A stretch of 64,000 nucleotides of DNA, taken from the NCBI GenBank assembly GCA_026712905.1, contig JAPOPM010000153.1, positions 1 through 64,000 on the forward strand. The letters run 5' to 3'. The position numbers were made by a program, and so were the translations under genes. The notes beneath the pieces are model-generated. The model saw only the letters and a program-made list of their open reading frames with translations. It was not told where the DNA came from and made no database searches. Positions within the stretch are counted from its first letter, which is position 1; each line of letters starts with the position of its first letter. Source of the stretch: Deltaproteobacteria bacterium. Lineage in GTDB: Bacteria; Desulfobacterota; Binatia; UBA9968; JAJDTQ01. Positions 1-64,000 of the stretch are shown here, one piece after another.

Positions 1-269
1 CCACGGAACGGCGTCTTGTGCACCGCCTCGTGCTGCAGGCAGAACAGGAACACCAGCAGGATGCCGTGGAGCGGCAGCAGGACCGGCCAGCCGGGCACCT
101 CCAGCAGAATGAGGCTCCCGGTGACCCCGAGCGCCGCCAGGTGGCCGGCAAGGTGGAGAAGGCCCTTGAGATTGGAGCGCTGCAGCAGGCCGCGCCGCTG
201 CTCGCGGCCCAGCCGGCTCACGATATCCGAATGATCGGGCGCCCCGCGCGACGATCCGTAAACGTCCAT
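1..269 (-). CDS. Fatty-acid desaturase family protein (N-terminal part, runs off left edge)
   Basis: The reverse strand from an ATG at 269 is open to the window edge (about 89 residues). The translation has a polar N-terminus, then a hydrophobic hairpin of leucine/valine-rich segments from about residue 40 to 78. It ends in a histidine motif of form HEAVH followed by K-T-P-F, which matches the first histidine box of membrane di-iron fatty-acid desaturases/hydroxylases. A GGGACGGGG stretch lies about 5-10 bases before the ATG; an in-frame ATG at 284 is an alternative start. The remaining histidine boxes would lie outside the window, so substrate and regiospecificity cannot be judged. It is transcribed away from the gene at 362. 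Confidence 0.72.
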   Translation of the reverse strand, partial: MDVYGSSRGAPDHSDIVSRLGREQRRGLLQRSNLKGLLHLAGHLAALGVTGSLILLEVPGWPVLLPLHGILLVFLFCLQHEAVHKTPFR

Positions 270-361
270 CGATCCCCGTCCCATGCGGCGACGGGCTTCG
301 AGCGCCGCCGCTTCCCGGCCCGTATGGGTCCGTACTGAACCCTAACACGGAGGAAACTACG

Positions 362-1354
362 TTGGGAAATCTCTCACTGACTCTGGCCACCGGCCCGTAC
401 GACCGGGTGGAAGCCATTGCGAAAGGCGTCGTCCGGCCTGAAGGCATCGACGTCACCTGCCTGCAGATCCAGTCACCGCCGGAGATTTTCACCCGCATGA
501 TGAAGACCGAGGCCTTCGACCTGTGCGAGATGTCGCTGTCCACCTACCTGACCCGGCGCTCGCGGGGGTCGTTCCCCTTCATCGCGTTACCGGTGTTCCC
601 GTCGCGTCTCTTCCGCCATGCCTACGTCTACGTGAACCGGGATCATGGCATCGCCGAACCCGCCGATCTCAACGGCAAGCGCGTCGGCGTCCAGGAGTAC
701 GGCCAGACGGCGGCCGTTTTGATCCGCGGCATCCTGCAACACCGGCACGGCGTGAACCTCTCCACCATCCGCTGGGTGGAGGGTGGCGTCAACACGCCGC
801 GGCCGCCGGATGACGAGATGGACCTGCGGCCCGCCGGCGCCGTGGACATCGAGCCGGCGCCGCCCGGGAAGTCCATCAACGATCTGCTGGTGGAGGGCGA
901 CATCGTCGCCTATCTCGGCGCCCGGCAACCCGACGCCGTGGGCAGGCATCCTGGCATCGGCAGGCTGTTCCGCGACTACCGGCAGACCGAACGGGAGTAC
1001 TTCCGTGAGACGGGCATCTTCCCCATCATGCACACCATTGTCATGCGGGAGCAGCTCCACGTGGAGCACCCGTGGATCGCCGAGAGCATGTTCAAGGCCT
1101 TCCAGGCGGCCAAGGCGTGGGCGCTGGACCACATGAGCTTTACGGGTGCCATGGCGTACATGGTTCCGTGGCTGAACGCCGAGTTGGATGAAATCCGCGA
1201 GCTGTTCGGCGGTGACCCGTACCCGTACGGTGTGGAAGCCAACCGCGCCGCCCTGGACACGTTCATGCAGTATCTGGTGGAGCAGGGGTTCGTGGCGGAA
1301 CCCAGGCCGCCGCTGGAGAGCCTGTTCACCCCCATCGTCGGGTGGGCGGAGTAG
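362..1354 (+). CDS. 4,5-dihydroxyphthalate decarboxylase-like / NMT1-like binding protein
   Basis: This 330-residue protein resembles the family annotated as 4,5-dihydroxyphthalate decarboxylase, which shares the periplasmic-binding-protein (NMT1/THI5-like) fold. It opens with a strand and the phrase LATGPYDRVEAI, has an E-M-S-L-S-T-Y segment near residue 57, and a domain-crossover stretch D-L-N-G-K-R-V-G-V near 105. There is no signal peptide, so it is probably cytosolic. The start is TTG at 362, chosen because GGAGGAA lies seven bases upstream and the family begins at this point. It is followed by a cupin and a complete TRAP transporter on the same strand, suggesting uptake and degradation of an organic acid or aromatic. 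The actual substrate is unknown, and many relatives are misnamed. Confidence 0.8.
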   Translation: MGNLSLTLATGPYDRVEAIAKGVVRPEGIDVTCLQIQSPPEIFTRMMKTEAFDLCEMSLSTYLTRRSRGSFPFIALPVFPSRLFRHAYVYVNRDHGIAEPADLNGKRVGVQEYGQTAAVLIRGILQHRHGVNLSTIRWVEGGVNTPRPPDDEMDLRPAGAVDIEPAPPGKSINDLLVEGDIVAYLGARQPDAVGRHPGIGRLFRDYRQTEREYFRETGIFPIMHTIVMREQLHVEHPWIAESMFKAFQAAKAWALDHMSFTGAMAYMVPWLNAELDEIRELFGGDPYPYGVEANRAALDTFMQYLVEQGFVAEPRPPLESLFTPIVGWAE

Positions 1355-1377
1355 CGAGGGTTGCGGCACGGCCCCTT

Positions 1378-1423
1378 CCCCGTCACTCCCGGATCCCGGT
1401 GCAAGCCCGGGATGACGGGGCGA
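1378..1423. repeat. Imperfect palindrome related to the REP-like family
   Basis: CCCGTCACTCCCGG and a later CCGGGATGACGGGG form an imperfect inverted repeat just after the stop at 1354. It resembles the GTCATTCCCGC family seen elsewhere in the window but is more diverged. It could also act as a transcription stem between the decarboxylase-like gene and the cupin gene, although no T-run follows. Confidence 0.5.
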
Positions 1424-1453
1424 AGATTACGCCAACGCGCCGTCTGAACCGGC

Positions 1454-1483
1454 TTGACACCCTCGCGGCGGAAGGCGTAGAAG
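1454..1483 (+). promoter_or_regulatory. Putative sigma-70 promoter of the cupin gene
   Basis: TTGACA at 1454-1459 is followed after 18 bases by TAGAAG at 1478-1483. A start point near 1490 would give a leader of about 60 bases before the cupin start at 1550. The -10 box is a weak match. Related repeats in this genome also carry TTGACAC, so a fortuitous match is possible. Confidence 0.4.
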
Positions 1484-1549
1484 GATTCCAATATTCGGGT
1501 TCCCGTGTTCCGCGGCGGACCCAAACTTTGTTTCCGAAGGAGTTGAATC

Positions 1550-2050
1550 ATGAGCCACACGTTAGAGCAGTTCGCCGCTGACTGTCACCGCATCCTCAAG
1601 GCGGAGCCCGGCCCGGAAGGACGCCAGAAAGTCGTTTCACTGGTCGAGGAGATATGCCAGGACGAGGAATTCATCGCCCAGCACGTCGAAGAGGATCAAC
1701 CGGAGCGGAAGGTGATCTACGAGGATTCCGAGCTCGGGTTCTGCATCCTGGCCCACCACAACAAGGGCTCCAAGGGGAGCAATCCCCACGACCACGGTCC
1801 GGCCTGGGCCATCTATGGCCAGGCCTCGGGCGAGACCGAGATGACCGACTGGGAGAAGGTCGAGCCCGCGGACGAAGGCAAGAAGGGCAAGGCCCGCAAG
1901 CTACGCACCTACACCCTCAAACCGGGCATGGCCCATCTGTACAACGAAGGAGACCTTCACTCGCCCTGGCGCGCGGATACCACCAAGCTGATCCGCATCG
2001 AGGGCAAGAACATGGCGAAGGTGAAGCGCTATCCCTACGAGGCCGTCTGA
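1550..2050 (+). CDS. Cupin-fold metal-dependent protein
   Basis: The 166-residue protein has an alpha-helical N-terminus of about 55 residues followed by a cupin barrel. Metal-ligand candidates are visible in N-P-H-D-H-G near residues 83-88 and in G-D-L-H-S-P near 133-138, matching the two conserved cupin motifs (H-x-H and a late H). It resembles the predicted double-stranded beta-helix metal enzymes grouped with cysteine dioxygenase-like proteins. GAAGGAG precedes the ATG by about seven bases. It sits between the decarboxylase-like gene and the TRAP receptor on the same strand and may act on the same compound. No signal peptide is present. The reaction is not assignable from sequence alone. 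Confidence 0.75.
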   Translation: MSHTLEQFAADCHRILKAEPGPEGRQKVVSLVEEICQDEEFIAQHVEEDQPERKVIYEDSELGFCILAHHNKGSKGSNPHDHGPAWAIYGQASGETEMTDWEKVEPADEGKKGKARKLRTYTLKPGMAHLYNEGDLHSPWRADTTKLIRIEGKNMAKVKRYPYEAV

Positions 2051-2100
2051 GCATCCTTGTCCGGGGATTGCGTTCCCCTTAGTACGACCGGAGGTAACCC

Positions 2101-3117
2101 ATGCGTACGAAACCTTTTGTAAGAGTCTCCCTGCTCGCACTCTTGCTCGCCGTCCCCCTGTGGACCCTCACCGCCGCCGCGCCGGCCGACGCCAAGGAGG
2201 TGGTGATCCGCGCCATCTCGGCCTGGCCCCTGAGCATCGACGGCAACACTTGGTACAAGAACTACATCAAGGAAGTGAACAAGCGGGGCAAGGGCGTGGT
2301 GCAGATCCGGCTCCTGGGCGGCAACGAGGTGGCATCCGCGTTCGAGCAGTTCCAGGCCCTGCGCACCGGCATCGCCGACATGACCAACTCCGCGCCCGCG
2401 TACTACGTGGGTGAGACCGTCGAAGCCGCGGCCATGAGCCTGATCGCTCCCGACAGCCTGGAGAAGTACCTGGAGGCCCTGCGCAAGAGCGGCGCCATGG
2501 AGATCATCAACAAGGCCTACCGGGAAAAGTCGGAAATGCGCTTCTTGGGCATCACCGTCGCCGGAACCGGCTTCCGCTTCCTCATGGCCAAGCCCGTCAA
2601 GGACCTCGACGGCATCAAGGGCAAGCGGATCCGGGCCTCGGGCGCCCAGGACGCCGCCGCCATCCAGGCCCTCGGCGGCTCGCCCCAGACCCTCCCGGCC
2701 AACGAGCTGTACACGGCGTTGCAGCGCGGCGTGGTGGACGGCGCCTACCGCGCGCCCAACGACGCCTGGAGCTTCGGCGAACACAAGGTCTACAAGGCCA
2801 TGATCGCCACCCCTATCCAGTTCGCGCCGGGCGGCGTCTACATGCCGACGCGGGCATGGGACAAGCTGGCGGACAACGTGAAGAAGGTGCTGGAGGGGAC
2901 CATCATCGACATGGAACCCGGGATCCTCAAGTACTTCCAGACCAACGATAATGCCGCGATCAAGAGGCTTGAGAAAAACGGCATGAAGGTCATCGAGGTG
3001 GACGACGCCGCCAAGAAGCGGCTGTCCGACGCCCGCAACGCCTACTGGCCCGAGCTGCTCAAGCAATCGCCCAAGTACGGCGCGCAGATCCAGAAGGCCC
3101 TGGCGCCTTACAACTGA
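2101..3117 (+). CDS. dctP: TRAP transporter solute-binding receptor (DctP family)
   Basis: The protein has 338 residues with a clear N-terminal signal (K-P-F-V-R-V, then a leucine-rich core ending A-P-A-D-A-K). The mature part has the DctP-family layout, including F-E-Q-F-Q-A-L-R-T-G near residue 81 and a K-G-K-R-I-R-A-S-G stretch near 175 corresponding to the conserved ligand-anchoring arginine region. GGAGG lies just before the start. The next two genes encode the matching small and large permeases, so this is the periplasmic receptor of a complete secondary TRAP system. Ligands of the family are usually organic acids; nothing here fixes the substrate, though the upstream decarboxylase-like gene favours a carboxylate. 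Confidence 0.9.
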   Translation: MRTKPFVRVSLLALLLAVPLWTLTAAAPADAKEVVIRAISAWPLSIDGNTWYKNYIKEVNKRGKGVVQIRLLGGNEVASAFEQFQALRTGIADMTNSAPAYYVGETVEAAAMSLIAPDSLEKYLEALRKSGAMEIINKAYREKSEMRFLGITVAGTGFRFLMAKPVKDLDGIKGKRIRASGAQDAAAIQALGGSPQTLPANELYTALQRGVVDGAYRAPNDAWSFGEHKVYKAMIATPIQFAPGGVYMPTRAWDKLADNVKKVLEGTIIDMEPGILKYFQTNDNAAIKRLEKNGMKVIEVDDAAKKRLSDARNAYWPELLKQSPKYGAQIQKALAPYN

Positions 3118-3159
3118 TCCGGGCCCTCCGGACCTGATTCTCGGCGGCCGCCGGCCTGC

Positions 3160-3714
3160 ATGGCAGGGCACCCGGGGGCCGCCTCCTCCACCCCCTCCAT
3201 GCTGAATACGCTGAACCGCGCATTCGACCGGACGAACCGCGTGCTGGGCTACGTCTCCGCTTCGTTCGTCGTGGTCATGGCGGTGACCGTTCTCTACGAC
3301 GTGCTCGCCCGCATGCTCTTCGCCGCGCCCACCATCTGGGTCCTCGACATCAACGAATACCTGCTGGTGTACCTCTGCTTCGTTCCGTCCGCCTGGATCC
3401 TCATGAACGACCACCACGTGAAGGTGGAAATCGTCACCGCTCGACTCACGCCGGCATCGCAAGGCAGCCTGCGCATCGTCACCGACTTCCTGGGGCTCAT
3501 CTACTGCGTTGTGCTCGCGTGGCAGGGCTGGGTGGTGGCGTGGCACGCGTTCGAGAACGGCTACCGGTTCTCCACCGCGCTCAACCTGCCGAAGTTCCCG
3601 GTGCTGGTGATCATCCCCATCGGGGCCGCGTGGCTGGGTCTCGCCTTTGTAGTCCGAATCCTCACTGGATCGCACGCGCACCCCGCGACGACTCCCGAGA
3701 AGGGAGGCCTCTGA
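3160..3714 (+). CDS. dctQ: TRAP transporter small permease (DctQ family)
   Basis: The product has about 184 residues with four hydrophobic segments (roughly 30-50, 62-82, 105-125 and 145-165), the size and topology of DctQ proteins. The family signature region W-V-L-D-I-N-E-Y lies in the second segment. The start is uncertain: ATG at 3160 gives a polar leader, ATG at 3199 gives a shorter version, and neither has a strong ribosome-binding site. The stop overlaps the likely start of the large permease, the usual arrangement for translational coupling. It works with the proteins from 2101 and 3711 in the inner membrane. Confidence 0.87.
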   Translation: MAGHPGAASSTPSMLNTLNRAFDRTNRVLGYVSASFVVVMAVTVLYDVLARMLFAAPTIWVLDINEYLLVYLCFVPSAWILMNDHHVKVEIVTARLTPASQGSLRIVTDFLGLIYCVVLAWQGWVVAWHAFENGYRFSTALNLPKFPVLVIIPIGAAWLGLAFVVRILTGSHAHPATTPEKGGL

Positions 3715-5027
3715 TCTTCCTCGAGTGGTGGATCGTTCTGGTCATCATGTTCGGCGCCCTGATCGTGCTCATGGCGTCGGGCATCCCGATCGCGTTCGCG
3801 TTCGGCGTGCTGAACCTCGGGTTCCTTTACGTGTTGGTGGGCCCGGGCGCGGTCCAGGCCATCGCCCTCAGCAGCTTCACGAGCATCGGCACCTTCGCGT
3901 TCATCGCCCTACCGCTGTTCGTGTTGATGGGCGAACTGGTGCTCCACTCGGGGCTGGCCGCCCTCGCCATCACCTCCATCGGCAAGTGGCTGGGCCGGGT
4001 GCCCGGCCGCCTCGCCGTTCTGGCCGTGCTCGCGGGCACGGCGTTCGGCGCCGGCAGCGGCTCCAGCATGGCCAGCTCGGCCACCCTGGGCACGATCCTG
4101 GTGCCGGAGATGCGCAAGCAGGGCTACGACACCGGCCTGGCCGTGGGCACCCTCGCCACCTCCGGGGGGCTCGCGGTGCTGATCCCGCCCAGCGCGCTGA
4201 TGGTTATCTTCGGCGGCATCAGCCAGCTCTCGGTGGGGGATCTCCTGATCGGCGGGATCCTGCCGGGACTGCTGCTGGCGACGCTGCTGTTCGGCTACAT
4301 CGTCATCATCTGCTCTGTCCGGCCGGATCTGGCGCCGGCCGTGGAGCTGGAGAAGGTATCCTGGAGCGAGCGTCTGAATGCGCTCTTGTACTTCCTGCCA
4401 CTGGTGGTGCTGGTGCTGGTGGTGTTGGGCTCGATCTTCATGGGTATAGCCACCCCCAGCGAATCCGCCGCCATGGGCGTGGCGGGAGCCTTCTGCCTGG
4501 CCGTGGCCTACCGGCGCCTGTCGCGGGAGATCCTGCGCAAGGCCCTGCTGGGGACCGTGGAGGTCTCGGGATTCGCTCTGCTCATCGTCACCAGCGCCAC
4601 CGCCTTCAGCCAGATCCTGGCTCACTCCGGCGCCGCCATGGGCCTCTCGACGTTCGCCACCGAGTTGCCCGTCTCGCCGTGGATAATCATCGCCGCCATG
4701 CAGATCGTGATCCTAATCATGGGGGCGTTCATGGAGCCCATCTCCATCATGCTCATCACGGTGCCGATCTTCTTCCCCGTGATCCGCTCCCTGGGCCTCG
4801 ATCCCCTGTGGTTCGCCATCGTCACCATGGTGAACATCGAGCTCTCGCTCATCACCCCGCCCTTCGGCATGAACCTGTTCGTGCTCAAGGGCGTCTCCCC
4901 GCCCGACGTCACCCTCGGCGCCATCTACCGCGGCGTCATCCCCTTCGTCCTGATCAACATCATCGCCCTCGCCCTGGTCATGCTGTTCCCGCCCATCGCC
5001 ATCTGGTTGCCGGGGTTGATGCGGTAG
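3711..5027 (+). CDS. dctM: TRAP transporter large permease (DctM family)
   Basis: From about 3711 to 5027 the frame encodes a 438-residue, twelve-segment DctM protein. Features are an initial M-A-S-G-I-P-I-A-F region, G-S-G-S-S-M-A-S-S-A-T-L-G near residue 110, and T-P-P-F-G-M-N-L-F close to the C-terminus. The frame is open upstream inside the small permease but lacks a good ATG at the expected point. CTG at 3711 (overlapping the dctQ stop as CTGA, with AGGGAGG just before) or ATC at 3714 places translation at the family's usual N-terminus. ATG at 3747 would cut into the first membrane segment. The start is therefore inferred, the identity is secure. Confidence 0.88.
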   Translation: MIFLEWWIVLVIMFGALIVLMASGIPIAFAFGVLNLGFLYVLVGPGAVQAIALSSFTSIGTFAFIALPLFVLMGELVLHSGLAALAITSIGKWLGRVPGRLAVLAVLAGTAFGAGSGSSMASSATLGTILVPEMRKQGYDTGLAVGTLATSGGLAVLIPPSALMVIFGGISQLSVGDLLIGGILPGLLLATLLFGYIVIICSVRPDLAPAVELEKVSWSERLNALLYFLPLVVLVLVVLGSIFMGIATPSESAAMGVAGAFCLAVAYRRLSREILRKALLGTVEVSGFALLIVTSATAFSQILAHSGAAMGLSTFATELPVSPWIIIAAMQIVILIMGAFMEPISIMLITVPIFFPVIRSLGLDPLWFAIVTMVNIELSLITPPFGMNLFVLKGVSPPDVTLGAIYRGVIPFVLINIIALALVMLFPPIAIWLPGLMR

Positions 5028-5233
5028 GACGCACGCTTCCCACTCTCACTCTCACCTTCGGTCGACGCGCCGCCGCCGTGTGCGCTGAAATGCGCGCCGT
5101 TTTCGCGAAATGCGCACGCCATGCGCGGAAATGCCCGGGGAAACCCTCATCGTTGTTCGCAAACAGCCGGTTTGCCGACAGATCGGGGGTACACTTGAAG
5201 TAGAGGCTGAATGAACGAAGAGGGAGGAACCGA

Positions 5234-5623
5234 ATGAAACGCGTGCTCATTGCCCTTGCGGCGGCATTTCTTCTCGCGACGATGACCATGGCGGCAGCCC
5301 ATGCGGCCTGCGAGTGGCGACACCGAATTTCCCATCGTGAATCCGAATGCCTGTCGGCCGAATGGAAGAACAGCAAGCCGCTAATGACCCTACCATCGCG
5401 TAATTGGGTGACCGCCCAGAGCTCCTGTTCCGATCTCGGCAGGGTCGCGGTGAAAATCGACTTGAAAGGCGAAATGGACCGGACCTGGCACCTCAACGAC
5501 AACCACACGCGGCGCGGCGAATACTCCGCGAAGATCAGAGGCGTCTACTGTTGCCGCGACCTCGGCGTGTGCCACAGACCGCGCCAGGACACGGCCCGGG
5601 CTCCGGTTACAGGTGTAGAATGA
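5234..5623 (+). CDS. Secreted six-cysteine protein of unknown function, copy 1
   Basis: The 129-residue product begins with a typical Sec signal (M-K-R-V-L-I-A-L-A, cleavage after A-H-A-A). The mature domain of about 90 residues has six cysteines, in C-E-W, S-E-C, S-S-C, Y-C-C and G-V-C contexts, plus conserved N-W-V-T-A-Q-S-S-C and D-R-T-W-H-L blocks. I do not recognise the family. The next gene (5687-6037) is a close paralogue with every cysteine conserved, showing a recent tandem duplication under selection. A C-terminal tail after R-P-R is absent from copy 2. GAGGGAGGAACC provides a strong ribosome-binding site. Likely exported and disulfide-bonded; role unknown. Confidence 0.75.
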   Translation: MKRVLIALAAAFLLATMTMAAAHAACEWRHRISHRESECLSAEWKNSKPLMTLPSRNWVTAQSSCSDLGRVAVKIDLKGEMDRTWHLNDNHTRRGEYSAKIRGVYCCRDLGVCHRPRQDTARAPVTGVE

Positions 5624-5686
5624 AATCAAGGAGGAAATTCAAAAAGGGGGAATGCGTAAGACTCTCGAGAGAAGAGGAGGAACAAC

Positions 5687-6037
5687 ATGAGACGAACCCT
5701 GCCCATCCTTGTAGCTGTATTCGCCGTCTCGGCGATAATGGCGGGCTCTGCCCTTGCAGCCTGTGAGTGGAAGCACCGGATTCCCCATGGTGACTCCGAA
5801 TGCCTGACAGCCAAATGGAAAAACCACAATGCAGTGTTGGGACACCCGAAGAATTGGGTAACCGCCCAGAGCTCCTGTTCCGGTCTCGGCAGGGTCGTGG
5901 CGAAAATCGATCTGGTACATTCCGATGACCGGACCTGGCACCTCCACGGCGACAACGTACGGCGTGGCGAGTACACCGCCAGCATCAGACACGTCTACTG
6001 CTGCAAAGACCTCGGCGTGTGCCGGAGGCCGCGCTAG
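5687..6037 (+). CDS. Secreted six-cysteine protein of unknown function, copy 2
   Basis: The 116-residue paralogue of the gene at 5234 has a signal peptide ending near S-A-L-A-A, then C-E-W-K-H-R-I-P-H. The same six cysteines and the N-W-V-T-A-Q-S-S-C and D-R-T-W-H-L blocks recur, and the protein ends directly after R-R-P-R. Identity to copy 1 is high in the mature part and lower in the signal, the pattern expected for a structured secreted domain. AGAGGAGGAACAAC precedes the ATG, so each copy has its own strong ribosome-binding site. The 63-base gap suggests co-transcription. Function is not assignable. Confidence 0.75.
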   Translation: MRRTLPILVAVFAVSAIMAGSALAACEWKHRIPHGDSECLTAKWKNHNAVLGHPKNWVTAQSSCSGLGRVVAKIDLVHSDDRTWHLHGDNVRRGEYTASIRHVYCCKDLGVCRRPR

Positions 6038-6104
6038 GGACAGGCGTTACTCCGAAATCGGGCCGCGTGGCCCGGGGCGTACCGCCACGACCGCGCCCCC
6101 GGCG

Positions 6105-7094
6105 CTAGCCCGCCGCAACCTTGGGCAGCACCTCCTCCGCCATCATCGCCATGGATTCGAGGATGCTCTTCTGGTCGAGGCCAGCGAAGTTCATGGAGAA
6201 GATGACATAGTTGGCGCCGGTGTCGGCAATCTCCTGGATCTGCTCGATACAACGGGCGGGGCCGCCGACCATGAGCATGCGCTGTTCGTCGAGCTCGTCG
6301 TAGCCGCGGGGACGTACGGACTTGCGCGCCTCGTAGTAGCGGCTCATGGCGGGTCGGGCGCGGCGTCGGGCGGCGGCGTCGGACTCGGCCACGTGGGTAT
6401 GGATGGTTTGGCCCACGTCCAGCGTGGCGGGGTCGTGGCCGTTTTGGCTCAGGGTCTCCTTGTAGAAGTCCACCTTGCGCTTCACTTCGGCCATGTCCTT
6501 GCAGCTCGCGAAGGGGATGCCGAGGATAGGATAACCGCGCTCGCCGGCCACCTGGTAGGAGCCCTGGCTCAGGGCGGCGAAGTACACGGGCGGCAGCGGC
6601 CGCTGGACCGGCTGCACGTTCAGCGACACGTCGTCGATGTGATGGAACTGTCCCTGGTACGACACCCGCCCCTCGCACCAAGCCATCTCCACGACTTCGA
6701 GGCTCTCCACCAGCCGGTCCCGGTTGTCCTCCTTGACCCCGAACCCGACCAACTCCGGCGGCGTGCCGCGCCCCACCCCGAAGTCGAGCCGGCCGCCGCT
6801 GAGCACGTCGATCATGGCGTACTCTTCGGCCGTGAGGATGGGGTCCCGGTAGGGCAGCAGCGCCACGGCGACTCCCAGGCGGATGGTACTGGTACACGTG
6901 GCGGCGGCGGACATGAGCACCGTGGGCGACGGGATGACGCCGTGGAAGTCGAAGTGGTGCTCACCGAACCAGAAGCACTCGTATCCCAGCGACTCTCCCC
7001 ACCGCACCTGTTCCAGCATCCTCTCGTAGTAGCCCTTGAGGTCAAGCTGAAGCTCGGGGTCGTCGTCTCCGATGATGAACAAGCCGAATTTCAC
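6105..7094 (-). CDS. LLM-class flavin-dependent oxidoreductase (bacterial luciferase-like)
   Basis: The 329-residue protein has the luciferase-like TIM-barrel pattern: V-K-F-G-L-F start, W-F-G-E-H-H-F near residue 43, a T-I-R-L-G-V-A-V strand near 70, and L-S-G-G-R-L-D-F-G-V-G-R-G near 98. These are typical of FMN- or F420-using LLM enzymes. The start is GTG at 7094, with AGAGGG about six bases upstream; the frame is open further but residues before this point do not fit the family. It is divergent from the sox/fcc operon, and a roughly 95-bp gap separates them. Substrate unknown; the closest functional relatives are alkanal monooxygenase-like proteins. Confidence 0.85.
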   Translation of the reverse strand: MKFGLFIIGDDDPELQLDLKGYYERMLEQVRWGESLGYECFWFGEHHFDFHGVIPSPTVLMSAAATCTSTIRLGVAVALLPYRDPILTAEEYAMIDVLSGGRLDFGVGRGTPPELVGFGVKEDNRDRLVESLEVVEMAWCEGRVSYQGQFHHIDDVSLNVQPVQRPLPPVYFAALSQGSYQVAGERGYPILGIPFASCKDMAEVKRKVDFYKETLSQNGHDPATLDVGQTIHTHVAESDAAARRRARPAMSRYYEARKSVRPRGYDELDEQRMLMVGGPARCIEQIQEIADTGANYVIFSMNFAGLDQKSILESMAMMAEEVLPKVAAG

Positions 7095-7109
7095 GGGCAC
7101 CCTCTTTCG

Positions 7110-7136
7110 TTGCGGTTTTCCAACGTCTACTATAAA
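7110..7136 (+). promoter_or_regulatory. Possible promoter of the sox/fcc operon
   Basis: TTGCGG at 7110-7115 and TATAAA at 7131-7136 lie in the divergent gap between the LLM gene and soxY. The 15-base spacing is short. The TATAAA box is the clearest AT-rich element upstream of soxY. Confidence 0.3.
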
Positions 7137-7190
7137 TACGGATCGCGAGGCGCGACAAGCCGTGTCGCACCGGGTCGAAAACATCCAAAC

Positions 7191-7625
7191 ATGAACACCA
7201 CACGCAGGGAAATACTTTCTTTGGCAGGCGCATCGCTGGCCGCGCTGGCGGCCAGTTTGGCCGGTTTCCTTCCCGTCCGCGTTGCCCGGGCGGCCAATGA
7301 GACGTCGCGCGCCATCGCGGCGTTCACCAAGGGGACGGTGCCGGCCGAGGGCGGCGTCCTGCTCGAAGCGCCCGAGATCGCCGACAACGGCGGCGCCGTG
7401 CCGATCCGGGTCGCCGCCGAGGGCGCCCGGCGCATCGCCGTGTTCGCGGACGGCAATCCGAGTCCCGGCGTGGCCGTCTTTACCTTCGGAAAGTGGATCA
7501 CGCCGGCGGCGTCGACCCGCATCCGGCTGGCCCGGAGCCAGAAGCTCATCGCCGTCGCGGAAATGTCCGACGGCACGTTTCGCACGACCTCCCGCCCGAT
7601 CAAGGTGACGGCGGGCGGTTGCTAG
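7191..7625 (+). CDS. soxY: SoxY sulfur-carrier protein with cysteine as last residue
   Basis: The 144-residue protein starts with a twin-arginine type signal (T-R-R-E-I-L-S-L-A-G) ending near A-R-A-A-N. The mature beta-sandwich carries the SoxY pattern, and the chain ends V-T-A-G-G-C followed directly by TAG. Canonical SoxY ends G-G-C-G-G, where the cysteine carries the sulfur substrate; here the two final glycines are missing, so the cysteine is C-terminal. SoxY works with SoxZ in the periplasm, and soxZ follows nine bases later. No SoxAX, SoxB or SoxCD genes are nearby; the partners present are a dihaem cytochrome and FccB, pointing to sulfide or polysulfide chemistry rather than the full thiosulfate cycle. 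Confidence 0.85.
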   Translation: MNTTRREILSLAGASLAALAASLAGFLPVRVARAANETSRAIAAFTKGTVPAEGGVLLEAPEIADNGGAVPIRVAAEGARRIAVFADGNPSPGVAVFTFGKWITPAASTRIRLARSQKLIAVAEMSDGTFRTTSRPIKVTAGGC

Positions 7626-7633
7626 GTGCAGGA

Positions 7634-7963
7634 ATGCAGAAACCCAGACCGCGCGTGAAACTGCCGAAGTCGGTGTCCGTGGGCGTTCCTTTCACGGTCC
7701 GGACCCGGATTACCCATCCCATGCACACCGGGCTCCGCCTCGGCCGTGACGGCAAACGAATTCCGCGCCGGATCATCAACCGGTTCGTGGTGCGCTACAA
7801 CGGGGAGGAGACGATCTCCGTGGACCTCGAGCGGGCGGTATCCGCCGACCCGTACTTCAGTTTCGAGATGGCTGTCCGGGAGTCGGGCGAGATGGAATTC
7901 GAATGGCTGGATGACGACGGCTCGACATACCGCCTCAGCAGGCGGATCGAGGTCAAGCCGTGA
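7634..7963 (+). CDS. soxZ: SoxZ, thiosulfate-oxidation carrier partner
   Basis: The 109-residue product matches SoxZ in length and pattern: a P-R-V-K-L-P start, V-P-F-T-V-R-T-R-I-T-H-P-M-H-T-G, then R-I-I-N-R-F-V-V-R-Y and a final F-E-W-x-D-D-D-G motif. The ATG at 7634 is chosen because the family begins here and GCAGGA lies nearby. The frame stays open upstream within soxY, but that stretch is not SoxZ-like. It has no signal peptide and is probably co-exported with SoxY through the Tat route, as known for SoxYZ. It precedes the dihaem cytochrome gene by 22 bases. Confidence 0.87.
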   Translation: MQKPRPRVKLPKSVSVGVPFTVRTRITHPMHTGLRLGRDGKRIPRRIINRFVVRYNGEETISVDLERAVSADPYFSFEMAVRESGEMEFEWLDDDGSTYRLSRRIEVKP

Positions 7964-7985
7964 CGTTGCCGAAGCCCGACACCGG

Positions 7986-8708
7986 ATGACACGCTTGACC
8001 AGGTCCGAAGGTTTCGCGGTACTTGCGTTCGGACTTCTCGCCCTTCTTGTCGCCACCGGAGCCCGCGGCGCGGACCCGCAACGGGGCAACGCGCTCTACC
8101 AGGAGTGCAAGCGCTGCCATCAGGCCGGCCGCGGCGCGAAGCACCGCATCGGCCCGCACCTCAACGACATATTCGACCGCCGCGCCGGCTCGCTCTCGGA
8201 TTTCCGCTACTCTTCGGCCATGAGAAAAGCCGGAGAAGCCGGGCTGGTCTGGACCAAGGCGACGCTGGACGCCTTTCTGACCAACCCCCGGAAGATGGTG
8301 CCGCGTTCGCGCATGAGCTATGAGGGCATGGCGGCGTCCCGCGACCGGATGGACCTGCTGGCGTGGCTGCGCACCCTTTCGGGGTCCCGGACCGGGCTTC
8401 CGGTGGCGGAACCGACCATGACGATTGACGAATTCGGCCTCGACCCGCGGGTCCTCGATGCCGCGGGAGATCCCGAATACGGCGCCTATCTGGCGAGCGA
8501 GTGCACCACCTGCCACCGGCCCGACGGGGCCGATGAGGGCATACCTTCCATTGTCGGTTGGCCCGTCGATGACTTCGTGATAACCCTACAAGCCTACAAA
8601 CGCGGCAAACGGCGGCACCAGGCCATGCAGACCATCGCCAAGCGTTTGTCGAACGAAGAGATTGCCTCGCTCGCCGTGTATTTTGGCAGACCGCTCGCCG
8701 GTCCGTGA
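7986..8708 (+). CDS. Dihaem cytochrome c, FccA-like with fused cytochrome c2-type domain
   Basis: The 240-residue protein has a Sec signal ending near A-R-G-A and two haem-binding motifs, C-K-R-C-H at residues 41-45 and C-T-T-C-H at 173-177. The first domain looks like a class I cytochrome c2 (G-P-H-L-N-D-I-F-D-R, then F-R-Y-S-S-A-M). The second resembles the small cytochrome domain of flavocytochrome c sulfide dehydrogenase (I-P-S-I-V-G-W-P, A-Y-K-R-G-K-R, then L-A-V-Y-F-G). Its position directly before fccB supports a role as the electron-accepting FccA subunit, taking electrons from the flavin in the periplasm. A SoxX-like role is less likely. Confidence 0.83.
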   Translation: MTRLTRSEGFAVLAFGLLALLVATGARGADPQRGNALYQECKRCHQAGRGAKHRIGPHLNDIFDRRAGSLSDFRYSSAMRKAGEAGLVWTKATLDAFLTNPRKMVPRSRMSYEGMAASRDRMDLLAWLRTLSGSRTGLPVAEPTMTIDEFGLDPRVLDAAGDPEYGAYLASECTTCHRPDGADEGIPSIVGWPVDDFVITLQAYKRGKRRHQAMQTIAKRLSNEEIASLAVYFGRPLAGP

Positions 8709-8723
8709 GAAGGGGAGACCCAG

Positions 8724-10010
8724 ATGAAGAAAAGCAACGAAGACCGCGGAATGACCCGGCGCCGCTTCCTGACAACGACGGTGGCGGCATCGACGGCGCT
8801 GTGGGCGACTCCCATCCTCGGGCAAAAACGCCCGCGGGTGGTGGTGATCGGCGGCGGCGCCGGCGGCGCCACGGCCGCGCGTTACATCGCCAAGGATTCG
8901 AAAGGGGCCGTCGACGTGACCCTGGTGGAGCCCACCCGGCGCTATTACACGTGCTTTTTCTCGAACCTCTACCTCGGCGGCTTCCGTGAGTTCGCGTCCA
9001 TCGGGCACGGCTACGGAACCCTGGCCGCCGCCTACGGCATCAACGTCGTCCACGACTGGGCCGTCTCCATCGACCGGGACAAGAAAACCGTAGGGCTCGC
9101 CGGCGGCGGCAGCCTTGCCTACGACCGGCTGGTGCTGTCTCCGGGCATTGACTTCCGCCCGGGTTCGGTGCGCGGCTGGGACCTGTCGCAGCAGAACCGG
9201 ATGCCGCATGCCTACAAGGCAGGCTCGCAAACCGAAGTCCTCAAGGCGCAGGTCGCGGCCATGCGGAAGGGCGGTGTCTACTGCATGGTAGCGCCGCCGA
9301 ACCCGTTCCGTTGCCCGCCGGGACCGTACGAACGGATCTCGATGGTGGCCCACACGCTGAAGCAGACCAATCCGACCGCGAAGATCCTGATCGTCGACCC
9401 GAAGGCGAAGTTCTCCAAGCAAGGGCTCTTCGAGGAAGGCTGGCAGCGCCACTACCCCGGTATGGTCGAGCGGGTGGGCCCGGACTTCGGCGGCGACAAG
9501 GTCGAAGTGCGCCCCGGCTCCATGGAGGTGGTGATCGACGGCGAGGTGACCAAGGTGGACGTCTGCAACGTCATTCCGGCGCAGCAGGCGGGACGCATCG
9601 CCGCGGTGGCGGGGCTCACGAACAAGGCCGGGTGGGCTCCGGTAGTGCCCCACACCATGCAAAGCCGGGCGGATGAGAACATCCACGTGCTCGGCGACTC
9701 GTCGCAGCAGGGGGATATGCCCAAGTCCGGGTTCTCCGCCAACAGCCAGGCCAAGGTGTGCGCCATGGCGGTGCGCGGGGCGCTGACCAGCTCGAAGGTG
9801 TTTCCGGCGCGCTTCTCCAACACCTGCTGGTCGCTCATCGCAACCGATGACGGAGTCAAGGTCGGCGCCTCCTACCAGGCCACCGACGAAAAGATCGCCA
9901 AGACCGACGGGTTCATTTCGAAGACCGGAGAGAGCGCCGAAATGCGCAAGGCGACCTACAAGGAATCGCTCGGCTGGTACGCGGGCATTTCCAAGGACAT
10001 GTTCGGCTGA
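8724..10010 (+). CDS. fccB: Flavocytochrome c sulfide dehydrogenase flavoprotein subunit
   Basis: The 428-residue protein carries a Tat signal (M-T-R-R-R-F-L-T-T-T at residues 10-19), a Rossmann FAD motif V-V-V-I-G-G-G-A-G-G-A-T-A-A near 40, and a sulfide-dehydrogenase flavin-binding C-terminus. Cysteines in N-P-F-R-C-P-P-G-P-Y and S-N-T-C-W-S-L-I-A fit the positions of the redox-active pair described for FccB. Family members oxidise sulfide and pass electrons to the cytochrome subunit, here encoded 15 bases upstream. GGGGAG lies upstream of the ATG. A sulfide:quinone reductase is the alternative, but Tat export and the adjacent cytochrome favour FccB. Confidence 0.9.
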   Translation: MKKSNEDRGMTRRRFLTTTVAASTALWATPILGQKRPRVVVIGGGAGGATAARYIAKDSKGAVDVTLVEPTRRYYTCFFSNLYLGGFREFASIGHGYGTLAAAYGINVVHDWAVSIDRDKKTVGLAGGGSLAYDRLVLSPGIDFRPGSVRGWDLSQQNRMPHAYKAGSQTEVLKAQVAAMRKGGVYCMVAPPNPFRCPPGPYERISMVAHTLKQTNPTAKILIVDPKAKFSKQGLFEEGWQRHYPGMVERVGPDFGGDKVEVRPGSMEVVIDGEVTKVDVCNVIPAQQAGRIAAVAGLTNKAGWAPVVPHTMQSRADENIHVLGDSSQQGDMPKSGFSANSQAKVCAMAVRGALTSSKVFPARFSNTCWSLIATDDGVKVGASYQATDEKIAKTDGFISKTGESAEMRKATYKESLGWYAGISKDMFG

Positions 10011-10029
10011 TGGCGAGGGCGCGGAGGGG

Positions 10030-10194
10030 CTAGTGTGGTGTCTGGTTAATTCGCATCATAACCTGCGGGTCTTTTTCGCCGTCGGCTGCGTTGCTCTTCC
10101 TCGCGTGGTGCCCGCCACTGCTCGTCATCGCGCCTTGCCGACGACAAAAAATCCTCCGCATATTATTATGCGAATTAACCAGACACCACACTAG
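10030..10194. mobile_element. 165-bp MITE-like palindromic element, copy 1
   Basis: The element starts CTAGTGTGGTGTCTGGTTAA and ends with the inverted form, so its terminal arms of about 30 bases pair. The central part (about 10070-10165) is nearly identical, in reverse orientation, to the core of a second 165-bp element at 60961-61125. It encodes no convincing protein. Its right end abuts mltA, whose TAG stop lies inside the terminal CTAG. Confidence 0.75.
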
Positions 10195-11363
10195 CCCAGG
10201 GGTGCCGATCTTCGCTTCATCAACAGAAAAAGTCTTCCCTCGCTCTGCATGTAACCTGCCCGCGCTCCGGCCGCGGCGCCGGTGCCGAAGTAGAGGTCGG
10301 CGCGCCCCGGGCCGCGGATGGCCGCTCCCGAATCCTGGTTGACCACGAACCGCCGCACCGTACGCCAGCCCGCCAGCGCACCGCTCTCGTCCACCACGGG
10401 GGTCCGGGTCTCCACGTACAGCAACGCGCCCTTGGGGTAGACCGCGGGATCGGTGGCCACCGAGCGCCCGGCGGTCAACGGCACGCCGAGGCTCCCGAGC
10501 GGACCCTCTTCCCCAAGCCGGAAGAAGATGTAGCGCTCGTTGCGCGCGAACAGCGCCTCCCGCTCCTCCGGGAACTCCGCCAGCCAGGCGCGAATGCGCT
10601 GCATGGACATGGACTCCCGGTCCACCTTGCCCTCGTCGATCAGCACCTTGCCGATGCTGGTGTAGGGCCGGCCGTTGGAGGCGGCGAAGTTGAGCGGCAG
10701 CTCGCGCCCGTCGGTCATGCGCAGGAGCCCGGAGCCCTGGATGTGCAGGAAGAACCGGTCCACCGGGTCCCGCAACCACGCGATCTCGTGACCCTTGCCT
10801 CCGAGCACCCCCGATACGTCGATTTCGTAACGCGACGGGTGCGTGGCCGCGGTCGTCGACCCCTCCGTACCGGCCCGCGCGCCCGTCGCCTCGGGTTCCC
10901 GGTACACCGGGTAGCGGTATTCATCCGTGCGCACCGTGCTCGCATCGATCACCGGCTGGTAGTAGCCGGTGAACAGGACCGCGTTCCCCGCTGGCCGCGC
11001 CGGGGCGGGATGAAACTCGAACCGTTGCGCCACCCGGTCGAGCCAGGACCCGTCCGCCTCCGTCGTGCGCTCCAGGATCTCGAGGAACTCGGCCAGCGAC
11101 GAACGCAGTTCCGCGGCCGTCACCGCCCGGGGCCACTCGCCCAACCGCGCCTCTCGCGGCACCTTGTGAAGAAACCGCAGGCTCTCCGTCACGGCTCGGC
11201 GGAGGGATTGCGCTTCCAGATCGTCACTGATCGCTTCCGGCGCCGCGGGCAGTGGGCCTCCCTGCTGGAGGCCGCATCCGACGAGCAGCACAAGCGCCGA
11301 CAGCGCCATCAGGAAACACGCCCGTGGCGCGCCGGTCCGCCGGACGCCTTTGTCGACCGCCAT
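10191..11363 (-). CDS. mltA: Membrane-bound lytic murein transglycosylase A
   Basis: From the ATG at 11363 the product has 390 residues with a lipoprotein signal (hydrophobic core ending L-V-G-C, lipidated Cys30). The MltA domain includes F-T-G-Y-Y-Q-P-V-I-D-A, and the C-terminal 3D domain shows V-N-Q-D-S-G-A-A-I-R-G-P-G-R-A-D with the conserved aspartates expected for catalysis. MltA cleaves peptidoglycan glycan strands to 1,6-anhydromuropeptides at the outer membrane. The frame opens further upstream into the neighbouring gene, but the lipobox fixes the likely start. The stop codon lies in the terminal CTAG of the repeat element at 10030-10194. Confidence 0.9.
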   Translation of the reverse strand: MAVDKGVRRTGAPRACFLMALSALVLLVGCGLQQGGPLPAAPEAISDDLEAQSLRRAVTESLRFLHKVPREARLGEWPRAVTAAELRSSLAEFLEILERTTEADGSWLDRVAQRFEFHPAPARPAGNAVLFTGYYQPVIDASTVRTDEYRYPVYREPEATGARAGTEGSTTAATHPSRYEIDVSGVLGGKGHEIAWLRDPVDRFFLHIQGSGLLRMTDGRELPLNFAASNGRPYTSIGKVLIDEGKVDRESMSMQRIRAWLAEFPEEREALFARNERYIFFRLGEEGPLGSLGVPLTAGRSVATDPAVYPKGALLYVETRTPVVDESGALAGWRTVRRFVVNQDSGAAIRGPGRADLYFGTGAAAGARAGYMQSEGRLFLLMKRRSAPLG

Positions 11364-11425
11364 CCGCGTCACGGACACGGGCCGGCTTGAAACCCGCCTC
11401 GGCACGGTTGTCCCCGGACCCCGCC

Positions 11426-12514
11426 TCAGTCCCGAATGTCCTGTGTGAACCACTCCGTGGGCAGCTCGCGCCCCTTCCCCTTCTCTCTCGCCATCTGGTA
11501 GACGCGGCCGGCGCAGGCGGCGAACTGGAGACCCTGGGTGCCGGCGTTGATGAAGAAGGTGGTCTGGTCGTCATTCGTCCGGCCCGGCTGCCGGCCGAGC
11601 TTCACATCGATGAAGTAGTGGAAGTAGTCCCCGGTATAATTGTCCTGCACCGGGTTCGGGATGCGCGCGATCTCCTCGGGCTGGCCGGCCACGTAGCCCA
11701 CGTTGCCGTGAAGCCGCACCATGCCCTCGTCCGTCGTCACCACCGTGTTGCGCCCGAGCTTGACGGACACGCCGCAGACCTCCACCACCCGGGGGCCGAT
11801 CTCGCAGGCGCGCACGCAGGTGACATGGGCGCCGCGCTTGAGCCACTCGGGATTGTCGAACACCACCCGCGTGGAATCCGTGCACGCCGAAATGATGTCC
11901 GCCCCGCGCACCACGTCCTCGGGCCGGTCCATGGCCGTGACCTTGAGCCCCAGCATCTCGCTCATCTTCCCCGCATACCGCTCCCGGTTGGCCTTGGTGG
12001 GGCTGTAGACCCGCACTTCGTCGAGCTTCCGCACTTCGTTGAACGCCATGAGATAGGTCTCGGCCATGCCGCCCGAGCCGAACATGCCCACCACCGAGGC
12101 GTCCTCGCGCGCCAGCATCTTGGCGCCCAGCCCGGCGCACCCGCCCACGCGCATGTGCTGCAGCACCCCGTCGTTGATGATGGCCAGGGGCTCGCCGTTG
12201 GCTATGCTGAAGACCATGATGAGCCCGCAGTAGTTGCCCGGCTCCATGCAGTACTTCTCCTCGGTGTCGCCGCCGGGCCAGTGCACGATGTCGGACTTCA
12301 TGCGGATGGCGAACGTGCCGATGGTGCGGCTCGCGCCCTCCATGGTACCCCAGCGGTAGTAACCGTCCGGCCGCTCGCACGGCACCCACACGTCGAGCCG
12401 CGGCCGGTACACCGCATCGTTGCGCGCGAGGTCCTCGTAACCCGTCTCCAGCGCTTCGAGACAGGCCTTCATGTCCATCAGCTCTTCGACTTCCTGGTTG
12501 TTGATAAGCAGCAT
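11426..12514 (-). CDS. Ornithine cyclodeaminase / mu-crystallin family protein
   Basis: The 362-residue protein has the family's N-terminal dimerisation part (L-L-I-N-N-Q-E-V-E-E-L-M), a substrate-side M-R-V-G-G-C-A-G-L-G-A segment near 122-132, and a Rossmann motif V-G-M-F-G-S-G-G-M-A near 142-151. Members are NAD(P)-dependent cyclodeaminases, amino-acid or imine dehydrogenases, or the tyramine-oxidase accessory protein. An internal insertion around residues 45-100 (W-V-P-C-E-R-P-D-G-Y-Y-R-W) sets it apart from classical ornithine cyclodeaminase and is shared with members of uncertain substrate. It is upstream of mltA on the same strand. The precise reaction is not assignable. Confidence 0.82.
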   Translation of the reverse strand: MLLINNQEVEELMDMKACLEALETGYEDLARNDAVYRPRLDVWVPCERPDGYYRWGTMEGASRTIGTFAIRMKSDIVHWPGGDTEEKYCMEPGNYCGLIMVFSIANGEPLAIINDGVLQHMRVGGCAGLGAKMLAREDASVVGMFGSGGMAETYLMAFNEVRKLDEVRVYSPTKANRERYAGKMSEMLGLKVTAMDRPEDVVRGADIISACTDSTRVVFDNPEWLKRGAHVTCVRACEIGPRVVEVCGVSVKLGRNTVVTTDEGMVRLHGNVGYVAGQPEEIARIPNPVQDNYTGDYFHYFIDVKLGRQPGRTNDDQTTFFINAGTQGLQFAACAGRVYQMAREKGKGRELPTEWFTQDIRD

Positions 12515-12732
12515 ACGTGTTCCTTCCGATGAATGGGTTGCGCAAGTTCAGATGTACCTATCCCGACAGCGTCCACTTCGCAGACCGTCGCATACGTAGA
12601 CGCCCACGCCCTACCCCGATTGCGAGTAGGACCGCAAACTCACCCTACGCATCCAAACCCAACCACTGAGAGCACCAAAGACTCCCCCCGCCCTGAAAGC
12701 ACCTTCCTCTGGCAATACCGCACCGAAAGCGG
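12515..12732. other. Intergenic region at the edge of the DUF262/HEPN cassette
   Basis: This gap separates the cyclodeaminase-like gene from the HEPN gene. Base composition drops in GC compared with neighbours. A short forward open frame here (12533-12781) has no recognisable motif and runs over the HEPN 3' end, so it is not called. No terminator or repeat was seen. Confidence 0.4.
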
Positions 12733-13383
12733 CTACTGGGAACCTGCACGTCGAAAACGACCTGTCGCTGCTGCATTCTGAACGTCGTTGTTGAAACGTT
12801 CCACTAATTCGACGACCTCCAGTTGCAGTCCTTCATAGTCCTCCGCCTGTAGTTCCGTTCTTCCACCATGCGCGATCTCGTTTCGATTCGCTAGTAGTTT
12901 CCGATCCAAGAGAACGCCTTTCGACAGGTAGTCCCCTTCATCCAGTCCCAAAAGAGCAAGAATTTCTCTCAGCCGATCCAGGTTGACATTAGACTGTTTT
13001 GGCACAACTTTCCCTGGTTCAATCTCGAGTCTGTCTCCCGAATCTGTCATCAATTTCTCAACCAGGCCGTTATGAATAGTAGGTCGTTCTGTTTGACCGG
13101 CCTTGACAATCTCCCGCCGCAGCGCCAGCGCCACAAAATTCGGCGCCAAGTCGCGGTATCTCAAGCCCTGGTTGGCCACGAAGGTCACGTACCCCGTCGT
13201 AGCTGTCTGTACAAATCCTTCCCAGTGCGCGTAGAGAAGGCATATTGCCGCCCGAAGCAACGCTTCCGTTTGGTGAGCCCGTCGATTGGCGAGCATGAAC
13301 TTCACAGTGGTCAGCTCACGTTTTCGCCAGCCTACGTCCTTATCCAGGACGTCGACGAGTTGACTGAGAGTCCGTATGGTCAT
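12733..13383 (-). CDS. HEPN-domain protein, MAE_28990-like putative ribonuclease
   Basis: The 216-residue, mostly helical protein carries R-N-E-I-A-H at residues 167-172, the R-x4-H signature of catalytic HEPN ribonucleases. It also has the A-H-W-E-G-F-V-Q motif near 52-59 typical of the MAE_28990/MAE_18760-like HEPN family. HEPN proteins of this type are associated with RNA cleavage in toxin and anti-phage modules. The start overlaps the stop of the DUF262 gene by four bases (13380-13383), indicating tight co-expression. Codon use is less GC-biased than flanking genes, which suggests horizontal acquisition. Nuclease activity is inferred, not shown. Confidence 0.8.
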   Translation of the reverse strand: MTIRTLSQLVDVLDKDVGWRKRELTTVKFMLANRRAHQTEALLRAAICLLYAHWEGFVQTATTGYVTFVANQGLRYRDLAPNFVALALRREIVKAGQTERPTIHNGLVEKLMTDSGDRLEIEPGKVVPKQSNVNLDRLREILALLGLDEGDYLSKGVLLDRKLLANRNEIAHGGRTELQAEDYEGLQLEVVELVERFNNDVQNAAATGRFRRAGSQ

Positions 13384-14495
13384 ACCGCGAACAGTTCACG
13401 CCCGAGCGGGACGTTTGACCGCAGGCGGACCCTTGTGTTCACGCCCATTCCGCTGTTGTCCAAAAACTTCTGGTTGCTCCACAAGGCTCGGACCCTTTTC
13501 CCCATCTCAAGAGAGTCCGTCTCTCCGTGGTACGAATCCGCATGGTACCCGATCCCAAACGCTATCGGCTCGAAGGCAGAGATCAAGAAACCCCCGCGAT
13601 ACTTATCCCGTGTTGTGTCAAATCTACGGAAGCTATGTTCCCCAAGCGATTCTGCGAGACACCGAAAGGTTGATCGAAACGCCTTTTCTTCAGTCTTACG
13701 TATTCTCTTGAAGCTTCGTGGTTCCGCAAGCTGGGTAATACGCTCCGTAAGAAATTCGCCGATATCGCCGACTTGCTTGATGTCCTCCTCTCCGAGCTGT
13801 CGAAAAACCAAAAACCGCGTCACCAATTCCAGATTGAATTGTTCGCTCAACATTCTGTCCGACAATGCCACGCAGGATTGGAAGTTTTCATCTTCCGCCA
13901 AATCTTCTATCCAGCGATAAGCATCAGCATTTACCATTATTAAGATTACGTTCCTGACCTCTTGATCGGAGAGCGGTGAACCGCCGGTGTTGAGGCGTTG
14001 AAACAGCTCGTACTTACTCGATTCGCTGCTTTCGCGTAGCATTATCTTGACATCAATCTTCGAACGTCTGACAACAAGGCGATTGGTGGTCCCAATAGAC
14101 GACGTTTCGTCCGTTCCATTTTCCCACTTCTTACCCTCCAGCGAAGGCAAATACCTTGTTTTCTTGAGAGTCAATGGCGGTAGTTCTTCGCCCTTTTGGT
14201 CTTTGAGAATGCCGACCAACTCGAAGATAGTGGAAAGCCGTTGTAGCCCGTCAATTACGTCCCACACGCCGTCATCCCTTTGGGAAACGAAGATCGAAGG
14301 GATGGGAATCCCCAAGAGGATTGACTCTACAAGGCGCGATTTTTGCTCTTCGCTCCATCGAAAGAATCGTTGAAACTCAGGGTGTATATCTAACTCATTA
14401 TCGCGGTAGAGGTTGATGAGTTCCCCGATAGACATGGGGTAGCCATCACTACGTACTTCAGCGCGGCGAGCGCTTATTTCCTCATCAAGACTCAT
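13380..14495 (-). CDS. DUF262-domain protein (GmrSD-like ParB/Srx-fold NTPase)
   Basis: From the ATG at 14495 (AGGAG seven bases upstream) the product has 371 residues. The N-terminal half is a DUF262 domain: I-H-P-E-F-Q-R-F-F-R-W at about 37-47, I-L-L-G-I-P-I-P-S-I-F at 59-69 and I-D-G-L-Q-R-L-S-T at 81-89. In GmrS-type proteins this domain binds nucleotide and is linked to restriction of modified phage DNA. The C-terminal part lacks an evident DUF1524 H-N-H nuclease, so cleavage may be supplied by the overlapping HEPN gene. Together they look like a compact two-gene defence or toxin module. The longer upstream reading (to 14690) lacks family similarity. Confidence 0.83.
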   Translation of the reverse strand: MSLDEEISARRAEVRSDGYPMSIGELINLYRDNELDIHPEFQRFFRWSEEQKSRLVESILLGIPIPSIFVSQRDDGVWDVIDGLQRLSTIFELVGILKDQKGEELPPLTLKKTRYLPSLEGKKWENGTDETSSIGTTNRLVVRRSKIDVKIMLRESSESSKYELFQRLNTGGSPLSDQEVRNVILIMVNADAYRWIEDLAEDENFQSCVALSDRMLSEQFNLELVTRFLVFRQLGEEDIKQVGDIGEFLTERITQLAEPRSFKRIRKTEEKAFRSTFRCLAESLGEHSFRRFDTTRDKYRGGFLISAFEPIAFGIGYHADSYHGETDSLEMGKRVRALWSNQKFLDNSGMGVNTRVRLRSNVPLGRELFAV

Positions 14496-14702
14496 TCTGT
14501 TACTCCTAGGGTCCCTTAGTTTAGTCGGACCCGCTACGTATCCAAGTATTCTTAGGAACCTTACCCTCTTGCTGAGACCGTCCAAAACACCAACTATTCC
14601 GTTCTTGCGCGGGAACCAATAACATGAACTCACGAGGGAGGCGCGGCGGGGAATCACAGAGGCCTTCGTGCCCGCGGCCCTTACGGGCACCAGGCGCTGA
14701 AG
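14496..14702. other. Divergent intergenic region beside the DUF262 gene
   Basis: The region between the divergently transcribed DUF262 gene and the M24 gene has mixed composition. No RNA gene, attachment site or convincing open frame was found. The promoter of the DUF262/HEPN pair should lie here, but no strong -35/-10 pair was recognised on the reverse strand. Confidence 0.35.
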
Positions 14703-14731
14703 TTGCTGTACCCGGTGTTGACCGGTACACT
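14703..14731 (+). promoter_or_regulatory. Putative sigma-70 promoter for the M24 peptidase-like operon
   Basis: TTGCTG at 14703-14708 and TACACT at 14726-14731 are separated by 17 bases and lie 38 bases before the ATG at 14770. Spacing and boxes are good. The predicted transcript would begin near 14738. Confidence 0.5.
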
Positions 14732-14769
14732 ATCCTTTCAACAGTAGCTATGCCGCGAAGCTTCAAGAC

Positions 14770-15882
14770 ATGGACCCACACATCATTGTTAGACAACAGA
14801 CCGCCATGGTGGAGCGGGGTCTTGACGCCCTTATCGCCGCTTCGCCCGAGAACCTAGCTTACACTACCGGGTTCGTGGTGCCCTCGCAACTCCTCATGCG
14901 CTGGCGCCACGCCATGTGCCTCGTGGACCGGTCGGGACACACGACCATGGTGGCCATCGACATGGAGGAGACCACGGTGAAGGCGCACGCCTCCGTCGAC
15001 GACATCCGCGTGTACCGGGAGTTCACCGACGACCCCATGCGCGAGGTAGCCGCCGCCATGGAGGCGCGCGGGCTGGCCGGAGGCCGGGTGGGCGTGGAGA
15101 TGGAGTATCTCCCCGCCGGCGACTTCGCCACCCTGCGCGGGCTGTTGCCCAAGGCCGACTTCGTGGCCGCGGACGCGCTCTTCGGCAAGCTGCGCCAGGT
15201 CAAGACCGCGCGCGAGATCGAGCTGCTGCGCGCCCTGAGCCGGATCACGGACTCGGCCATCGGCGGCACCCTGGCCAATGCGCGGCCGGGCATGACCGAA
15301 ATGGAGATGGCGGGCGAGCTGACCGGGCGGATCTTCGCCGGCGGCGCGGAGCACTTCAAGCTCATGATCATCGCCTCGGGCGAGCGCAGCCAGTTCCCCA
15401 ACGTGGGCCCCACGGAACGGACGCTCCGGCAAGGCGACCTGATCCGCATGGAGCTCTTCGGCGTCCTGGACGGCTATCACGCCGGCGTGTGCCGGACGGC
15501 GGTGGTGGGCGCGCCCACCGAGGAGCAGGCGCGCATCTGGGACAACCTGGTGGAGTGCAAGTACCTGGTCATGGACCTGATCAAGCCCGGCGCCCATGCC
15601 CAGGAGGTCTATCGCCGGTTCCTGGAGAAGTTCGACGAACTGGGGTTGGAGCCCATCAGCTTCGTGGGCCACGGCATCGGCGTGTTCCTGCACGAAGAGC
15701 CCTACCTGGGACGCTACGGCGAGGAAGTGCTGGAGGAAGGCATGGTGGTGGCCATCGAGCCGCTGGTGTACATTCCCGGCCGCATGGGGCTTCAGAACAA
15801 GGACATGCTGCTGGTGACCCGGGACGGCTGCGAGCTGCTGTCGAACGCCACCGACACGGACAAGCTCATACGCATCGGCTGA
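14770..15882 (+). CDS. M24 (pita-bread) family protein lacking canonical metal ligands
   Basis: The 370-residue protein has the N-terminal creatinase-like domain and the C-terminal pita-bread fold of Xaa-Pro peptidases. In metallo members two aspartates, one histidine and two glutamates bind metal. Here the first aspartate position reads Glu228 (R-M-E-L-F-G), the second is Gly239 (G-Y-H-A-G-V), His301 (G-H-G-I-G) and Glu330 (A-I-E-P) remain, and the last glutamate is Lys344 (Q-N-K-D-M). Loss of metal binding recalls creatinase, a metal-free hydrolase of the same fold, so an amidinohydrolase-like or other C-N hydrolase role is more likely than proline peptidase. It heads a same-strand block with enolase-superfamily and opine-dehydrogenase-like genes. 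Confidence 0.82.
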   Translation: MDPHIIVRQQTAMVERGLDALIAASPENLAYTTGFVVPSQLLMRWRHAMCLVDRSGHTTMVAIDMEETTVKAHASVDDIRVYREFTDDPMREVAAAMEARGLAGGRVGVEMEYLPAGDFATLRGLLPKADFVAADALFGKLRQVKTAREIELLRALSRITDSAIGGTLANARPGMTEMEMAGELTGRIFAGGAEHFKLMIIASGERSQFPNVGPTERTLRQGDLIRMELFGVLDGYHAGVCRTAVVGAPTEEQARIWDNLVECKYLVMDLIKPGAHAQEVYRRFLEKFDELGLEPISFVGHGIGVFLHEEPYLGRYGEEVLEEGMVVAIEPLVYIPGRMGLQNKDMLLVTRDGCELLSNATDTDKLIRIG

Positions 15883-15900
15883 CGGATCCACGGAGCCAAG

Positions 15901-17058
15901 ATGAAGATCCACAACATCGAGACCATTCCCGTCCGGCTGCCCACGCGGCGGGTACACCAGTGGGCCAATCTCAAGACCCCCATCGGCGTCTACCTGGTGG
16001 TGAAGCTCGTCACCGACGAGGGCTTGACCGGTTTGGGCGAAGCCCCGGCGCTCAAGGATTGGGGCGGCGACCACATGCGCTACTACGGCGAGACCCCCAC
16101 CTCGGTGGCGGCCGTAATCCACGACATCCTGGCGCCTGCCCTCGTGGGCGAGGACCCGCGCCGCATCGAGTGGCTTCACACCCTCATGGACCAGGCGGTC
16201 AAGGGATACCCCTATTCCAAGGCGGCCATCGACATGGCGCTCTACGACGTGGTGGGCAAGGCGGCCGGGGTACCGGCCTACCAGCTCCTGGGCGGGCTCT
16301 ACCGTGAATCCGTGCCCATCTCCCACAGCATCGGCCTCATGGACATGGACGAAGCGGTGGCCGAGGTGCTCCGGGTACAGGAGGAAGGGATCAAGACCAT
16401 CAAGCTCAAGGGAGGCGTGGAACCCAAACGGGACGTCGAGCTTCTGCGACGGGTACGCGAGGCTCTCGGGGCGGACATGAACCTCACGGTGGACGCCAAC
16501 AACGGCTACAAGTCCGCGAAGGAGGCGGTGCGCACCACCAAGGCCATGGAGCCGTACAACATCCTCTACATGGAGCAACCCGTGGAGGGGCTCGACGCCA
16601 TGGCCGAGGTCACCCGGCGCGTGGACACGCCGGTCATGGCCGACGAGAGCGCCTGGACCACCTGGGACGTCCTGGAGATCATCGAGAAGAAGGCCGCGGA
16701 CATCATCTCCATCTACACCACCAAGCCCGGCGGTCTGCTCAAGGCCAAGAAGGTGGCGGCCATCGCCGAGGCCGCGGGTTTCCCGTGCAACGTCAACGGC
16801 TCGGTGGAGATGGGCGTGGGCAACGCCGCCAACGTCCACCTGGCCGCTTCGACCGCCGCCGCCAACCTGGGCTGCGTGATCCCCGTCACCACCCCCGACG
16901 CCGAGGCCACCGGGCGCGTCGCCGGCATCTACTACAAGGACGACATCGTCACCGAGCCCTTCGCGTTCGTCGACGGCGCCGTCAAGGTGCCGCGGGGGCC
17001 GGGGCTGGGCGTGGAGTTGGACGAAGAGAAGGTGGAGCGGTACCGCTTGGACAAGTGA
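15901..17058 (+). CDS. Mandelate racemase / muconate-lactonizing enzyme family protein
   Basis: The 385-residue enolase-superfamily protein begins M-K-I-H-N-I-E and has the expected residues: K-L-K-G-G at 168-172, Asp198 (V-D-A-N-N-G-Y), Glu225 (M-E-Q-P) and Asp248/Glu249 (A-D-E-S) as magnesium ligands, with a lysine in T-T-K-P-G-G near 274. This arrangement of two lysines fits the muconate-lactonizing or dipeptide-epimerase subgroup, which abstracts a proton alpha to a carboxylate. It starts 18 bases after the M24 gene and is probably co-transcribed. The G-G-D-H loop near 55 may define substrate. Exact reaction unknown. Confidence 0.87.
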   Translation: MKIHNIETIPVRLPTRRVHQWANLKTPIGVYLVVKLVTDEGLTGLGEAPALKDWGGDHMRYYGETPTSVAAVIHDILAPALVGEDPRRIEWLHTLMDQAVKGYPYSKAAIDMALYDVVGKAAGVPAYQLLGGLYRESVPISHSIGLMDMDEAVAEVLRVQEEGIKTIKLKGGVEPKRDVELLRRVREALGADMNLTVDANNGYKSAKEAVRTTKAMEPYNILYMEQPVEGLDAMAEVTRRVDTPVMADESAWTTWDVLEIIEKKAADIISIYTTKPGGLLKAKKVAAIAEAAGFPCNVNGSVEMGVGNAANVHLAASTAAANLGCVIPVTTPDAEATGRVAGIYYKDDIVTEPFAFVDGAVKVPRGPGLGVELDEEKVERYRLDK

Positions 17059-17148
17059 CGGGGACCTTGTCCTTGGGATGGCATTGAAGCCCGTGACCGT
17101 CATTGCCGTCAGAGCGGGAATGTCGGTTTGAAGCGTCGGATTCACACC

Positions 17149-18258
17149 ATGAGCATTACGAAGGTCGCCGTCCTCGGCGCGGGCAACGGCGGGGGCGCCA
17201 CCGCGGCGGACCTCGCCATTCGGGGGTTCGACACGCGGCTCTACTCCCGTTCCGAGAAGACGCTGGCACCCTTGCTAGCGCGCGGCGGCGTCGAGCTGGT
17301 GGAGGGCGGCCGGGAGAGCTTCGGGCGGCCGCGGCTCACGACGACGGCGCTGGAGGAGGCCGTCGCCGGCGCCGACCTGATCACCATCGCCGCCCCGGCG
17401 GTGGCCCACGCGTTCATGGCGCGCTCGCTGGCGCCCCTCCTGACCGAGGACCAGATCGTCCACCTGAACCCGGGCCAGACCGGGGGCAGCCTGCACTTCG
17501 TGCACGAACTGCGACGCGCGGGATGCCGGGTGCCCGTTCGCTGCTGCGAGACCGTGACCCTCACGTGCATCTGCCGCATGGCCGGCGCGGCGCGCGTGGA
17601 AGTCTACCGGCGCACCGCCAACCTCGGCTGCGCGGCCTTCCCCGCCGCCCATGGGCCGGAGATCCTGCCGGACATGACCGCGGTGTTCGCCAACATCGTG
17701 CCCGCGCGCAACGTGCTGGAGACCGGCCTTTCCAACATCAACGCCATCATGCACCCCGCCGGCATGGTGGGGAACGCCGGCTGGATCGAGCAGCACGGCG
17801 GCGCGATGCTTTTCTACCGGGAGGCCCTGTCGCCCTCGGTGGCGCGCATGATCGAGGGGGTGGACCGGGAACGGCTGGCCATCGTGCGCGCGCTTGGGCT
17901 GCCGCCGCGCACCTTCGTGGAGATCTTCCACGCCGCCGGCCTCACCTCCGACGCGGCCCTCGCCAGCGGCGACGTCTACCAGGCCACGCAGGAGAGCGAG
18001 CCCAACAAGACCATCGTGTCGCCCACGACCCACGACCACCGCTACGTGCACGAAGACGTGGGCTACGGCCTCGTGCCCATGGCCGAGTTGGCCGCCCTGC
18101 TGGGCATCGACACGCCGGTCATCGACGCCCTCATCACCCTCGCGTCGGAGATGAACCGCGTGGACTACCGTCACACAGGCCTCACGCTGGCGGACATGGG
18201 TCTGGAAGGGACAAGCCCCGCGGACCTTCAGGCGATCCTCGATACGGGATTCCCCTGA
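17149..18258 (+). CDS. NAD/NADP octopine/nopaline dehydrogenase family protein
   Basis: From the ATG at 17149 the protein has about 369 residues. The N-terminal Rossmann domain starts V-A-V-L-G-A-G-N-G-G at residues 6-15, and the C-terminal helical domain matches the octopine dehydrogenase family, with N-I-N-A-I-M-H-P-A-G near 200. Conserved Asn/His residues there bind the keto-acid and amino-acid substrates in relatives. Members condense amino acids with 2-oxo acids or act as opine dehydrogenases. It lies 90 bases after the enolase-superfamily gene. The TTG at 17128 gives seven extra residues and is less likely. Substrate unknown. Confidence 0.85.
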   Translation: MSITKVAVLGAGNGGGATAADLAIRGFDTRLYSRSEKTLAPLLARGGVELVEGGRESFGRPRLTTTALEEAVAGADLITIAAPAVAHAFMARSLAPLLTEDQIVHLNPGQTGGSLHFVHELRRAGCRVPVRCCETVTLTCICRMAGAARVEVYRRTANLGCAAFPAAHGPEILPDMTAVFANIVPARNVLETGLSNINAIMHPAGMVGNAGWIEQHGGAMLFYREALSPSVARMIEGVDRERLAIVRALGLPPRTFVEIFHAAGLTSDAALASGDVYQATQESEPNKTIVSPTTHDHRYVHEDVGYGLVPMAELAALLGIDTPVIDALITLASEMNRVDYRHTGLTLADMGLEGTSPADLQAILDTGFP

Positions 18259-18306
18259 GCCACCGGTACGAACAAGACCGAAACACGCCCATTTAGCCCC
18301 TCCCCG

Positions 18307-18698
18307 CCCCTGGATTCCCGCTTTCCAAGCTGTGTCACAACTGATGGGCACAGCCCCTTCGATTCGTCATTCCCGCGGAACAGGCTGTGCCAAGACTGCT
18401 GAGACGCCGCCCCACGATTCGTCATTCCCGCGGAACAGGCCGTGTCAAGACTGCTGAGGCGCCGCCCCACTATTCGTCATTCCCGCGGAACAGCCTGTGC
18501 CAAGACTGCTGAGGCGACGCCCCCCGATTCGTCATTCCCGCGGAAGCGGGAATCCAGGGGCGGTGGAGGGGTGCTACAGCGACGCTCCCCCGCCTCACCA
18601 CCCCTGGATTCCCGCTTCCGCGGGAATGACGAATCGGGGGGTTTGGCGCCGGTTCTTGTCCGGACCACGTTTTGACACGGCCTGCTCCGCGGGAATGG
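18307..18698. repeat. Composite REP/BIME-like module A
   Basis: This module fills most of the gap 18259-18756. It begins with a degenerate half-repeat (CCTGGATTCCCGCTTTCC), continues through a 55-bp tandem array starting at 18361, then a long inverted repeat at 18520-18641. It closes with an inverted half-repeat (TTGACACGGCCTGCTCCGCG). The same architecture recurs at 39404-39632 and 49729-50027. It has no coding content. Confidence 0.85.
18361..18525. repeat. 55-bp tandem repeat, three copies
   Basis: Units start at 18361, 18416 and 18471, each opening with ATTCGTCATTCCCGCGGAAC after the first base and including CAAGACTGCTGAG. A fourth unit start at 18526 passes into the inverted repeat. The copies differ at only a few positions, indicating recent amplification. 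All bases belong to the unit, so there are no spacers as in CRISPR. Confidence 0.85.
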
Positions 18699-18756
18699 CG
18701 CCAGAGGGGCTTTCGTCTTCTTTCATTCCCGTCTCGGTTGTTCTACTCTGTCGGCC

Positions 18757-19731
18757 ATGCACGCGGGCTTGTGTTTCGACGGTTTCTACTCGATCCAGGA
18801 GATGATCGAGTTGGCGCAACTGGCCGACGAGATCGGCATGGACTCCATCTGGATGTCCGACCACATCTGCTTCCGGGACTCCATCGCATCGGCCATGGCA
18901 TTCCTGGCCCGCACTCCCCGTATCAAGGTCAACCCCGCGCCCCTGAGCCCCTACTCGCGCCACCCCATGGTCACCGCCATGGCGCTGGCCACCATGGAGG
19001 AGTTCGCGCCGGGACGGGTGGCGGCCACGGCGGGCACGGCCAACCCCACGGCGCTCCGGGAGATCGGCATCCAGGCCGAGCGGATGCTCAGGACCATGCG
19101 CGAGTACATGACGCTGCTGCGCGCGCTCCTGGCGGGCGAGACGGTGCGGTTCGAGGGCGAGATGTTCACCGTCCACGGCGCCAGCATGGGGCTCACACCC
19201 GGCACCGAGATACCCATCTACATGACGGCGGTGAGGCCCGGGATGCTGCGCCTGGCCGGCGAGGTGGCCGACGGCGTGCTGCTGTCCGCCGGCTGCACTC
19301 CGGCGTACATCCGGCACTGCGTGGACGAGGTGGAGGCAGGCGTCGCCCGCGCCGGGAAGGACGCCACGGGAGAAGTCGCCGGGTTCATCGCGGCCTCGGT
19401 ATCCGACGACCCGCGGGAGGCCATGGACGCCACCAAGACCTTTCTGGCGTACATCTTCCGCAACAAGCACCACGCCGACAACATCCGCCTCGGGGGCGGC
19501 GCCGTGGACCAGGACCGCCTCGCCGACGCCGTCGGCCGGCGCGCCTGGGACGAGGCCAAGGGCCTCATCAGCGACGAAGTGGTGTACGCGCATTCCGTGA
19601 CCGGAACGCCGGACGAATGCCGCCAGCGCCTGGACGAGTTCGTCCGCGGCGGTCTCGACCTGCCCCTGCTCATGCCCCTCGGCACCCAGGAGCAACGCAG
19701 GCGCGTGGTGGAGATCGCGCGGGAGGGATAG
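18757..19731 (+). CDS. LLM-class flavin-dependent oxidoreductase
   Basis: The 324-residue protein is a luciferase-like TIM barrel of the type close to F420-dependent methylenetetrahydromethanopterin reductase. It opens M-H-A-G-L-C-F-D-G-F and has I-W-M-S-D-H-I-C-F near 29-37 and a G-R-V-A-A-T-A-G-T-A-N-P segment near 86-97. The start ATG follows shortly after module A, with no clear ribosome-binding site. It lies upstream of two M20-family hydrolase genes on the same strand with a 32-base gap to the first, suggesting a shared catabolic role. The flavin cofactor (FMN or F420) cannot be determined here. Confidence 0.85.
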   Translation: MHAGLCFDGFYSIQEMIELAQLADEIGMDSIWMSDHICFRDSIASAMAFLARTPRIKVNPAPLSPYSRHPMVTAMALATMEEFAPGRVAATAGTANPTALREIGIQAERMLRTMREYMTLLRALLAGETVRFEGEMFTVHGASMGLTPGTEIPIYMTAVRPGMLRLAGEVADGVLLSAGCTPAYIRHCVDEVEAGVARAGKDATGEVAGFIAASVSDDPREAMDATKTFLAYIFRNKHHADNIRLGGGAVDQDRLADAVGRRAWDEAKGLISDEVVYAHSVTGTPDECRQRLDEFVRGGLDLPLLMPLGTQEQRRRVVEIAREG

Positions 19732-19763
19732 AAGGCCTCTAAACTATATAAAACTGGTGGGTT

Positions 19764-21062
19764 ATGGCACAACAGCTCAACGAATACCTGAAGGAACTCA
19801 TGCGGCAGGCCGAGTCCAAGCTCCCCGACTTGACCGACATCCGGCGCAGCCTGCACCGCCACCCCGAGGCGGGCTGGACCGAGTTCCGCACCACCGGCAT
19901 GGTGGTGCACCGGCTGCGCGAGCTGGGCTACCGGGTGGAGACGGGGTCTGACTGCATCCATCCGGACGCGGTGCGCGGCTGGCCCGAGGAGGCGGTGGTG
20001 CGGGAGAGCCGCGCCCAGGCGGGTGAGTTGGCGCGGGACATCGAGGTGCCGGGTGCGGTGGGCATCCTCGAGCGCGGCGAAGGCCCCACCGTGGCGCTGC
20101 GCTTCGACATGGACGCCACCGAGGTGGCCGAGTCCGACGACCCGGCGCATCCGCCCGTGGCCCGCGGCTTCGCTTCCGGCAAGCCCGACGTCATGCACGC
20201 CTGCGGCCACGATGCCCACGTGACCATCGGCCTGGGCGCGGCCGAGCTGCTGGCCGCCAACCCGGACTGGCGCGGGCGCGTGAAGCTCTTGTTCCAGCCG
20301 GCGGAGGAAGGCGGCCGCGGCGCCCATCCCATGGTGGAGGCCGGAGTGGTGGACGACACGGACTACTTCGCCTGCCTGCACATGGGCGGACCGACGTTGC
20401 CGCTGGGCGAAGTGGCGCTGGAGGCGACCCACTTCCTCTCGTCCGTGAAGATGGAGGCGCGTTTCCGCGGCGTGGCCTCCCACGCGGGCGGCGCGCCGGA
20501 ACGGGGGCGCAACGCGCTGCTGGCGGCGTGCCAGGCCACCTTGGCGCTCCACGCCCTGCCGCGCAACGGCCAGGGCGCCACCTTCGTCAACGTCGGCGTG
20601 CTGAACGCCGGCACCGGCACCAACGTGGTGCCGTCCGAGGCCCACATGAAGTACGAAGTGCGCGGCGGCACCGACGAGATCTGCGAGCTCATGGAGGAAG
20701 GCGCGCGGCGCTGCATCGAAGGCGCGGCCACGCTCCAGGGGGTCGAGGTCACCAGCGAGATCACCGGCCGCACCATCGGCGCCAAGTCCGACGGCGAGAT
20801 GAAGGACCACCTGGCGCGGGTGGCCGGGTCTTCGCCCGTGGACTTCCGCGTCCACGACGCCCGCCCCCTGGGCGGCGGCGAGGACGCCACCTACTTCATG
20901 CGCCGGGTCCAGGAACACGGCGGCAAGTCCCTCTACTTCCTGCTCGGCGGCAGCACCCCCACGGGACACCACACCTCCACGTTCGACGTGGACGAGCGCG
21001 CCCTGGCCCACGGCGCCATGCTCATGGCGGGACTGGTGATGCGCCTCACCGGGTCCCCCTGA
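19764..21062 (+). CDS. M20-family amidohydrolase (M20D, AbgA/B-like)
   Basis: The 432-residue protein has M20D features: L-H-R-H-P-E-A-G-W-T-E-F near residues 30-41, C-G-H-D-A-H near 147-152 providing the metal-site cysteine and histidines, P-A-E-E-G-G near 178-183, and a late T-G-H-H-T-S-T-F-D motif. The family hydrolyses N-acyl amino acids, indole-3-acetyl conjugates or aminobenzoyl-glutamate. A longer than usual segment around 60-90 contains I-H-P-D-A-V-R-G-W and is not part of the minimal family. It is followed 70 bases later by a second M20 enzyme, across a palindromic repeat. Cytoplasmic; substrate unknown. Confidence 0.87.
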   Translation: MAQQLNEYLKELMRQAESKLPDLTDIRRSLHRHPEAGWTEFRTTGMVVHRLRELGYRVETGSDCIHPDAVRGWPEEAVVRESRAQAGELARDIEVPGAVGILERGEGPTVALRFDMDATEVAESDDPAHPPVARGFASGKPDVMHACGHDAHVTIGLGAAELLAANPDWRGRVKLLFQPAEEGGRGAHPMVEAGVVDDTDYFACLHMGGPTLPLGEVALEATHFLSSVKMEARFRGVASHAGGAPERGRNALLAACQATLALHALPRNGQGATFVNVGVLNAGTGTNVVPSEAHMKYEVRGGTDEICELMEEGARRCIEGAATLQGVEVTSEITGRTIGAKSDGEMKDHLARVAGSSPVDFRVHDARPLGGGEDATYFMRRVQEHGGKSLYFLLGGSTPTGHHTSTFDVDERALAHGAMLMAGLVMRLTGSP

Positions 21063-21119
21063 ATCGTCATTCCCGCGAAAGCTTGCCCTCGACCCCGATC
21101 GGGGGCGGGAATCCAGGGG
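21062..21119. repeat. REP-like repeat, variant with GAGGGCAAGC insert, left copy
   Basis: The sequence runs ATCGTCATTCCCGCGAAAGC, then TTGCCCTCGACCCCGATC, then GGGGGCGGGAATCCAGGGG. It is the reverse complement of the repeat at 22387-22443, so the pair flanks the M20 gene at 21133 as inverted repeats. The gene's ATG is only 13 bases from the repeat's right end. Confidence 0.8.
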
Positions 21120-21132
21120 AACGGACACGTCC

Positions 21133-22359
21133 ATGACAGAGCCTGAGATTGATGTTGACGCAACGGAACTCGTGGGACTCGCCGGCGAGCTGATCAAGAT
21201 CCCGAGCTTCTGCCCCGACGAGACCCCGGTGGCTCTCTTCCTGCGGGATTACTTCTCGGAGCGCGGCTACCAAGTGACGCTCCAGGAAGTGGCGCCCGGC
21301 CGCTGCCAGACCATCGCCATCCTCGAGGGCGCGGGCGGCGGCCCGAGCCTCATGTTCAACGGCCACATCGACATCAACTCCCTCACCCGGGGCTGCACGC
21401 GCGACCCCTGGACGCCGGTGGTGGAGGGGGACCGGCTCTACGGCCACGGGGTGCAGAACATGAAGGGCGGCGTGGCCGCCATGATCGGCGCGGCCGAGGC
21501 GGTGCGGCGAAGCGGCGTGAAGCTGTGCGGAGATTTGGTGCTGGCCTGCGTGGTGGGCGAGACCCAGGGCGGCGAGGGCACTCACCATCTCATGGAGAGC
21601 GGCTTCCGCACCGACATGGCGGTGCTGCCGGAGCCCTTCGGCCTGGGCAATCTCGTGACCGTGCACGGCGGCATCGTGCACTTCGCCGTCCATACCTACG
21701 GCGTCACCGGACACGTAAGCAAGGTCGAGGAGACGGTCAACGCCGTGGAGCAGATGACACGGGTCATCGAGGCCCTGGGCCACGTGGAGTTCACCTGCAC
21801 GCCTCGGGCGGACCTGCCCGCCCTGCCCCGCCTCAACGTCGGCAGCATCATCGGCGGGCGCGGTGAAGATTACGTGTTGACGGAGCCGCCCTACGTGCCC
21901 GACCTGTGCACCGTCATCGTGGACGTACACTTCGTGCCCGGGCAGACGGCGGACTCGGTCATCGCCGACGTGAGACGCGCGCTAGATCCTCTGACGGACG
22001 CCGACCCGGACTTCGACTACGCCATCGAGATCCCACCGCCACCCTTCTTCAAGGGCTGCCGGCGCCTGGTGATGGACCCGCTGGACGTGCCGCCGGACGC
22101 GGCCATCGTCCAGGCGGTGGCGCGAAACCACGAGAAGGTCACGGGTGCGCCGCCCGGGCTCATCGGCGCCCACCTGCCCATGTCCTACTCCGCGGGCGAC
22201 AGTTGCTGGCTCTGGAAGCACGGCATCCCCTGCCTCCACTACGGACCCGGCGGCGGCTTCCTCGACCCCGGCCCCGACGGCAGCTACATCTTCATCAGCG
22301 AGATGGTGACGTGCGCCGAGGTGCTGGCGAACACGGCCATGGACGTCTGCGGCACATGA
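21133..22359 (+). CDS. M20-family peptidase/deacylase (ArgE/DapE type)
   Basis: The 408-residue protein follows the ArgE/DapE/CPG2 pattern: F-N-G-H-I-D-I-N near residues 75-82 with the first metal histidine, G-H-G-V-Q-N-M-K-G-G near 103-112, and a region around residues 138-150 (G-E-T-Q-G-G-E-G) corresponding to the catalytic and metal glutamates. Enzymes of this type remove acyl groups or cleave dipeptides with zinc. The gene is bracketed by two inverted copies of a REP-like repeat variant, and no ribosome-binding site is evident in the short leader between repeat and ATG. Function probably linked to the neighbouring M20D enzyme. Confidence 0.85.
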   Translation: MTEPEIDVDATELVGLAGELIKIPSFCPDETPVALFLRDYFSERGYQVTLQEVAPGRCQTIAILEGAGGGPSLMFNGHIDINSLTRGCTRDPWTPVVEGDRLYGHGVQNMKGGVAAMIGAAEAVRRSGVKLCGDLVLACVVGETQGGEGTHHLMESGFRTDMAVLPEPFGLGNLVTVHGGIVHFAVHTYGVTGHVSKVEETVNAVEQMTRVIEALGHVEFTCTPRADLPALPRLNVGSIIGGRGEDYVLTEPPYVPDLCTVIVDVHFVPGQTADSVIADVRRALDPLTDADPDFDYAIEIPPPPFFKGCRRLVMDPLDVPPDAAIVQAVARNHEKVTGAPPGLIGAHLPMSYSAGDSCWLWKHGIPCLHYGPGGGFLDPGPDGSYIFISEMVTCAEVLANTAMDVCGT

Positions 22360-22386
22360 AGGGAGACTCGCCACAAACACCCCCCT

Positions 22387-22443
22387 CCTGGATTCCCGCC
22401 CCCGATCGGGGTCGAGGGCAAGCTTTCGCGGGAATGACGATTC
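22387..22443. repeat. REP-like repeat, variant with GAGGGCAAGC insert, right copy
   Basis: This is the inverted counterpart of 21062-21119, reading CCTGGATTCCCGCCCCCGAT onward and ending ...GGGAATGACGATTC. A truncated half-repeat with TTTGACACAGCC follows at about 22471-22482. Confidence 0.8.
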
Positions 22444-22548
22444 AGGGGTCGTTGCCTATCCCGGATGGGGGTTTGACACAGCCCGAGAAGCTGGACTGAC
22501 GCATTCAGGATGGCGGCGGCGTTCCATTGCCCATAGCGACGGATTGAC

Positions 22549-23475
22549 GTGAGCACCTCGAAAAGCACCCCCGAAGCGTTCGACGTCACCGGCGCGGTCG
22601 ACCTGCACGTGCACTGCGGCCCCGAGGGGATTCCGCGGCGTTTCGACGCGATTTCGCTGGCCCGGCATGTGGCGGAGACGGGACTCGGCGGCGTCGTGCT
22701 GAAGTCGCACATGGCCCCAACCTCGAGCTGGGCACAGATGGCGCATGACGCAACTGGCGTCCGCCTTCACGGCTCGGTCGTGTTGAACCACTATGTCGGC
22801 GGCATCAATCCCGCGGCCGTGCGCGGCGCGTTGGGACCATCGGCCGACGGCGAACCCTACCTCAAGGTCGTGTGGCTGCCTACGGTCCACGCCGCCGCGC
22901 ATCTCACCGCACGGCATCACGAAGGCGAGCAATACGACATCCCGCCCGAGTGGTGCGGCGGCACGGTCTCCCCCTTGGCCCGGCCGCTGGCCGAGGTAGA
23001 GCCCATCAACGTGCTCGCCGCCGGGCTCCGGCGGCCACTGGACGAGATCCTGCGCATCGCCGCCGACCACGACCTGGTGCTCGCCACCGGCCACGCGGGC
23101 CGGGACGAGGTGTTCCATGTGATGGAACGGGCCGGCGCTCTGGGCGTCCGGAAGGTCATCGTCACGCACCCCTGCTACGATCCCCCGGCCATCGCCGTCT
23201 CGGAACTTCTCGATCTGGCCAACGCCGGCGCCTACGTCGAGTTGAGCTTCATCCTGGTCGATATGGGCCTGGTGTCGTTCGAGGAGACCGCGGCTATCCT
23301 GCGGCAGGTGGGCGCGGCGCGGACAATCCTGTCCACGGACGTGGGCCAGGTGGACCGGGCGGCTCCGGCGGAAGGGCTGGCGCGGCTTGGCGCGGGGCTG
23401 CTGGCCGAAGGAATCCCGCGCGTGGACATCGACACCGCCATGAAGGACAACCCTCGTTCCCTGGTGGACCCTTAA
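22549..23475 (+). CDS. DUF6282-type amidohydrolase-like protein
   Basis: The 308-residue protein has the metallo-dependent hydrolase look of DUF6282 proteins: D-L-H-V-H-C-G-P near residues 18-25 supplying two metal histidines, L-K-S-H near 51-54, a late T-G-H-A-G-R near 182-187, and V-T-H-P-C-Y-D-P near 205-212. This fits an amidohydrolase/PHP-like barrel with a binuclear metal site. The start is GTG at 22549; no strong ribosome-binding site is visible. It is the last gene of the rightward catabolic run that begins at 14770. Substrate unknown. Confidence 0.75.
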   Translation: MSTSKSTPEAFDVTGAVDLHVHCGPEGIPRRFDAISLARHVAETGLGGVVLKSHMAPTSSWAQMAHDATGVRLHGSVVLNHYVGGINPAAVRGALGPSADGEPYLKVVWLPTVHAAAHLTARHHEGEQYDIPPEWCGGTVSPLARPLAEVEPINVLAAGLRRPLDEILRIAADHDLVLATGHAGRDEVFHVMERAGALGVRKVIVTHPCYDPPAIAVSELLDLANAGAYVELSFILVDMGLVSFEETAAILRQVGAARTILSTDVGQVDRAAPAEGLARLGAGLLAEGIPRVDIDTAMKDNPRSLVDP

Positions 23476-23519
23476 CCCCAATGCTGCAAAAGGTGTCCGT
23501 GAAGAGCGATCCGAAGCAC

Positions 23520-23560
23520 ACCCCCGAATCGTCAGTCCCGCGGAAGCGGGAATCCGGGTG
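23520..23560. repeat. Single REP-like palindrome
   Basis: CCCCCGAATCGTCAGTCCCG and GCGGAAGCGGGAATCCGGG form one arm of the GTCATTCCCGC family with a T-to-G change in the core. It sits between the DUF6282 gene and the BFN gene. Confidence 0.7.
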
Positions 23561-23626
23561 GTGTGGTGGCTCGACTCTCGCGAACGTTGTTGACACCGCG
23601 CGACGCCGGTGACTAAGCTCCGCGGC

Positions 23627-24466
23627 ATGCGGGGCGTTTGGCCAGCCGAGCGGCGCGGTTTCCGAAGCGACCGTTGCACAAGGGTGCTGACGCGCACTTT
23701 GCTGTTCGGGGCACTCCTGGGACTGCCGCTTCAGAACGGGAGCGCGCATGCGGAACCTGTCCGCATGGAGGTGCGGCAAGTGGTCGTGGACCCGACGCGG
23801 GGGACGCCGGTGGTGCTGTTGGCCGGCGGCGAGCGACTACTGCCCATCTGGATCGGCAAGGCCGAAGCCAACTCCATCGCTCGCGCTCTGGCCGGAGAAA
23901 AGCTTCCCAGACCCGATACGCACGACTTGATTCAAAGGGTGTTGGGAGGCCTCGAAGCCGAGTTGGAACGCGTGACCATCACGGAATTGCGCGAGAGTAC
24001 CTTCTTCGCGGAGATCACGATTAAACGGAACAGCCGGCGCATTCGCCTCGACGCGCGCCCGAGCGACGCCATCGCCGTGGCTTTACGGACGGGCACGCCG
24101 ATTTATGCAACACCCGAGGTCCTGCGGCAGGGCGTTCGCATGGACGGGCGGCAATCGAAACTGCGGGACAGGGTTGCGCGGACCCTGGGTATGCAAGTGC
24201 AGGACCTTACCCCGGACTTGGCGAGGTTGTTTGCCGCGACCGTCGACGCCGGCGCGCTGGTCGCTCACGTGGAGCGCGGCAGCTCCGGCGCCAGACTCGG
24301 GCTCCGCCGTGGAGATGTGGTCGTGCAAGTGGACGGCACGCCCATCAGGAGTTCCCGCGATCTGCTGGAAAAGCTGCAAGACCCCATGACGAAGCAGCTC
24401 CGCGTCCTGCGCATACAAAGAGACGGCAAGTTCGTCACCCTTGTGACGAACCCGCCGTCTCGATAA
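23627..24466 (+). CDS. Secreted bifunctional-nuclease (BFN/DUF151) domain fused to PDZ
   Basis: From ATG 23627 (or GTG 23609) the product has about 279 residues. An N-terminal basic stretch and hydrophobic core ending N-G-S-A-H-A form a signal peptide. Residues about 45-165 match the BFN/DUF151 domain (P-I-W-I-G-K-A-E-A-N-S-I-A, then S-D-A-I-A-V-A-L-R). A PDZ domain follows at about 185-275, with L-G-L-R-R-G-D-V-V-V-Q-V-D-G. BFN proteins known from Arabidopsis and bacteria are intracellular nucleases or regulators, so export plus a PDZ tail is unusual. It may act as a periplasmic or envelope protein; nuclease activity should not be assumed. Confidence 0.8.
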   Translation: MRGVWPAERRGFRSDRCTRVLTRTLLFGALLGLPLQNGSAHAEPVRMEVRQVVVDPTRGTPVVLLAGGERLLPIWIGKAEANSIARALAGEKLPRPDTHDLIQRVLGGLEAELERVTITELRESTFFAEITIKRNSRRIRLDARPSDAIAVALRTGTPIYATPEVLRQGVRMDGRQSKLRDRVARTLGMQVQDLTPDLARLFAATVDAGALVAHVERGSSGARLGLRRGDVVVQVDGTPIRSSRDLLEKLQDPMTKQLRVLRIQRDGKFVTLVTNPPSR

Positions 24467-24489
24467 ACCCGGAAAACCTTGATTTCGGG

Positions 24490-25932
24490 CTATGCGCCCG
24501 TGCCGTTGGTGCTGAACAGGACCTTGCCCCACTTCTTCTCGGTGGCATCGAGCACTTCGCGGGGCGATTCCGCCACCGGCGGGAACTGATCCATCCATTC
24601 GTAGGGACGGCACGCGTCGATGATGGCGCGGGAGTTGAAGCCCTTCTTCGTGGGATGCACGATCGGGTCCAGGGGACCGCTCCAACAGCGCCGGATGATG
24701 TCGATGTCCGCGTCGGGATCCGAGCGCGTGGCCATGGCCCAGATGACGTCGTCCGTGTTGGAGGGATCGATGTCGTCGTCCACCACGATGACGTACCGGC
24801 CGAGGTAGGCGCCGGCGTGGCACTGTGACGCCACCACCGCGGCCTGGCGCGCGTGTCCCGGGTAACGCTGCTTGATGGAAACCACCATGACCAGGCGGCT
24901 GCCGCCGGCCACCATCAGCCACACGCCCCTCACGTCCGGCACGCCCGCCTTCTCCATCTCGTCCCAGATCAGCGCGGAGCGCAGGTACGACCGATACCAG
25001 CCCAGCTCGGCCGGAGGCCTGCCCGGAGGTGACCCCAGGATGATGGGATCATTGCGATGGTACAGCCGCTTGATCTTGACGATGGGCTCGTTCCGCTCCG
25101 CGCTGGCGTAGTAACCGGTCCACTCGCCGAAGGGGCCCTCCACGCGGTCCTCGTTGAAGAGCACGTCGCCTTCCACCACGATCTCGGCGTTGGCCGGGAC
25201 CATCAGGCCGGAATACGGCGCCTTCACCACCTCCAGGGGTTCGCCCCGGATTCCACCCAGGAAGTCGTACTCGGGCACCCCGTAGGGGACCTCGATGCTG
25301 CCGCCGAGGAACACCAGCGGATCGTGCCCGAAGGACATGGCCATCTTGAAGGACTCGCCGGTCTGTTGATACTTGTCCCGGTGAATGCGGCCGTGCTTGC
25401 CCGGCGAGATATAGAAACCCACGGTGTCCGAGTCGTGGACCATCACGCGATACGTACCCCAGTTGGTCCAGCCCTCGTCACGGTCGGAGGTGATGTCGAT
25501 GCTGCCGGTGCCGATGTAGCGGCCGCCGTCCCGTTCGTGCCAGCGAGGCGTGGGGAACTTGAACAGGTCGATGTTGCCCTCCTCGAAGACGTTCTCGAAC
25601 AGGGGGCTGTCCTTGAGCACCTTCGCGGGCACCGGCTTGATGTTCTTGTAGTGATTCCGCCAAGTGTTGACGAACTCCATCTTGCTGTCACCGGGCGGCA
25701 GATTCAACGTCAGGCCGATGCGCTTGCGTGAGGTCAACGTGTTGGACAGGACCCGGTAGCCGGCCGGATAATCCTTGATCTCGTCGAACAACACGGCCGG
25801 GCCGTCTTCCCTGCGCATGACCATTTCGGTGATGGCGCCGATCTCAAGATCCCAGTTGCACCCCTTGAGGGTCTTGAGCTCGCCCATGGCGTTCGCTTGT
25901 TCGATCCACTGACGACAATCATTGAATTGCAT
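24490..25932 (-). CDS. UbiD-family decarboxylase, copy 1
   Basis: The 480-residue protein matches UbiD: the N-terminal alpha/beta domain, an I-T-S-D-R-D-E-G-W-T-N-W-G-T-Y-R segment near residues 145-160, I-S-P-G-K-H-G-R near 173-180, and the E-x-P-F-G-E-W-T-G-Y motif near 262-271 with the glutamates used for catalysis and prenyl-FMN/metal binding. UbiD enzymes reversibly decarboxylate aromatic or alpha,beta-unsaturated acids with prenylated FMN from UbiX; no ubiX is in this window. The start is ATG 25932, with GGAGGTTCC immediately upstream. A second family member is at 40808-42253. Aromatic acid substrate likely but unknown. Confidence 0.87.
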   Translation of the reverse strand: MQFNDCRQWIEQANAMGELKTLKGCNWDLEIGAITEMVMRREDGPAVLFDEIKDYPAGYRVLSNTLTSRKRIGLTLNLPPGDSKMEFVNTWRNHYKNIKPVPAKVLKDSPLFENVFEEGNIDLFKFPTPRWHERDGGRYIGTGSIDITSDRDEGWTNWGTYRVMVHDSDTVGFYISPGKHGRIHRDKYQQTGESFKMAMSFGHDPLVFLGGSIEVPYGVPEYDFLGGIRGEPLEVVKAPYSGLMVPANAEIVVEGDVLFNEDRVEGPFGEWTGYYASAERNEPIVKIKRLYHRNDPIILGSPPGRPPAELGWYRSYLRSALIWDEMEKAGVPDVRGVWLMVAGGSRLVMVVSIKQRYPGHARQAAVVASQCHAGAYLGRYVIVVDDDIDPSNTDDVIWAMATRSDPDADIDIIRRCWSGPLDPIVHPTKKGFNSRAIIDACRPYEWMDQFPPVAESPREVLDATEKKWGKVLFSTNGTGA

Positions 25933-26075
25933 GGAACCTCCAATCCCTGGCGGTGAATTACGTTGGTTTGTCGGCCCGAAATCGTGCGGCCGGGCTGGAG
26001 CCACGGCCGACGGCCCGGCCACGCGCCGCTAAGGCGTCGGGCCGGCGTGCGCATGATGCGCGTGAAAAGCGAGGA

Positions 26076-26456
26076 TCAGGCCTTCCGGTATTGCCCTCTT
26101 CCCGTGCGCTTGATGCGGCCTTCCTTGGACCAGCGCACGACCACCTGCCGGAGATAGGCACGCGGCTTCTCCTGGGCGGTCTCGTTGGCGCCGATGGTGT
26201 CCAGGGTGAACTCGTTGGGCAGCGTTTGGAAGATGGAATTCCAGTCGATCATGGAACCGCTGGGACCGCGCTTTTGCGGTCCGCGGGGACGCCCTCGACG
26301 CGGTGCCGGCTTGTCGTTCCCGGCCAGCATGCCGTAGATGACCTCATGCCGCTTGATCTCGTCGTTCAAGCCGTTGACCCGTTCGGTGGCCGAAGCCAAT
26401 TCCTTCTTCAAGATATCGATCTGTTTCCGAACGCTGTCTCGCAAGTCCAACGCCAT
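26076..26456 (-). CDS. Small coiled-coil/AT-hook-like DNA-binding protein
   Basis: This is a 126-residue protein without a signal. Residues about 5-45 form a charged helical coiled-coil. Residues about 52-62 carry the basic R-R-G-R-P-R-G-P-Q sequence, which resembles an AT-hook core (G-R-P) with flanking basic residues. The C-terminal 60 residues look like a small helical/winged domain ending K-R-T-G-R-G-Q-Y-R-K-A. This order recalls nucleoid-associated or regulatory proteins, but I do not recognise the family. It is divergent from rpmB. A DNA-binding role is inferred from composition and motif only. Confidence 0.6.
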   Translation of the reverse strand: MALDLRDSVRKQIDILKKELASATERVNGLNDEIKRHEVIYGMLAGNDKPAPRRGRPRGPQKRGPSGSMIDWNSIFQTLPNEFTLDTIGANETAQEKPRAYLRQVVVRWSKEGRIKRTGRGQYRKA

Positions 26457-26583
26457 TTGGCTCCCCCGTGGCTGAAGTGTTTTCTAGGCCTTAACATGGC
26501 CCGCAAGAAAACACAACGCGCAAGTGCTCGGGGAAACGTGCTACCTGTATCAATTCGATCCTCCCGTCGACTACCTCACCTGC

Positions 26584-26612
26584 TTCGCAAACGCGGAACT
26601 ATGTGGTATCCT
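26584..26612 (+). promoter_or_regulatory. Putative promoter of rpmB
   Basis: TTCGCA at 26584-26589 and TATCCT at 26607-26612 are separated by 17 bases, with a predicted start near 26619. A ribosome-binding AAAGGA lies in the leader before ATG 26650. Confidence 0.4.
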
Positions 26613-26649
26613 CGACGCAATTGATCGAAAGGATACGGAAACAGTAGCC

Positions 26650-26841
26650 ATGGCCAGAAGATGCACCATTTGCGGCAAGGGGCCCTCCGTGGGCAACAAC
26701 GTCAGCCACGCCAACAACAAGACCCGGCGCCGCTGGCTCCCCAATCTGCAGCAGGTTCGCGCACGGTACAACGGCGCCGTGAAGCGCATCCGCGTCTGCA
26801 CCCGGTGTCTGCGATCCGGCAAGGTCGAAAAGGTCGCTTGA
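26650..26841 (+). CDS. rpmB: 50S ribosomal protein L28
   Basis: The 63-residue protein starts [12 protein letters not shown] and contains [11 protein letters not shown], diagnostic of L28. A second cysteine pair appears in V-C-T-R-C, giving the zinc-binding four-cysteine form (C5, C8 and the late pair). L28 binds 23S rRNA in the large subunit. The true start is the ATG at 26650, within a longer open frame. It converges with rel, with only six bases between the stops. Confidence 0.95.
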
Positions 26842-26847
26842 CGGACA

Positions 26848-29058
26848 CTACCCCTGAACGCGGCTCGCCCGGTACACTCCCTTCACCCGCGAGATATCCT
26901 GCAGCACCCGCCCCAACTGATCGAAGCTGCCGATCATGATCTCGAAGGTGTTCACGGCCCTGTCGTCGAACGTTCGTATGTGAGCGCGCGCGATGTTGAC
27001 GCCCGCCTCCGAGATGGCCGAACTGATGGCCGCGAGGAGGCCGGGTTTGTCCGCGCAGGTCACCTCGATCTTCACCGCCCGCGGCATTTTCACGTCGTCC
27101 GCCCAGTTCACTTCCACCTTTCGGGCCGGATCGCCCTCCAGGGCCGTCGGGCACCCCGCCACGTGGACCGTCACACCCCGTCCGCGCGTGATGATGCCGG
27201 CGATGTCCTCGCCCGGCAACGGATGGCAGCAGCGCGCGAACCGCACCAGCACGTCATCGATACCCGTGACGCGCACGCCGCGATCGCGTGACCCCACGAG
27301 CCGGAAAAGACGCTCCAGACCGCCCTCGATCTGCTCCTTGTCCTTGTGAATCTGTTCCGGCGGGAGCAGCTTGGCCAGCACTTGGTGCGACATCACCTTG
27401 CCGTAGCCGATGCCCGCCAGGAGACCTTCCTCGTTCCGGACTCCGAGGTCCCGTCCCAGCGTCTTGATGGTCCCTTGGTCCTCGAGCGCTTGGTAGTCGA
27501 GCCCGTGGCGGGCGAGGTCCCCTTCGAGGATCTCGCGACCCAGGGCCACGCTGCGCTCGCGCTGCTGCGCGGCAATCCAGGCGCGAATCCGGGATTTGGC
27601 GCGGGGCGTCTTCGCCACCTTGAGCCAGTCCCGGCTCGGGGTCTGCTCCTGGGTCGTGATGATCTCCACCGTGTCGCCGCTCCGCAGTATGTATTTGAAG
27701 GGGACGAGCCGCCCGTTTACCCGCGCGCCCGTGCAACGCTGTCCGATGTCGGAATGAATACGGTAGGCGAAATCGATGATGGTGGCGCCCTTCGGAAAGC
27801 TGTGGAGGTCACCCCCCGGCGTGAACACGTACACTTCGTCGGGGAACAGGTCCTCCTTGATGCTGTGCAGGAACTCCTGGGGATCGGAGAGGTGCTGCTG
27901 CCATTCGAGAAGCTGCCGCAGCCACGTGAAGCGCTGGAAGTCCGTTACCTGAAGGTCCTGGCCCTTCTTGTAGCGCCAGTGGGAGGCGATGCCCTCCTCG
28001 GCCACGCGGTGCATGTCGTGGGTGCGGATCTGGATCTCGATGCGCTGCGCATTGGGGCCGATGACGGTGGTGTGCAGCGACTGGTACATGTTCGCCTTGG
28101 GAAGCGCGATGTAGTCCTTGAACCGGCCCGGCACCGGGCGCCACTTGGAGTGGACGACGCCCATGGCCTCGTAACACTCGCGCTGGGTGTCCACCAGCAC
28201 CCGAAAGGCCACGAGGTCGTACACCTGGCTGAAGTCCAGGCTCTGGTTCTCCATCTTGCGGAAGATGCTGTAGAAATGCTTGGGCCGTCCGCTTACCTCG
28301 CCGTCGATGCCCTCTTCGGCCAAGGCCTTGCTCATCCGCGATATGACGTCGTTGGTGTACTTCTCCCGGTTCTTCCGCTTCTGCGCCACGTTGTGCTTCA
28401 ACTCGGCGTAGACTTCCGGGCGCAGGTACTTGAGCGCCAAGTCTTCCAGCTCGCTCTTGATCCAGTAAATCCCCAACCGGTGCGCGATGGGAGCGTAGAT
28501 GTCCACCGTTTCCTGCGCGATGCGCCGCTGCTTCTCGACGGAAAGGTACTGCAACGTGCGCATGTTGTGCGTACGGTCGGCCAGCTTGATGAGCACCACG
28601 CGGATGTCCTTGGCCATGGCCAGAATCATCTTGCGGAAGTTCTCGGCCTGCTTTTCCTCCTGGCTGTTGAAATTGACCTGGCTCAGTTTGGTGACGCCGT
28701 CCACCAGCACGGCGATCTCCGCGCCGAACTGCTCCTCGATCTGCGGCAGCGTCGCCACGGTATCCTCGACGGTGTCATGCAGCATGGCGCCGATGATACT
28801 GGGAAGATCCAGCTTCAGGTCCGCCAATATTCCCGCCACCGCGAGGGGATGGGTCACGTAGGGTTCCCCGGAAAGACGCTTCTGTCCCTCGTGCACCTTC
28901 GCGGTGAACTGGTACGCCTGGCGCAACGGCTCCACGTCCGCCGTGGGCTGGTACTGCAGGACCTTTTCCACCAGCTCGTTGGCGGCGCCCTTGCCAGCCG
29001 TGCCGCGGGATCGGCGCCGGGAGCTTACACCGGCTTCCGCATCTGAATGAACCTGCAA
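26848..29058 (-). CDS. rel: Bifunctional (p)ppGpp synthetase/hydrolase, RelA/SpoT family
   Basis: The 736-residue protein has the full long-RSH layout. The HD hydrolase domain has H70 and H94-D95 (A-M-L-H-D-T-V-E-D-T). The synthetase domain has R-F-K-D at 312-315, the RXKD form typical of bifunctional enzymes, and N-M-Y-Q-S-L-H-T at 323-330. A TGS domain lies near 400-460 and a C-terminal ACT domain follows. Both catalytic sites look intact, so it should make and degrade the stringent-response alarmone. It overlaps gmk by 34 bases in the gmk-rel order common in proteobacteria, but no rpoZ gene lies between them as is often seen. The first residues are poorly conserved, so a later start is possible. 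Confidence 0.95.
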   Translation of the reverse strand: MQVHSDAEAGVSSRRRSRGTAGKGAANELVEKVLQYQPTADVEPLRQAYQFTAKVHEGQKRLSGEPYVTHPLAVAGILADLKLDLPSIIGAMLHDTVEDTVATLPQIEEQFGAEIAVLVDGVTKLSQVNFNSQEEKQAENFRKMILAMAKDIRVVLIKLADRTHNMRTLQYLSVEKQRRIAQETVDIYAPIAHRLGIYWIKSELEDLALKYLRPEVYAELKHNVAQKRKNREKYTNDVISRMSKALAEEGIDGEVSGRPKHFYSIFRKMENQSLDFSQVYDLVAFRVLVDTQRECYEAMGVVHSKWRPVPGRFKDYIALPKANMYQSLHTTVIGPNAQRIEIQIRTHDMHRVAEEGIASHWRYKKGQDLQVTDFQRFTWLRQLLEWQQHLSDPQEFLHSIKEDLFPDEVYVFTPGGDLHSFPKGATIIDFAYRIHSDIGQRCTGARVNGRLVPFKYILRSGDTVEIITTQEQTPSRDWLKVAKTPRAKSRIRAWIAAQQRERSVALGREILEGDLARHGLDYQALEDQGTIKTLGRDLGVRNEEGLLAGIGYGKVMSHQVLAKLLPPEQIHKDKEQIEGGLERLFRLVGSRDRGVRVTGIDDVLVRFARCCHPLPGEDIAGIITRGRGVTVHVAGCPTALEGDPARKVEVNWADDVKMPRAVKIEVTCADKPGLLAAISSAISEAGVNIARAHIRTFDDRAVNTFEIMIGSFDQLGRVLQDISRVKGVYRASRVQG

Positions 29059-29651
29059 ACCTTCACCCTTTCAGCCGCGATGATGGCGGCAAGGCGTGCT
29101 ACCGCATCGTCGACGTCGCGGTTCACGATGAAATAATCATACCCCGTGATTTCCTGAATTTCATGCCGCGCCCGCAACCAACGTTGCTCGATGGTCTTGC
29201 GCGCGTCCGTGCCCCGCGCCGCCAGCCGGCGCCGCAACTCTGCCAGCGACGGCGGCAGGACGAAGATGGAGACGGCGCTTTGAAAGTGCTCCTTGATCTG
29301 GCGCGCCCCCTGTACGTCGATGTCCAGCAGGACGTCCTGTCCTTTCCGGAGTTGCCGTTCCAGCATGCGCCGTGGCGTGCCGTAGAGGCTTCCGTGCACC
29401 TCGGCCCACTCCGCGAACTCGCCGGCGTCAAGCATCCGCCTGAATACCGGCTCGGACACGAAGTGATAGTCCTCGCCCTGAGTCTCGCCGGTCCGCGGCG
29501 CCCGGGTGGTGCACGACACCGACAGCCTCATCTCGGAGTGGACGTCCAAGACCCGCCGTGTCAACGTCGTCTTGCCCGCTCCCGAAGGAGCCGACACGAT
29601 GAAGACGACGCCCGGACCGCGCCGGGCAAAGCTGCCGATCGTGACCGTCAT
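29025..29651 (-). CDS. gmk: Guanylate kinase
   Basis: The 208-residue protein has the P-loop A-P-S-G-A-G-K-T-T at residues 21-29, the GMP-binding S-C-T-T-R-A-P-R-T-G-E near 46-56 and the family's G-x-D-Y-H-F-V-S segment. It phosphorylates GMP to GDP in the cytoplasm. It overlaps the upstream yicC-like gene by four bases (ATGA) and the downstream rel gene, making a three-gene nucleotide/stress operon in the order yicC-gmk-rel. Length is typical for the family. Confidence 0.95.
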   Translation of the reverse strand: MTVTIGSFARRGPGVVFIVSAPSGAGKTTLTRRVLDVHSEMRLSVSCTTRAPRTGETQGEDYHFVSEPVFRRMLDAGEFAEWAEVHGSLYGTPRRMLERQLRKGQDVLLDIDVQGARQIKEHFQSAVSIFVLPPSLAELRRRLAARGTDARKTIEQRWLRARHEIQEITGYDYFIVNRDVDDAVARLAAIIAAERVKVCRFIQMRKPV

Positions 29652-30484
29652 TCCACGTTCTGGACCTGCTCGCGGATCTTTTCCACGCTTTCCTTGCCGC
29701 CCAGCACCAGCCGCACGACCTCGAGCTGCGGCGCCTTGGCACCGATGGTGTTCAGCTCCCGCTGAATCTCCTGCAGCAAGAAGTCGATCTTCTTTCCCAC
29801 CGGCTCGCGCTCGCGCATCAGGCTGGCGAGCATCTCCACGTGGCTGCCGAGGCGCACCACCTCCTCGTTGATACTGCCCTTGAACGCGTTGCTGCCGGCT
29901 TCGCCCACCGGATTGGCCGCGGCGTTCTGCTCCTGGAGCCGCCGGTCGATGGACTCGGCGCTCTTCCCGAGCCGCCGGGACGTGTGGGTGAGCCGGCGCG
30001 CCTCCGCGGTCATGTCGCGCTTGAGGTTGCGCCCCTCCCGGTCGCGCGACCGGGTGAGCGCTTTCAGAGCCGCCTGCAGCGCGCGCAACGCAAGCTGCCG
30101 CTCGCCCGCTTCGATCTCTTCCGGCTCCTTGAACTGGAAGAGATCCGGCAGGCGCGGCACCAACTGGAGGTCGATGTCACCCTCGAGCCGGAAGCGTTGC
30201 TTGATACGCCGGAGCGCATCACAGTATTGCTCCATCAAGGCTTCGTCCACCTCCACGCGGTAACCGCGCCCCTTGAGCGGCGTCCGGTCCACGTAGATGT
30301 CGGTGCGGCCCCGGTGGATCTGCGCACGCGCCTGCTCCCGCAACTCGTCCTCGAGGCTCATGTAGAGCTTCGGCACGCGCAGGTGAACATCGGCGTGGCG
30401 GTGGTTGACGCTACGGATCTGTACCGAGCCCTTGCCCCGCCTGTCCTGGAGGATGGCTTGGCCAAAGCCTGTCATGCTTCTCAT
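29648..30484 (-). CDS. yicC: YicC/YloC family endoribonuclease
   Basis: The 278-residue protein begins M-R-S-M-T-G-F-G-Q-A, the invariant family start, has R-S-V-N-H-R-H-A-D-V near residue 24-33, and ends with K-I-D-F-L-L-Q-E-I-Q-R-E-L-N-T-I-G-A-K, the conserved C-terminal block. E. coli YicC is an endoribonuclease linked to sRNA turnover. Its coupling to gmk (4-base overlap) is the common arrangement across bacteria. Confidence 0.92.
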   Translation of the reverse strand: MRSMTGFGQAILQDRRGKGSVQIRSVNHRHADVHLRVPKLYMSLEDELREQARAQIHRGRTDIYVDRTPLKGRGYRVEVDEALMEQYCDALRRIKQRFRLEGDIDLQLVPRLPDLFQFKEPEEIEAGERQLALRALQAALKALTRSRDREGRNLKRDMTAEARRLTHTSRRLGKSAESIDRRLQEQNAAANPVGEAGSNAFKGSINEEVVRLGSHVEMLASLMREREPVGKKIDFLLQEIQRELNTIGAKAPQLEVVRLVLGGKESVEKIREQVQNVE

Positions 30485-30500
30485 ACACCCCCCGTATCAC

Positions 30501-33191
30501 CTACGGCGTTTGCATGGCCTGGAGCGACTGCTCGAGCTGACGCAGCGCGTCGCCGAAGCCGGCCCAGTCGCCGGCCCGCAGGCGCTCCATCGAGCGCCGG
30601 TAATGCTCCAGTGCCCGGGCCTCGGCATCACCGCCCTGCTCCCTTGCCGCGGCGGACGTGACGGCGGGCGCGGGCGCCGCACCCTCGACACTTGCCGTGG
30701 AACCGAACAGCTCGCGCAGCGCGTCCTCCAGGTTCTCGCGCATGGCGATACGGTTGCCGAACACCGCGACCACCCGCTTGAGCTCGGGCAGCGATCCCTG
30801 CTCCGCCGCCAGGTACAGCGACTGAACGTACAGCAGCGAATCCTGGATGGGAATCGCCAGCAGGCTGCCGCGGATGACCTCCGAGCCGCGCTGGCCCCAC
30901 AGGCTCAACTGCTGCGAGATGAAGGCGTCCTGGTCGATGCGGGCGTCGACCTGTTTGGGCCCATAGACCAGGCGGTCCTTGGGGAAATTGAGGGCCAGGA
31001 GCTTGCCGTAGTGGGTGCCGTCACTGCGCGCCGCCAACCACGCGCGCATATTGTCGCGGTTGTTGGGGGTAAAGGGCAGGAGCAGCACGAACTCCTCCTT
31101 CTCCTCCCCGGGCAGCCGCATGATGGTGTAGTACGGCTCTATCTGCCGCTCTTGCTCGTCCACCGTGCGGATGGGGACGCTCAACAGGTCCTCCTTGTTG
31201 TAGAAGACCTGCGGGTCCTGCATGTGGTAGGTGGCGTACATGTGCGCCTGCACCTTGAAGAAGTCCTGCGGATAGCGGACGTGGGAACGGAGCGCGTCGG
31301 GCAGGCCTTCCATGGGCTTGAACAGCCCGGGAAACCCGCTGGCGTAGGCCCTCACCACGGGATCGTCCCCGTCGGCGATGTAAAAGTCCACCGTGCCGTT
31401 GTACGCGTCCACCACGGTCTTCACGGAGTTGCGCATGTAGTTGCCGATCCCGTCCGTGGGCTCGGAGTAGGGATAGCGGTCGGAGGTGGTGTAACCGTCG
31501 ATGATCCAGAAGAGCCGCCCTTCCGGCGTCACCACCAGGTAGGGGTCCTCGTCGAAATCGAGGAACGGCGCCAGCTTCCGCACACGGTCCTGGACTTTGC
31601 GGTGGTAGAGAATCCGGCTCTCCGGCGTGAGGTCGTTGGACAGGGAGATGCGCAGCGTAGCGAAACGCGCCGAGAACAGGAGTTTGCGCCAGAACGAGCG
31701 CAACGGCACACCGCCCTCGCCATCGTAGGTGGTGTAGACGTTCTGGTCGCCGGCCGGGTAGTCCAGCTCGCGCGCCCGCGTCTTGACGAACACGTAGTCG
31801 TTGGCCACCTCGCCGAAGTAGATCTCCGGCCGCGTCACCTTGAAGAAACCGTTGGATACCGGCGGGATGTTCTTGACGAAGAATTCGGGCAACCCTTCCT
31901 TGCTGATCTGGTTCACCGGGCTGAACACCACACCGTAACCGTGGGTGTAGATCAGATGCTCGTTGATCCAGATGCGGCTCGGAAGCTGCTCGTGGGACAG
32001 CTCGCGCGCCGACAGCATCACCTGGCGGTATTCGCCGTCGACCTGGTAACGGTCGTTGTCCACGTCCACGAACTCGTAGTAGGTGCGGATCTGCTGCAAC
32101 TGGGCATAGGTGGACAGCAGTGGCTGGTAGTTCCACAAGCGGATGTTCTTGACGGTGGCGTCGTTCTCCTGCAGATCGTCCGCGGTCAGCACCTCGTTCA
32201 CCGGGAACACCTGGGCCTCGACCCGGTCGAGACCGTAGGCATGCCGGGTCGAGCGGATGTTGCGCTCGATGAAGGGCGTTTCCGCCACCAGTTCGTTGGG
32301 GACCACGTGAAACTGCTGCAGGAAGGACGGATAGGCGTACATGCCCACGGCGTGCACCGCCGCCAGGGCGCCGAGACCGATGAAGAGGGTTCGCAAGCCC
32401 GGCCGGCGCATCTGCACCAGGCACAGCACCGCCACCAGCGCCGCCACCACCGCGAGCACGCGCAACGCCGGAAGGCGAGCGTGAATGTCGGTGTAGCCGG
32501 CGCCGAACACCACGCCGTTGTGCGAATTGAGCAGCTTGTAGGCGTCGAGCAGATAGCCGCCGCACAGGACCAGCAACACCAGCGCCAACAGCACCGAAAC
32601 ATGCATCTTGGCGGCGCGGTGCACCGACAGGCCGTTCTCGGAGTACTGGATGCCGCCGTAGAGGAAATGGACGAAGGTCGTGGCCACCAGGATCACGCCC
32701 AAGGCCACCAGGAACCAGCGGTAGACGGCGTCCAGAGCCGGGAGCTGGAACAGATAAAATCCGATATCCTTGTCCAGGAGCGGGTCCTGCATGCCGAAGG
32801 GAACCCCGTTGAAGTAGAGCAGCACGGACTCCCAGTGCATGGCCGCCTGAGGCGCGGCCAGGAAACCCAGCACCAGCGCCACCGGCAGCAGCAACCGGCG
32901 GATGAGGGGATCCAGCTCCTCGAAGCCCGGCACCTCGGGGTTGCTGCTCTGGAGCGGCACCACTCCCTCGCGCCGGCGCGCCGCGAGCTTGATGTTGAAA
33001 TAGAAGAGCGCGAAGAACAGGAGCCCGGAGATCAGCCCCAGCGACACCTTGATCCACAGCGTCTTGGTGAATACCCCGGAGTAGCCGATCTCACGGAACC
33101 AGAGATAATCCGTGTAGAGGTAAACGGCCTCGCCGACGAGCGAGAACAAGATAAACGCGCCCAGCGCGATCAAACCGATGGACCTTCTCAT
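30501..33191 (-). CDS. UPF0182 family large membrane protein
   Basis: The 896-residue protein has about seven hydrophobic segments in the first 330 residues, starting just after M-R-R-S-I-G-L-I-A-L. A long extracytoplasmic part follows with the family motifs N-I-R-L-W-N-Y-Q-P-L near 379-388 and a G-Y-G-V-V-F-S-P-V-N region near 444. Length and pattern match UPF0182 (COG1615), common in actinobacteria, cyanobacteria and some proteobacteria; no function is established. The C-terminus has an alanine-rich linker and a short helical tail. It stands 16 bases from yicC and 36 from the ThDP-enzyme gene on the same strand. Confidence 0.9.
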   Translation of the reverse strand: MRRSIGLIALGAFILFSLVGEAVYLYTDYLWFREIGYSGVFTKTLWIKVSLGLISGLLFFALFYFNIKLAARRREGVVPLQSSNPEVPGFEELDPLIRRLLLPVALVLGFLAAPQAAMHWESVLLYFNGVPFGMQDPLLDKDIGFYLFQLPALDAVYRWFLVALGVILVATTFVHFLYGGIQYSENGLSVHRAAKMHVSVLLALVLLVLCGGYLLDAYKLLNSHNGVVFGAGYTDIHARLPALRVLAVVAALVAVLCLVQMRRPGLRTLFIGLGALAAVHAVGMYAYPSFLQQFHVVPNELVAETPFIERNIRSTRHAYGLDRVEAQVFPVNEVLTADDLQENDATVKNIRLWNYQPLLSTYAQLQQIRTYYEFVDVDNDRYQVDGEYRQVMLSARELSHEQLPSRIWINEHLIYTHGYGVVFSPVNQISKEGLPEFFVKNIPPVSNGFFKVTRPEIYFGEVANDYVFVKTRARELDYPAGDQNVYTTYDGEGGVPLRSFWRKLLFSARFATLRISLSNDLTPESRILYHRKVQDRVRKLAPFLDFDEDPYLVVTPEGRLFWIIDGYTTSDRYPYSEPTDGIGNYMRNSVKTVVDAYNGTVDFYIADGDDPVVRAYASGFPGLFKPMEGLPDALRSHVRYPQDFFKVQAHMYATYHMQDPQVFYNKEDLLSVPIRTVDEQERQIEPYYTIMRLPGEEKEEFVLLLPFTPNNRDNMRAWLAARSDGTHYGKLLALNFPKDRLVYGPKQVDARIDQDAFISQQLSLWGQRGSEVIRGSLLAIPIQDSLLYVQSLYLAAEQGSLPELKRVVAVFGNRIAMRENLEDALRELFGSTASVEGAAPAPAVTSAAAREQGGDAEARALEHYRRSMERLRAGDWAGFGDALRQLEQSLQAMQTP

Positions 33192-33227
33192 GGTATCCTT
33201 TCAACGCTTCGGGGCCGCCGGTGCGGC

Positions 33228-34874
33228 TCAGAACGCGCCCTTGTAGGAATATTCGATTTCGGCGCTGGTGATGAACTCCAGCAGTGCCGCCCGGCCCTCT
33301 TCGGTGGCGCGCCGGGCGCGCACGATGGCGGGACCCACCTCGGCCGGGTCCTCCACGCGCTCGGCCCATCCGCCCATGGCGCGGGCCATGTCCGCGTAGT
33401 TTCCGCCCAGGTCGCGGCTGCCGTAACGCTCGTGCGACACCGTCATGTGGCGCGTCTCCACGGCCATGGTGGAGTTGTTGAGCACGATGGTCAGGATCGG
33501 GAGGTTCGAGCGCACCGCGGTCTCGAAGTCGAGCCCGGTCATGCCGAACGCGGCATCGCCCATGAAGTTCACGACGAACTTGTCCGGCGCCGCCAGCTTG
33601 GCGCCGAGGTTCAATCCCAGTCCGGTACCCAGGCCGTGGGACTTGCCCCACCCCAGGTACGAGCGCGGCCCGGCCGAGCGGTAGAAGGGCATGATCTGGT
33701 CCCGCGGACTGCCGGAATCGTGAGTGACGATGGCCTCCGCCGGGTCCACCGCCTTCATGAACTCGGCGATGACCCGGTACGGGTTGATGGGGACCTCGTC
33801 GGAGGAGAGCTTCTCGTTCCACGCATCGAGCCACGTGGCGCGCAGCTCGGCGATGGCGCGAACGGGGGAACGATCGTCCCGGGAGCGCCCGTTCAGCAGG
33901 TCCCTGGCCGCCTCGACGAACTGCCGCAGCACGAGCCGAGCGTCGCCGATGACCGGGTACTCGACGTCGTAGTTCTTGCCCACGTCGATGGGATCGTCGA
34001 TCACCTGGATGAAGGTCTTGTCCGCCGGGATCGGTGTGGTCATGGGATGCCGGGTGAGGCTCGTGCCCGCGGCCAGCACCACGTCGGCCTGGCTGAGGAA
34101 GTGGTACACCGGCAGATTCATGACGCCGGAGGCGCTGCCCAGCGCCAGCGGGTGGGATTCGGGGAAAGCGCTCTTGCCGCCCATGGTGGTGACCACGGGC
34201 ACGCGGGTGAGCTCCGCCAGCTCCAGCAGCTCCGGCGCCGCCTCGGCGTAGAGCACCCCCTGGCCGGCCAGGATCACGGGATCCCGCGCTTCCAGCAGCG
34301 CTTTCGCCGCCGCCATGACGTCGCCCGGGTCCGCCTGCGACACCGCCGCCTTCACCGGGCGGTACCGCTCCACGACCGCCGCATCGAGCTCTTCCCCGGC
34401 CACGTCCACGGGGATCTCCACCATCACCGGTCCGGGACGTCCCATCTTGAGGCGCGCGAACGCCCGCCTCATGGCATCGACGATCCGGTCCGCCGTGGTG
34501 ACCTGCTCCACGAACTTGGTGACCGGCGCGTAGTTCCTGACGGAGCTGAACTGGGGAAAGACGCCGTCCCGTTCGCGCGAGTGCCCCAGGGGCAGGAGCA
34601 GCATCGGCACGGCGTCCGAGAAAGCCGTGGCCACGCCCGCGTAGGCGTTCTCCGCCCCGGGACCGAACTGCATGGCGAACACGCCCGGCGGCGTGCCGTT
34701 GTTGACCCGGCTGTATCCGTCCGCGATCCCCACCCCCACGCGCTCCTGGCGGCAGATCACCGGCCGGATGCCCGCCGCGGCCGCCGCTTCGATCAGGGTC
34801 GACGTGGGGAAGGCACTCAGGTAGGGCACCCCTTCGCGCTTCAGGATCTCCGCGATGACGTCCACCGTTCTCAT
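33228..34874 (-). CDS. Thiamine-diphosphate-dependent enzyme (acetolactate-synthase-like)
   Basis: From ATG 34874 the protein has 548 residues in three domains. The N-terminal PYR domain has the activating glutamate in C-R-Q-E-R-V-G-V-G-I-A-D-G-Y. The central Rossmann-like domain has I-L-A-G-Q-G-V-L-Y. The C-terminal PP domain has G-D-A-A-F-G-M-T near 438 and a following N-N-S motif, which bind Mg-ThDP. Members include acetolactate synthase, sulfopyruvate and benzoylformate decarboxylases; substrate residues do not allow a firm choice. GGAGGGAG lies upstream of 34874; ATG 34919, overlapping the Nudix stop, is an alternative. No small regulatory subunit gene is adjacent, arguing against a biosynthetic acetolactate synthase. 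Confidence 0.86.
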   Translation of the reverse strand: MRTVDVIAEILKREGVPYLSAFPTSTLIEAAAAAGIRPVICRQERVGVGIADGYSRVNNGTPPGVFAMQFGPGAENAYAGVATAFSDAVPMLLLPLGHSRERDGVFPQFSSVRNYAPVTKFVEQVTTADRIVDAMRRAFARLKMGRPGPVMVEIPVDVAGEELDAAVVERYRPVKAAVSQADPGDVMAAAKALLEARDPVILAGQGVLYAEAAPELLELAELTRVPVVTTMGGKSAFPESHPLALGSASGVMNLPVYHFLSQADVVLAAGTSLTRHPMTTPIPADKTFIQVIDDPIDVGKNYDVEYPVIGDARLVLRQFVEAARDLLNGRSRDDRSPVRAIAELRATWLDAWNEKLSSDEVPINPYRVIAEFMKAVDPAEAIVTHDSGSPRDQIMPFYRSAGPRSYLGWGKSHGLGTGLGLNLGAKLAAPDKFVVNFMGDAAFGMTGLDFETAVRSNLPILTIVLNNSTMAVETRHMTVSHERYGSRDLGGNYADMARAMGGWAERVEDPAEVGPAIVRARRATEEGRAALLEFITSAEIEYSYKGAF

Positions 34875-34911
34875 GGTATCGACTGCTCCCTCCCAACCCT
34901 CCCGGGCAGGT

Positions 34912-35649
34912 TCATTCATTCTCCGGCAACGGCAGCGCGAAGTCCCGGCAAAGCGCGTCCCATGTGCCCAGCTCGGCCAGCGTTCGCAGGGTCGCCAGGG
35001 TCGGCGGGATGATGGCCATGCGCCCCCGCTCCGCTCGTTGCAGCCCCTCGGCGGGGGTGATCCAAAGACTCTCCGTCACCTCTTCCGATACCTCCAGCGG
35101 CGTCTGCCCCTCCGGCAAGACGGCCAGGAAGAAGCGGGTGTCGAAGCGCATGGCGTAACGCTCGGGCGTGGTGCGGTGGTAGAAGTAGACGAGCTTGCCG
35201 ACGTCGCAGCAGAGCCCTTCGGACGTCAGCAGTTCCGGGAAGCTGACTTCACGGCCCAGCAGCGCGGTGCGCCTTGCCACCACGCGTTCCCAAGCTTCCG
35301 GCGCGACGGCCGCGCCGTTTTCCCGGACCACGCACAGCAGCACCCCCACTTCCTCGTACAGCTCGCGGATGGCCGCCACCCTGTGCCCCATGGCGTCCTC
35401 GGCGCTCAACTCGTCCCCCAAACGCGCACGGGCATCCGCGGGCGAGAGTCCGCGACACAGATCCAGCATCGCCGGCGAGGCATCCGCCCCCTTGACCGCG
35501 CCTCCGGGAAACACGAAGAACCCGCCGAGGAAACGCATTTCACGGGGCCGCCGTGTCATGAAGATCTCGAACACACCGGCATGCGCCGGACGCACGAGCA
35601 CGAGGGTGGATGCTTTTTTGGGAACGGCTGGAACCGACTCTTCCTGCAT
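34912..35649 (-). CDS. Nudix hydrolase (NUDT19-like, interrupted Nudix box)
   Basis: In this 245-residue protein the Nudix box is split. G-G-F-F-V-F-P-G-G-A-V lies at about 41-51, and R-E-L-Y-E-E-V-G-V at about 95-103, with roughly 40 residues inserted between the conserved glycines and the R-E-x-x-E-E core. This split is known from NUDT19/RP2-type proteins that act on CoA derivatives. The metal-binding glutamates remain. Its C-terminus overlaps the next gene's possible upstream start. It likely hydrolyses a nucleoside diphosphate-linked compound such as an acyl-CoA. Confidence 0.82.
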   Translation of the reverse strand: MQEESVPAVPKKASTLVLVRPAHAGVFEIFMTRRPREMRFLGGFFVFPGGAVKGADASPAMLDLCRGLSPADARARLGDELSAEDAMGHRVAAIRELYEEVGVLLCVVRENGAAVAPEAWERVVARRTALLGREVSFPELLTSEGLCCDVGKLVYFYHRTTPERYAMRFDTRFFLAVLPEGQTPLEVSEEVTESLWITPAEGLQRAERGRMAIIPPTLATLRTLAELGTWDALCRDFALPLPENE

Positions 35650-35698
35650 GTATCCTCGGTGTGACCGGTGGAACCACCGTCCGTCGGCCGTCTTGGCG

Positions 35699-36319
35699 TT
35701 ACCGGGCGCGAAGCTTGGCCATCAGGCTCTCGTAGGAACTCCGGTTGATCACGCGGTTGAACTGGGCGCGATAATTGTTGACCAGGCTGATGTCCTGGAT
35801 GACGATGTCATAGATGAGCCACTTGCCGGCGGCCTCCACCCGGTGCAGGCGGTAGTCCAGGTCGAACCTGCGTCCCTTCCGGTCCACGATCCGGGTCTCG
35901 ACCTGGGCGTAACGCCCGTCGATCTCCTCACCGGTGAAATGCACCCGCTGGCTTCTGAAACCGGCGATGCGGCTCGTATAGGTCTTCTCCAGCAAGGCAC
36001 CGAAGAGCCGGGTGAACTCTTGCCGCTCCTCCGGCGTCCGACGGCGCCAGTGGGCGCCCAGCGAGCGCCGGGCCATCTCGGGGAAGTCGAAGAGCGGCAG
36101 AAAGACCGCCCGCACCCCTTCTATCCTGGCGTCCTCCTGAAGGCTGGAATCACCGAGGATGGCAAGACCGGCGCGCAACGCCTGCTCGACCTCGCTCCTG
36201 GGACCCTCCTCCGCCCACGCGGTCGGCGCCAGGCAACACGCCACCAACAGCAACCCGCACAGCCACGAGCGTCCGGAGCTCACGCGTGCACCTCGCATTT
36301 CCGCAAATGTCCGCTCCAT
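35699..36319 (-). CDS. mlaC: MlaC/Ttg2D-family phospholipid-binding periplasmic protein
   Basis: The 206-residue protein has a signal peptide (core ending P-T-A-W-A-E) and the MlaC fold: F-D-F-P-E-M-A-R-R-S-L-G near residues 77-88, then T-P-E-E-R-Q-E-F, and a late Y-D-I-V-I-Q-D-I-S-L-V-N-N-Y-R. MlaC shuttles phospholipids between the outer-membrane MlaA complex and the inner-membrane MlaFEDB transporter. No mlaA, mlaD, mlaE or mlaF genes are adjacent, so the gene is isolated here. Related hopanoid-associated HpnM proteins share this fold and cannot be ruled out. Confidence 0.87.
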   Translation of the reverse strand: MERTFAEMRGARVSSGRSWLCGLLLVACCLAPTAWAEEGPRSEVEQALRAGLAILGDSSLQEDARIEGVRAVFLPLFDFPEMARRSLGAHWRRRTPEERQEFTRLFGALLEKTYTSRIAGFRSQRVHFTGEEIDGRYAQVETRIVDRKGRRFDLDYRLHRVEAAGKWLIYDIVIQDISLVNNYRAQFNRVINRSSYESLMAKLRAR

Positions 36320-36409
36320 GACACCCTGACTCCCCCAATCTAAGCGATTATCTCCGGGAAGCCAAACAAGACGCGGCCCGCGCGCCCTGGTAAGGGGACA
36401 AGCAGTGAA

Positions 36410-37207
36410 TCAGGCCAGCCGGACCATCTTGGAGAAGTCGTACACGGCGGGGACGTCGCCCTCGAACTCCCATTCCACACGGGACGCTTCGGGCTCTTCG
36501 GCCATGTGCCGTTGGAGGAAACGCAACAACAGGGCCCAGGCGCCCTCGGCCGCTTCCGGCCGGTAGCGCCCCGGCATGGTATCGTTGAGCCAGCCGTGGG
36601 GCGCGTCGCGGAAGATGCGGATGTTGTAGGTCTTCCAGGCGTCCTCCAGCGCGCGCCTGAAACGGCGCACGTCATCCACCGAGATGATGTGGTCGCTGTC
36701 GCCGAACACCCCCAGCACCGGGCAGGACAAGCGCTGGATGAACTCCCCCACCGAGACCGGGCGCTCCTCGTGGGGCTCCCAGTCGCGTTGGTAGATGCCG
36801 CCGTAGAACACCACCGCGCAGCGCAGGTCGTCTCGGTGGGCCGCCGCCAGCAGCGGCTGTCGTCCCGTCTGGCACACGCCCATCACGGCGATACGCACGC
36901 CGTCGACATCGTCGAGACCGCGCAGGTAGTTGACGCACTCGTCCAAGTCCGTCAGCGCCTCGTCGTCACGGATGCCGACGCCGATATCGCCGCGCTCCAA
37001 CGCTTCCCGGTCGCCGGTGAAGCGAGAGAACATGTCGGGCGCCAGGGCCACGTAGCCATTCCGTGCCAGTCGCTCGGCGATGTCCGTGGTGTGCCGCACG
37101 ACACCGTAACGTTCATGGAGCTGGATCACGGCGGGGTGACGGCCGCCCTCCGCGGGTCTCGCCAGATAGCCCTTCTTGCCCGGAGCGAACTCGACCTCGG
37201 ATATCAT
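36410..37207 (-). CDS. Dienelactone hydrolase family protein
   Basis: From ATG 37207, with AGGAGG upstream, the product has 265 residues. The nucleophile motif reads M-G-V-C-Q-T-G, placing Cys112 as in dienelactone hydrolase. A G-D-S-D-H segment near 169-173 supplies the aspartate and A-P-H-G-W near 210 the histidine. It is an alpha/beta hydrolase without a signal. It could open lactone rings in aromatic degradation, matching the UbiD and 4,5-dihydroxyphthalate-like genes in the window, but broader esterase activity is possible. It is divergent from the epimerase at 37451. Confidence 0.86.
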   Translation of the reverse strand: MISEVEFAPGKKGYLARPAEGGRHPAVIQLHERYGVVRHTTDIAERLARNGYVALAPDMFSRFTGDREALERGDIGVGIRDDEALTDLDECVNYLRGLDDVDGVRIAVMGVCQTGRQPLLAAAHRDDLRCAVVFYGGIYQRDWEPHEERPVSVGEFIQRLSCPVLGVFGDSDHIISVDDVRRFRRALEDAWKTYNIRIFRDAPHGWLNDTMPGRYRPEAAEGAWALLLRFLQRHMAEEPEASRVEWEFEGDVPAVYDFSKMVRLA

Positions 37208-37450
37208 TTTCGGTCCTCCTTGGTGCTCCGTGCAGCCGCACGGCGTGGACGCATGTGTCTCGATGCTCGAATACGTAACAGATACGGCGAGATGAAGCGA
37301 CGGCCTTCGACGGGAGCGCGGGCGACCCGTGGTTGGCCGACACAAGAACCGCAACACCCGGCGAAAAGGGTTCGCGAACCGTCGGACGTATTTGCGGGAC
37401 GCCGCGACAGATTGTACGCTCTGGGCTGGTCGCTTGTTCTTGAATCGCCC

Positions 37451-38524
37451 ATGCCGTGCATCACGCGAATCGAAGCGCGTCCCCTGGACGTTGCCCTGAA
37501 GGCGCCTTTCACCATTTCCGGCGCGCGCCTGGACGCGGTTTCCAACGTCGCCGTGCGACTGGAACTCGCCGGCGGCGTGAGCGGGTGGGGGGAGATTCCC
37601 ATCCTGCCCACGGTCACGCCGGAAGATCAGGCCACGGCGCTGGCGGCGGCACGCCGGGCGGGAGCGGAATGGATCGGCAAGGAGGCGCTGCGCTGGCGCC
37701 CGCTCCTGGGCGCGCTCTCCGCCACGCTGGCCGGCGCCCCCACGGTGCGGGCAGGGCTGGAAATGTCGCTTCTCGACGCCCTGGCGCGGAGCCACGGCAT
37801 GCCTCTCTTCGAGTACTTCGGCGGCGCCTCCGTGTCCGTGGAGACCGACATCACCATTCCCATCTGTGATCCGGCACAGGCCGAGGCCCTCGCCTCGGAA
37901 TATCGCGCCCGCGGTTTCACCACGCTGAAGACCAAGGTCGGCGGCGACGTCGACGGGGACATCGAGCGCGTACGCGCCATCCGCGCGGGTCATCCGGGGT
38001 GCCGTCTCATTCTCGACGCCAACGAAGGCTACGACGCCGAACAGACACTGGCCGTGCTGTGCACGCTGCGCCGCCTGGGTATGGAGCCCGCCCTGCTGGA
38101 ACAGCCGGTGCCGCGAGAGGATTGGGAGGGCCAGGCGCGCGTCGCGCGCGAGGCGGGGGTGCCGGTGGCGGCGGACGAATCCTGTCGCTCCGCCGAGGAC
38201 GCCGCGCGCATCGCGCGCGACGGTCTCGCGCAGGTGATCAACATCAAGCTAGCCAAGTGCGGCGTGGCCCAGGCGCTGGAAATCATCGCCATCGCCCGCG
38301 CCTCCGGCCTCGGGCTCATGATCGGCGGCATGGTGGAGACACGTCTGGCCATGGGCTTCAGCGTCCATCTGGCGGCCGGCACCGGAGCCTTCCAATGGAT
38401 CGACCTGGACACTCCCCTGCTGCTCGCCGAGGATCCGGTGCGCGGCGGGTACACCGTCAACGGCCCGCGCTATGAACTGGGGCATATCAGCGCCGGCCAC
38501 GGCGGGGAGTTGACGGCGCGGTGA
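37451..38524 (+). CDS. Dipeptide epimerase-like enolase-superfamily enzyme
   Basis: From ATG 37451 the protein has 357 residues and the L-Ala-D/L-Glu epimerase subgroup pattern: Lys160 and Lys162 (T-L-K-T-K-V-G), Asp189 (L-D-A-N-E-G-Y), Glu217 (L-E-Q-P-V) and Asp242/Glu243 (A-D-E-S). The last part has I-N-I-K-L-A-K-C-G-V with the second catalytic lysine. The stop overlaps the next gene, an isoaspartyl peptidase, by four bases (GTGA). An epimerase plus an isopeptide-type hydrolase suggests turnover of isomerised or D-residue peptides, perhaps from peptidoglycan. The frame is open far upstream but residues there are not conserved. Confidence 0.86.
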   Translation: MPCITRIEARPLDVALKAPFTISGARLDAVSNVAVRLELAGGVSGWGEIPILPTVTPEDQATALAAARRAGAEWIGKEALRWRPLLGALSATLAGAPTVRAGLEMSLLDALARSHGMPLFEYFGGASVSVETDITIPICDPAQAEALASEYRARGFTTLKTKVGGDVDGDIERVRAIRAGHPGCRLILDANEGYDAEQTLAVLCTLRRLGMEPALLEQPVPREDWEGQARVAREAGVPVAADESCRSAEDAARIARDGLAQVINIKLAKCGVAQALEIIAIARASGLGLMIGGMVETRLAMGFSVHLAAGTGAFQWIDLDTPLLLAEDPVRGGYTVNGPRYELGHISAGHGGELTAR

Positions 38525-39372
38525 AGTTCCAGCCCGCCATCATCGTGCACGGCGGCGCCGGACGCGGATCGGGCTCCGAGCGGCGCGAACGTCTCGCCGG
38601 TTGCCTGGCGGCGGCCCGGACCGGTTGGACGGCAGTGCGCCGGGGGCGCTCGGCGCTGGAGGCGGTGGAAGAGGCCGTGGCCGTGCTCGAGGACGATCCG
38701 CGGTTCAACGCGGGCACCGGTTCGTCGTTGAACGCGGCCGGCGAGGTGGAAATGGACGCGGCGCTCATGCGCGACACCCTCGAGGCCGGAGCCGTGGCCG
38801 CGGTCTCCGGCATCCGCAACCCCATCCGCTTGGCGCGGAAGGTGCTCGACGACGGCCGTCACGTGATGCTGGCGGGCCAAGGTGCCCGCGACTTCGCGCG
38901 CCGGGCGGGCATCGAGCCGGTGCCGGGCGATACCCTGACAACCCAGGCCCAGCGCAACCGCTGGAGCGCCGGCCACGGCACGGTGGGCTGCGTCGCCGTC
39001 GACGCTCGCGGCCGCCTCGCGGCCGGCACCTCCACCGGCGGCACCCCGGGAAAGCTCCCCGGCCGTGTCGGGGACTCGCCGCTCATCGGTTGCGGCACCT
39101 ACGCCGACGCCGTCGGCGCCGCCTCGTGCACCGGACAGGGCGAGGCCATCATCAAGGTCCTGCTGGCCAAGACCGCGGTGGACCTGATGGCCGCGGGGCT
39201 GATGCCCGCGACCGCGGCGCAACGCGCCGTGGAGTTGCTGGAGCGGCAGACCGGCGCGCAGGCCGGCCTCATCCTGGTAGACCGCTACGGCGCCGTCGGT
39301 TTCGCCCACAACGCCGAAGAGATGCCGGTGTGCGTCCTCACTCCGGAGGGGCAAACCGCCACGGCGAGCTGA
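38521..39372 (+). CDS. Isoaspartyl peptidase / plant-type L-asparaginase (Ntn hydrolase)
   Basis: The 283-residue protein starts at GTG 38521 and shows I-I-V-H-G-G-A-G at residues 7-14, F-N-A-G-T-G-S-S-L near 62-70 and the autocleavage site H-G-T-V-G-C-V-A with Thr154 as the new N-terminal nucleophile. T-S-T-G-G near 171-175 and G-C-G-T-Y-A-D near 191-197 complete the active site. The family cleaves isoaspartyl dipeptides and asparagine. It is somewhat shorter than E. coli IaaA. Overlap with the dipeptide epimerase gene indicates coupled translation. Confidence 0.88.
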   Translation: MKFQPAIIVHGGAGRGSGSERRERLAGCLAAARTGWTAVRRGRSALEAVEEAVAVLEDDPRFNAGTGSSLNAAGEVEMDAALMRDTLEAGAVAAVSGIRNPIRLARKVLDDGRHVMLAGQGARDFARRAGIEPVPGDTLTTQAQRNRWSAGHGTVGCVAVDARGRLAAGTSTGGTPGKLPGRVGDSPLIGCGTYADAVGAASCTGQGEAIIKVLLAKTAVDLMAAGLMPATAAQRAVELLERQTGAQAGLILVDRYGAVGFAHNAEEMPVCVLTPEGQTATAS

Positions 39373-39403
39373 CGGGCCAATGCGCCGCGCGGAGACCCTT
39401 TCC

Positions 39404-39632
39404 GTCATTCCCGCGGAACAGGCCGCGTCAAAACTCCACCTGGCCACGACCCGGCAGCGGTCCCCCGAATCGTCATTCCCGCGAAAGCGGGAATCCAGGG
39501 GTGGCGAGGCCGAGAAACGCCCTATAGGGCCCCACCACCACCCCTGGATTCCCGCTTTCGCGGGAATGACGATTCGGGGGGTTGTTGCCTCTCTCAGATG
39601 GTGTCTTGACACGCCTGTTCCGCCGGAATGAC
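39404..39632. repeat. Composite REP/BIME-like module B
   Basis: Outer half-repeats (GTCATTCCCGCGGAACAGGC at the left, an inverted TTGACACGCCTGTTCCGC copy at the right) flank a long inverted repeat at 39462-39581 whose arms themselves contain the palindrome CCCGCGAAAGCGGG. The layout equals modules A and C. It fills the gap between the isoaspartyl peptidase and the converging NadD-like gene. Confidence 0.85.
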
Positions 39633-39643
39633 GGTTCGAATCG

Positions 39644-40561
39644 TCAAACGCCGAAACGCGCCAAGCCCAGCGCCGCCAACCCGGCCTTGAGATTGTCGGG
39701 CGGCATCGGCGCTAGCAGAAGTTCGCGCACCGCCTCACCGCCCCCGGATTCCGCCACCCGCGCCATCACGGCGTCGAACGCCACTTCGGCCTCCGCCCAT
39801 TCACGCACGGGATAAAGGGCGTCGAGCGCCGCCAGACGCAGCTCGTAGGGCTCCCGGTACGCGCCCGTGGCTTCGATGAACTCCCGCACGGGCGGCGAGA
39901 CAGCGTCGGCGGCCGGCCCTCCGACCCCGCGCCGCACGGCGCTCGAGGACTGGTCCCGGAGGTGCGGCGGCAACGTCAACGGTTGCACCCGGTCCCTGTA
40001 GGGAACGTTCTCGGGCCGGTCCAGCAGAACGCGCAACGCCTCGGCACCCCAAGCCTCGCGGTTGGCCGCGATCAGCCGCACCTGCGCGAACAGGGTGTCC
40101 AGCGCGGCGTCGCGGTCTTCGTAGTACCGGGGGTCGAATATCTGCAGCACCTTGTCCATGCCGACGATGAACCACAGGTCCGCGTCGCCGCCGAAACACG
40201 CGCGGAACGCGGGCGCCTGATCGGAGTAGAGGCCGCGGTTGACCACCACGGCCGCGGTCCGGACATCGTCCGCGGTCAACAATGAAAGCAGCAAGAGCCG
40301 GTCCTCGCGGCACAGCCCTTCCACGCGTTCCTTGTCGACGGTGACGCTGCTGAGGGAGAAGGCGACGGTGTCGAGATCAAACCGCCGCCGAGCCGCCCGA
40401 GCCAGCTCCAGATGGGCGACGGTAGGCGGGTTGAAGGAGCCCGGCAGCACACCCACACGGCCGCCGCGGACGGGCTCCGAGCCGTCCACCAGGACGGCCC
40501 CGGGCGCATCCGCGGCCTCGATTCGTTCCAGCGCCTCCCGGAAAGCGAAGAGGCGCTTCAA
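39644..40561 (-). CDS. NadD-like nicotinate-nucleotide adenylyltransferase family protein
   Basis: The 305-residue protein has an N-terminal extension of about 33 residues, then the nucleotidyltransferase start V-L-P-G-S-F-N-P-P-T-V-A-H near 38-50, in which the usual H-x-G-H motif is changed to T-V-A-H. A W-F-I-V-G-M-D-K-V strand and a late S-S-S-A-V-R-R-G motif resemble the ISSTxIR signature. It is about 100 residues longer than typical NadD owing to both ends. NAD biosynthesis is possible, but the altered histidine motif and size suggest another adenylyl- or cytidylyl-transferase role. Confidence 0.72.
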   Translation of the reverse strand: MKRLFAFREALERIEAADAPGAVLVDGSEPVRGGRVGVLPGSFNPPTVAHLELARAARRRFDLDTVAFSLSSVTVDKERVEGLCREDRLLLLSLLTADDVRTAAVVVNRGLYSDQAPAFRACFGGDADLWFIVGMDKVLQIFDPRYYEDRDAALDTLFAQVRLIAANREAWGAEALRVLLDRPENVPYRDRVQPLTLPPHLRDQSSSAVRRGVGGPAADAVSPPVREFIEATGAYREPYELRLAALDALYPVREWAEAEVAFDAVMARVAESGGGEAVRELLLAPMPPDNLKAGLAALGLARFGV

Positions 40562-40591
40562 ATCGAAGAAGTCGTGGGGCGACGCACTCTC

Positions 40592-40738
40592 CTACTTCCA
40601 GATGTGGGGACTCTCTTCCTCGGGGAAGTAGACGCCGCAGAAGGGACAGTGGAACTCCATGCCGGAGCCCAGCATGTGCGGGTTCACCACGAACTTCTCG
40701 GTGCATTTCGGACAAGTGATTTCGACTGCCTGACCCAT
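40592..40738 (-). CDS. Small two-CxxC zinc-ribbon protein (48 residues)
   Basis: The reverse frame from ATG 40738 to the TAG at 40592 encodes 48 residues. It has C-P-K-C at residues 9-12 and C-P-F-C near 32-35, four cysteines in zinc-ribbon spacing, and an acidic C-terminus E-E-E-S-P-H-I-W-K. AAAGGA lies upstream of the start. It sits between the UbiD gene and the NadD-like gene on the same strand. Such ribbons often bind nucleic acid or form small subunits of carboxylase or decarboxylase complexes; its place next to ubiD may be relevant but is not proof. Confidence 0.72.
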   Translation of the reverse strand: MGQAVEITCPKCTEKFVVNPHMLGSGMEFHCPFCGVYFPEEESPHIWK

Positions 40739-40807
40739 GAGGGGTTCCTTTCGTTCTGAATGAATGCCGCCGCGTGTGCTACACGGTCGCCGGAACGATC
40801 CGGCTGC

Positions 40808-42253
40808 CTACGACCAGTACGTGGTCCGGTCGATGGGAATGTGCGACAGGATCTCGCCCGGAATGAAATCCTCGACCTTGACGCGCTCCATGGCCTCGTC
40901 CGGCACCTTCGACACCGGCGAGAAGGGCCGGTCCAGCGGCCGCGTGGCGTCGACGATCATCCCGGAGGTCTTGATCTCGTCCACCAGCGACGGATCCAGG
41001 AAGTTGCCGCGGAAGAGCGGCTGCAGGATCGAGATCTGGCGGTGCGGCTGCACGCGCGTGGCCAGCGCCCACAGGATGTCCGTGGGGTTGTACACGTTGA
41101 TGTCCTCGTCGAACACGAAGACGTTCTTGGTGTGGTCGAAGGTCAGGGCCGCGGCCGCCGCGCGCCCGGGGTCGCCCTCGGACATCTTCTTCATGGCGAT
41201 GAAGACGTTGTAGTGGGCGTGGCGCCCCATCTTGCACACCGCGGTCACGCCGGGCACCGCCTCGCGGCAACGGCGCAGGTAGGCGCCCTCACGCGGCAGG
41301 TCCATCCACGGCTTATCCCCTTCCGGAGTGATGATGGACTGGAACATGGCGCCCTTGCGCCAGTTCATGGCCGTCACCTTGTACTCCACACAGGTGGTGT
41401 AGCGCTGTGGCCCGAGATAGCCCGGGGCCTCGCCGAAGGGACCTTCCACCACGCGCTTGTTGGGCTGGAGCAGGCCCTCGATGACCACCTCGGCATCGGC
41501 CGGGATCAGGAAGTTGTCGCCCCAGGTGGAGGACGGCGTCAGCCGCAGCGGCTCCTGCATGTAGCCGCCGATGATGTCGAACTCGCTCACCTCGAACGCA
41601 CCGCTGTAACACGCGCCCATGTGATAGGCCGGATGGTGCCCCAGCACGGTGGCCACGGGGCACTCCATGTTGTTGTCCTCGTAGTCCTTGAAGATCTTCC
41701 ACAAGTGGCGCGGCGAGGCGTACAGCGCCGTGCTCTGGGGCGACTTCACCTCCATGCGGTGGTACGAGCAGTTGTAGATGCCGGAGGTGCGCTCCTTGGT
41801 GACGGTGGACATGACGATGTAGGGACCGCCGTCCATGTAGTGGTGCCGCATCACCGGGATCTGGTAGATGTCGACGTCCTTGCCGGTCTGGACGTTCTGC
41901 ATGACCGGCGCCTGATCGCGCTCGATGACCACCGGCTCGAGGCGGTGCTCCTCGCGCTCCAGGCAGATGTCGGTCATGACCTCCCGGCTCGTGTTCTTGT
42001 CCAGGCCGAGGGCCACCTGGGTCTTGCCCTGGGAGATCTCGCAGTTCATGGTCAGCTTGATATCCGACGGCTGTCCATGGAGGTTCAGCGGCTTGTCGAA
42101 CACCAGGATGGGGAACTTGCGCATCTCGTCCAGGTGCTTGATGAGCGCGCTCACGTCGTAGTGAGCCGGATCCACCTGCTTGGTCACGTGGACAACCTCG
42201 TTGGGAATCTCACGCCGGCAATCTTCCAGAAACGATCCCAGGCTCTTGGGCAT
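40808..42253 (-). CDS. UbiD-family decarboxylase, copy 2
   Basis: The 481-residue protein matches UbiD: G-G-P-Y-I-V-M-S-T-V-T near residues 141-151, Y-N-C-S-Y-H-R-M-E near 161-169, E-G-P-F-G-E-A-P-G-Y near 269-278 with catalytic glutamates, and a late V-F-V-F-D-E-D-I-N-V-Y strand. It needs prenyl-FMN supplied by UbiX, absent here. It is clearly a separate paralogue of the protein at 24490. Upstream on the other strand lies a complete tripartite tricarboxylate transporter, which may import the acid it acts on. GAGAGAGGTGAC lies just before the ATG. Confidence 0.88.
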   Translation of the reverse strand: MPKSLGSFLEDCRREIPNEVVHVTKQVDPAHYDVSALIKHLDEMRKFPILVFDKPLNLHGQPSDIKLTMNCEISQGKTQVALGLDKNTSREVMTDICLEREEHRLEPVVIERDQAPVMQNVQTGKDVDIYQIPVMRHHYMDGGPYIVMSTVTKERTSGIYNCSYHRMEVKSPQSTALYASPRHLWKIFKDYEDNNMECPVATVLGHHPAYHMGACYSGAFEVSEFDIIGGYMQEPLRLTPSSTWGDNFLIPADAEVVIEGLLQPNKRVVEGPFGEAPGYLGPQRYTTCVEYKVTAMNWRKGAMFQSIITPEGDKPWMDLPREGAYLRRCREAVPGVTAVCKMGRHAHYNVFIAMKKMSEGDPGRAAAAALTFDHTKNVFVFDEDINVYNPTDILWALATRVQPHRQISILQPLFRGNFLDPSLVDEIKTSGMIVDATRPLDRPFSPVSKVPDEAMERVKVEDFIPGEILSHIPIDRTTYWS

Positions 42254-42362
42254 GTGTCACCTCTCTCGAATGTGTTGAGTGGAAGTTGGATTCTCCGAAG
42301 ATTTCGCGTTCTTAGCCGAAGGACCGAAGGTTGTCAAATCGCGCCGGGGCGCGGTTCGCGGG

Positions 42363-42392
42363 TTGACATCCGGTCACGACCCGCAATACAAG
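42363..42392 (+). promoter_or_regulatory. Putative sigma-70 promoter of the tctCAB operon
   Basis: TTGACA at 42363-42368 and TACAAG at 42387-42392 are 18 bases apart in the divergent gap between ubiD and tctC. A start near 42399 leaves a 25-base leader containing AGGAAGGAG before ATG 42424. Confidence 0.55.
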
Positions 42393-42423
42393 GGCGTTGG
42401 ACCAACTCAGGAAGGAGCACACC

Positions 42424-43503
42424 ATGAAACGACTCTTCGCAGTCCTCGCAACCGCGATCACCGTCCTGTTCCTCGTCTTCGGGAGCGCCACCCAGGCGGT
42501 CGCCGAGGTTTCCTTCAAGGGCAAGACCGTCGCCATCCTGATCCCTTACAGCGTGGGCGGGGCCGCCGACATCATGGCGCGCCAGATGCTGCCGTTCATC
42601 GGCAAGCAGATCCCCGGAAACCCCACCGCGATCATCCGCAACATGCCCGGCGGCGGCGGCATCGTGGGCGAGAACTGGGTGTACAACTCCGCGCCGGCCG
42701 ACGGCACCATCATCGGGCAGTTCTCTACTTCGGTCACGGACACCATCTTCAAGCCCGACAAGGTCAAGTTCGAGTTGGCCAAGCTGCGCTGGCTCGGGGG
42801 GGGGCGGGAAACCACCATCGCCTTCGCCAGCAAGGACCTGGGCATCAGCAAAGGGACGGAACTGGCCGGGTTGAAGAAGAAGGTATTCTTCGGCACCACG
42901 TCGATCCAGAGCCCGCGCGCCATGCTGCCGCGGCTGCTCATGCGCATCCTGGACCTCGACCACAAGGTGGTGACCGGCTACGGCAGCAGCGGCGACATGC
43001 GCGCGGCCCTTCGCCGGGGCGAGCTGAACCTGACCAACGACAGTCAGAGCGCCTACTTCACCGCGGTGGAGCCCATGGTCAAGGAAGGCGTCGCTGTCCC
43101 CTTGGCCCAGGAAGGCACCGTCCAGGACGGCAAGATCATCCGGGACCCGCGTCTGCCGGACATCCCCACCTATTTCGAGATCGTCCTGGAACTCAAGGGG
43201 GAGTCGATACGCAAGGACGTGCGCTACCGCGCCATGGAGACCCTGGCCTTCCTCGCCGGCGTCCGTCGCGGCTGGGTCTACGCGCCCCGCGTTCCCAAGG
43301 CGACCTTCGACACCATGGCCGCGAGCTTCGACCGGTTCCTCAAGGACCCCGAGATGGTCGCCCACTTCGAGAAGGCCATCGGCTTCAAGCTGATCTCCCT
43401 CAACGCACCCCAGGCCCAGTCCATCATCGACCGGGTCGTGGAGATCCAGAAGAGCGATCCCGAGGCCGTCGCGTTGCTGAAGGCCATGGCACAGAAGCCG
43501 TGA
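42424..43503 (+). CDS. tctC: Tripartite tricarboxylate transporter substrate-binding protein (TctC/Bug)
   Basis: From ATG 42424 the 359-residue protein has a signal peptide (M-K-R-L-F-A-V-L start, cleavage near A-V-A-E) and the Bug-family pattern: V-A-I-L-I-P-Y-S-V-G-G-A-A-D near 36-49, N-M-P-G-G-G-G-I-V-G-E-N near 72-83. These regions close over carboxylate ligands in relatives. The next two genes encode the large and small membrane subunits, completing a TTT system. It is likely an organic-acid receptor in the periplasm; the ligand is not deducible. Confidence 0.9.
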   Translation: MKRLFAVLATAITVLFLVFGSATQAVAEVSFKGKTVAILIPYSVGGAADIMARQMLPFIGKQIPGNPTAIIRNMPGGGGIVGENWVYNSAPADGTIIGQFSTSVTDTIFKPDKVKFELAKLRWLGGGRETTIAFASKDLGISKGTELAGLKKKVFFGTTSIQSPRAMLPRLLMRILDLDHKVVTGYGSSGDMRAALRRGELNLTNDSQSAYFTAVEPMVKEGVAVPLAQEGTVQDGKIIRDPRLPDIPTYFEIVLELKGESIRKDVRYRAMETLAFLAGVRRGWVYAPRVPKATFDTMAASFDRFLKDPEMVAHFEKAIGFKLISLNAPQAQSIIDRVVEIQKSDPEAVALLKAMAQKP

Positions 43504-43538
43504 ACGACCCCTTGGGCTGAGAAGGGGCACTCACACTC

Positions 43539-45140
43539 GTGACCGGCAACCGACGCCTGACCTGGCTGGCCATCCTGGTGGTCCTGGGGTTGTGGATCTA
43601 TCTGGCCCAGGACATGGCGGCGGAGATCGGCTCGGCCTCCGTGAAGGGGCTGCTCCGGGTCTTCGCCTGGCCCGCCTTCGGCTACCTTCTTCTCGGGAAC
43701 CTCATCGGCTTCGCCGTGGGCATGCTGCCCGGTCTCGGCGGACCCGTGACCATGGCCCTCATGCTCGGGTTCGCGTTCCAGCTCAAGATGGACGCGGTGG
43801 AGGCGTTCTCCTTCCTGCTGGGCATGATGGCGGTCACGGCCACCACCGGCGACATCACATCGGTCCTCTTCGGTATCCCCGGCGAGGGATCCACCGCCTC
43901 CACCATTGTCGAAGGTCACCCCATGGCCAAGAAGGGCGAGGCGGGGCGTGCGCTGGGCGCCTCGCTGATGAGCTCGCTCATGGGCGCCCTCGTCGGCGCC
44001 TGCGCCATCGCCATCGCCATCCCCATCGTGACGCCGCTGGTGCTGTCCCTGGGCACGCCCGAGTTCTTCATGCTCACGGTGGCGGGCGTGACCTTCGTCG
44101 GCGCCCTGAGCGGCGGCAGCGTGGTCAAGGGCCTGGCCGCGGGAGGACTGGGTTTCATGTTCTCGCTGGTGGGCCTGGACCTGCAGACCGCCACCGAACG
44201 CTTCACGTTCGGCTTGATCTACCTGTGGGGGGGTGGCGAGACGGGCGGCGCGGGCATCGGGCTGGTGCCCGCCACGGTGGGGCTCTTCGCCATACCGGAG
44301 ATCGTCGATCTGGCGACCAAGGGGGGGAGCATCGCCCAGGCCCATGTGGGGCGTCTGGGAGGCGTGCTCGAGGGCGTGAAGGACGCCCTGCGCCACTGGT
44401 GGCTGGTGATCCGCTGCAGCGCCATGGGCACCTACATCGGCATCATCCCGGGCATGGGCGGCCCCGTTTCCCAGTGGGTGGCGTACGCCCACGCCATGCA
44501 GTCCGCGGGCAAGCAGGACCAGGTGGGCACCGGGGTCATCGAGGGCGTCCTCGGCCCCGGCGCGGCCAACAACTCGACCCTCGGCGGCGCGCTCATCCCC
44601 ACCATCGCCTTCGGCATCCCCGGCAACGTCACCACCGCCATCCTTCTGGGAGCCTTCCTGATCCTGGGGCTGCGCCCGGGCACGTCCATGCTCACCAAGG
44701 ACCTCGACGTCACCCTCTCGCTGGTGTGGGTGCTGGTGGTGTCCAACGTCATCACCGTGTCCGTGTGCTTCCTGTTCCTGAACCAATTGGCGCGGCTCAC
44801 GCGCATCAAGGGGACGCTGCTGATCCCGCCGCTGTTGTTGTTCATCTACCTGGGGTCCTACACCCACAGCAACAGCATCGGCGACATCGTCATCACGCTC
44901 ATCTTCGGCGCCCTGGGCTGGCTCATGGTGATGTTCGACTGGTCCCGCCCGGCGCTCCTGCTGGGGCTGGTGCTGGGGCGGCTGGCGGACAACTACCTGT
45001 GGATCACGTACTCGCGCTACGAGTTCGGCTTCCTCGCGCGCCCGGGGGTGCTCATCATTCTCGGCATCATCATCGTGAGCATCGCCTACCCGCTCATCAG
45101 CCAACGCCGCCGCGCGCGGGCGGCGGAACCGAGGCCATGA
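43539..45140 (+). CDS. tctA: Tripartite tricarboxylate transporter large permease TctA
   Basis: The 533-residue protein has about twelve hydrophobic segments and the TctA signature G-M-L-P-G-L-G-G-P near residues 66-74, repeated in inverse-topology form as I-I-P-G-M-G-G-P near 304-311. I-P-G-E-G-S-T-A-S near 113-121 is a further conserved loop. The start is GTG 43539, with a good GAAGGGG upstream. It follows tctC by 35 bases and overlaps tctB by four bases. It is the ion-coupled transport subunit in the inner membrane. Confidence 0.9.
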   Translation: MTGNRRLTWLAILVVLGLWIYLAQDMAAEIGSASVKGLLRVFAWPAFGYLLLGNLIGFAVGMLPGLGGPVTMALMLGFAFQLKMDAVEAFSFLLGMMAVTATTGDITSVLFGIPGEGSTASTIVEGHPMAKKGEAGRALGASLMSSLMGALVGACAIAIAIPIVTPLVLSLGTPEFFMLTVAGVTFVGALSGGSVVKGLAAGGLGFMFSLVGLDLQTATERFTFGLIYLWGGGETGGAGIGLVPATVGLFAIPEIVDLATKGGSIAQAHVGRLGGVLEGVKDALRHWWLVIRCSAMGTYIGIIPGMGGPVSQWVAYAHAMQSAGKQDQVGTGVIEGVLGPGAANNSTLGGALIPTIAFGIPGNVTTAILLGAFLILGLRPGTSMLTKDLDVTLSLVWVLVVSNVITVSVCFLFLNQLARLTRIKGTLLIPPLLLFIYLGSYTHSNSIGDIVITLIFGALGWLMVMFDWSRPALLLGLVLGRLADNYLWITYSRYEFGFLARPGVLIILGIIIVSIAYPLISQRRRARAAEPRP

Positions 45141-45706
45141 GCTTCCGCGGATACTCCACCGTCTTCACGGGCGCGTTGTTCCTGATGTTGGCCTGGGGTC
45201 TGTGGGAAGCCTCGAAGTGGGAGATCCAGGCGAGCCTCATGGCGTGGATGATCGGACTTCCCACCGCCGGACTGCTGGCGCTCCAGCTCGCGCGGCAACT
45301 GGCGGGCAGCGACGAGAAGGCCGCGCCGACGGACGCGGGCGAACCGGGAATGTTGGACGCCTCGCTCCTGGAACAGGAGGGCGACGACCTCGACCCGGCG
45401 GAGGAACGGCGCCGCACCGCGAGCATCATCGGCTGGATCCTCTGCTTCGCCCTCGCCATCTGGCTCCTCGGCTTTCAGTTCGGCGTGGGGCTGATGACGT
45501 TCCTCTACCTGAAAAGCGCCGGGGAGAGCTGGCTCACCGTGGTCTCCATCACCACGGCCGTGCTGGGCGCGGTGATGCTGGCGTTCGACTGCGGCATGCA
45601 CATCTTCTTCGCCGAGGGCAAGCTGTTCGTCTGGACCGGCCTGACCACGAGCCCGCTCTTCACCAGCGTGTGCTACCAGGTATCGGTCCTGGTCGGCGCC
45701 AGGTAG
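45137..45706 (+). CDS. tctB: Tripartite tricarboxylate transporter small permease TctB
   Basis: The 189-residue protein starts at ATG 45137, overlapping the tctA stop as ATGA. It has four hydrophobic segments: about 10-28, 35-52, 100-120 and 135-155. A charged linker of about 45 residues (D-E-K-A-A-P-T-D to E-E-R-R-R) separates the two pairs. Size and topology fit TctB, the small subunit. The linker is somewhat long for the family but not remarkable. Confidence 0.82.
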   Translation: MSFRGYSTVFTGALFLMLAWGLWEASKWEIQASLMAWMIGLPTAGLLALQLARQLAGSDEKAAPTDAGEPGMLDASLLEQEGDDLDPAEERRRTASIIGWILCFALAIWLLGFQFGVGLMTFLYLKSAGESWLTVVSITTAVLGAVMLAFDCGMHIFFAEGKLFVWTGLTTSPLFTSVCYQVSVLVGAR

Positions 45707-45721
45707 AAGGGGCCCGGGACC

Positions 45722-46807
45722 CTACACCCCGTATAGCGCCCGGCCGTTGTCGCTCAGGATCTTCCGCCTCTGTTCCGCGGAAATGGTATCGTTGCCGTTG
45801 AAAATCGTGAACGCGTCCACCTCGCTGGAGGCGTCGGTGTGGCCGTAGTCGGTGCCGATGACGATGTTGTCGTCGCCCGCGTACTTGAGGACGTAGGGGA
45901 AGTCGTCGTCGGTCTGGGCCGACACGTAGATGTTGAACGCCTTCATGGGGTCCGTGGGATACTCCGCCGTCCCCGACCTCCGGATGGTCTCGTTCACCAC
46001 CCACGGCACCCATTGGGCGGAGGACTCGATGAATCCCCAACGCAGGTCCGGAAACACCTTGGGCACCTCACTCATCATCACCGTGAAGCAGGTGGAGACC
46101 GTGGGGATGCGGAACACCGGCAGTCCGCCGCCACTGTCATAGCGCGGCCGGAACTGCGTCGCCATTTTGGGGCTCCCGATAGCGATATGGATGCCCATCA
46201 TCATGTCGAGGCGCTGGGCCTCGTCGAAGATCGGGTAGAAATATGGATCCACCAGGTGCCGGTCACCTTCGAAGGGACGGAGGCACACGCCCACGGCGCC
46301 GTTCTCCCGGGCGAAGCGGATCTGCTCCAGCGCTTCGCCGATGGTCATGGCCGGCACCACCGCCACCCACCGGAGCCGCCCGTTACCCTGCTTCCACACG
46401 TCCGCCATCCAGCGGTTCCAGCTCGCGCACAAAGCGATCTCGACGTCGGCGCGGTCCGTGACCTGCTCGATCCACAGCGTGTTGTACAGGATCTGCACGT
46501 CGATGCCGAGCTTGTCGAGGTGGTCGACGCGGAGTTGCACGTCGCGCAGCTCCCGCGCCTCCTTCGGCGTCTGCATCTGCCGCCCGGCCTGGGCCGAGAC
46601 CTCGTCGAGCTGCTGCTCGCTCAGGGTGCGGAAACGGAAGCCCAGCACCTTCCCGTCCAGCACCCAGTACTGTGCCGTGGAGTCCTCGGGGGCGAAGAGC
46701 TGCGGCCGGAACTTCTTCTCGGACGCTTCCAGGTAGTCCCACGTGTTCTCGGTCTCCACCACGTGGGCGTCCGAGTCCACCACCAGGGTCTTTCCGTTGC
46801 CGGACAT
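45722..46807 (-). CDS. Amidohydrolase family protein (ACMSD-like), tandem copy 1
   Basis: The 361-residue protein has V-V-D-S-D-A-H-V-V-E near residues 9-18 (the metal-motif position where many members have H-x-H), a G-I-H-I-A near 209 and I-G-T-D-Y-G-H-T-D near 322-330 containing the catalytic aspartate. These match the amidohydrolase_2 family with aminocarboxymuconate-semialdehyde decarboxylase-like members. The next gene (46845) is a paralogue of equal length. Decarboxylation or hydrolysis of an aromatic-derived acid is plausible. Confidence 0.86.
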   Translation of the reverse strand: MSGNGKTLVVDSDAHVVETENTWDYLEASEKKFRPQLFAPEDSTAQYWVLDGKVLGFRFRTLSEQQLDEVSAQAGRQMQTPKEARELRDVQLRVDHLDKLGIDVQILYNTLWIEQVTDRADVEIALCASWNRWMADVWKQGNGRLRWVAVVPAMTIGEALEQIRFARENGAVGVCLRPFEGDRHLVDPYFYPIFDEAQRLDMMMGIHIAIGSPKMATQFRPRYDSGGGLPVFRIPTVSTCFTVMMSEVPKVFPDLRWGFIESSAQWVPWVVNETIRRSGTAEYPTDPMKAFNIYVSAQTDDDFPYVLKYAGDDNIVIGTDYGHTDASSEVDAFTIFNGNDTISAEQRRKILSDNGRALYGV

Positions 46808-46844
46808 GTTCCTTCTCCTTTCGTGCGCGACCCGCGGGCGGCGG

Positions 46845-47930
46845 TCACGCGATGCCGTAGAGTTCCTTGGGATTGTCGCTCAGGATCTTCCAGCGCGCCG
46901 TGTCATCCACCGTCGTCTCCGCCTTGAACCGCGTGATGGCGTCCACCTCGCTGGACGTGTCGGTGTGGCCGTAGTCGGTGCCGATGACGATGTTGTCCTC
47001 GCCCGCGTATTTCAACACGTACGGGAAGTCGTCGTCGCACTGGGCGGTGACGTAGACGTTGTACTCCTTGAGGGGATTGTCGGGATAGTCGGTACCCGCG
47101 CGCCGCCGGGCCTCGTTGACGATCCAGGGAATCCACTGGGCCGAAGTCTCGATGAACCCCCAGCGCAGCTTGGGAAAGACGCGCGGCACCTCGCTCATGA
47201 TGAGCGAGAGGCAGGTGACCACCGTGGGGATGCGGAACGGCGCGAAGCCGCCGGTCTTGTCGTAGCGCGGGCGGAAGTGCGCCATGAGTCCGGTGCTCGC
47301 GTTGGCGATGTGCACGCCCATGGCCAGGTCCAGCGCCGAGGCCTCCTCGAACACCGGATAGAAGTAAGGGTCCACCAGGTGCCGGTCGCCCTCGAAGGGG
47401 CGCATGCACACCGCCACCGCGCCGTGCTCGCGCGCGAAACGCATCTGCTGCACGGCCTCGTCCAGGGCCATGGCCGGGATCACGCAGGACCACCGGAGCC
47501 GTCCCTCGCCTGCCTTCCACACGTCCGCCATCCAGCGGTTCCACGCCAGGCACAGGGCAACCTCGGCGTCGGCCCGGTCGGTGACCCGCTCGATCCACAT
47601 GGTGTTGTGCATGACCTGCACGTCCACCCCCAGCTCGTCGAGGTGCGCCAGGCGCAGGTCCACGTCGTCCATCTCGCGGGAGGCCTGGGGCGTGGTGAAT
47701 CTCCGCCCCTTCTTCTCGGACAGCGCGTCGAGCTGCTGTTCGCTCAGCGTCGCGAAACGAGCGCCGCGGATCTTGCCGTCCATGACCCAGTACTGCATGT
47801 CCATGTCCGGCGAGCCGAACAGCGCGGGCCTGAACTTCTTGTCGGACCCTTCGAGGTAGTCCCAGGTGCGCTCGGTCTCGAGAACGTGGGCGTCCGCGTC
47901 CACCACCACAGGGTGTCCGTTCCGTGTCAT
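46845..47930 (-). CDS. Amidohydrolase family protein (ACMSD-like), tandem copy 2
   Basis: From ATG 47930, with GAGGAGACAAATC upstream, this 361-residue protein repeats the features of the gene at 45722: V-V-V-D-A-D-A-H-V-L-E near 8-18, M-G-V-H-I-A near 207-212 and I-G-T-D-Y-G-H-T-D near 322. The 37-base gap between the two means they are probably co-transcribed. Both keep the family's metal ligands, so both are likely active. Duplication with retained length suggests two related substrates or a heteromer. Confidence 0.86.
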   Translation of the reverse strand: MTRNGHPVVVDADAHVLETERTWDYLEGSDKKFRPALFGSPDMDMQYWVMDGKIRGARFATLSEQQLDALSEKKGRRFTTPQASREMDDVDLRLAHLDELGVDVQVMHNTMWIERVTDRADAEVALCLAWNRWMADVWKAGEGRLRWSCVIPAMALDEAVQQMRFAREHGAVAVCMRPFEGDRHLVDPYFYPVFEEASALDLAMGVHIANASTGLMAHFRPRYDKTGGFAPFRIPTVVTCLSLIMSEVPRVFPKLRWGFIETSAQWIPWIVNEARRRAGTDYPDNPLKEYNVYVTAQCDDDFPYVLKYAGEDNIVIGTDYGHTDTSSEVDAITRFKAETTVDDTARWKILSDNPKELYGIA

Positions 47931-48081
47931 GATTTGTCTCCTCGGCGGAATTGACCTAGACTCGCGACAGGTGTCCTTCTCTGCCCCGCACACCCGCACT
48001 AGTTAACGAACCCTTGGATTGGGTGTCAAGAAGTTTGCGGGGCCGCATCCCACACGGACGGGACGCCCATACGGCAGCCCC

Positions 48082-48840
48082 GTGCGGAACATCCTTACCA
48101 TCTCGCTGATTCTTCTGTCGCTGGCGCTCGTCTCGGTGTTCGTGGTCGCCGCGTCCGGGGCGTGGAACCGGGACTGGCGCACCGCCAGCCGGGAAAGCTC
48201 CGGCATCGCGCCGGACCCCGCACGTACGCCCGAGGCCGTGGTTCAACTCTATGCGGCGCGCGCCTTCAACTGGCGCGGCATATTCGGCGTGCATACGTGG
48301 ATCGCCACCAAGGAACCCGGGGCACCGGCGTACACCGTCTACCAGGTGGTGGGCTGGCGCCTGTACCGCGGCCTGCCGGTGGTTTCGGTGCAGCAAGACA
48401 TTCCCGACCGGCTGTGGTTCGACAGCCGCCCGCGAGTCATGGCGGACCTGCGCGGGGCGGCGGCCGAGCGCGCCATCGAGGGCATCCGCGAAGCCGCCGG
48501 GAGCTACCCGTATCCGGAGGAGTACCGGCTGTGGCCGGGCCCCAACAGCAACACCTTCACCGCCTACATCGGCCGCCGCGTGCCCGAGCTCGGGGCCGCG
48601 CTTCCCGCCAACGCCCTGGGCAAGGACTATCTGGACAAGGGAGCCTTCCTCGCCCGCGCGCCCAGCTACACCGGCTGGCAACTCTCCGTATACGGCGCGC
48701 TGGGGCTGACGCTCGCCTTGCAGGAAGGGATCGAGATCAACGTTCTCGGGCTCGTCTTCGGACTCGACGTGACGCGGCCGGCGCTCAAGCTTCCCTTCGT
48801 GGAGCGCATCGGCCTCAGCAGGGATCTGCCGGAACGATGA
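48082..48840 (+). CDS. DUF3750 domain-containing protein
   Basis: From GTG 48082 the product has 252 residues. An N-terminal hydrophobic segment (I-L-T-I-S-L-I-L-L) anchors or exports it. The body contains R-A-F-N-W-R-G-I-F-G-V-H-T-W near 59-72, Y-Q-V-V-G-W near 85-90, and W-P-G-P-N-S-N-T-F near 152-160, which match DUF3750 proteins. The latter block with asparagine, serine and histidine residues recalls NlpC/P60-like peptidases, but this is only suggestive. A TTG at 48019 gives a longer version without a ribosome-binding site. Envelope-located; function unknown. Confidence 0.75.
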   Translation: MRNILTISLILLSLALVSVFVVAASGAWNRDWRTASRESSGIAPDPARTPEAVVQLYAARAFNWRGIFGVHTWIATKEPGAPAYTVYQVVGWRLYRGLPVVSVQQDIPDRLWFDSRPRVMADLRGAAAERAIEGIREAAGSYPYPEEYRLWPGPNSNTFTAYIGRRVPELGAALPANALGKDYLDKGAFLARAPSYTGWQLSVYGALGLTLALQEGIEINVLGLVFGLDVTRPALKLPFVERIGLSRDLPER

Positions 48841-48865
48841 GGACCCGGCGCCCGGACCGACGTTC

Positions 48866-49726
48866 ATGACCCCGCAATTCCTGGCCCTGGTGACGTCGTT
48901 CTTCTACGCCGGCTGCTTTCTCGCCGCCCGGCGCGGACTGATGTACTCCACGCCGGTGACCGCGGCCTACGTGGCGTTGAGCGTCAACACCACGATCCTT
49001 TGGCTGGTGGCGTTCATGACCGGCGGCGTGCGCGCCATCCCGTTCATCGCCATCGCCTGCTTCGCCGTCGGCGGCTGGCTGCAACTCGTCACACGGCTGT
49101 GCGCCTACACCGGCGTGGCGCGCATGGGGGCATCGGTCACCAGCACGGTGCAGGCCACCAATCCCCTCTTCAGCACCACCCTCGCCGTGCTGCTCCTGCA
49201 CGAGACGGTGACACCCTTTCTGCTCTCCGGCACGGGACTCGTCGTGGCCGGGATCGGCCTGATCTCCTGGAGACCGCAACACCAGAAGCAGACCTACCGG
49301 ACATGGGAACTGGTCTTCCCCCTGGCCGCCTCCTTCAGCGCCGGCCTCAACCACCCGCTGCGGCGCTACGGCCTCACCGTGGCCAACCAGCCGCTGCTGC
49401 TCAGCGCGGTGATGGGGACGGCGGCGCTGGTGCCCATGCTGCTGAACCTGTTGAACCCGAAGGCGCGCGCCCGGCTCATGCCGGACCGGCGCGCCATGCC
49501 CTATTTCCTGGTCACCGGAGTCTTCGAGGCAATCGGCATCTGGTCGCTCGTGGCCGCCCTCGGCAACGGCAACGTGGTCGTGGTAGGACCCATCGTCTGC
49601 ATCGCGCCCCTCTGGGTGCTGCTGGGCACGATGCTGTTCTCGCGCGACATCGAGCAGGTGAACCTGCGCACCGCCATCGCCACGCTGTTCGTCATCATCG
49701 GCGTCGTCGCCATCTACCTGGCGTAG
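48866..49726 (+). CDS. DMT-superfamily EamA-type permease
   Basis: The 286-residue protein has ten hydrophobic segments arranged as two EamA repeats of five, typical of drug/metabolite transporters. It starts M-T-P-Q-F-L-A-L-V-T and has the G-x-x-x-T-x-x-x-x-N-P-L-F segment near residues 90-105, then L-L-H-E-T-V-T-P-F near 109-117 at the end of repeat one. It probably moves a small metabolite, direction and substrate unknown. It lies 25 bases after the DUF3750 gene and is followed by repeat module C. Confidence 0.86.
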   Translation: MTPQFLALVTSFFYAGCFLAARRGLMYSTPVTAAYVALSVNTTILWLVAFMTGGVRAIPFIAIACFAVGGWLQLVTRLCAYTGVARMGASVTSTVQATNPLFSTTLAVLLLHETVTPFLLSGTGLVVAGIGLISWRPQHQKQTYRTWELVFPLAASFSAGLNHPLRRYGLTVANQPLLLSAVMGTAALVPMLLNLLNPKARARLMPDRRAMPYFLVTGVFEAIGIWSLVAALGNGNVVVVGPIVCIAPLWVLLGTMLFSRDIEQVNLRTAIATLFVIIGVVAIYLA

Positions 49727-49728
49727 AT

Positions 49729-50027
49729 CCCCTGGATTCCCGCCTTCCAGGCTGTGTCAATACTGATGAGGCAGAGCCCCCCCGGAATCGTCATTCCCGC
49801 GAAAGCGGGAATCCAGGGGTGGTGGTGGGGCACTACAGCGGCGTTGCCCGCCTCCCCACTCCTGGATTCCCGCTTTCGCGGGAATGACGACTCCGGGGGT
49901 TGGCGCCAATTCTTGCCCGGACGACGTTTTGACACGGCCTGGGAAACGGGAATGAGGAATCGGGGGGGGGGGGGCGCCAGTTCTTGTCCGGGCGGAGTTA
50001 TGACACACCCTGTTCCGCGGGAATGAC
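49729..50027. repeat. Composite REP/BIME-like module C
   Basis: A left half-repeat (CCTGGATTCCCGCCTTCCAG with GTGTCAA) is followed by a long inverted repeat at about 49778-49899. Another partial unit near 49926-49955 and the right inverted half-repeat (TGACACACCCTGTTCCGCGG) complete it. A G-run of about twelve near 49963-49975 is present. It fills almost the whole gap 49727-50071 between the DMT permease and the converging esterase. Confidence 0.83.
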
Positions 50028-50071
50028 CATGGGGGGAGCGAGGACGACGTTGCGTGCCCGCCGTGCCGGAG

Positions 50072-50737
50072 CTAAGGGGCGATGGCCTGCGCCAGCACGT
50101 TCTCCTGGAGCCACGCGGTCAGGTCGGCGAGGCTGCGGGACGTAATCTCGTGGCCCATGTCGTATTCGCGGTAGTCCACCGGGACCCGCAGCTTCTCGAG
50201 CAGGGTGATCGAGTGCTTGGCGCGCGCCAGCTCGATCAGCTCGTCGCGGGCGCCGTGCTGCACCAGAGTCCGGAGCGAGTCCACCCCGTCGGACACGCCA
50301 AGGGCGTCCAGCGTCCCCTCGCGCAGCCACGAACTGAGCACGCACATGCCGGCGAAGCGGTCGGGATCGGACAATCCCAGGCTGTAGGCCATGCCGCCGC
50401 CCTGGCTGAAGCCCAGCAGAACCAGCTTGCCGCCGGCCACGGCGTAGCGCTCGGCGCACTGGTCCAGGAACGTACGCAGCCGGTCGCGGGCGAAAAGGAA
50501 GGCGGCGGTATCGATCTCGCCCCCCAGGGACATGGGGAACCAGGCGTATCCGGTCATGCCCGGGCCCAGCGCCACCTCCAGCGGCGCCTGCGGACAGATG
50601 ACGCGGAACGCGCCGCCGCACAGATGCGGCGCCAGCCCCAGGAGGTCCATGGCGTTGGCGCCGCGTCCGTGGAGCGCCAGGATCGTCGGATGCGGCCCTT
50701 CGCCCTCGGGCTCGTATACGCAGTGAAGCAATTCCAT
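50072..50737 (-). CDS. Alpha/beta-hydrolase, phospholipase/carboxylesterase-like
   Basis: From ATG 50737 the protein has 221 residues. L-H-G-R-G-A-N near 22-28 forms the oxyanion region, and G-F-S-Q-G-G holds the nucleophile Ser111. A late aspartate in A-R-D-E-L and histidine in M-G-H-E-I complete the triad. The pattern resembles the YpfH/phospholipase-carboxylesterase group, cytosolic esterases of broad substrate range. AGGCGGAG lies upstream. A GTG at 50755, overlapping the epimerase stop by four bases, is an alternative start. Confidence 0.86.
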   Translation of the reverse strand: MELLHCVYEPEGEGPHPTILALHGRGANAMDLLGLAPHLCGGAFRVICPQAPLEVALGPGMTGYAWFPMSLGGEIDTAAFLFARDRLRTFLDQCAERYAVAGGKLVLLGFSQGGGMAYSLGLSDPDRFAGMCVLSSWLREGTLDALGVSDGVDSLRTLVQHGARDELIELARAKHSITLLEKLRVPVDYREYDMGHEITSRSLADLTAWLQENVLAQAIAP

Positions 50738-50751
50738 CGCGGCTCCGCCTC

Positions 50752-51699
50752 TCACTCCATGACCGCCCGGAGGTCCTTGGCGTAGTCCTCGAACGCCGCG
50801 TCCATGGTGTACTGCGGCTCCCAGCCCAGGTATTCGTTGGCTCTGGAGATGTCCAGGGGCACGCTGGTCGACACATCCGGCGGCCGTCCGGGAATCACCT
50901 CCACCTCCAGCTTGGGAAACTGCCGCTCCACCGACGCCACCAGCTCGTCGAAGGTCGTCACCTGGCCGGAGCCGATGTTGAGGGTGGTCTTCTCGGGCAT
51001 CGGCACCGTCGTCGCCAGGTCCACGGCACGCCCCATGTCCTTGGCGTAGACGTACTCGAAGGTCATGGTCTGGGCCTGGGGAATCCGCGCCACCTGACCG
51101 CGGATGCCCGCCTCCAGCAGCATCTGCACCTTCTCGCCGCCGCCGGAGCCGCCCCAGAAGTGCCCGAGCCCGTACGCGTTGGCCAGGCGCAGCGTCAGCA
51201 GCTCGAAGCCGTACAGACGCTGATATGCCTCCGCCATCAGCTCCTTGGTGGCCTTGGAGTTGCCGTAACCGGCGCCCGGCCCACGCGGCATGTCCTCGTG
51301 GGTGGGTCGATCCCCGGCGCGACGCCGGTCATAGGCGCCGAAGGTGCTGATCAGCACGAAACGCTTCACCCCGGTGAGCCGCGCGGCCTCCAACACGTTG
51401 ATGGTCCCCATCACGTTGATCTGCAGGCCGTTGTAAAGCGACTCCACCACCCGCCCGCCGATGAGTCCGGCGGTATGCACCACGGTCTCCGGACGGTGGC
51501 GCTGCATCGCATCCACCAGCGCCGGCAGGTCCCGGATGTCCTTCTCCACCACGTTCACGTCCGCCGTCCCGAGCTTCCGGTGCAGATACTCCGTGCGCGG
51601 CATGAAGTCGTAGAAAACCAGCTTCTCGTTGCGCTTCAGCGCACACTGCGCGAACGAGGTGCCGACGAGGCCCACTCCGGTGACAAGTGTTGTTCCCAT
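50752..51699 (-). CDS. NAD-dependent epimerase/dehydratase (extended SDR)
   Basis: From ATG 51699 the protein has 315 residues with the NAD motif T-G-V-G-L-V-G at 7-13 (a slight variant of T-G-x-x-G-x-x-G) and the catalytic pair Tyr145/Lys149 in Y-G-N-S-K. It resembles UDP-sugar epimerases and related reductases. The frame is open upstream but those residues are not conserved. It overlaps or abuts the esterase gene, so they may be co-transcribed. Specific sugar or other substrate unknown. Confidence 0.85.
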   Translation of the reverse strand: MGTTLVTGVGLVGTSFAQCALKRNEKLVFYDFMPRTEYLHRKLGTADVNVVEKDIRDLPALVDAMQRHRPETVVHTAGLIGGRVVESLYNGLQINVMGTINVLEAARLTGVKRFVLISTFGAYDRRRAGDRPTHEDMPRGPGAGYGNSKATKELMAEAYQRLYGFELLTLRLANAYGLGHFWGGSGGGEKVQMLLEAGIRGQVARIPQAQTMTFEYVYAKDMGRAVDLATTVPMPEKTTLNIGSGQVTTFDELVASVERQFPKLEVEVIPGRPPDVSTSVPLDISRANEYLGWEPQYTMDAAFEDYAKDLRAVME

Positions 51700-51844
51700 G
51701 ATTACCTGACTCCTTGGTTGGAATTGAGACGCCCACGATCCCGCACGATCCACGTCGGGCGAGGCATGCTTCGGCTCGGCACAGCCCCATCCATAACCGA
51801 CTTGGCCGCCGCCGGCAAACACGCTCGGCACCGTCCGCCGCGTG

Positions 51845-51874
51845 TTGACGCGCGGAAACCGGACCCTGTATGGT
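51845..51874 (+). promoter_or_regulatory. Putative sigma-70 promoter placing the TPR mRNA start at its GTG
   Basis: TTGACG at 51845-51850 and TATGGT at 51869-51874 are 18 bases apart. Seven bases after the -10 box is the GTG at 51881, which suggests a leaderless transcript. Confidence 0.5.
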
Positions 51875-51880
51875 GGCGCC

Positions 51881-52432
51881 GTGAGGATCGCTGGAGCGGT
51901 ACTGGTTGCATTCCTTTTAACGTCATCCCCAATCCTTATGGCCGACCAGACAGACCCGCGGCTCGACGCCCTGTTCACCCGCCTCCATACCACTGACGAC
52001 GCTCACGACGCCGCCGCGGTCACCAACGTGATCTGGGCCATCTGGCATCAGTCGGACGATGACGACATCAACGAGCTCATGCGCCGGGGCCTGGCGGAGA
52101 TGTCGGCCCAGGACTACCCGGCCGCCGTGCAGACCTTCGGCGAGATCATCGCCATCGACCCCACGTTCGCCGAGGCCTGGAACAAGCGCGCCACCATCTA
52201 CTATCTCATGGGCGAGTACGGCGCGTCGGTGAAGGACATCGACCGCACCCTGGAGCTCGAGCCGCGCCACTTCGGCGCCCTCTCCGGCCTCGGCCTCATC
52301 ATGAACGCCATGGGCAACGACGAGGCCGCCATCGCCGCGTTCGAGGCCACCCTCGCCGTCCACCCCTTCGCCGGCGGCGCGCGCCAGAACCTGGAGGCGC
52401 TGCGCGCGCGGCAGAAGAAGCGCAGCCTCTGA
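51881..52432 (+). CDS. TPR-repeat periplasmic protein
   Basis: From GTG 51881 the product has 183 residues: a signal peptide (G-A-V-L-V-A-F-L-L-T) then a helical region. Three TPR units follow, starting near residues 69, 103 and 137, with typical A-x-x-x-F-x-x-x-I-x-I-D-P and L-x-x-x-P spacing. The start is supported by the promoter immediately upstream; an upstream GTG at 51842 overlaps the -35 region and is unlikely. It probably serves as a periplasmic scaffold. It ends 8 bases before a REP-like repeat. Divergent from the epimerase gene. Confidence 0.78.
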   Translation: MRIAGAVLVAFLLTSSPILMADQTDPRLDALFTRLHTTDDAHDAAAVTNVIWAIWHQSDDDDINELMRRGLAEMSAQDYPAAVQTFGEIIAIDPTFAEAWNKRATIYYLMGEYGASVKDIDRTLELEPRHFGALSGLGLIMNAMGNDEAAIAAFEATLAVHPFAGGARQNLEALRARQKKRSL

Positions 52433-52437
52433 CCTCA

Positions 52438-52482
52438 CCCCCCGAATCGTCATTCCCGCGGAAGCGGGAATCCAGGGGCGGC
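52438..52482. repeat. Single REP-like palindrome
   Basis: ACCCCCCGAATCGTCATTCC through GGGAATCCAGGGGCGG is one arm of the common repeat. A trace of the GATCCGGGTCGAGGGCAAGG variant follows near 52515. It separates the TPR gene from the converging LLM gene. Confidence 0.8.
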
Positions 52483-52540
52483 GCGGCGCCAACCGGCCGG
52501 TCTCCCCGCCCATGATCCGGGTCGAGGGCAAGGGTGCGCG

Positions 52541-53620
52541 CTACCCCCGCAAGCGCGGCATCACGCTGTCCGCCAGCATGTTGATGGCTTCCTCGTAGTC
52601 CGGGCCGAGCTTGGCGAAGGCGATCTCGTCGTAACCCAGCTCCCGGGCCTGCTGGGCGAGGTCGACGATCTGATCGGCCACCTCCTCCGGACGTCCGGCG
52701 ACGTAGTAGTTGAGGACCATTTCCTCGGTCACCAACGCCGCCGCTTCCTCGACGGTGGCGCCCCGGGCAAAGGCCTCCTTGAGCTCGAGCACCTTCAGCC
52801 GCTCCACCCCGAGGCGGTCGTACTCCTCGGGGGTGAACTTGAGCGCCTCCCATTGCAGTATCGAGTGGGACACCTGACGCTTGGGAAACTCGATGGCCTG
52901 GGCGCGGTCCCGCGACACCGACACGTTGAGCTCCACCATCTTGCGCAGGGTCTTGTTGGGGTCCACGCTGCGGGCGCCGGCCTCGATCATCTCGTGCATC
53001 TCCTTCAGCCGGCCCGCGCGCAGCATGGGGATGAAGGTCCCCGAACTGATGAGTCCGTCCATTACCTGGCCGCCCATGCGCAGCGACTGGGGACCGTTCC
53101 CGCCGGAATACATCACCACGGGAGATCCCGGCTTGAAAGCCAACTGGAAGCTGCCGGCCGGGTTCAGCCGGTAGTATTCGGAGAGCACGGGGAAGTCGCC
53201 GTAGGGAACCCGCTCTCCGTCCAGCGCGCGCCGCTCGAACACGGCCAGCTCCCGAACCAGCGCGATGGGCTTGTGAACGTCCACGTGCTGCGGCGTCTGC
53301 GCCAGGTCGCCACGGGCCAGCCCGAAGCCGATCTCCCTCCCCTCGCTCAGCTCCGACAGCGCCGCCAGGGAATCCACCACCTCGATGGGATGGTGCAGAT
53401 AGGGCACCAGGATGGCGGTGCCGATACCGATGGGGACGCGCGCCGCGATGGCGGAGAGCACCACCACCTGGCTCCGGTAGCGGGCGTTGTCGTTGACCCA
53501 GATGCGATCGAAGCCGCGCCGGTGCGCCAAACCGGCCAGGTCCACGAGTTGGGTCACCGTGTACCGGTTCGCCAGGTGGATCACGAATTGGAGGCTGAGC
53601 TTGCCGTCGAATGCCGTCAT
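52541..53620 (-). CDS. LLM-class flavin-dependent oxidoreductase, tandem copy 1
   Basis: The 359-residue luciferase-like protein starts M-T-A-F-D-G-K-L-S-L-Q-F-V. It has I-W-V-N-D-N-A-R-Y near 40-48 and V-P-I-G-I-G-T-A-I-L-V near 61-71. G-R-E-I-G-F-G-L-A-R-G near 94-104 and Y-S-G-G-N-G-P near 155 are consistent with flavin phosphate contacts. The neighbouring 359-residue gene upstream (53669) is a close paralogue. Such enzymes reduce or hydroxylate small organics using FMN or F420. Confidence 0.86.
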   Translation of the reverse strand: MTAFDGKLSLQFVIHLANRYTVTQLVDLAGLAHRRGFDRIWVNDNARYRSQVVVLSAIAARVPIGIGTAILVPYLHHPIEVVDSLAALSELSEGREIGFGLARGDLAQTPQHVDVHKPIALVRELAVFERRALDGERVPYGDFPVLSEYYRLNPAGSFQLAFKPGSPVVMYSGGNGPQSLRMGGQVMDGLISSGTFIPMLRAGRLKEMHEMIEAGARSVDPNKTLRKMVELNVSVSRDRAQAIEFPKRQVSHSILQWEALKFTPEEYDRLGVERLKVLELKEAFARGATVEEAAALVTEEMVLNYYVAGRPEEVADQIVDLAQQARELGYDEIAFAKLGPDYEEAINMLADSVMPRLRG

Positions 53621-53668
53621 GGGGATGCCTTTCTCTTCGATGTTGTCGCTGGAACCGGGGCGCCGGAC

Positions 53669-54748
53669 CTAACCGTTGAGCCGCGGCATCACGCTCTCCG
53701 CCAGCATTTCGATGGCTTCCTCGTAGTCGGGGCCGAGCTTGGCGAAGGCGATCTCGTCGTAGCCCATTTCCTGAGCCTGTCGCGCCAGTTCCACGACCTG
53801 GTCGGCCACCTCGGCCGGTGTGCCGGCGACGTAGTAGGACAGGACCATCTGCTCGGTGACGAGGGATGCGGCCTCCTCGATGGTGGCGCCCTGGGCGAAG
53901 GCGTCCTTCAGATCGAGCACCCTCTGCCGTTCCACGCCGAGCCGGGCGTACTCCTCCGGGGTGAACCCGAGGGACTCCCACTGGGGGATCGAGTGGGCCA
54001 CCTGGCGCTTGGGAAACTCCATGGCCGCGTCCCGGTCGCGCGACACGGACACGTTGAGCTCCACCATCTTCCGCAGCGTCTTGTTCGGATCGACGCTGCG
54101 GGCGCCGGCCTCGGCCCTCTCGTGCATGTTCTTGAGCCGTCCCGCGCGCAGCATCGGGATGAAGGTCCCGGAGCTGATGAGGCCGTCCATGACCTGGCCG
54201 CCCATGTGCAGCGACCGGGGGCCGTTGCCGCCGGAATAGACCACCACCGGGGACTTGGGCGTGAACGCGAGCTTGAACCTGCCCGCGGGATTGAGGTGGT
54301 AGTGCTCGCACAGCACCGGAAAGTCGCCGTAGGCCACGCTCTCCCCGGCCAGCGCCCGCGACACGAACACGGCCAACTCCCGCACCAGCGCCAAGGGCCG
54401 GTGCATGATCACGTGCTGCGGCGTCTGGGTGGTGGAACCCCGCGCCAGTCCGAAGCCCACCTCGCGCCCTTCGCACAACTCGGACAGGGCCGCCAGCGAA
54501 TCCACCACCTCGATGGGATGATGGAAATAGGGCACGAGGACGGCCGTGCCCACGCCGATGGGCACCCGCGCCGCGATGGCGGAGAGCACCACCACCTGGC
54601 TCCGGTAGCGCGCGTTGTCGTTGAGCCAGATGCGCTGGAACCCGCGTTCACGGGCCAGCGCGGCCAGCTCCACGAACCGGTTGACCGTGTAGTGGTTCGC
54701 CAAGTGGGTGACGAACTGAAGACTAAGCCTGCCGTCGAAAGCCGTCAT
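53669..54748 (-). CDS. LLM-class flavin-dependent oxidoreductase, tandem copy 2
   Basis: This 359-residue paralogue of the gene at 52541 has the same start (M-T-A-F-D-G-R-L-S-L-Q-F), I-W-L-N-D-N-A-R-Y and E-V-G-F-G-L-A-R-G blocks and equal length. The gap between the genes is 48 bases and both end in the P-R-L-x-G motif, consistent with tandem duplication and a shared transcript. Divergence is spread along the chain, so both are under selection. Substrate unknown. Confidence 0.86.
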   Translation of the reverse strand: MTAFDGRLSLQFVTHLANHYTVNRFVELAALARERGFQRIWLNDNARYRSQVVVLSAIAARVPIGVGTAVLVPYFHHPIEVVDSLAALSELCEGREVGFGLARGSTTQTPQHVIMHRPLALVRELAVFVSRALAGESVAYGDFPVLCEHYHLNPAGRFKLAFTPKSPVVVYSGGNGPRSLHMGGQVMDGLISSGTFIPMLRAGRLKNMHERAEAGARSVDPNKTLRKMVELNVSVSRDRDAAMEFPKRQVAHSIPQWESLGFTPEEYARLGVERQRVLDLKDAFAQGATIEEAASLVTEQMVLSYYVAGTPAEVADQVVELARQAQEMGYDEIAFAKLGPDYEEAIEMLAESVMPRLNG

Positions 54749-55193
54749 GGGCGTTCAAGCCTGGAGAGGAAGGCGGCCGGGGACGCGGAGAAGGGGTCCG
54801 TCCCCGACCGTATGGGTTGGACACGCCGTCTCCTTGTCTCAGACATGGGTTCGTGGTCGCTTTCGGCATCCCGCGAGCCCATGTCTGAGACAGGGAGAAC
54901 AACGTGAGTAAGGCAGCAATTGTCGCACCTATCATCCAATTGTTACAATCCGGTTACAAATTTTCAAAAGAGCAATTAAATGACGACCGGTGCAACTCAA
55001 TTACTTGGTTACAAACCATGTTCGAAGCAGTTGCCCGGATCTTCCACAGAAACGCCCGCCACCGAAGCACACAGGGCGCATGGCCTCGCGGCCCGTTTCG
55101 TAGTAGACTCATGAATCAACCTCGACGGACCGCCGCACGGGTCCCGCACGGTACAACGCCCTTGCGGCAGTCGAGGAGTCGCGAGCCCGAATC
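54749..55193. other. AT-richer intergenic region with an inverted repeat
   Basis: This 445-base gap precedes uppP. TGTCTCAGACATGGG at 54835-54849 pairs with CCCATGTCTGAGACA at 54878-54892. From about 54910 to 55030 the base composition is markedly less GC-rich, with two GGTTACAAA motifs. A forward frame from GTG 54904 is open to 55197 with a plausible first 45 residues (S-K-A-A-I-V-A-P-I-I) but no recognised domain. It may be remnant foreign DNA, such as the end of a lost element. Confidence 0.45.
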
Positions 55194-56003
55194 GTGAGCC
55201 CCACCCTGACTCTTGCAACGCTCGGAATCCTCCAAGGGCTCACCGAGTTCCTGCCGGTCAGCAGCTCCGGCCATCTGGTGCTGGTTCAGTCGTGGCTGCC
55301 AAGCTTCCAGGAACCCGGCGTATTGTTCCATGCCACCGTGCACTTGGCAACGCTCGGCGCGGTGTTGCTTTACTTTCGTCGCGATGTCGTGGTGTTGGCC
55401 TGCGCCGCTCTGAGGCCCCGGGCTTCCGACCCGGACGCCGTTCGCCTTCTCGGGCTCGTGGTGGCCGGTACCCTGCCCACGGCCTTGATCGGCTTGCTCT
55501 TCAAGGACGGACTGGAGCGCCTTTTCAGCAGCGTGCCCACGGCCGCGAGCATGCTGCTGGTGACCGGCGCCCTGCTCGTAGCCACGGATCGTGTGCGCGG
55601 CCAGGGCGCGGATATCGAGAGAATGCGCGTCTGGCACGCCCTGCTCATCGGCCTCGTCCAGGGCATGGCCATCATACCGGGTGTGTCGCGCTCCGGAGCG
55701 ACCGTTGCCGCGGGGGTCTTGAGCGGTCTCGGACGCGACTTGGCCCTGCGTTACTCGTTCCTGCTCTCCATACCCGCGATCCTGGGAGCGTTCACGCTCC
55801 AACTCCTGTCCCACGGCCTGGCCGGTGCTCCGGATATCAACGGGTTCGGCTACGCGGCGGCCTTCCTCGCCGCGTTCGTAACCGGCTACCTCGGTATCGA
55901 GGTACTCTTGAGGGTGCTGCTGTCACGTCGCCTCGGTTGGTTTGCGCTCTACTGCTGGGGCCTGGGTCTGACCGTGCTGATCACCCGGAGTCTGTCGGGA
56001 TAA
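55194..56003 (+). CDS. uppP: Undecaprenyl-diphosphate phosphatase
   Basis: The 269-residue membrane protein has both UppP/BacA signatures: L-Q-G-L-T-E-F-L-P-V-S-S-S-G-H at 13-27 and P-G-V-S-R-S-G at 162-168, with about eight hydrophobic segments. It recycles undecaprenyl pyrophosphate for cell-wall synthesis. The start is GTG 55194. It stands alone on this strand and converges with the LLM gene at 56029. Confidence 0.93.
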   Translation: MSPTLTLATLGILQGLTEFLPVSSSGHLVLVQSWLPSFQEPGVLFHATVHLATLGAVLLYFRRDVVVLACAALRPRASDPDAVRLLGLVVAGTLPTALIGLLFKDGLERLFSSVPTAASMLLVTGALLVATDRVRGQGADIERMRVWHALLIGLVQGMAIIPGVSRSGATVAAGVLSGLGRDLALRYSFLLSIPAILGAFTLQLLSHGLAGAPDINGFGYAAAFLAAFVTGYLGIEVLLRVLLSRRLGWFALYCWGLGLTVLITRSLSG

Positions 56004-56028
56004 GCCGGAGGCGCGATCCGGGAGTCTT

Positions 56029-56913
56029 TCAGCGAGGTTCGATCCGCCGCGCCTGTTCGATGAAGCGATGCAGTCGCCGCACTGCGTCGACCCCGTTTCC
56101 CGTGGCCGCCTCCATCACCCGCAGGATGATGCGCCGCATGCCCGCCGCGCGGTAGCACGCCATGTCGTCCACCGTGGGGAAATCTCCGGCGGGCGTCAGC
56201 ACCACCGAGAACTCGATCCCCTCCGGATCGCGTCCGCGCTCCGCGGCCGCACGCCGCACGCTGGCCACCGCGTCCGCGGCCTCGTCCACGGGCAGATCCC
56301 CCGGACACCAACCGTCGGCGTACCGGGCCACCCGCCTGGGCGCGTACCGGGGGTCGTGCACCCCCAGGTGGACCGGCGGATGCGGCTTCTGGAGCGGCTT
56401 GGGGAAGACCCGCACCGGGGGGAAGCGCACGAACTCCCCGCTGTACTCGGCCTCTTCCCGAGTCCACAGCACGCGCAACGCCTCGACTCCCTCGCGCAGC
56501 GCCTGCCAGCGGCGTTTGAACGAAGTGACCCCGAGGATCGCCGCTTCCTCCGGAAACCAGCCGGCGCCCACCCCCATGATCAGGCGCCCGCCGCTGTGGC
56601 GGTCCAGTGTGGCGGCGGCCTTGGCGGTGGCGATGACCTCCCGTTGCGGCAGAATGCAGATGCCGGTGGCCACGCGCAGGCGTTCGGTGGCCTGGGCGGC
56701 CATGGCCGCCGCGATGAAGGGATCCGGCAGGTGTCCGAAGGACGCGGGCACCTTGCCGTCCGGGGTGCGCTTGTAACGCGATTCGTAGTGGACCGGGATG
56801 AGCATGTGCTCGGGGAACCACAAGGACTCGAAGCCCAGCGTCTCCGCCTCCCGGGCGATATCGCCCACGGGACCCGCCAGTTCCGTCGAAAACAGGGAAA
56901 GACCCAACTCCAT
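56029..56913 (-). CDS. LLM-class F420-dependent-type oxidoreductase (Rv2161c-like)
   Basis: From ATG 56913 the product has 294 residues: E-L-G-L-S-L-F-S start, W-F-P-E-H-M-L-I near 32-39, R-L-I-M-G-V-G-A-G-W near 104-113, and a late G-D-F-P-T-V-D-D segment. The pattern resembles the probable F420-dependent TIGR03619 group. It is not close to the tandem pair at 52541/53669, so it represents a separate subgroup. GTG 56922 is an alternative start adding three residues. Converges with uppP. Confidence 0.83.
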   Translation of the reverse strand: MELGLSLFSTELAGPVGDIAREAETLGFESLWFPEHMLIPVHYESRYKRTPDGKVPASFGHLPDPFIAAAMAAQATERLRVATGICILPQREVIATAKAAATLDRHSGGRLIMGVGAGWFPEEAAILGVTSFKRRWQALREGVEALRVLWTREEAEYSGEFVRFPPVRVFPKPLQKPHPPVHLGVHDPRYAPRRVARYADGWCPGDLPVDEAADAVASVRRAAAERGRDPEGIEFSVVLTPAGDFPTVDDMACYRAAGMRRIILRVMEAATGNGVDAVRRLHRFIEQARRIEPR

Positions 56914-57032
56914 GATGTGCACTCCGGAACGCCGCGTTGTCTTCCGCCGCGGTTCCCGCTATACGCCACAACTGTGGCGCGTCTGGTTAATTTGGATGAT
57001 GATCCGCGCCGGACAGGAACCAGGAGAATAAC

Positions 57033-58214
57033 ATGCCCGAAGCACCGGCCGGAACCCAGGCCTTCACCCGTGCCCTGGAGGCCGACGACACCCTCATCCC
57101 CATCGGTTGGGACGACTGGCTCGACATGCCGCCGCCCGACGACGACGGCGCGTACACCGTCACCGAGGTGGTGGAGCGCTACCAACGCAACGGCTACGAC
57201 TGGGACATGCACGGCTCCCTCTACACCCCCGCGCGCGAGCGCGGCGACCGCCCCGCCTTTGTCGTCTTCCACGGCGGCGGCGCCAACGAGACGGTCATGG
57301 ACGTCACCCCCGACGGGCGTCCCGGCCTGGCGCGCCGGCTGGCCGCCCAGGGCTTCACCGTGCTGACCTTCAGCTACCCGGGCCTCTGGCCTCCGGGCGG
57401 CGAGTGGGACAAACCGATCGGCGAGCGGGTGCCGTTCTATCTCCTCGACGTCGAGGTGGACAAGGACGAGCTTGAGGACCGGCTGCTCAAGTGCACCTTC
57501 AACGTGGTGCTGCAGGGCGCCGGGCAGCTCACCGACCGCCACCTGCGGGGGCGGCGGCTGGTCGCCTTCGGCCACTCCACCGGCGGCCCCATGGCCGCCC
57601 ACCTGACCCGCTTCACCCGCGAGGCCGAGGTCATCGGCATCGTCGGCTGGGGCAGCGGCGGACCCGACGGCTGGCGCCGGGAGTGGCGCGAGAACACCGG
57701 CATGGAGTCGCCCAAGCCCTACGGCCTTGCACAGATCTCCCGGCGCACCGTGGACGCCTACCGGCGGTCCCACTACGAGGACCTGCCGGAGCTGACGCCC
57801 TGGGGCGGCATGGAGGATTTCTTCCGCCTCACCGAGAACACCCGGCCGCAGATCAAGATCGGCCTGCGTGACAACCAGCACAACGTCTTCCCGGAGCGGC
57901 TGGAAGAGTACGTCCGGATCACCGGGCTGCCGCGGGAGGAATACTTCGATCACCTGCAGGACCCGCCCGCCGAGTGGCTGGCGAACCTCAGGGTGCTGCT
58001 CATGGTGGGCGAGAACGACCACGGCCACTGGCTCGGCGGCAAGAGCCTTGGCGACAAGCGCGAGATGTACATGGCCGGCAAATACGCGGCCGGCGGCGCT
58101 CAGGTGCACGTTGGGCTGGTGCCCAAGTACACCCACATGGGCCACTGGGCGCTCTACAACGAAAAAATCGTCTACGCCTGGCTCTGGGCGTTCAAGACCG
58201 GCTACATGGACTGA
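57033..58214 (+). CDS. Alpha/beta hydrolase, large form
   Basis: The 393-residue protein carries V-F-H-G-G-G-A-N near 78-85 (oxyanion loop) and the nucleophile elbow G-H-S-T-G-G with Ser182. V-G-E-N-D-H-G near 326-332 and a late H-M-G-H-W supply the aspartate and histidine. The chain is about 100 residues longer than small hydrolases, with a polar N-terminal extension of about 55 residues. AGGAGAATAAC lies before the ATG. The next gene is another hydrolase. Substrate unknown; no signal peptide. Confidence 0.83.
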   Translation: MPEAPAGTQAFTRALEADDTLIPIGWDDWLDMPPPDDDGAYTVTEVVERYQRNGYDWDMHGSLYTPARERGDRPAFVVFHGGGANETVMDVTPDGRPGLARRLAAQGFTVLTFSYPGLWPPGGEWDKPIGERVPFYLLDVEVDKDELEDRLLKCTFNVVLQGAGQLTDRHLRGRRLVAFGHSTGGPMAAHLTRFTREAEVIGIVGWGSGGPDGWRREWRENTGMESPKPYGLAQISRRTVDAYRRSHYEDLPELTPWGGMEDFFRLTENTRPQIKIGLRDNQHNVFPERLEEYVRITGLPREEYFDHLQDPPAEWLANLRVLLMVGENDHGHWLGGKSLGDKREMYMAGKYAAGGAQVHVGLVPKYTHMGHWALYNEKIVYAWLWAFKTGYMD

Positions 58215-58270
58215 TCGCATCCGGACCGCCCGCGTCCGGCCCGACCCGCTCCGAAGCCGCTGGAGGTCTC

Positions 58271-59080
58271 ATGCCCTTGCTGCCCGTCGACGACACCGAA
58301 CTCTACTACGAGGTCCACGGCCAGGGCGCGCCTTTGCTCTTCCTGAGCGAGACTCACTGCGACGGGGAGGTGTGGAAGATCCATCAGGTGCCTGAATTCG
58401 TCCGCGACCACCAGGTCATCACCATGGACTACCGCGGCACGGGCCAGTCCGGAAAGCCGTCCATGCCCTTCACGACCCGGATGTTCGCGGACGACGCCAT
58501 GGCCCTCCTCGACCACGTCGGCGCGGACGGGGCCGTCGTCTGCGGCCATTCCATGGGCGGCCGGGTTGCCCAACTCATGGCTTTGGACCATCCCGCGAGG
58601 ATCAAGGCGCTCATCCTGGCGTCTACCGGGGCGGCCTACCCTCACACCAAGGGCATTCCGCTCAAGATCGCGACGGAGATGGTGGAATGGGGGTATGAAA
58701 AGTATGTCCGCGACCACTCCATCCTCGTCGGATTCACCGACGAGTTCGCCGAGCGTCACCCGGACCGGGTGGAGAACTACCTGAGCGTGCGCATGGCCAA
58801 CATGGGGCCGGTGGAGTTCTACTTCCGCCATCTGCTGGCGCGGCAAGGGCACGACACCAGCGGCCGCCTCGGCGACATCCGCTGCCCCACCCTGATCCTG
58901 GTCGGCGAAGACGACCGCAACGTCACCAGCGACCTGTCCCATCGGACGTCGTCGGAGACTCTTGAGAACGGCATTCCCGGAGCCCGCCTTGTCGTACTGC
59001 CCGGGGAACGCCACAGCTACTTCTTCGCCAATCCGGACGCGGCCCACACCGCGATGCGTGACTTCCTTGAGCACATCTGA
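58271..59080 (+). CDS. Alpha/beta-fold hydrolase (3-oxoadipate enol-lactonase-like)
   Basis: From ATG 58271 the protein has 269 residues with G-H-S-M-G-G holding Ser94, D-Y-R-G-T-G-Q-S-G near 53-61, G-E-D-D-R-N with the acid residue, and E-R-H-S-Y with the histidine. These fit the epoxide-hydrolase/enol-lactonase branch. TGGAGGTCTC provides a ribosome-binding site. It is 56 bases after the larger hydrolase. A lactone or ester substrate is plausible. Confidence 0.86.
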   Translation: MPLLPVDDTELYYEVHGQGAPLLFLSETHCDGEVWKIHQVPEFVRDHQVITMDYRGTGQSGKPSMPFTTRMFADDAMALLDHVGADGAVVCGHSMGGRVAQLMALDHPARIKALILASTGAAYPHTKGIPLKIATEMVEWGYEKYVRDHSILVGFTDEFAERHPDRVENYLSVRMANMGPVEFYFRHLLARQGHDTSGRLGDIRCPTLILVGEDDRNVTSDLSHRTSSETLENGIPGARLVVLPGERHSYFFANPDAAHTAMRDFLEHI

Positions 59081-59377
59081 CTACGACTCGCCAAACGTAA
59101 ATGACTCCACTTCGAAGCGAACTCCGTCGCCTAATGTAGACTACGCATCGGGAACTGAAAAATTTCGTTCGTTTTTCAAACCACCGGCGGAGGATAGTTC
59201 TTTTTTTTGAGCTACCGGAGGGAGTATTTTGCTAGTTGAGGTCTTGACACCGGCCGTTCCGCATTATTGAATTACACGGTCCACAGAGTCGCAGGGAGGA
59301 GGGCCCACCGGACTCGGGCAAGGATTATGGACTCAGGCCGGGGGTCTCGGCCTTCACGCAGCAGTCACGAGAGCGCC
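59081..59377. other. Intergenic region with T-run and truncated half-repeat
   Basis: This 297-base gap has a T8 run at about 59201-59208 after the palindromic CCACCGGCGG, which might end transcription of the upstream hydrolases. A truncated half-repeat (TCTTGACACCGGCCGTTCCG) lies near 59242-59261. Its TTGACA may double as a -35 box for the receiver gene, but no good -10 is spaced correctly. Confidence 0.45.
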
Positions 59378-59857
59378 ATGCCACGCAGCGTACGACCCAG
59401 GATTCTGATCGCGGACAGCTACTCAAGTCAGCAGGACGCGCTGTCAAGCCATTTGCAGGAACTGTCGCCGGTCATCGACATCCTGGGCGTGAACGAGGGC
59501 CGCGAGGCGCTGTCCAGGACCGAAGCGCAGGAAGTTCATCTGTTCCTCGTGAACGCCTTCCTCAAGGGCCCGCTCAACGGCTTCGAACTGTGCAGGGCCA
59601 TTCGGAAGATGGGAGCGCATCAGCACACTCCGATCATCCTGATCCTGTCGGGCGCCCTCATTCCGGAGCATCGGCGGGCACTCGCCGCGGGCGCCGACCT
59701 GCTGTTGCACGCGCCGGTGGAAAAGCAGGAGTTGTGGCGCATGGTGGTGCTGTTGCTGAACGAGACCGCACGCCGTGGAAAGCCCGATTCCGCGTCGGCG
59801 GACGAACCCGAGATGGCGGTCATCGAGCTCAAGCCTTCCATGCGCGTCCTGCACTGA
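59378..59857 (+). CDS. Degenerate receiver-domain protein (pseudo-response regulator)
   Basis: From ATG 59378 the protein has 159 residues and a receiver (CheY-like) fold: R-P-R-I-L-I-A-D-S-Y near 6-15, then five alpha/beta units. The phospho-acceptor aspartate is replaced by Asn59 (F-L-V-N-A-F). The acidic pair is reduced to Ala12-Asp13. Ser91 is retained, while the conserved lysine position reads Ala112 (H-A-P-V). It therefore cannot be phosphorylated conventionally. No output domain or histidine kinase lies nearby. A longer reading from ATG 59327 is possible. It may act as a constitutive scaffold. Confidence 0.78.
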   Translation: MPRSVRPRILIADSYSSQQDALSSHLQELSPVIDILGVNEGREALSRTEAQEVHLFLVNAFLKGPLNGFELCRAIRKMGAHQHTPIILILSGALIPEHRRALAAGADLLLHAPVEKQELWRMVVLLLNETARRGKPDSASADEPEMAVIELKPSMRVLH

Positions 59858-59927
59858 GGGAGCGCCGCGCGTCTTGCCGCGTCGGCCGGAAGTGAGGAGT
59901 TCGTGAGGATTCCCGGCTGACGCCGGC

Positions 59928-60866
59928 TCACCCACCGAGCATTTCATCGACCTCCGCGAGTTCCTGGGACGAGAGCGCCCATTCCGCGACCCTTGCATTG
60001 TCCTGGAACTGTGCCAGCTTGGTCGCGCCGGAGATCACCGAGCACACCTGCGGCTGCGCCAGCAGCCAGCACTGCGCCAACTCGTTCATCCCCTTGCCAC
60101 GGGCTTCCGCCCAGCTCTTCAACTTGGCCACGGCATCGTAGTTGGGCTCGGTCATGTACTGCTGCACGTAGCGCTGGGTCTCGCCGCGGGAGCCGGGCGG
60201 CGGCTTCTCGCCCTGGACGTACTTGCCCGTCAGGAACCCGCCGGCCAGCGGGAAATAGGGCACGAAACCCACGCCGTGGGCGGCGCAATAAGGAAGCACC
60301 TCGCGCTCCACCTCCCGCTCCAGCATGTGGTAGTGGGACTGGAGGACGGCAAACGCGGTCCAGCCGCGGAACTCGGCCACGACGTTGGCCCGGGCCAGTT
60401 GCCATGACGCGAAATCGGAAGCGCCGATGTAACGGAGCTTCCCCTGGCGGACCAGGTCGTCCAGCGCCCGCTGGGTCTCCTCGATGGGCGTCGACGCGTC
60501 CCAACGGTGGATGTAGTAGACGTCGATGTGGTCGGTCTGAAGACGCCGGAGGCTGTCCTCGACCGCGTTCATGAGGTGGTAGCGCGACGTGCCGCGGTCA
60601 TTGGGGCCGTCACCGGTGGGGAAGAAGAACTTGGTAGCCACCACGAAGCGGTCCCGCCGGCCCTTCATCGCCGCGCCCAGCGTCTCCTCGGAACGTCCGC
60701 CCTGGTAGCTGTTGGAGCTGTCGATGAAGTTGACGCCCAACTCCACCGCCGCGTCCATGATGGCGGTTACCTGTTCCTGCCGCACGTTCGGCGCACCGAA
60801 CCGATTGGTGCCCAGTCCGATGGCCGACACCCGCAAACCCGAAGATCCAAGCTGACGATATTCCAC
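59928..60866 (-). CDS. Aldo/keto reductase
   Basis: From GTG 60866, with GGAGGATTTCTC upstream, the protein has 312 residues. The AKR catalytic tetrad is visible: Asp49 (F-I-D-S-S-N-S-Y), Tyr54, Lys79 (V-A-T-K-F) and His120 (Y-I-H-R-W). The late S-G-A-T-K-L-A-Q-F segment binds the NADPH phosphate. It resembles the YghZ/Kvbeta-like branch. The frame is open upstream, but those residues are arginine-rich and not conserved. Divergent from the SDR gene, with a 165-bp element between. Confidence 0.88.
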   Translation of the reverse strand: MEYRQLGSSGLRVSAIGLGTNRFGAPNVRQEQVTAIMDAAVELGVNFIDSSNSYQGGRSEETLGAAMKGRRDRFVVATKFFFPTGDGPNDRGTSRYHLMNAVEDSLRRLQTDHIDVYYIHRWDASTPIEETQRALDDLVRQGKLRYIGASDFASWQLARANVVAEFRGWTAFAVLQSHYHMLEREVEREVLPYCAAHGVGFVPYFPLAGGFLTGKYVQGEKPPPGSRGETQRYVQQYMTEPNYDAVAKLKSWAEARGKGMNELAQCWLLAQPQVCSVISGATKLAQFQDNARVAEWALSSQELAEVDEMLGG

Positions 60867-60960
60867 GAGAAATCCTCCCGCCGCCTGTGTACCAGATCGC
60901 CCCTTCGGGCGCGAACCGAGGCGGCCGCGGGAGAAGATTTGCCGCGGCAAACCCGAAGTG

Positions 60961-61125
60961 CTAGTGTCGTGTCCCGTAAATACCCGGCATAAGTTGCGCA
61001 GGATTTTTCGTCGTCGGCAAGGCGCGATGACGAGCCGTGGCGGGCATCACGCGAGGAAGAGTAACGCAGCCGACGGCGAAATAGACCAGCAAATTGTGCC
61101 GGGTATTTGCGGGACACGACACTAG
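60961..61125. mobile_element. 165-bp MITE-like palindromic element, copy 2 (inverted)
   Basis: The element begins CTAGTGTCGTGTCCCGTAAA and ends with the near-perfect inverse. Its core in reverse complement equals the core of the element at 10030-10194, and both are exactly 165 bases. Arm bases differ between the copies at matching paired positions. It lies between divergent AKR and SDR genes, in a position to affect their promoters. Confidence 0.75.
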
Positions 61126-61164
61126 TGTCCTGCGTCACAGCCAACGGCGACTTCGGAGGTGTTT

Positions 61165-61929
61165 ATGCAGTGGGACATGGAACGCGACAGCGCATTCGTG
61201 ACGGGCGGCGGCAGCGGCATCGGCCAGGCCATCGCGCTCAAGCTCGGCGAGCAGAAGGTGCGGGTGGCCGTCGCCGACGTGGACGGCGGCAAGGCCGAGG
61301 ACACCGCCGCGCGCATCACCGCCGGGGGCGGCACCGCCCTGCCCTTGACCCTGGACGTTACCCGCTCGGATCAGGTCAACGCCGCCATCGCCAAGACCCA
61401 CTCCGAATTCGGCGGCCTGGCGTACCTGATGAACGTGGCCGGCATTTCGCAACAGAAGCCCGTGCACGAAATCAGCGACGCCGACTGGGCGCGCATGATC
61501 GACGTGCACCTGAACGGGACCTTCTACTGCATTCGCGCGGCCCTGCCGTTGATGATGGAAGCGAAGTTCGGCGCCATCGCGAGCCTGTCGTCCATGCACG
61601 GGCTCAAGGGCCAGGAATGGGCGTCCCACTATTCCGCCGCCAAGGCGGGAATCGCGGCCCTCACCAAGGCCGTGGCGCGGGAGGTGTCGGAGTACGGTAT
61701 CCGCATCAACGCCCTGGCTCCCGGGCCCATCGACACGCCCATGTGGCGCCGCGGCCTCACCGGGGAAGCCCTGGAGCGGCGCAAGTCGGAACGTTCCAAG
61801 ATGGTGCCCTTGGGGCGGCTGGGCGAGCCGAGCGAGGTGGCGGACCTGGCGGTTTTCCTGCTGAGCCCGGCCAGCAGCTACATGACCGGACAGATCGTGG
61901 GCGTGAACGGCGGTGAGCTGATGCCCTGA
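61165..61929 (+). CDS. Short-chain dehydrogenase/reductase (classical SDR)
   Basis: From ATG 61165 (GGAGG five bases before) the protein has 254 residues. The NAD(P) motif is T-G-G-G-S-G-I-G at 13-20, N-V-A-G-I lies at 90-94, and the catalytic residues are Ser142, Tyr156 and Lys160 (Y-S-A-A-K). A late P-G-P-I-D-T-P-M is typical of FabG-like members. It oxidises or reduces an alcohol/ketone; substrate unknown. It converges with the radical SAM gene 12 bases later. Confidence 0.9.
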   Translation: MQWDMERDSAFVTGGGSGIGQAIALKLGEQKVRVAVADVDGGKAEDTAARITAGGGTALPLTLDVTRSDQVNAAIAKTHSEFGGLAYLMNVAGISQQKPVHEISDADWARMIDVHLNGTFYCIRAALPLMMEAKFGAIASLSSMHGLKGQEWASHYSAAKAGIAALTKAVAREVSEYGIRINALAPGPIDTPMWRRGLTGEALERRKSERSKMVPLGRLGEPSEVADLAVFLLSPASSYMTGQIVGVNGGELMP

Positions 61930-61941
61930 GGCTCCCGCGCC

Positions 61942-62994
61942 TCAGTCGCCGTCGAAGAGTCCGAGCTGAGCGGTCGGGCGCCGGAACGAAGCCGTGGACA
62001 GGCTCCAGCTTCTGCGCGACAGGCCCAGCTTGCGGCACGCGCCGTCAAACAGCGCCTCGACCTGCTCGGCGAAGATCCCTTGCCCCTTCATGCGGGTCCC
62101 GAAGCCCGCGTCGTTGAGCTTGCCGCCGCGAATCCCGCGGATGCGGTTCAGCACCTTTTCCTTGCGGTCGGGATAATTCTCCTCCAGCCAGCGCTCGAAC
62201 AGGTCCTTGACGCCGAAGGGCAGGCGCACCAGCGAGTAACCGGCGCTGGTGGCCCCGGCTTCGGCGACGGCCTCCAGGATCGCCGGCAGCTCATGGTCGG
62301 TGAGGGCCGGAATCACCGGCGCCACGATGACGCCCACGGGAATGCCCGCCTGCCTGAGGGTCCGGATGGCGTTCAGACGAAGATGGGGTTGGGAGGCGCG
62401 CGGCTCCATGCGTCCGCAGAGGTCCCGGTCCAGCGTCGTCACCGAAAGGAATACGACCGCGGCGTCGCGCGCCGCCAATTCCCCGAGCACGTCCACGTCC
62501 CGAGTCACCAGATGGTTCTTGGTGACCACAGCCGCCGGATTTCGGAACGCGGCCAGCACCTCGAGGCAGCCGCGGGTCAACTCCAGCCGCCGCTCCACGG
62601 GCTGATAGGGATCGGTCACGCCGCACATGGCCACCACCTGGGGCTTCCACCGGCTCGAGGACAGTTCCTTCCGCAGGAGCTCCGCGGCGCGCTCCTTCAC
62701 CAGAATCCTGGATTCGAAGTCCAGGCCGGCCGAGAAACCCAGGTACTCGTGCGTGGGCCGCGCGTAACAGTAGATGCAGCCGTGCTCGCACCCGCGGTAC
62801 GGGTTGACGCTGGCGTCGAAGCCCACGTCCGGGCTGTCATTGTACGCGATGATGGACCGGGAGGTATCCCTGAGAAGTGTTGTCGGCGGCCCGCCGGGCG
62901 AATCGTCCGGGACGAAGGCGATGGGCTCGAAACGGTTCCGGGGATTGTCGCTGGTCCCGCGGCCGCCGGCGCCGGTCTTGGTTTGGCTCGTCAT
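61942..62994 (-). CDS. Radical SAM protein, PA0069/Rv2578c family
   Basis: The 350-residue protein has the radical SAM cluster motif C-E-H-G-C-I-Y-C with Cys69, Cys73 and Cys76, preceded by N-P-Y-R-G as in the PA0069 family. I-V-A-P-V-I-P-A-L-T-D near 229-239 is the family's later block. Members resemble spore photoproduct lyase-like enzymes, function unestablished. The N-terminal 25 residues are low in conservation. It is oriented toward the SDR gene. Confidence 0.87.
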   Translation of the reverse strand: MTSQTKTGAGGRGTSDNPRNRFEPIAFVPDDSPGGPPTTLLRDTSRSIIAYNDSPDVGFDASVNPYRGCEHGCIYCYARPTHEYLGFSAGLDFESRILVKERAAELLRKELSSSRWKPQVVAMCGVTDPYQPVERRLELTRGCLEVLAAFRNPAAVVTKNHLVTRDVDVLGELAARDAAVVFLSVTTLDRDLCGRMEPRASQPHLRLNAIRTLRQAGIPVGVIVAPVIPALTDHELPAILEAVAEAGATSAGYSLVRLPFGVKDLFERWLEENYPDRKEKVLNRIRGIRGGKLNDAGFGTRMKGQGIFAEQVEALFDGACRKLGLSRRSWSLSTASFRRPTAQLGLFDGD

Positions 62995-63072
62995 CCACCC
63001 ATCACTGGTTGCGCCGGACTTCGGCGCCGGGCATTCAGGGGCTTCACTTGCGGCCGGACTTCGAACCCTGTC

Positions 63073-63669
63073 TCACTTGATGCGCCACTGCTTGCGCGCC
63101 GGGTCCGTGGAGGCACACGGAGCGAGCTCGAGAGCCCGGGACATGAACGGCCCGGCGGACCTGCTGGCGCCACCCGCCACGAGACACAGCGCCTTGTCGG
63201 CCCCGGGCCGGAACTCCATCGCCGCGGCATCGTAGTCGAAGACCTGGGCGACCGCGTCTTTCGAACAATCCACCAGTCCCAACGATACACCGGCGGCGGC
63301 CGGCGCCGTCAGTGCGGCGCACTTGCCGTCGTAGGTGGCCGAAGCGATCCGTCGCGCTTCGCTGTCGTAGCGGAACTGCACGTCGCCGCCCCGCGGCTTG
63401 CAGGAGTGGGCATGCAACCGTTCGCCGAACCCCCTCCCGACAGTGTCGATGCACCAACCCAGCCTGTCCTTCTCGTCCAGGTTGTCGGCGAGATAGATGA
63501 CCGGCGCGGGTGTCTGCAGGTCCGGGGGCGCCGCGTAGGCCGCGATGGGGGCGGCCATCAGAAGCAACACCGCCAAGTACCGCGCCACCGTTGTGAACCA
63601 TCCACCGCGGTCGACGCCGCTGCCCCACTCCCCACGCTGCCTGGAATCACCCATCGCGACGATGATCAT
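63073..63669 (-). CDS. Secreted beta-trefoil (ricin-B-like) protein
   Basis: The 198-residue protein has a signal-like hydrophobic segment (Y-L-A-V-L-L-L-M, cleavage near A-Y-A-A) after about 27 polar residues; an internal ATG at 63654 is an alternative start. The mature part has repeated G-W-C-I-D, G-K-C-A-A-L, K-A-L-C-L-V and final Q-W-R-I elements, spaced like the Q-x-W/C-L repeats of ricin-type trefoils, with eight or so cysteines. Carbohydrate binding is possible. It lies upstream of the radical SAM gene on the same strand. Confidence 0.6.
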   Translation of the reverse strand: MIIVAMGDSRQRGEWGSGVDRGGWFTTVARYLAVLLLMAAPIAAYAAPPDLQTPAPVIYLADNLDEKDRLGWCIDTVGRGFGERLHAHSCKPRGGDVQFRYDSEARRIASATYDGKCAALTAPAAAGVSLGLVDCSKDAVAQVFDYDAAAMEFRPGADKALCLVAGGASRSAGPFMSRALELAPCASTDPARKQWRIK

Positions 63670-63830
63670 GTTACGATCTCCCTCAATCTTGTTGGCACGA
63701 TGTTCTCGCCGCGGTGATCTCTAAACGCTCCTCGAACAAGCCGTGGCGCTACTCTGCCAATTGTAGACGAAGCATCCAGCGACACAAGCGCCGCGCCGGA
63801 ATTTGCACCCACGGACAAAAAGTGCGATGA

Positions 63831-64000
63831 ATGGCCGCTAACGCCATGCGGCCCTTTCGCTACCTGACTCCCCGCCGCCTCGACGAGGCGCTGGCACTGC
63901 TGACCCCCGCGGCCGTCCCCCTGGCCGGCGGGACCGATCTCTTTCTCCGGATGGAGCGCCGGCAGGCGCTGCCGGACACCATCATGGACCTTAAGCGGAT
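63831..64000 (+). CDS. Molybdopterin dehydrogenase FAD-binding subunit (N-terminal part, runs off right edge)
   Basis: An ATG at 63831 (or 63846) opens a forward frame reaching the window end, 56 residues long. It reads M-R-P-F-R-Y-L-T-P near the start and P-L-A-G-G-T-D-L-F-L-R-M near residues 29-40. The latter is the FAD-binding A-G-G-T-D motif of CoxM/XdhB-type subunits in xanthine-dehydrogenase and CO-dehydrogenase-like enzymes. Partner iron-sulfur and molybdenum subunits would lie beyond the edge. Substrate cannot be judged. Confidence 0.75.
   Translation, partial: MAANAMRPFRYLTPRRLDEALALLTPAAVPLAGGTDLFLRMERRQALPDTIMDLKR

Follow-up and report, generated by a model that had tools for sequence, protein, structure and literature searches.

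A real, selected, tandem pair of orphan genes occupies a variable slot near the left end of the window, i.e. the whole stretch of 64,000 nucleotides of deltaproteobacterial DNA analysed here, a result which will hold little surprise for specialists of accessory genomes. Both genes lie on the + strand and are separated by a spacer of 63 bases. The first one (5234..5623) encodes a protein of 129 amino acids, consisting of an apparent signal peptide, a six-cysteine domain of 93 residues and a 12-residue tail, and the second one (5687..6037) encodes a protein of 116 amino acids with an apparent signal peptide and a six-cysteine domain of 92 residues. An initial annotation of this DNA had described two adjacent six-cysteine genes at this place, whose mature domains share all six cysteines as well as the sequence blocks NWVTAQSSC and DRTWHL; the genes lie at the given coordinates, and domain sizes of 92-93 residues and the shared elements are found in both copies, the two blocks being free of any difference.

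Duplication and selection on the reading frame

The pair is a tandem, in-place duplication of one gene. Over their full length the two proteins are 59% identical (69 of 117 alignment columns), and the mature parts reach 66%. All six cysteines, located at positions 2, 15, 41/40, 82/81, 83/82 and 89/88 of the mature domains, and all four tryptophans are common to both copies; given 61 identical columns out of 92, the chance of all these residues being shared is 0.0125, which on its own is a weak test. Of the 25 signal-peptide positions 16 differ between the copies, as do 13 of the 29 positions that follow and 18 of the remaining 62; the longest run of differences, as judged by eye, is located in the stretch from WKN to NW. 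The first gene reads 12 codons beyond the stop of the second one (by eye), giving the 12 extra residues of its product. Both genes are preceded by a good ribosome-binding site, and both apparent signal peptides combine a hydrophobic core with an AHA or ALA end directly before ACEW, features which were likewise read by eye. The mature domains are cationic, with calculated pI values of 9.27 and 9.24 and a charge of about +6. Being even in number, the six shared cysteines would fit a Sec-exported disulphide protein, although both export and disulphides are inferred from the sequence.

Purifying selection acts on the sense frame of the pair, and the coding reading is sound. In 348 aligned positions, 101 base changes have led to only 47 amino-acid differences and to no stop codon, whereas random simulations (n = 2000) gave a mean of 61.1 ± 3.5 residue changes and 2.8 stops, with none of the 2000 runs being as low as 47. 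Among the six frames, the sense frame alone is free of stops in either gene. Antisense frame -2 is also below expectation (49 changes, 0 of 500 simulations as low), and antisense frame -1 somewhat so (54 changes, 22 of 500 as low), but each of these contains stops in at least one gene. For the mature part, dN/dS was calculated to be 0.53 using NG86 or 0.38 using YN00.

The slot between dctM and the monooxygenase gene

On its left side, the pair is flanked by the gene of a TRAP transporter large subunit DctM (PF06808; 3519..5027, + strand, with the real start probably near 3720 as read by eye), and on its right side by a gene for a luciferase-like monooxygenase (PF00296; 6105..7184, - strand), which is convergent with dctM. 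Using a 3.4-kb query covering this locus, matches were obtained in 8 of the 9 genomes of the genus including its own; one genome (G008) gave weaker matches only and one (G006) none. The dctM/monooxygenase pair was found at seven other loci, six of them in congeners (G001, G002, G003, G004, G005, G007) and one on another contig of the same assembly (C100), and at all seven the homology breaks off at the dctM stop codon, or no more than a few bases from it, and sets in again next to the stop codon of the monooxygenase gene. What lies in between differs greatly in length and content. The smallest fillers comprise 51 bases (G001) and 158 bases (G007), followed by one of 471 bases (G005) with nothing named, in which the one open reading frame tested has no Pfam match, and one of 554 bases (C100) with a 148-residue open reading frame of no Pfam family. 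The filler of G003 (1,421 bases) carries genes for a nucleotidyltransferase, a HepT-like protein and a 208-residue protein without family, that of G002 (5,308 bases) genes for a hydrolase, a GMC oxidoreductase, a protein without family and a PhoD-like protein. By far the largest one, of 11,947 bases in G004, holds HepT-like, PLD-like (below the Pfam cut-off), HATPase and helicase genes together with SspD, SspC, SspB and SspA, amounting to a phosphorothioation-type SspABCD anti-phage defence system of about 12 kb (L062, 1808-13340). The filler in the window (5029..6115; 1,087 bases) matches none of the seven others, and in all 28 pairwise filler comparisons (E 0.01) only those of G003 and G004 share DNA, namely 639 bases of 89% identity at the left end. 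With flanks conserved and fillers differing, this place is therefore an exchange slot between two convergent genes, and the six-cysteine pair is its cargo here.

The G+C content of the insert is 0.606, and of the two-kb blocks of the window 29 of 32 are at or above 0.63 and only two at or below 0.606; this low value suits acquisition but is no proof of it. No repeat pairs were found to flank the insert. Apart from the gene duplication itself, the repeats within it are a 20-base imperfect tandem (5087-5126), a palindrome (5092-5119) as well as a weak inverted pair of 15 bases (5888/6083). A search of Rfam gave no match within the window, promoter-like sites were not found, and two terminator-like sites were observed versus 1.7 expected.

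In its variable content between conserved flanks the slot resembles the hotspots of defence islands, all the more as congeners carry SspABCD and HepT/nucleotidyltransferase genes in it, whereas the filler of the window is an apparently exported orphan pair without any PADLOC match.

A part of contig C100 (L068 and L069, about 10887-20359) is approximately 83% identical to positions 3-10011 of the window and contains the different slot filler mentioned above. This second version of the locus, about 10 kb in length, is either a segmental paralogue or the result of two strains having been binned together. For window positions 40000-44000, the best second match in the assembly is 77% over 1.4 kb.

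Relatives, known families and structure models

A protein search of its own genome returned these two genes and one weak match containing stops, and a search of 58 genomes (its own and 57 relatives, 8 of which are congeners) gave its own genome and one weak match with an internal stop. Profile searches were extended to the class (148 genomes), where 15 genomes besides its own showed weak matches with E-values of 0.002-0.1, and to the phylum (395 genomes), where four did so with E-values of 0.001-0.008. Further profile searches from other centres, covering 277, 257, 63, 3 and 395 genomes at cut-offs of 0.005, 0.005, 0.001, 0.001 and 0.001, yielded 0, 2, 0, 0 and 0 matches, respectively, the two having E-values of 3.8e-4 and 0.005; the last draw of 395 genomes adds little because its totals equal those of the phylum search. 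Altogether, about 1,077 genomes were covered. The translated frames of the 24 listed weak genome matches (18 and 6, two of the latter marking one and the same place) were read, and all were judged by eye to be due to chance. Of these, the most promising (L007 in G107) is out of frame within another open reading frame with a signal-like start, and the one with the best E-value (L065, 3.8e-4) lies out of frame in an apparent transporter gene.

Pattern scans covered IMG/VR as well as 84,980 species genomes. Among the genomes, 74 stretches were hit by two peptide patterns from the N-terminal part, none of which was confirmed, and a pattern of the spacing that fits both window genes hit 7 stretches, none of them related by eye; pattern matches at 9 loci of the genome and viral sets, and at 1 further locus, were again judged by eye to be chance. 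No relative was detected in the viral contigs, nor in phage records using the second protein as only query. Against plasmids, the second protein gave a single piece of 33% identity over 48% of its length at an E-value of 0.9, and the first one nothing. The pattern scans demand exact conserved residues, each genome contributes only a restricted set of scored candidates to the genome searches, and the closest kin of this genome may be missing from the collections; a very divergent family may exist. Regarding its distribution across related genomes, which the initial annotation had proposed to check, the pair was found in its own genome only, the class and phylum matches being judged chance, and it is considered an orphan seen in one genome. 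That no relatives were found is as expected for cargo of fast turnover.

In Pfam and NCBIfam (limit E 10) no family was found, the sole stray matches, both of the second protein and far under cut-off, being DUF2961 (E 0.058) and 4-epi-cubebol synthase (E 0.063), respectively. PADLOC returned no family for either protein at E ≤ 0.001, PHROGs none besides four stray matches at E 0.066-0.44, and no mention of four peptide blocks from the pair was found in the literature. The designation as tandem secreted paralogues of unknown family is upheld by these results, none of the profile searches having clearly placed the pair in a characterised family.

Structure prediction, also suggested at the outset, gave AlphaFold models too poor to use: two-sequence runs started from either paralogue reached pLDDT values of 48.6 and 48.9. 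Both models consist mainly of strands, of which about three are shared (around residues 34-39, 46-54 and 75-82), and otherwise differ; hence, a designation as beta-rich is weak, with models of pLDDT about 49 agreeing on only some three strands. Searching the PDB by Foldseek with these poor models gave nothing at E ≤ 0.001; with the limit at E 10, there were 9 and 86 matches.

Possible functions

Tentatively, and with somewhat less than even confidence, we regard the pair as accessory cargo of the variable slot, coding for small, disulphide-stabilised, exported binding proteins that were duplicated in place. According to this proposal, each gene would give rise to a small cationic protein leaving the cytoplasm by the Sec route, as its signal peptide suggests, which after signal cleavage before ACEW would fold in the periplasm or extracellularly and might form up to three disulphide bonds from the six conserved cysteines. 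The export signal together with the conserved cysteines points to a protein that is folded, carries disulphides and resides outside the cytoplasm. The product would be a compact, possibly beta-rich module that binds, and perhaps blocks, an extracellular polysaccharide or protein. Binding is taken as the likeliest action because the domain is so small, cationic and without a recognised catalytic family, and duplication in place, giving two versions with differing loops, would fit two versions of a binding protein. The proteins may act as effectors, adhesins or inhibitors, as listed in the initial annotation. From their location no single role can be derived because other fillers of the slot include metabolic-type genes, such as the cargo of G002; a role in conflict with phages or competitors is possible given what the slot carries elsewhere. 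Lineage-specific small secreted cysteine-rich proteins form a general class, and the pair shares with them the signal peptide, the small size, the six cysteines, the tandem paralogy and the lack of detected outside relatives, but differs in having no sequence match to a named family in Pfam, NCBIfam, PADLOC or PHROGs.

For an orphan in such a variable place, a short lifetime and little function are also conceivable. Recently acquired foreign genes which currently do little and are heading for loss would be seen in one genome only, as the pair is, at a place where contents turn over, and the 12 codons by which the first gene overruns the stop of the second one (by eye) would agree with this. 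However, although 101 of 348 bases differ, the frame, the signal peptides, all cysteines and the ribosome-binding sites have been kept and selection on the sense frame is significant. We regard this explanation as unlikely.

Still rather improbable, in our estimate, are two more specific roles. Secreted antibacterial (bacteriocin-like) toxins, i.e. small cationic disulphide proteins harming competitors, would agree with the small size, the export signal and the pI of about 9.2, and congeners do carry SspABCD and toxin-antitoxin-type genes in the same slot; yet, by eye, the insert of 1,087 bases has no recognisable genes other than the two paralogues, with no immunity or secretion gene beside them and no known toxin family in Pfam, NCBIfam or PHROGs. 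Given the same low probability, periplasmic or secreted inhibitors of enzymes such as proteases or lysozymes, present in two versions with different reactive loops, would suit the size, the cysteine content and the strong divergence of the WKN-to-NW stretch (by eye), but no inhibitor family is matched in Pfam or NCBIfam, and the winged-bean inhibitors among the Foldseek matches have E-values of at least 0.9 and a query TM below 0.2, from a poor model. Improbable as well is the possibility that the two proteins are the first of a family with a novel small disulphide fold, serving as cargo of a hotspot which in congeners carries anti-phage and toxin-antitoxin genes, and that they would act extracellularly against phages or competitors, e.g. 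by covering receptors or blocking enzymes.

Very improbable, finally, is a shortened C-type-lectin-like domain binding sugar or protein. Its starting point is the helix motif WxxAxxxCxxxG, on which, in a PDB profile search up to E 10, all five alignments of the mature profile are centred (NKG2D, codakine and three chains of CD69, E 0.062-0.31), at lengths of 33-41 residues; the full profile gave six chains of NKG2D, codakine and CD69 at E 0.12-0.59. The three proteins, which we take to belong to the C-type-lectin-like class, are cysteine-rich and exported, as the pair itself appears to be, but the likeness to the WxxAxxxC motif is local and not significant. A C-type-lectin-like domain measures some 110-130 residues and has another disulphide loop downstream of the motif, whereas the mature domains comprise 92-93, and the 48 residues that follow the motif's glycine are too few for the fold. 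Moreover, the calcium-site triplets EPN, QPD or WND are absent (by eye), Pfam Lectin_C is not listed at limit E 10 (at which the HMMER filters nevertheless discard most matches above about 0.1), and among the best 50 Foldseek matches of a poor model one lectin chain appears, at rank 42 with E 6. To our knowledge, the cysteine spacing of 2, 15, 40, 81, 82 and 88 fits no C-type-lectin-like domain.

The pair, selected and compact, offers a clean small target for expression and structure work. New extracellular functions arise in part from orphan secreted genes at sites of content swapping within a genus. The slot between dctM and the luciferase-like monooxygenase gene is a usable marker for finding more cargo, including SspABCD, in this lineage. 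Elsewhere in the window, adjacent HEPN (PF18737) and GmrSD_N (PF03235) genes on the - strand (12733-14690) have the appearance of a small island of defence or toxin-antitoxin genes, the G+C content at 12001-14000 being low (0.563).

Follow-up and report, generated by a model that had tools for sequence, protein, structure and literature searches.

Two 165-bp elements in the 64,000-nucleotide stretch of DNA analysed here (the window) raise the question of how both ends of an element can change together while its middle stays the same. A preliminary description had reported two elements of equal length that align without gaps when one is inverted, with a nearly identical core and differing outer arms, and we found it accurate on both points. 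Copy 1 (arm type A) lies at 60961-61125 and copy 2 (arm type B) at 10030-10194; each is 165 bp long with CTAG at its start and end, and they are 82% alike in a gap-free alignment when one is inverted and complemented. The core sets the plus strand as the sense strand of copy 1 and the minus strand as that of copy 2. Copy 1 consists of a left arm, or terminal inverted repeat, that resembles IS630-type ends (element positions 1-32; 60961-60992, with the CTAG target at 60961-60964), the left side of an inner stem (positions 45-58; 61005-61018), a conserved core (positions 59-108; 61019-61068), the right side of the inner stem (positions 109-122; 61069-61082), which pairs with the left side, and a right arm (positions 134-165; 61094-61125, with CTAG at 61122-61125). 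The corresponding parts of copy 2, on the minus strand, are a left arm at 10163-10194, a core at 10087-10136 and a right arm at 10030-10061. Each copy forms a single long hairpin (z = -12.8 for copy 1 and -14.5 for copy 2 relative to dinucleotide shuffles). The differing zone covers approximately positions 8-32 and is mirrored on the opposite arm. This co-varying zone is sharply bounded, because positions 1-7 (CTAGTGT) and 31-32 are nearly invariant and positions 33-34 are mismatched in most copies.

The window copies are members of a family of about 50 small, gene-less mobile elements in their own genome. Searching that genome (4.8 Mb in 280 contigs) gave 60 core matches, the last few of which, with 3 mismatches, include chance matches, leaving about 50 true copies. 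A degenerate arm pattern matched 98 times in the same genome and reversed control patterns did not match at all. The element was present in all nine genomes (MAGs) searched from one Binatia/Deltaproteobacteria genus and was absent from all 49 more distant genomes searched. Named records with the exact core were 'Candidatus Binatia' or 'Deltaproteobacteria' MAGs, including the closed chromosome OX638375.1. A closed genome, G004, carries about 50 copies, some of them nearly identical, and in both G004 and the window's own genome the copies are short (165 bp), multi-copy and dispersed, as MITEs are. From the copies gathered by our searches we extracted 142 with both ends; 109 of these are exactly 165 bp long, and among the longer ones small palindromes are often inserted into the core.

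Several further features of these loci were observed. Two recurrent small palindromes, TTGTAGGGGCGACCTGCGGTCGCCCC and GACCCCGGGTCAAGGCCCGGGGTGACGT, occupy fixed sites in the core of longer copies (L035, L036, L041-L044, L048-L059 and others), and neither was found in the 64-kb window. Copies L064, L065 and L072 are near-perfect palindromes of approximately 39, 45 and 60 bp that consist of the two arms with the core deleted. In genome G001 (L100, L108, L116), the inner core pair at columns 68/98 has changed in step from U-A to C-G, a species-specific paired change within the core itself. Islands appear to be integrated into the element, and their junctions have the common motif GGTCTTTT; one junction type was seen at L010, L017, L019, L020, L021, L039/L088, L054, L055 and L076, and a second at L069, L079, L082, L083 and L084. 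Tyrosine integrases (Phage_integrase plus Arm-DNA-bind_3) that are 90-100% alike in several loci adjoin one of the junction types, and the element seems to serve as the attachment site for a family of integrative islands. The window also contains a second palindromic repeat family, GTCATTCCCGCG...GCGGGAATCC, with 14 sites (within 18295-18700, 21056-21117, 22387-22448, 39387-39589, 49729-50027 and 52438-52508); at 18314-18588 it forms a 55-bp tandem array, and two 62-nt stretches that are perfect inverted repeats enclose 1269 bases.

With many copies available, we asked whether the matched arm differences that keep each window copy self-complementary were an accident of two copies. They are general in the family: many arm sequences occur, neither fixed arms nor unpaired arm change was the rule, and pairing is kept. 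Among 125 clean copies, arm-to-arm agreement at the variable positions 8-30 was 87-98%, compared with 30-80%, and mostly 30-60%, expected from column composition. A base-pair covariation test over 66 distinct gap-free copies found standard pairs in 98.1% of cells (shuffles, 80.3%; slid controls, 35-51%) and changes on both sides in 33 of 49 pairs. Between 45 non-overlapping pairs of nearest neighbours we counted 44 matched double changes where 0.44 were expected from the single-arm rate, approximately 100-fold above independent mutation. Transversions, which cannot pass through a G·U pair, made up 21 of the 44, and sister copies that are otherwise identical are set apart by single-base matched changes. 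About 20 arm types sit on one common core (21 clusters, three of which are hybrids with unlike arms), and between copies in the window's own genome the mean difference is 48% in the arms but only 5% in the core. The inner stem (45-58/109-122), which lies outside the terminal repeat, covaries as well, with C-G, U-G, U-A and G-C all used at one pair.

Copies with unlike arms are rare (3% of copies: L097, L103/L179, L218 and L229). Two of them, L097 and L103, share a genome, and their arm combinations are reciprocal, as would be expected had recombination through the core joined two copies. We also sought the origin of the hybrids via their flanks in other species, with no informative match.

The preliminary description had set the arms apart from transposase-bound terminal repeats, and this distinction did not hold: the arms are terminal repeats of the IS630 type at CTAG/TA, common to the IS630 elements of the genus. 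IS630-family transposases (DDE_3; NF033545) are present in the genus. Their ends agree with MITE arms at 28 of 30 bases for the left end of the IS630 in the window's own genome, 27 of 28 for L240 and 24 of 28 for L241, whereas the best score of shuffled IS630 ends had a mean of about 16 and a maximum of 21. In the class as a whole, most IS630s for which ends were found begin TAGTG.. inside CTAG. Insertion was confirmed by 16 orthologous empty sites, at which the joined flanks align without the element; the clearest, in the exact 4-bp target register, are L142 against L136 and L101, and L101 against L142, and the other alignments carry small extra gaps. At 12 of 284 ends the flank begins like another element end across a common CTAG. 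Clear cases are IS630 ends at L016 and L171 and the right end of copy 1, which abuts a remnant of a type-F end (CTAGTGTCCTGCGTCACA, 61122-61139, plus strand). The elements thus classify by sequence as IS630-type MITEs, because they have IS630-type ends, CTAG insertion, empty sites and abutment through CTAG. The duplicated unit lies inside CTAG, and the exact target duplication would be TA, as taken from the IS630 model. The TAG within the element's terminal CTAG is frequently also the last codon of a neighbouring gene (18 on the left and 15 on the right as counted with a simple gene caller, for example L003 and L004), so insertion sites at stop codons are common.

A search for DDE_3 in the window's own genome found none. 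The 5' and 3' ends of its IS630 survive at contig ends, and therefore this IS630 has probably been collapsed in assembly. In the closed genome G004, with its roughly 50 copies, we found no IS630 bearing such ends, and for arm types A, B and F the searches gave no transposase with corresponding ends; both results count against mobilisation by IS630.

We propose that these elements are MITEs in which copying from arm to arm, under selection by IS630-type transposases, maintains the match between the arms, a reading to which we give a probability of roughly 0.62. The elements would be non-autonomous foldback transposons moved in trans by IS630/Tc1-mariner-type transposases, which would insert them at CTAG and duplicate TA, and the outer ~30 bp would be the terminal repeats that these enzymes recognise. 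Because the arms are adjacent and paired, a mutation in one arm could often be copied into the other by hairpin template switching or repair, and a single event would thereby alter both ends. As long as a resident IS630 still recognised them, variants would continue to spread; the core would remain fixed, and the end pairs would diversify with a changing set of IS630 transposases.

Template switching between the arms of a stem generates matched changes in one step and homogenises hairpin arms (PMC8794818). The many matched transversions fit template switching better than a two-step path through G·U, and we consider that it may be the general, or main, source of the matched changes. Direct evidence of arm-to-arm copying is provided by copy L008, the one copy with an unambiguous tract, in which the left arm has been duplicated in place of the right arm up to approximately position 50, so that the usual 33-34 mismatch and a one-base bulge are gone. 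Three observations count against the arm-copying account. An unambiguous tract was seen in this single copy only. Most copies retain the 33-34 mismatch and the inner-stem wobble pairs uncorrected, and thus either the copying itself or selection on it must be confined to the terminal repeat. In addition, arm copying alone predicts no strand bias, yet G·U mismatches exceed A·C mismatches.

Single-arm mismatches on the core-defined sense strand comprised 61 G·U and 18 A·C after repeated contexts were removed (p ~1e-6), with a ratio of 24:0 at positions 26-28 and 37:18 in the remainder. When sense-strand changes were polarised against neighbouring copies, we counted 41 A to G and 18 C to T, and 9 T to C and 5 G to A. 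In 105 of 109 copies the fold of the sense strand is more stable than that of the antisense strand, and the inner-stem columns 49/118, 51/116 and 52/115 use C-G, U-G, U-A and G-C with hardly any A·C. Covariation with wobble intermediates on one strand, as in structured RNA, is present. These results suggest a constraint on one folded strand, either RNA or single-stranded DNA. The earlier proposal that selection or replication acts on a folded arm survives in part: the G·U-biased mismatches, the covarying inner pairs and L008 point to a folded intermediate, but the contrast drawn with transposase-bound terminal repeats is not supported.

Other sources of the G·U excess were considered. Replication-strand mutation bias was rejected from the data of G004, where, with origin and terminus estimated from only 20 sampled stretches, the sense strand of 25 copies lies on the G-rich replication strand and that of 25 on the other. 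Selection through host-gene transcription was rejected given the unbiased orientation of elements relative to neighbouring genes (35 versus 42 with a simple codon-usage gene caller) and a G·U excess that is equal in both orientations. No general sense-strand mutation bias was seen among the few events in the core loop, and a comparison with the known RNA families of Rfam gave no match at the gathering threshold or at E <= 5.

Could one strand instead have a function in the life cycle of the element when folded, be it as RNA or as single-stranded DNA, such that selection on the fold rather than arm copying pairs the arms and the IS630 ends are only sites of exit and entry? The mismatch counts, the near absence of A·C from the inner-stem columns, the more stable sense fold and a core conserved in sequence next to arms free in sequence all favour this explanation. 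However, because insertion orientation is random to genes and the bias is independent of it, no host transcript explains the G·U bias; orientation is random to replication too, 24 of the 61 G·U events fall at positions 26-28, Rfam offers no match, and transversions, which do not arise via wobble pairs, account for half of the matched double changes. We consider this explanation unlikely. A combined version, in which the mobility cycle includes a folded stage of one strand (RNA or single-stranded DNA), with selection on the hairpin and renewed copying of the arms from each other, could allow the terminal repeats to change as a unit and the element to switch IS630 transposase with its core unchanged; we offer it tentatively, as a somewhat doubtful extension. 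The RNA form of the fold constraint is a putative one, and we keep a strand-specific constraint as an unexplained addition to arm copying and not as the main mechanism.

A simpler explanation is that matched arms merely result from transposase recognition: each lineage would carry two copies of the bound end, and elements with mutated ends would become immobile, with neither folding nor arm copying. That the arms are IS630-type ends, and that the co-varying zone and the terminal repeat both end near position 32, agrees with this idea. Autonomous IS630s, however, move with a match of only 18-24 of 26 bases between their two ends, a range that is if anything an overestimate given a detection cut-off of 18, and thus the enzyme does not demand such close matching; the MITE arms agree at approximately 96% over the same span (per-position values, 125 clean copies). 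Nor would recognition produce single-base matched changes between otherwise identical sister copies, covariation of the inner stem outside the terminal repeat, the L008 arm copy or the G·U bias. We conclude that recognition of terminal repeats does not by itself explain everything, because the arms match better than IS630 ends, L008 carries a copied arm, pairing extends past the terminal repeat and mismatches are biased to G·U, and we hold the recognition-only explanation to be improbable.

A hairpin of the TnpA-REP or integron attC kind, recombined as a single strand and recognised by shape, would account for a strand-specific fold, for structure kept while sequence varies and for tyrosine-integrase islands using the element as attachment site, but it is very improbable given single dispersed copies at CTAG with empty sites and no cassette arrays, termini explained by IS630 ends, and a Y1 transposase that was found only once each in G000 and G004 and not at all in G001 despite dozens of copies there. 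The search for a TnpA-REP partner that the preliminary description had called for was negative in G001, and neither TnpA-REP nor reverse transcriptase, as an obligatory partner, was found in that genome. REPs are palindromes of 20-40 bp tagged at one end with GTAG or CGTC; the present element, at 165 bp with CTAG at both ends, does not fit the REP/TnpA-REP (RAYT) group. Nor does it resemble an integron attC, with copies dispersed over the chromosome in both orientations rather than in cassette arrays.

The arm-copying account bears on an open question about how terminal repeats co-evolve with transposases, namely how both transposon ends can change together and remain active. One fixed core with about 20 matched ends in sister genomes makes this question testable, because the matched ends come with single-base matched changes, unlike-arm hybrids and one arm-copy event. 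The strand-biased wobble hints at a folded single-strand stage, and we know of no description of such a stage for IS630-type MITEs.

Among known systems, the RUP of Streptococcus pneumoniae is a 107-bp MITE thought to be mobilised by IS630-Spn1, and like the present element it is small, non-coding, palindromic and intergenic, with a TA target and ends common with an IS630-family element (excerpts of PMC2229807). The present element would work as RUP does with IS630-Spn1. In the same excerpts, RUP has a single type of terminal repeat, linked to a single IS, whereas here one core carries about 20 matched end pairs, and arm covariation is not reported there. The Correia/NEMIS elements of Neisseria are also short, with TA ends and terminal repeats, and are transcribed as a long stem-loop; as excerpted in PMC2229807, however, they have a fixed 24-bp terminal repeat where ours vary, and their RNase III processing acts on host transcripts, whereas orientation to genes is random here. 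IS630/Tc1-mariner elements such as ISY100 (PMC2170065) share the CTAG/TA target and the same kind of terminal repeats, but our element lacks a transposase and its arms match far better than IS630 ends. Template-switch maintenance of hairpins (PMC8794818) resembles our case in its matched stem changes, with one arm templating the other, and has been described for RNA genes, not for transposon ends. Our literature search for covarying MITE arms found nothing directly comparable. What is unusual here is a fixed core with many matched, co-varying end pairs together with a strand-biased wobble.
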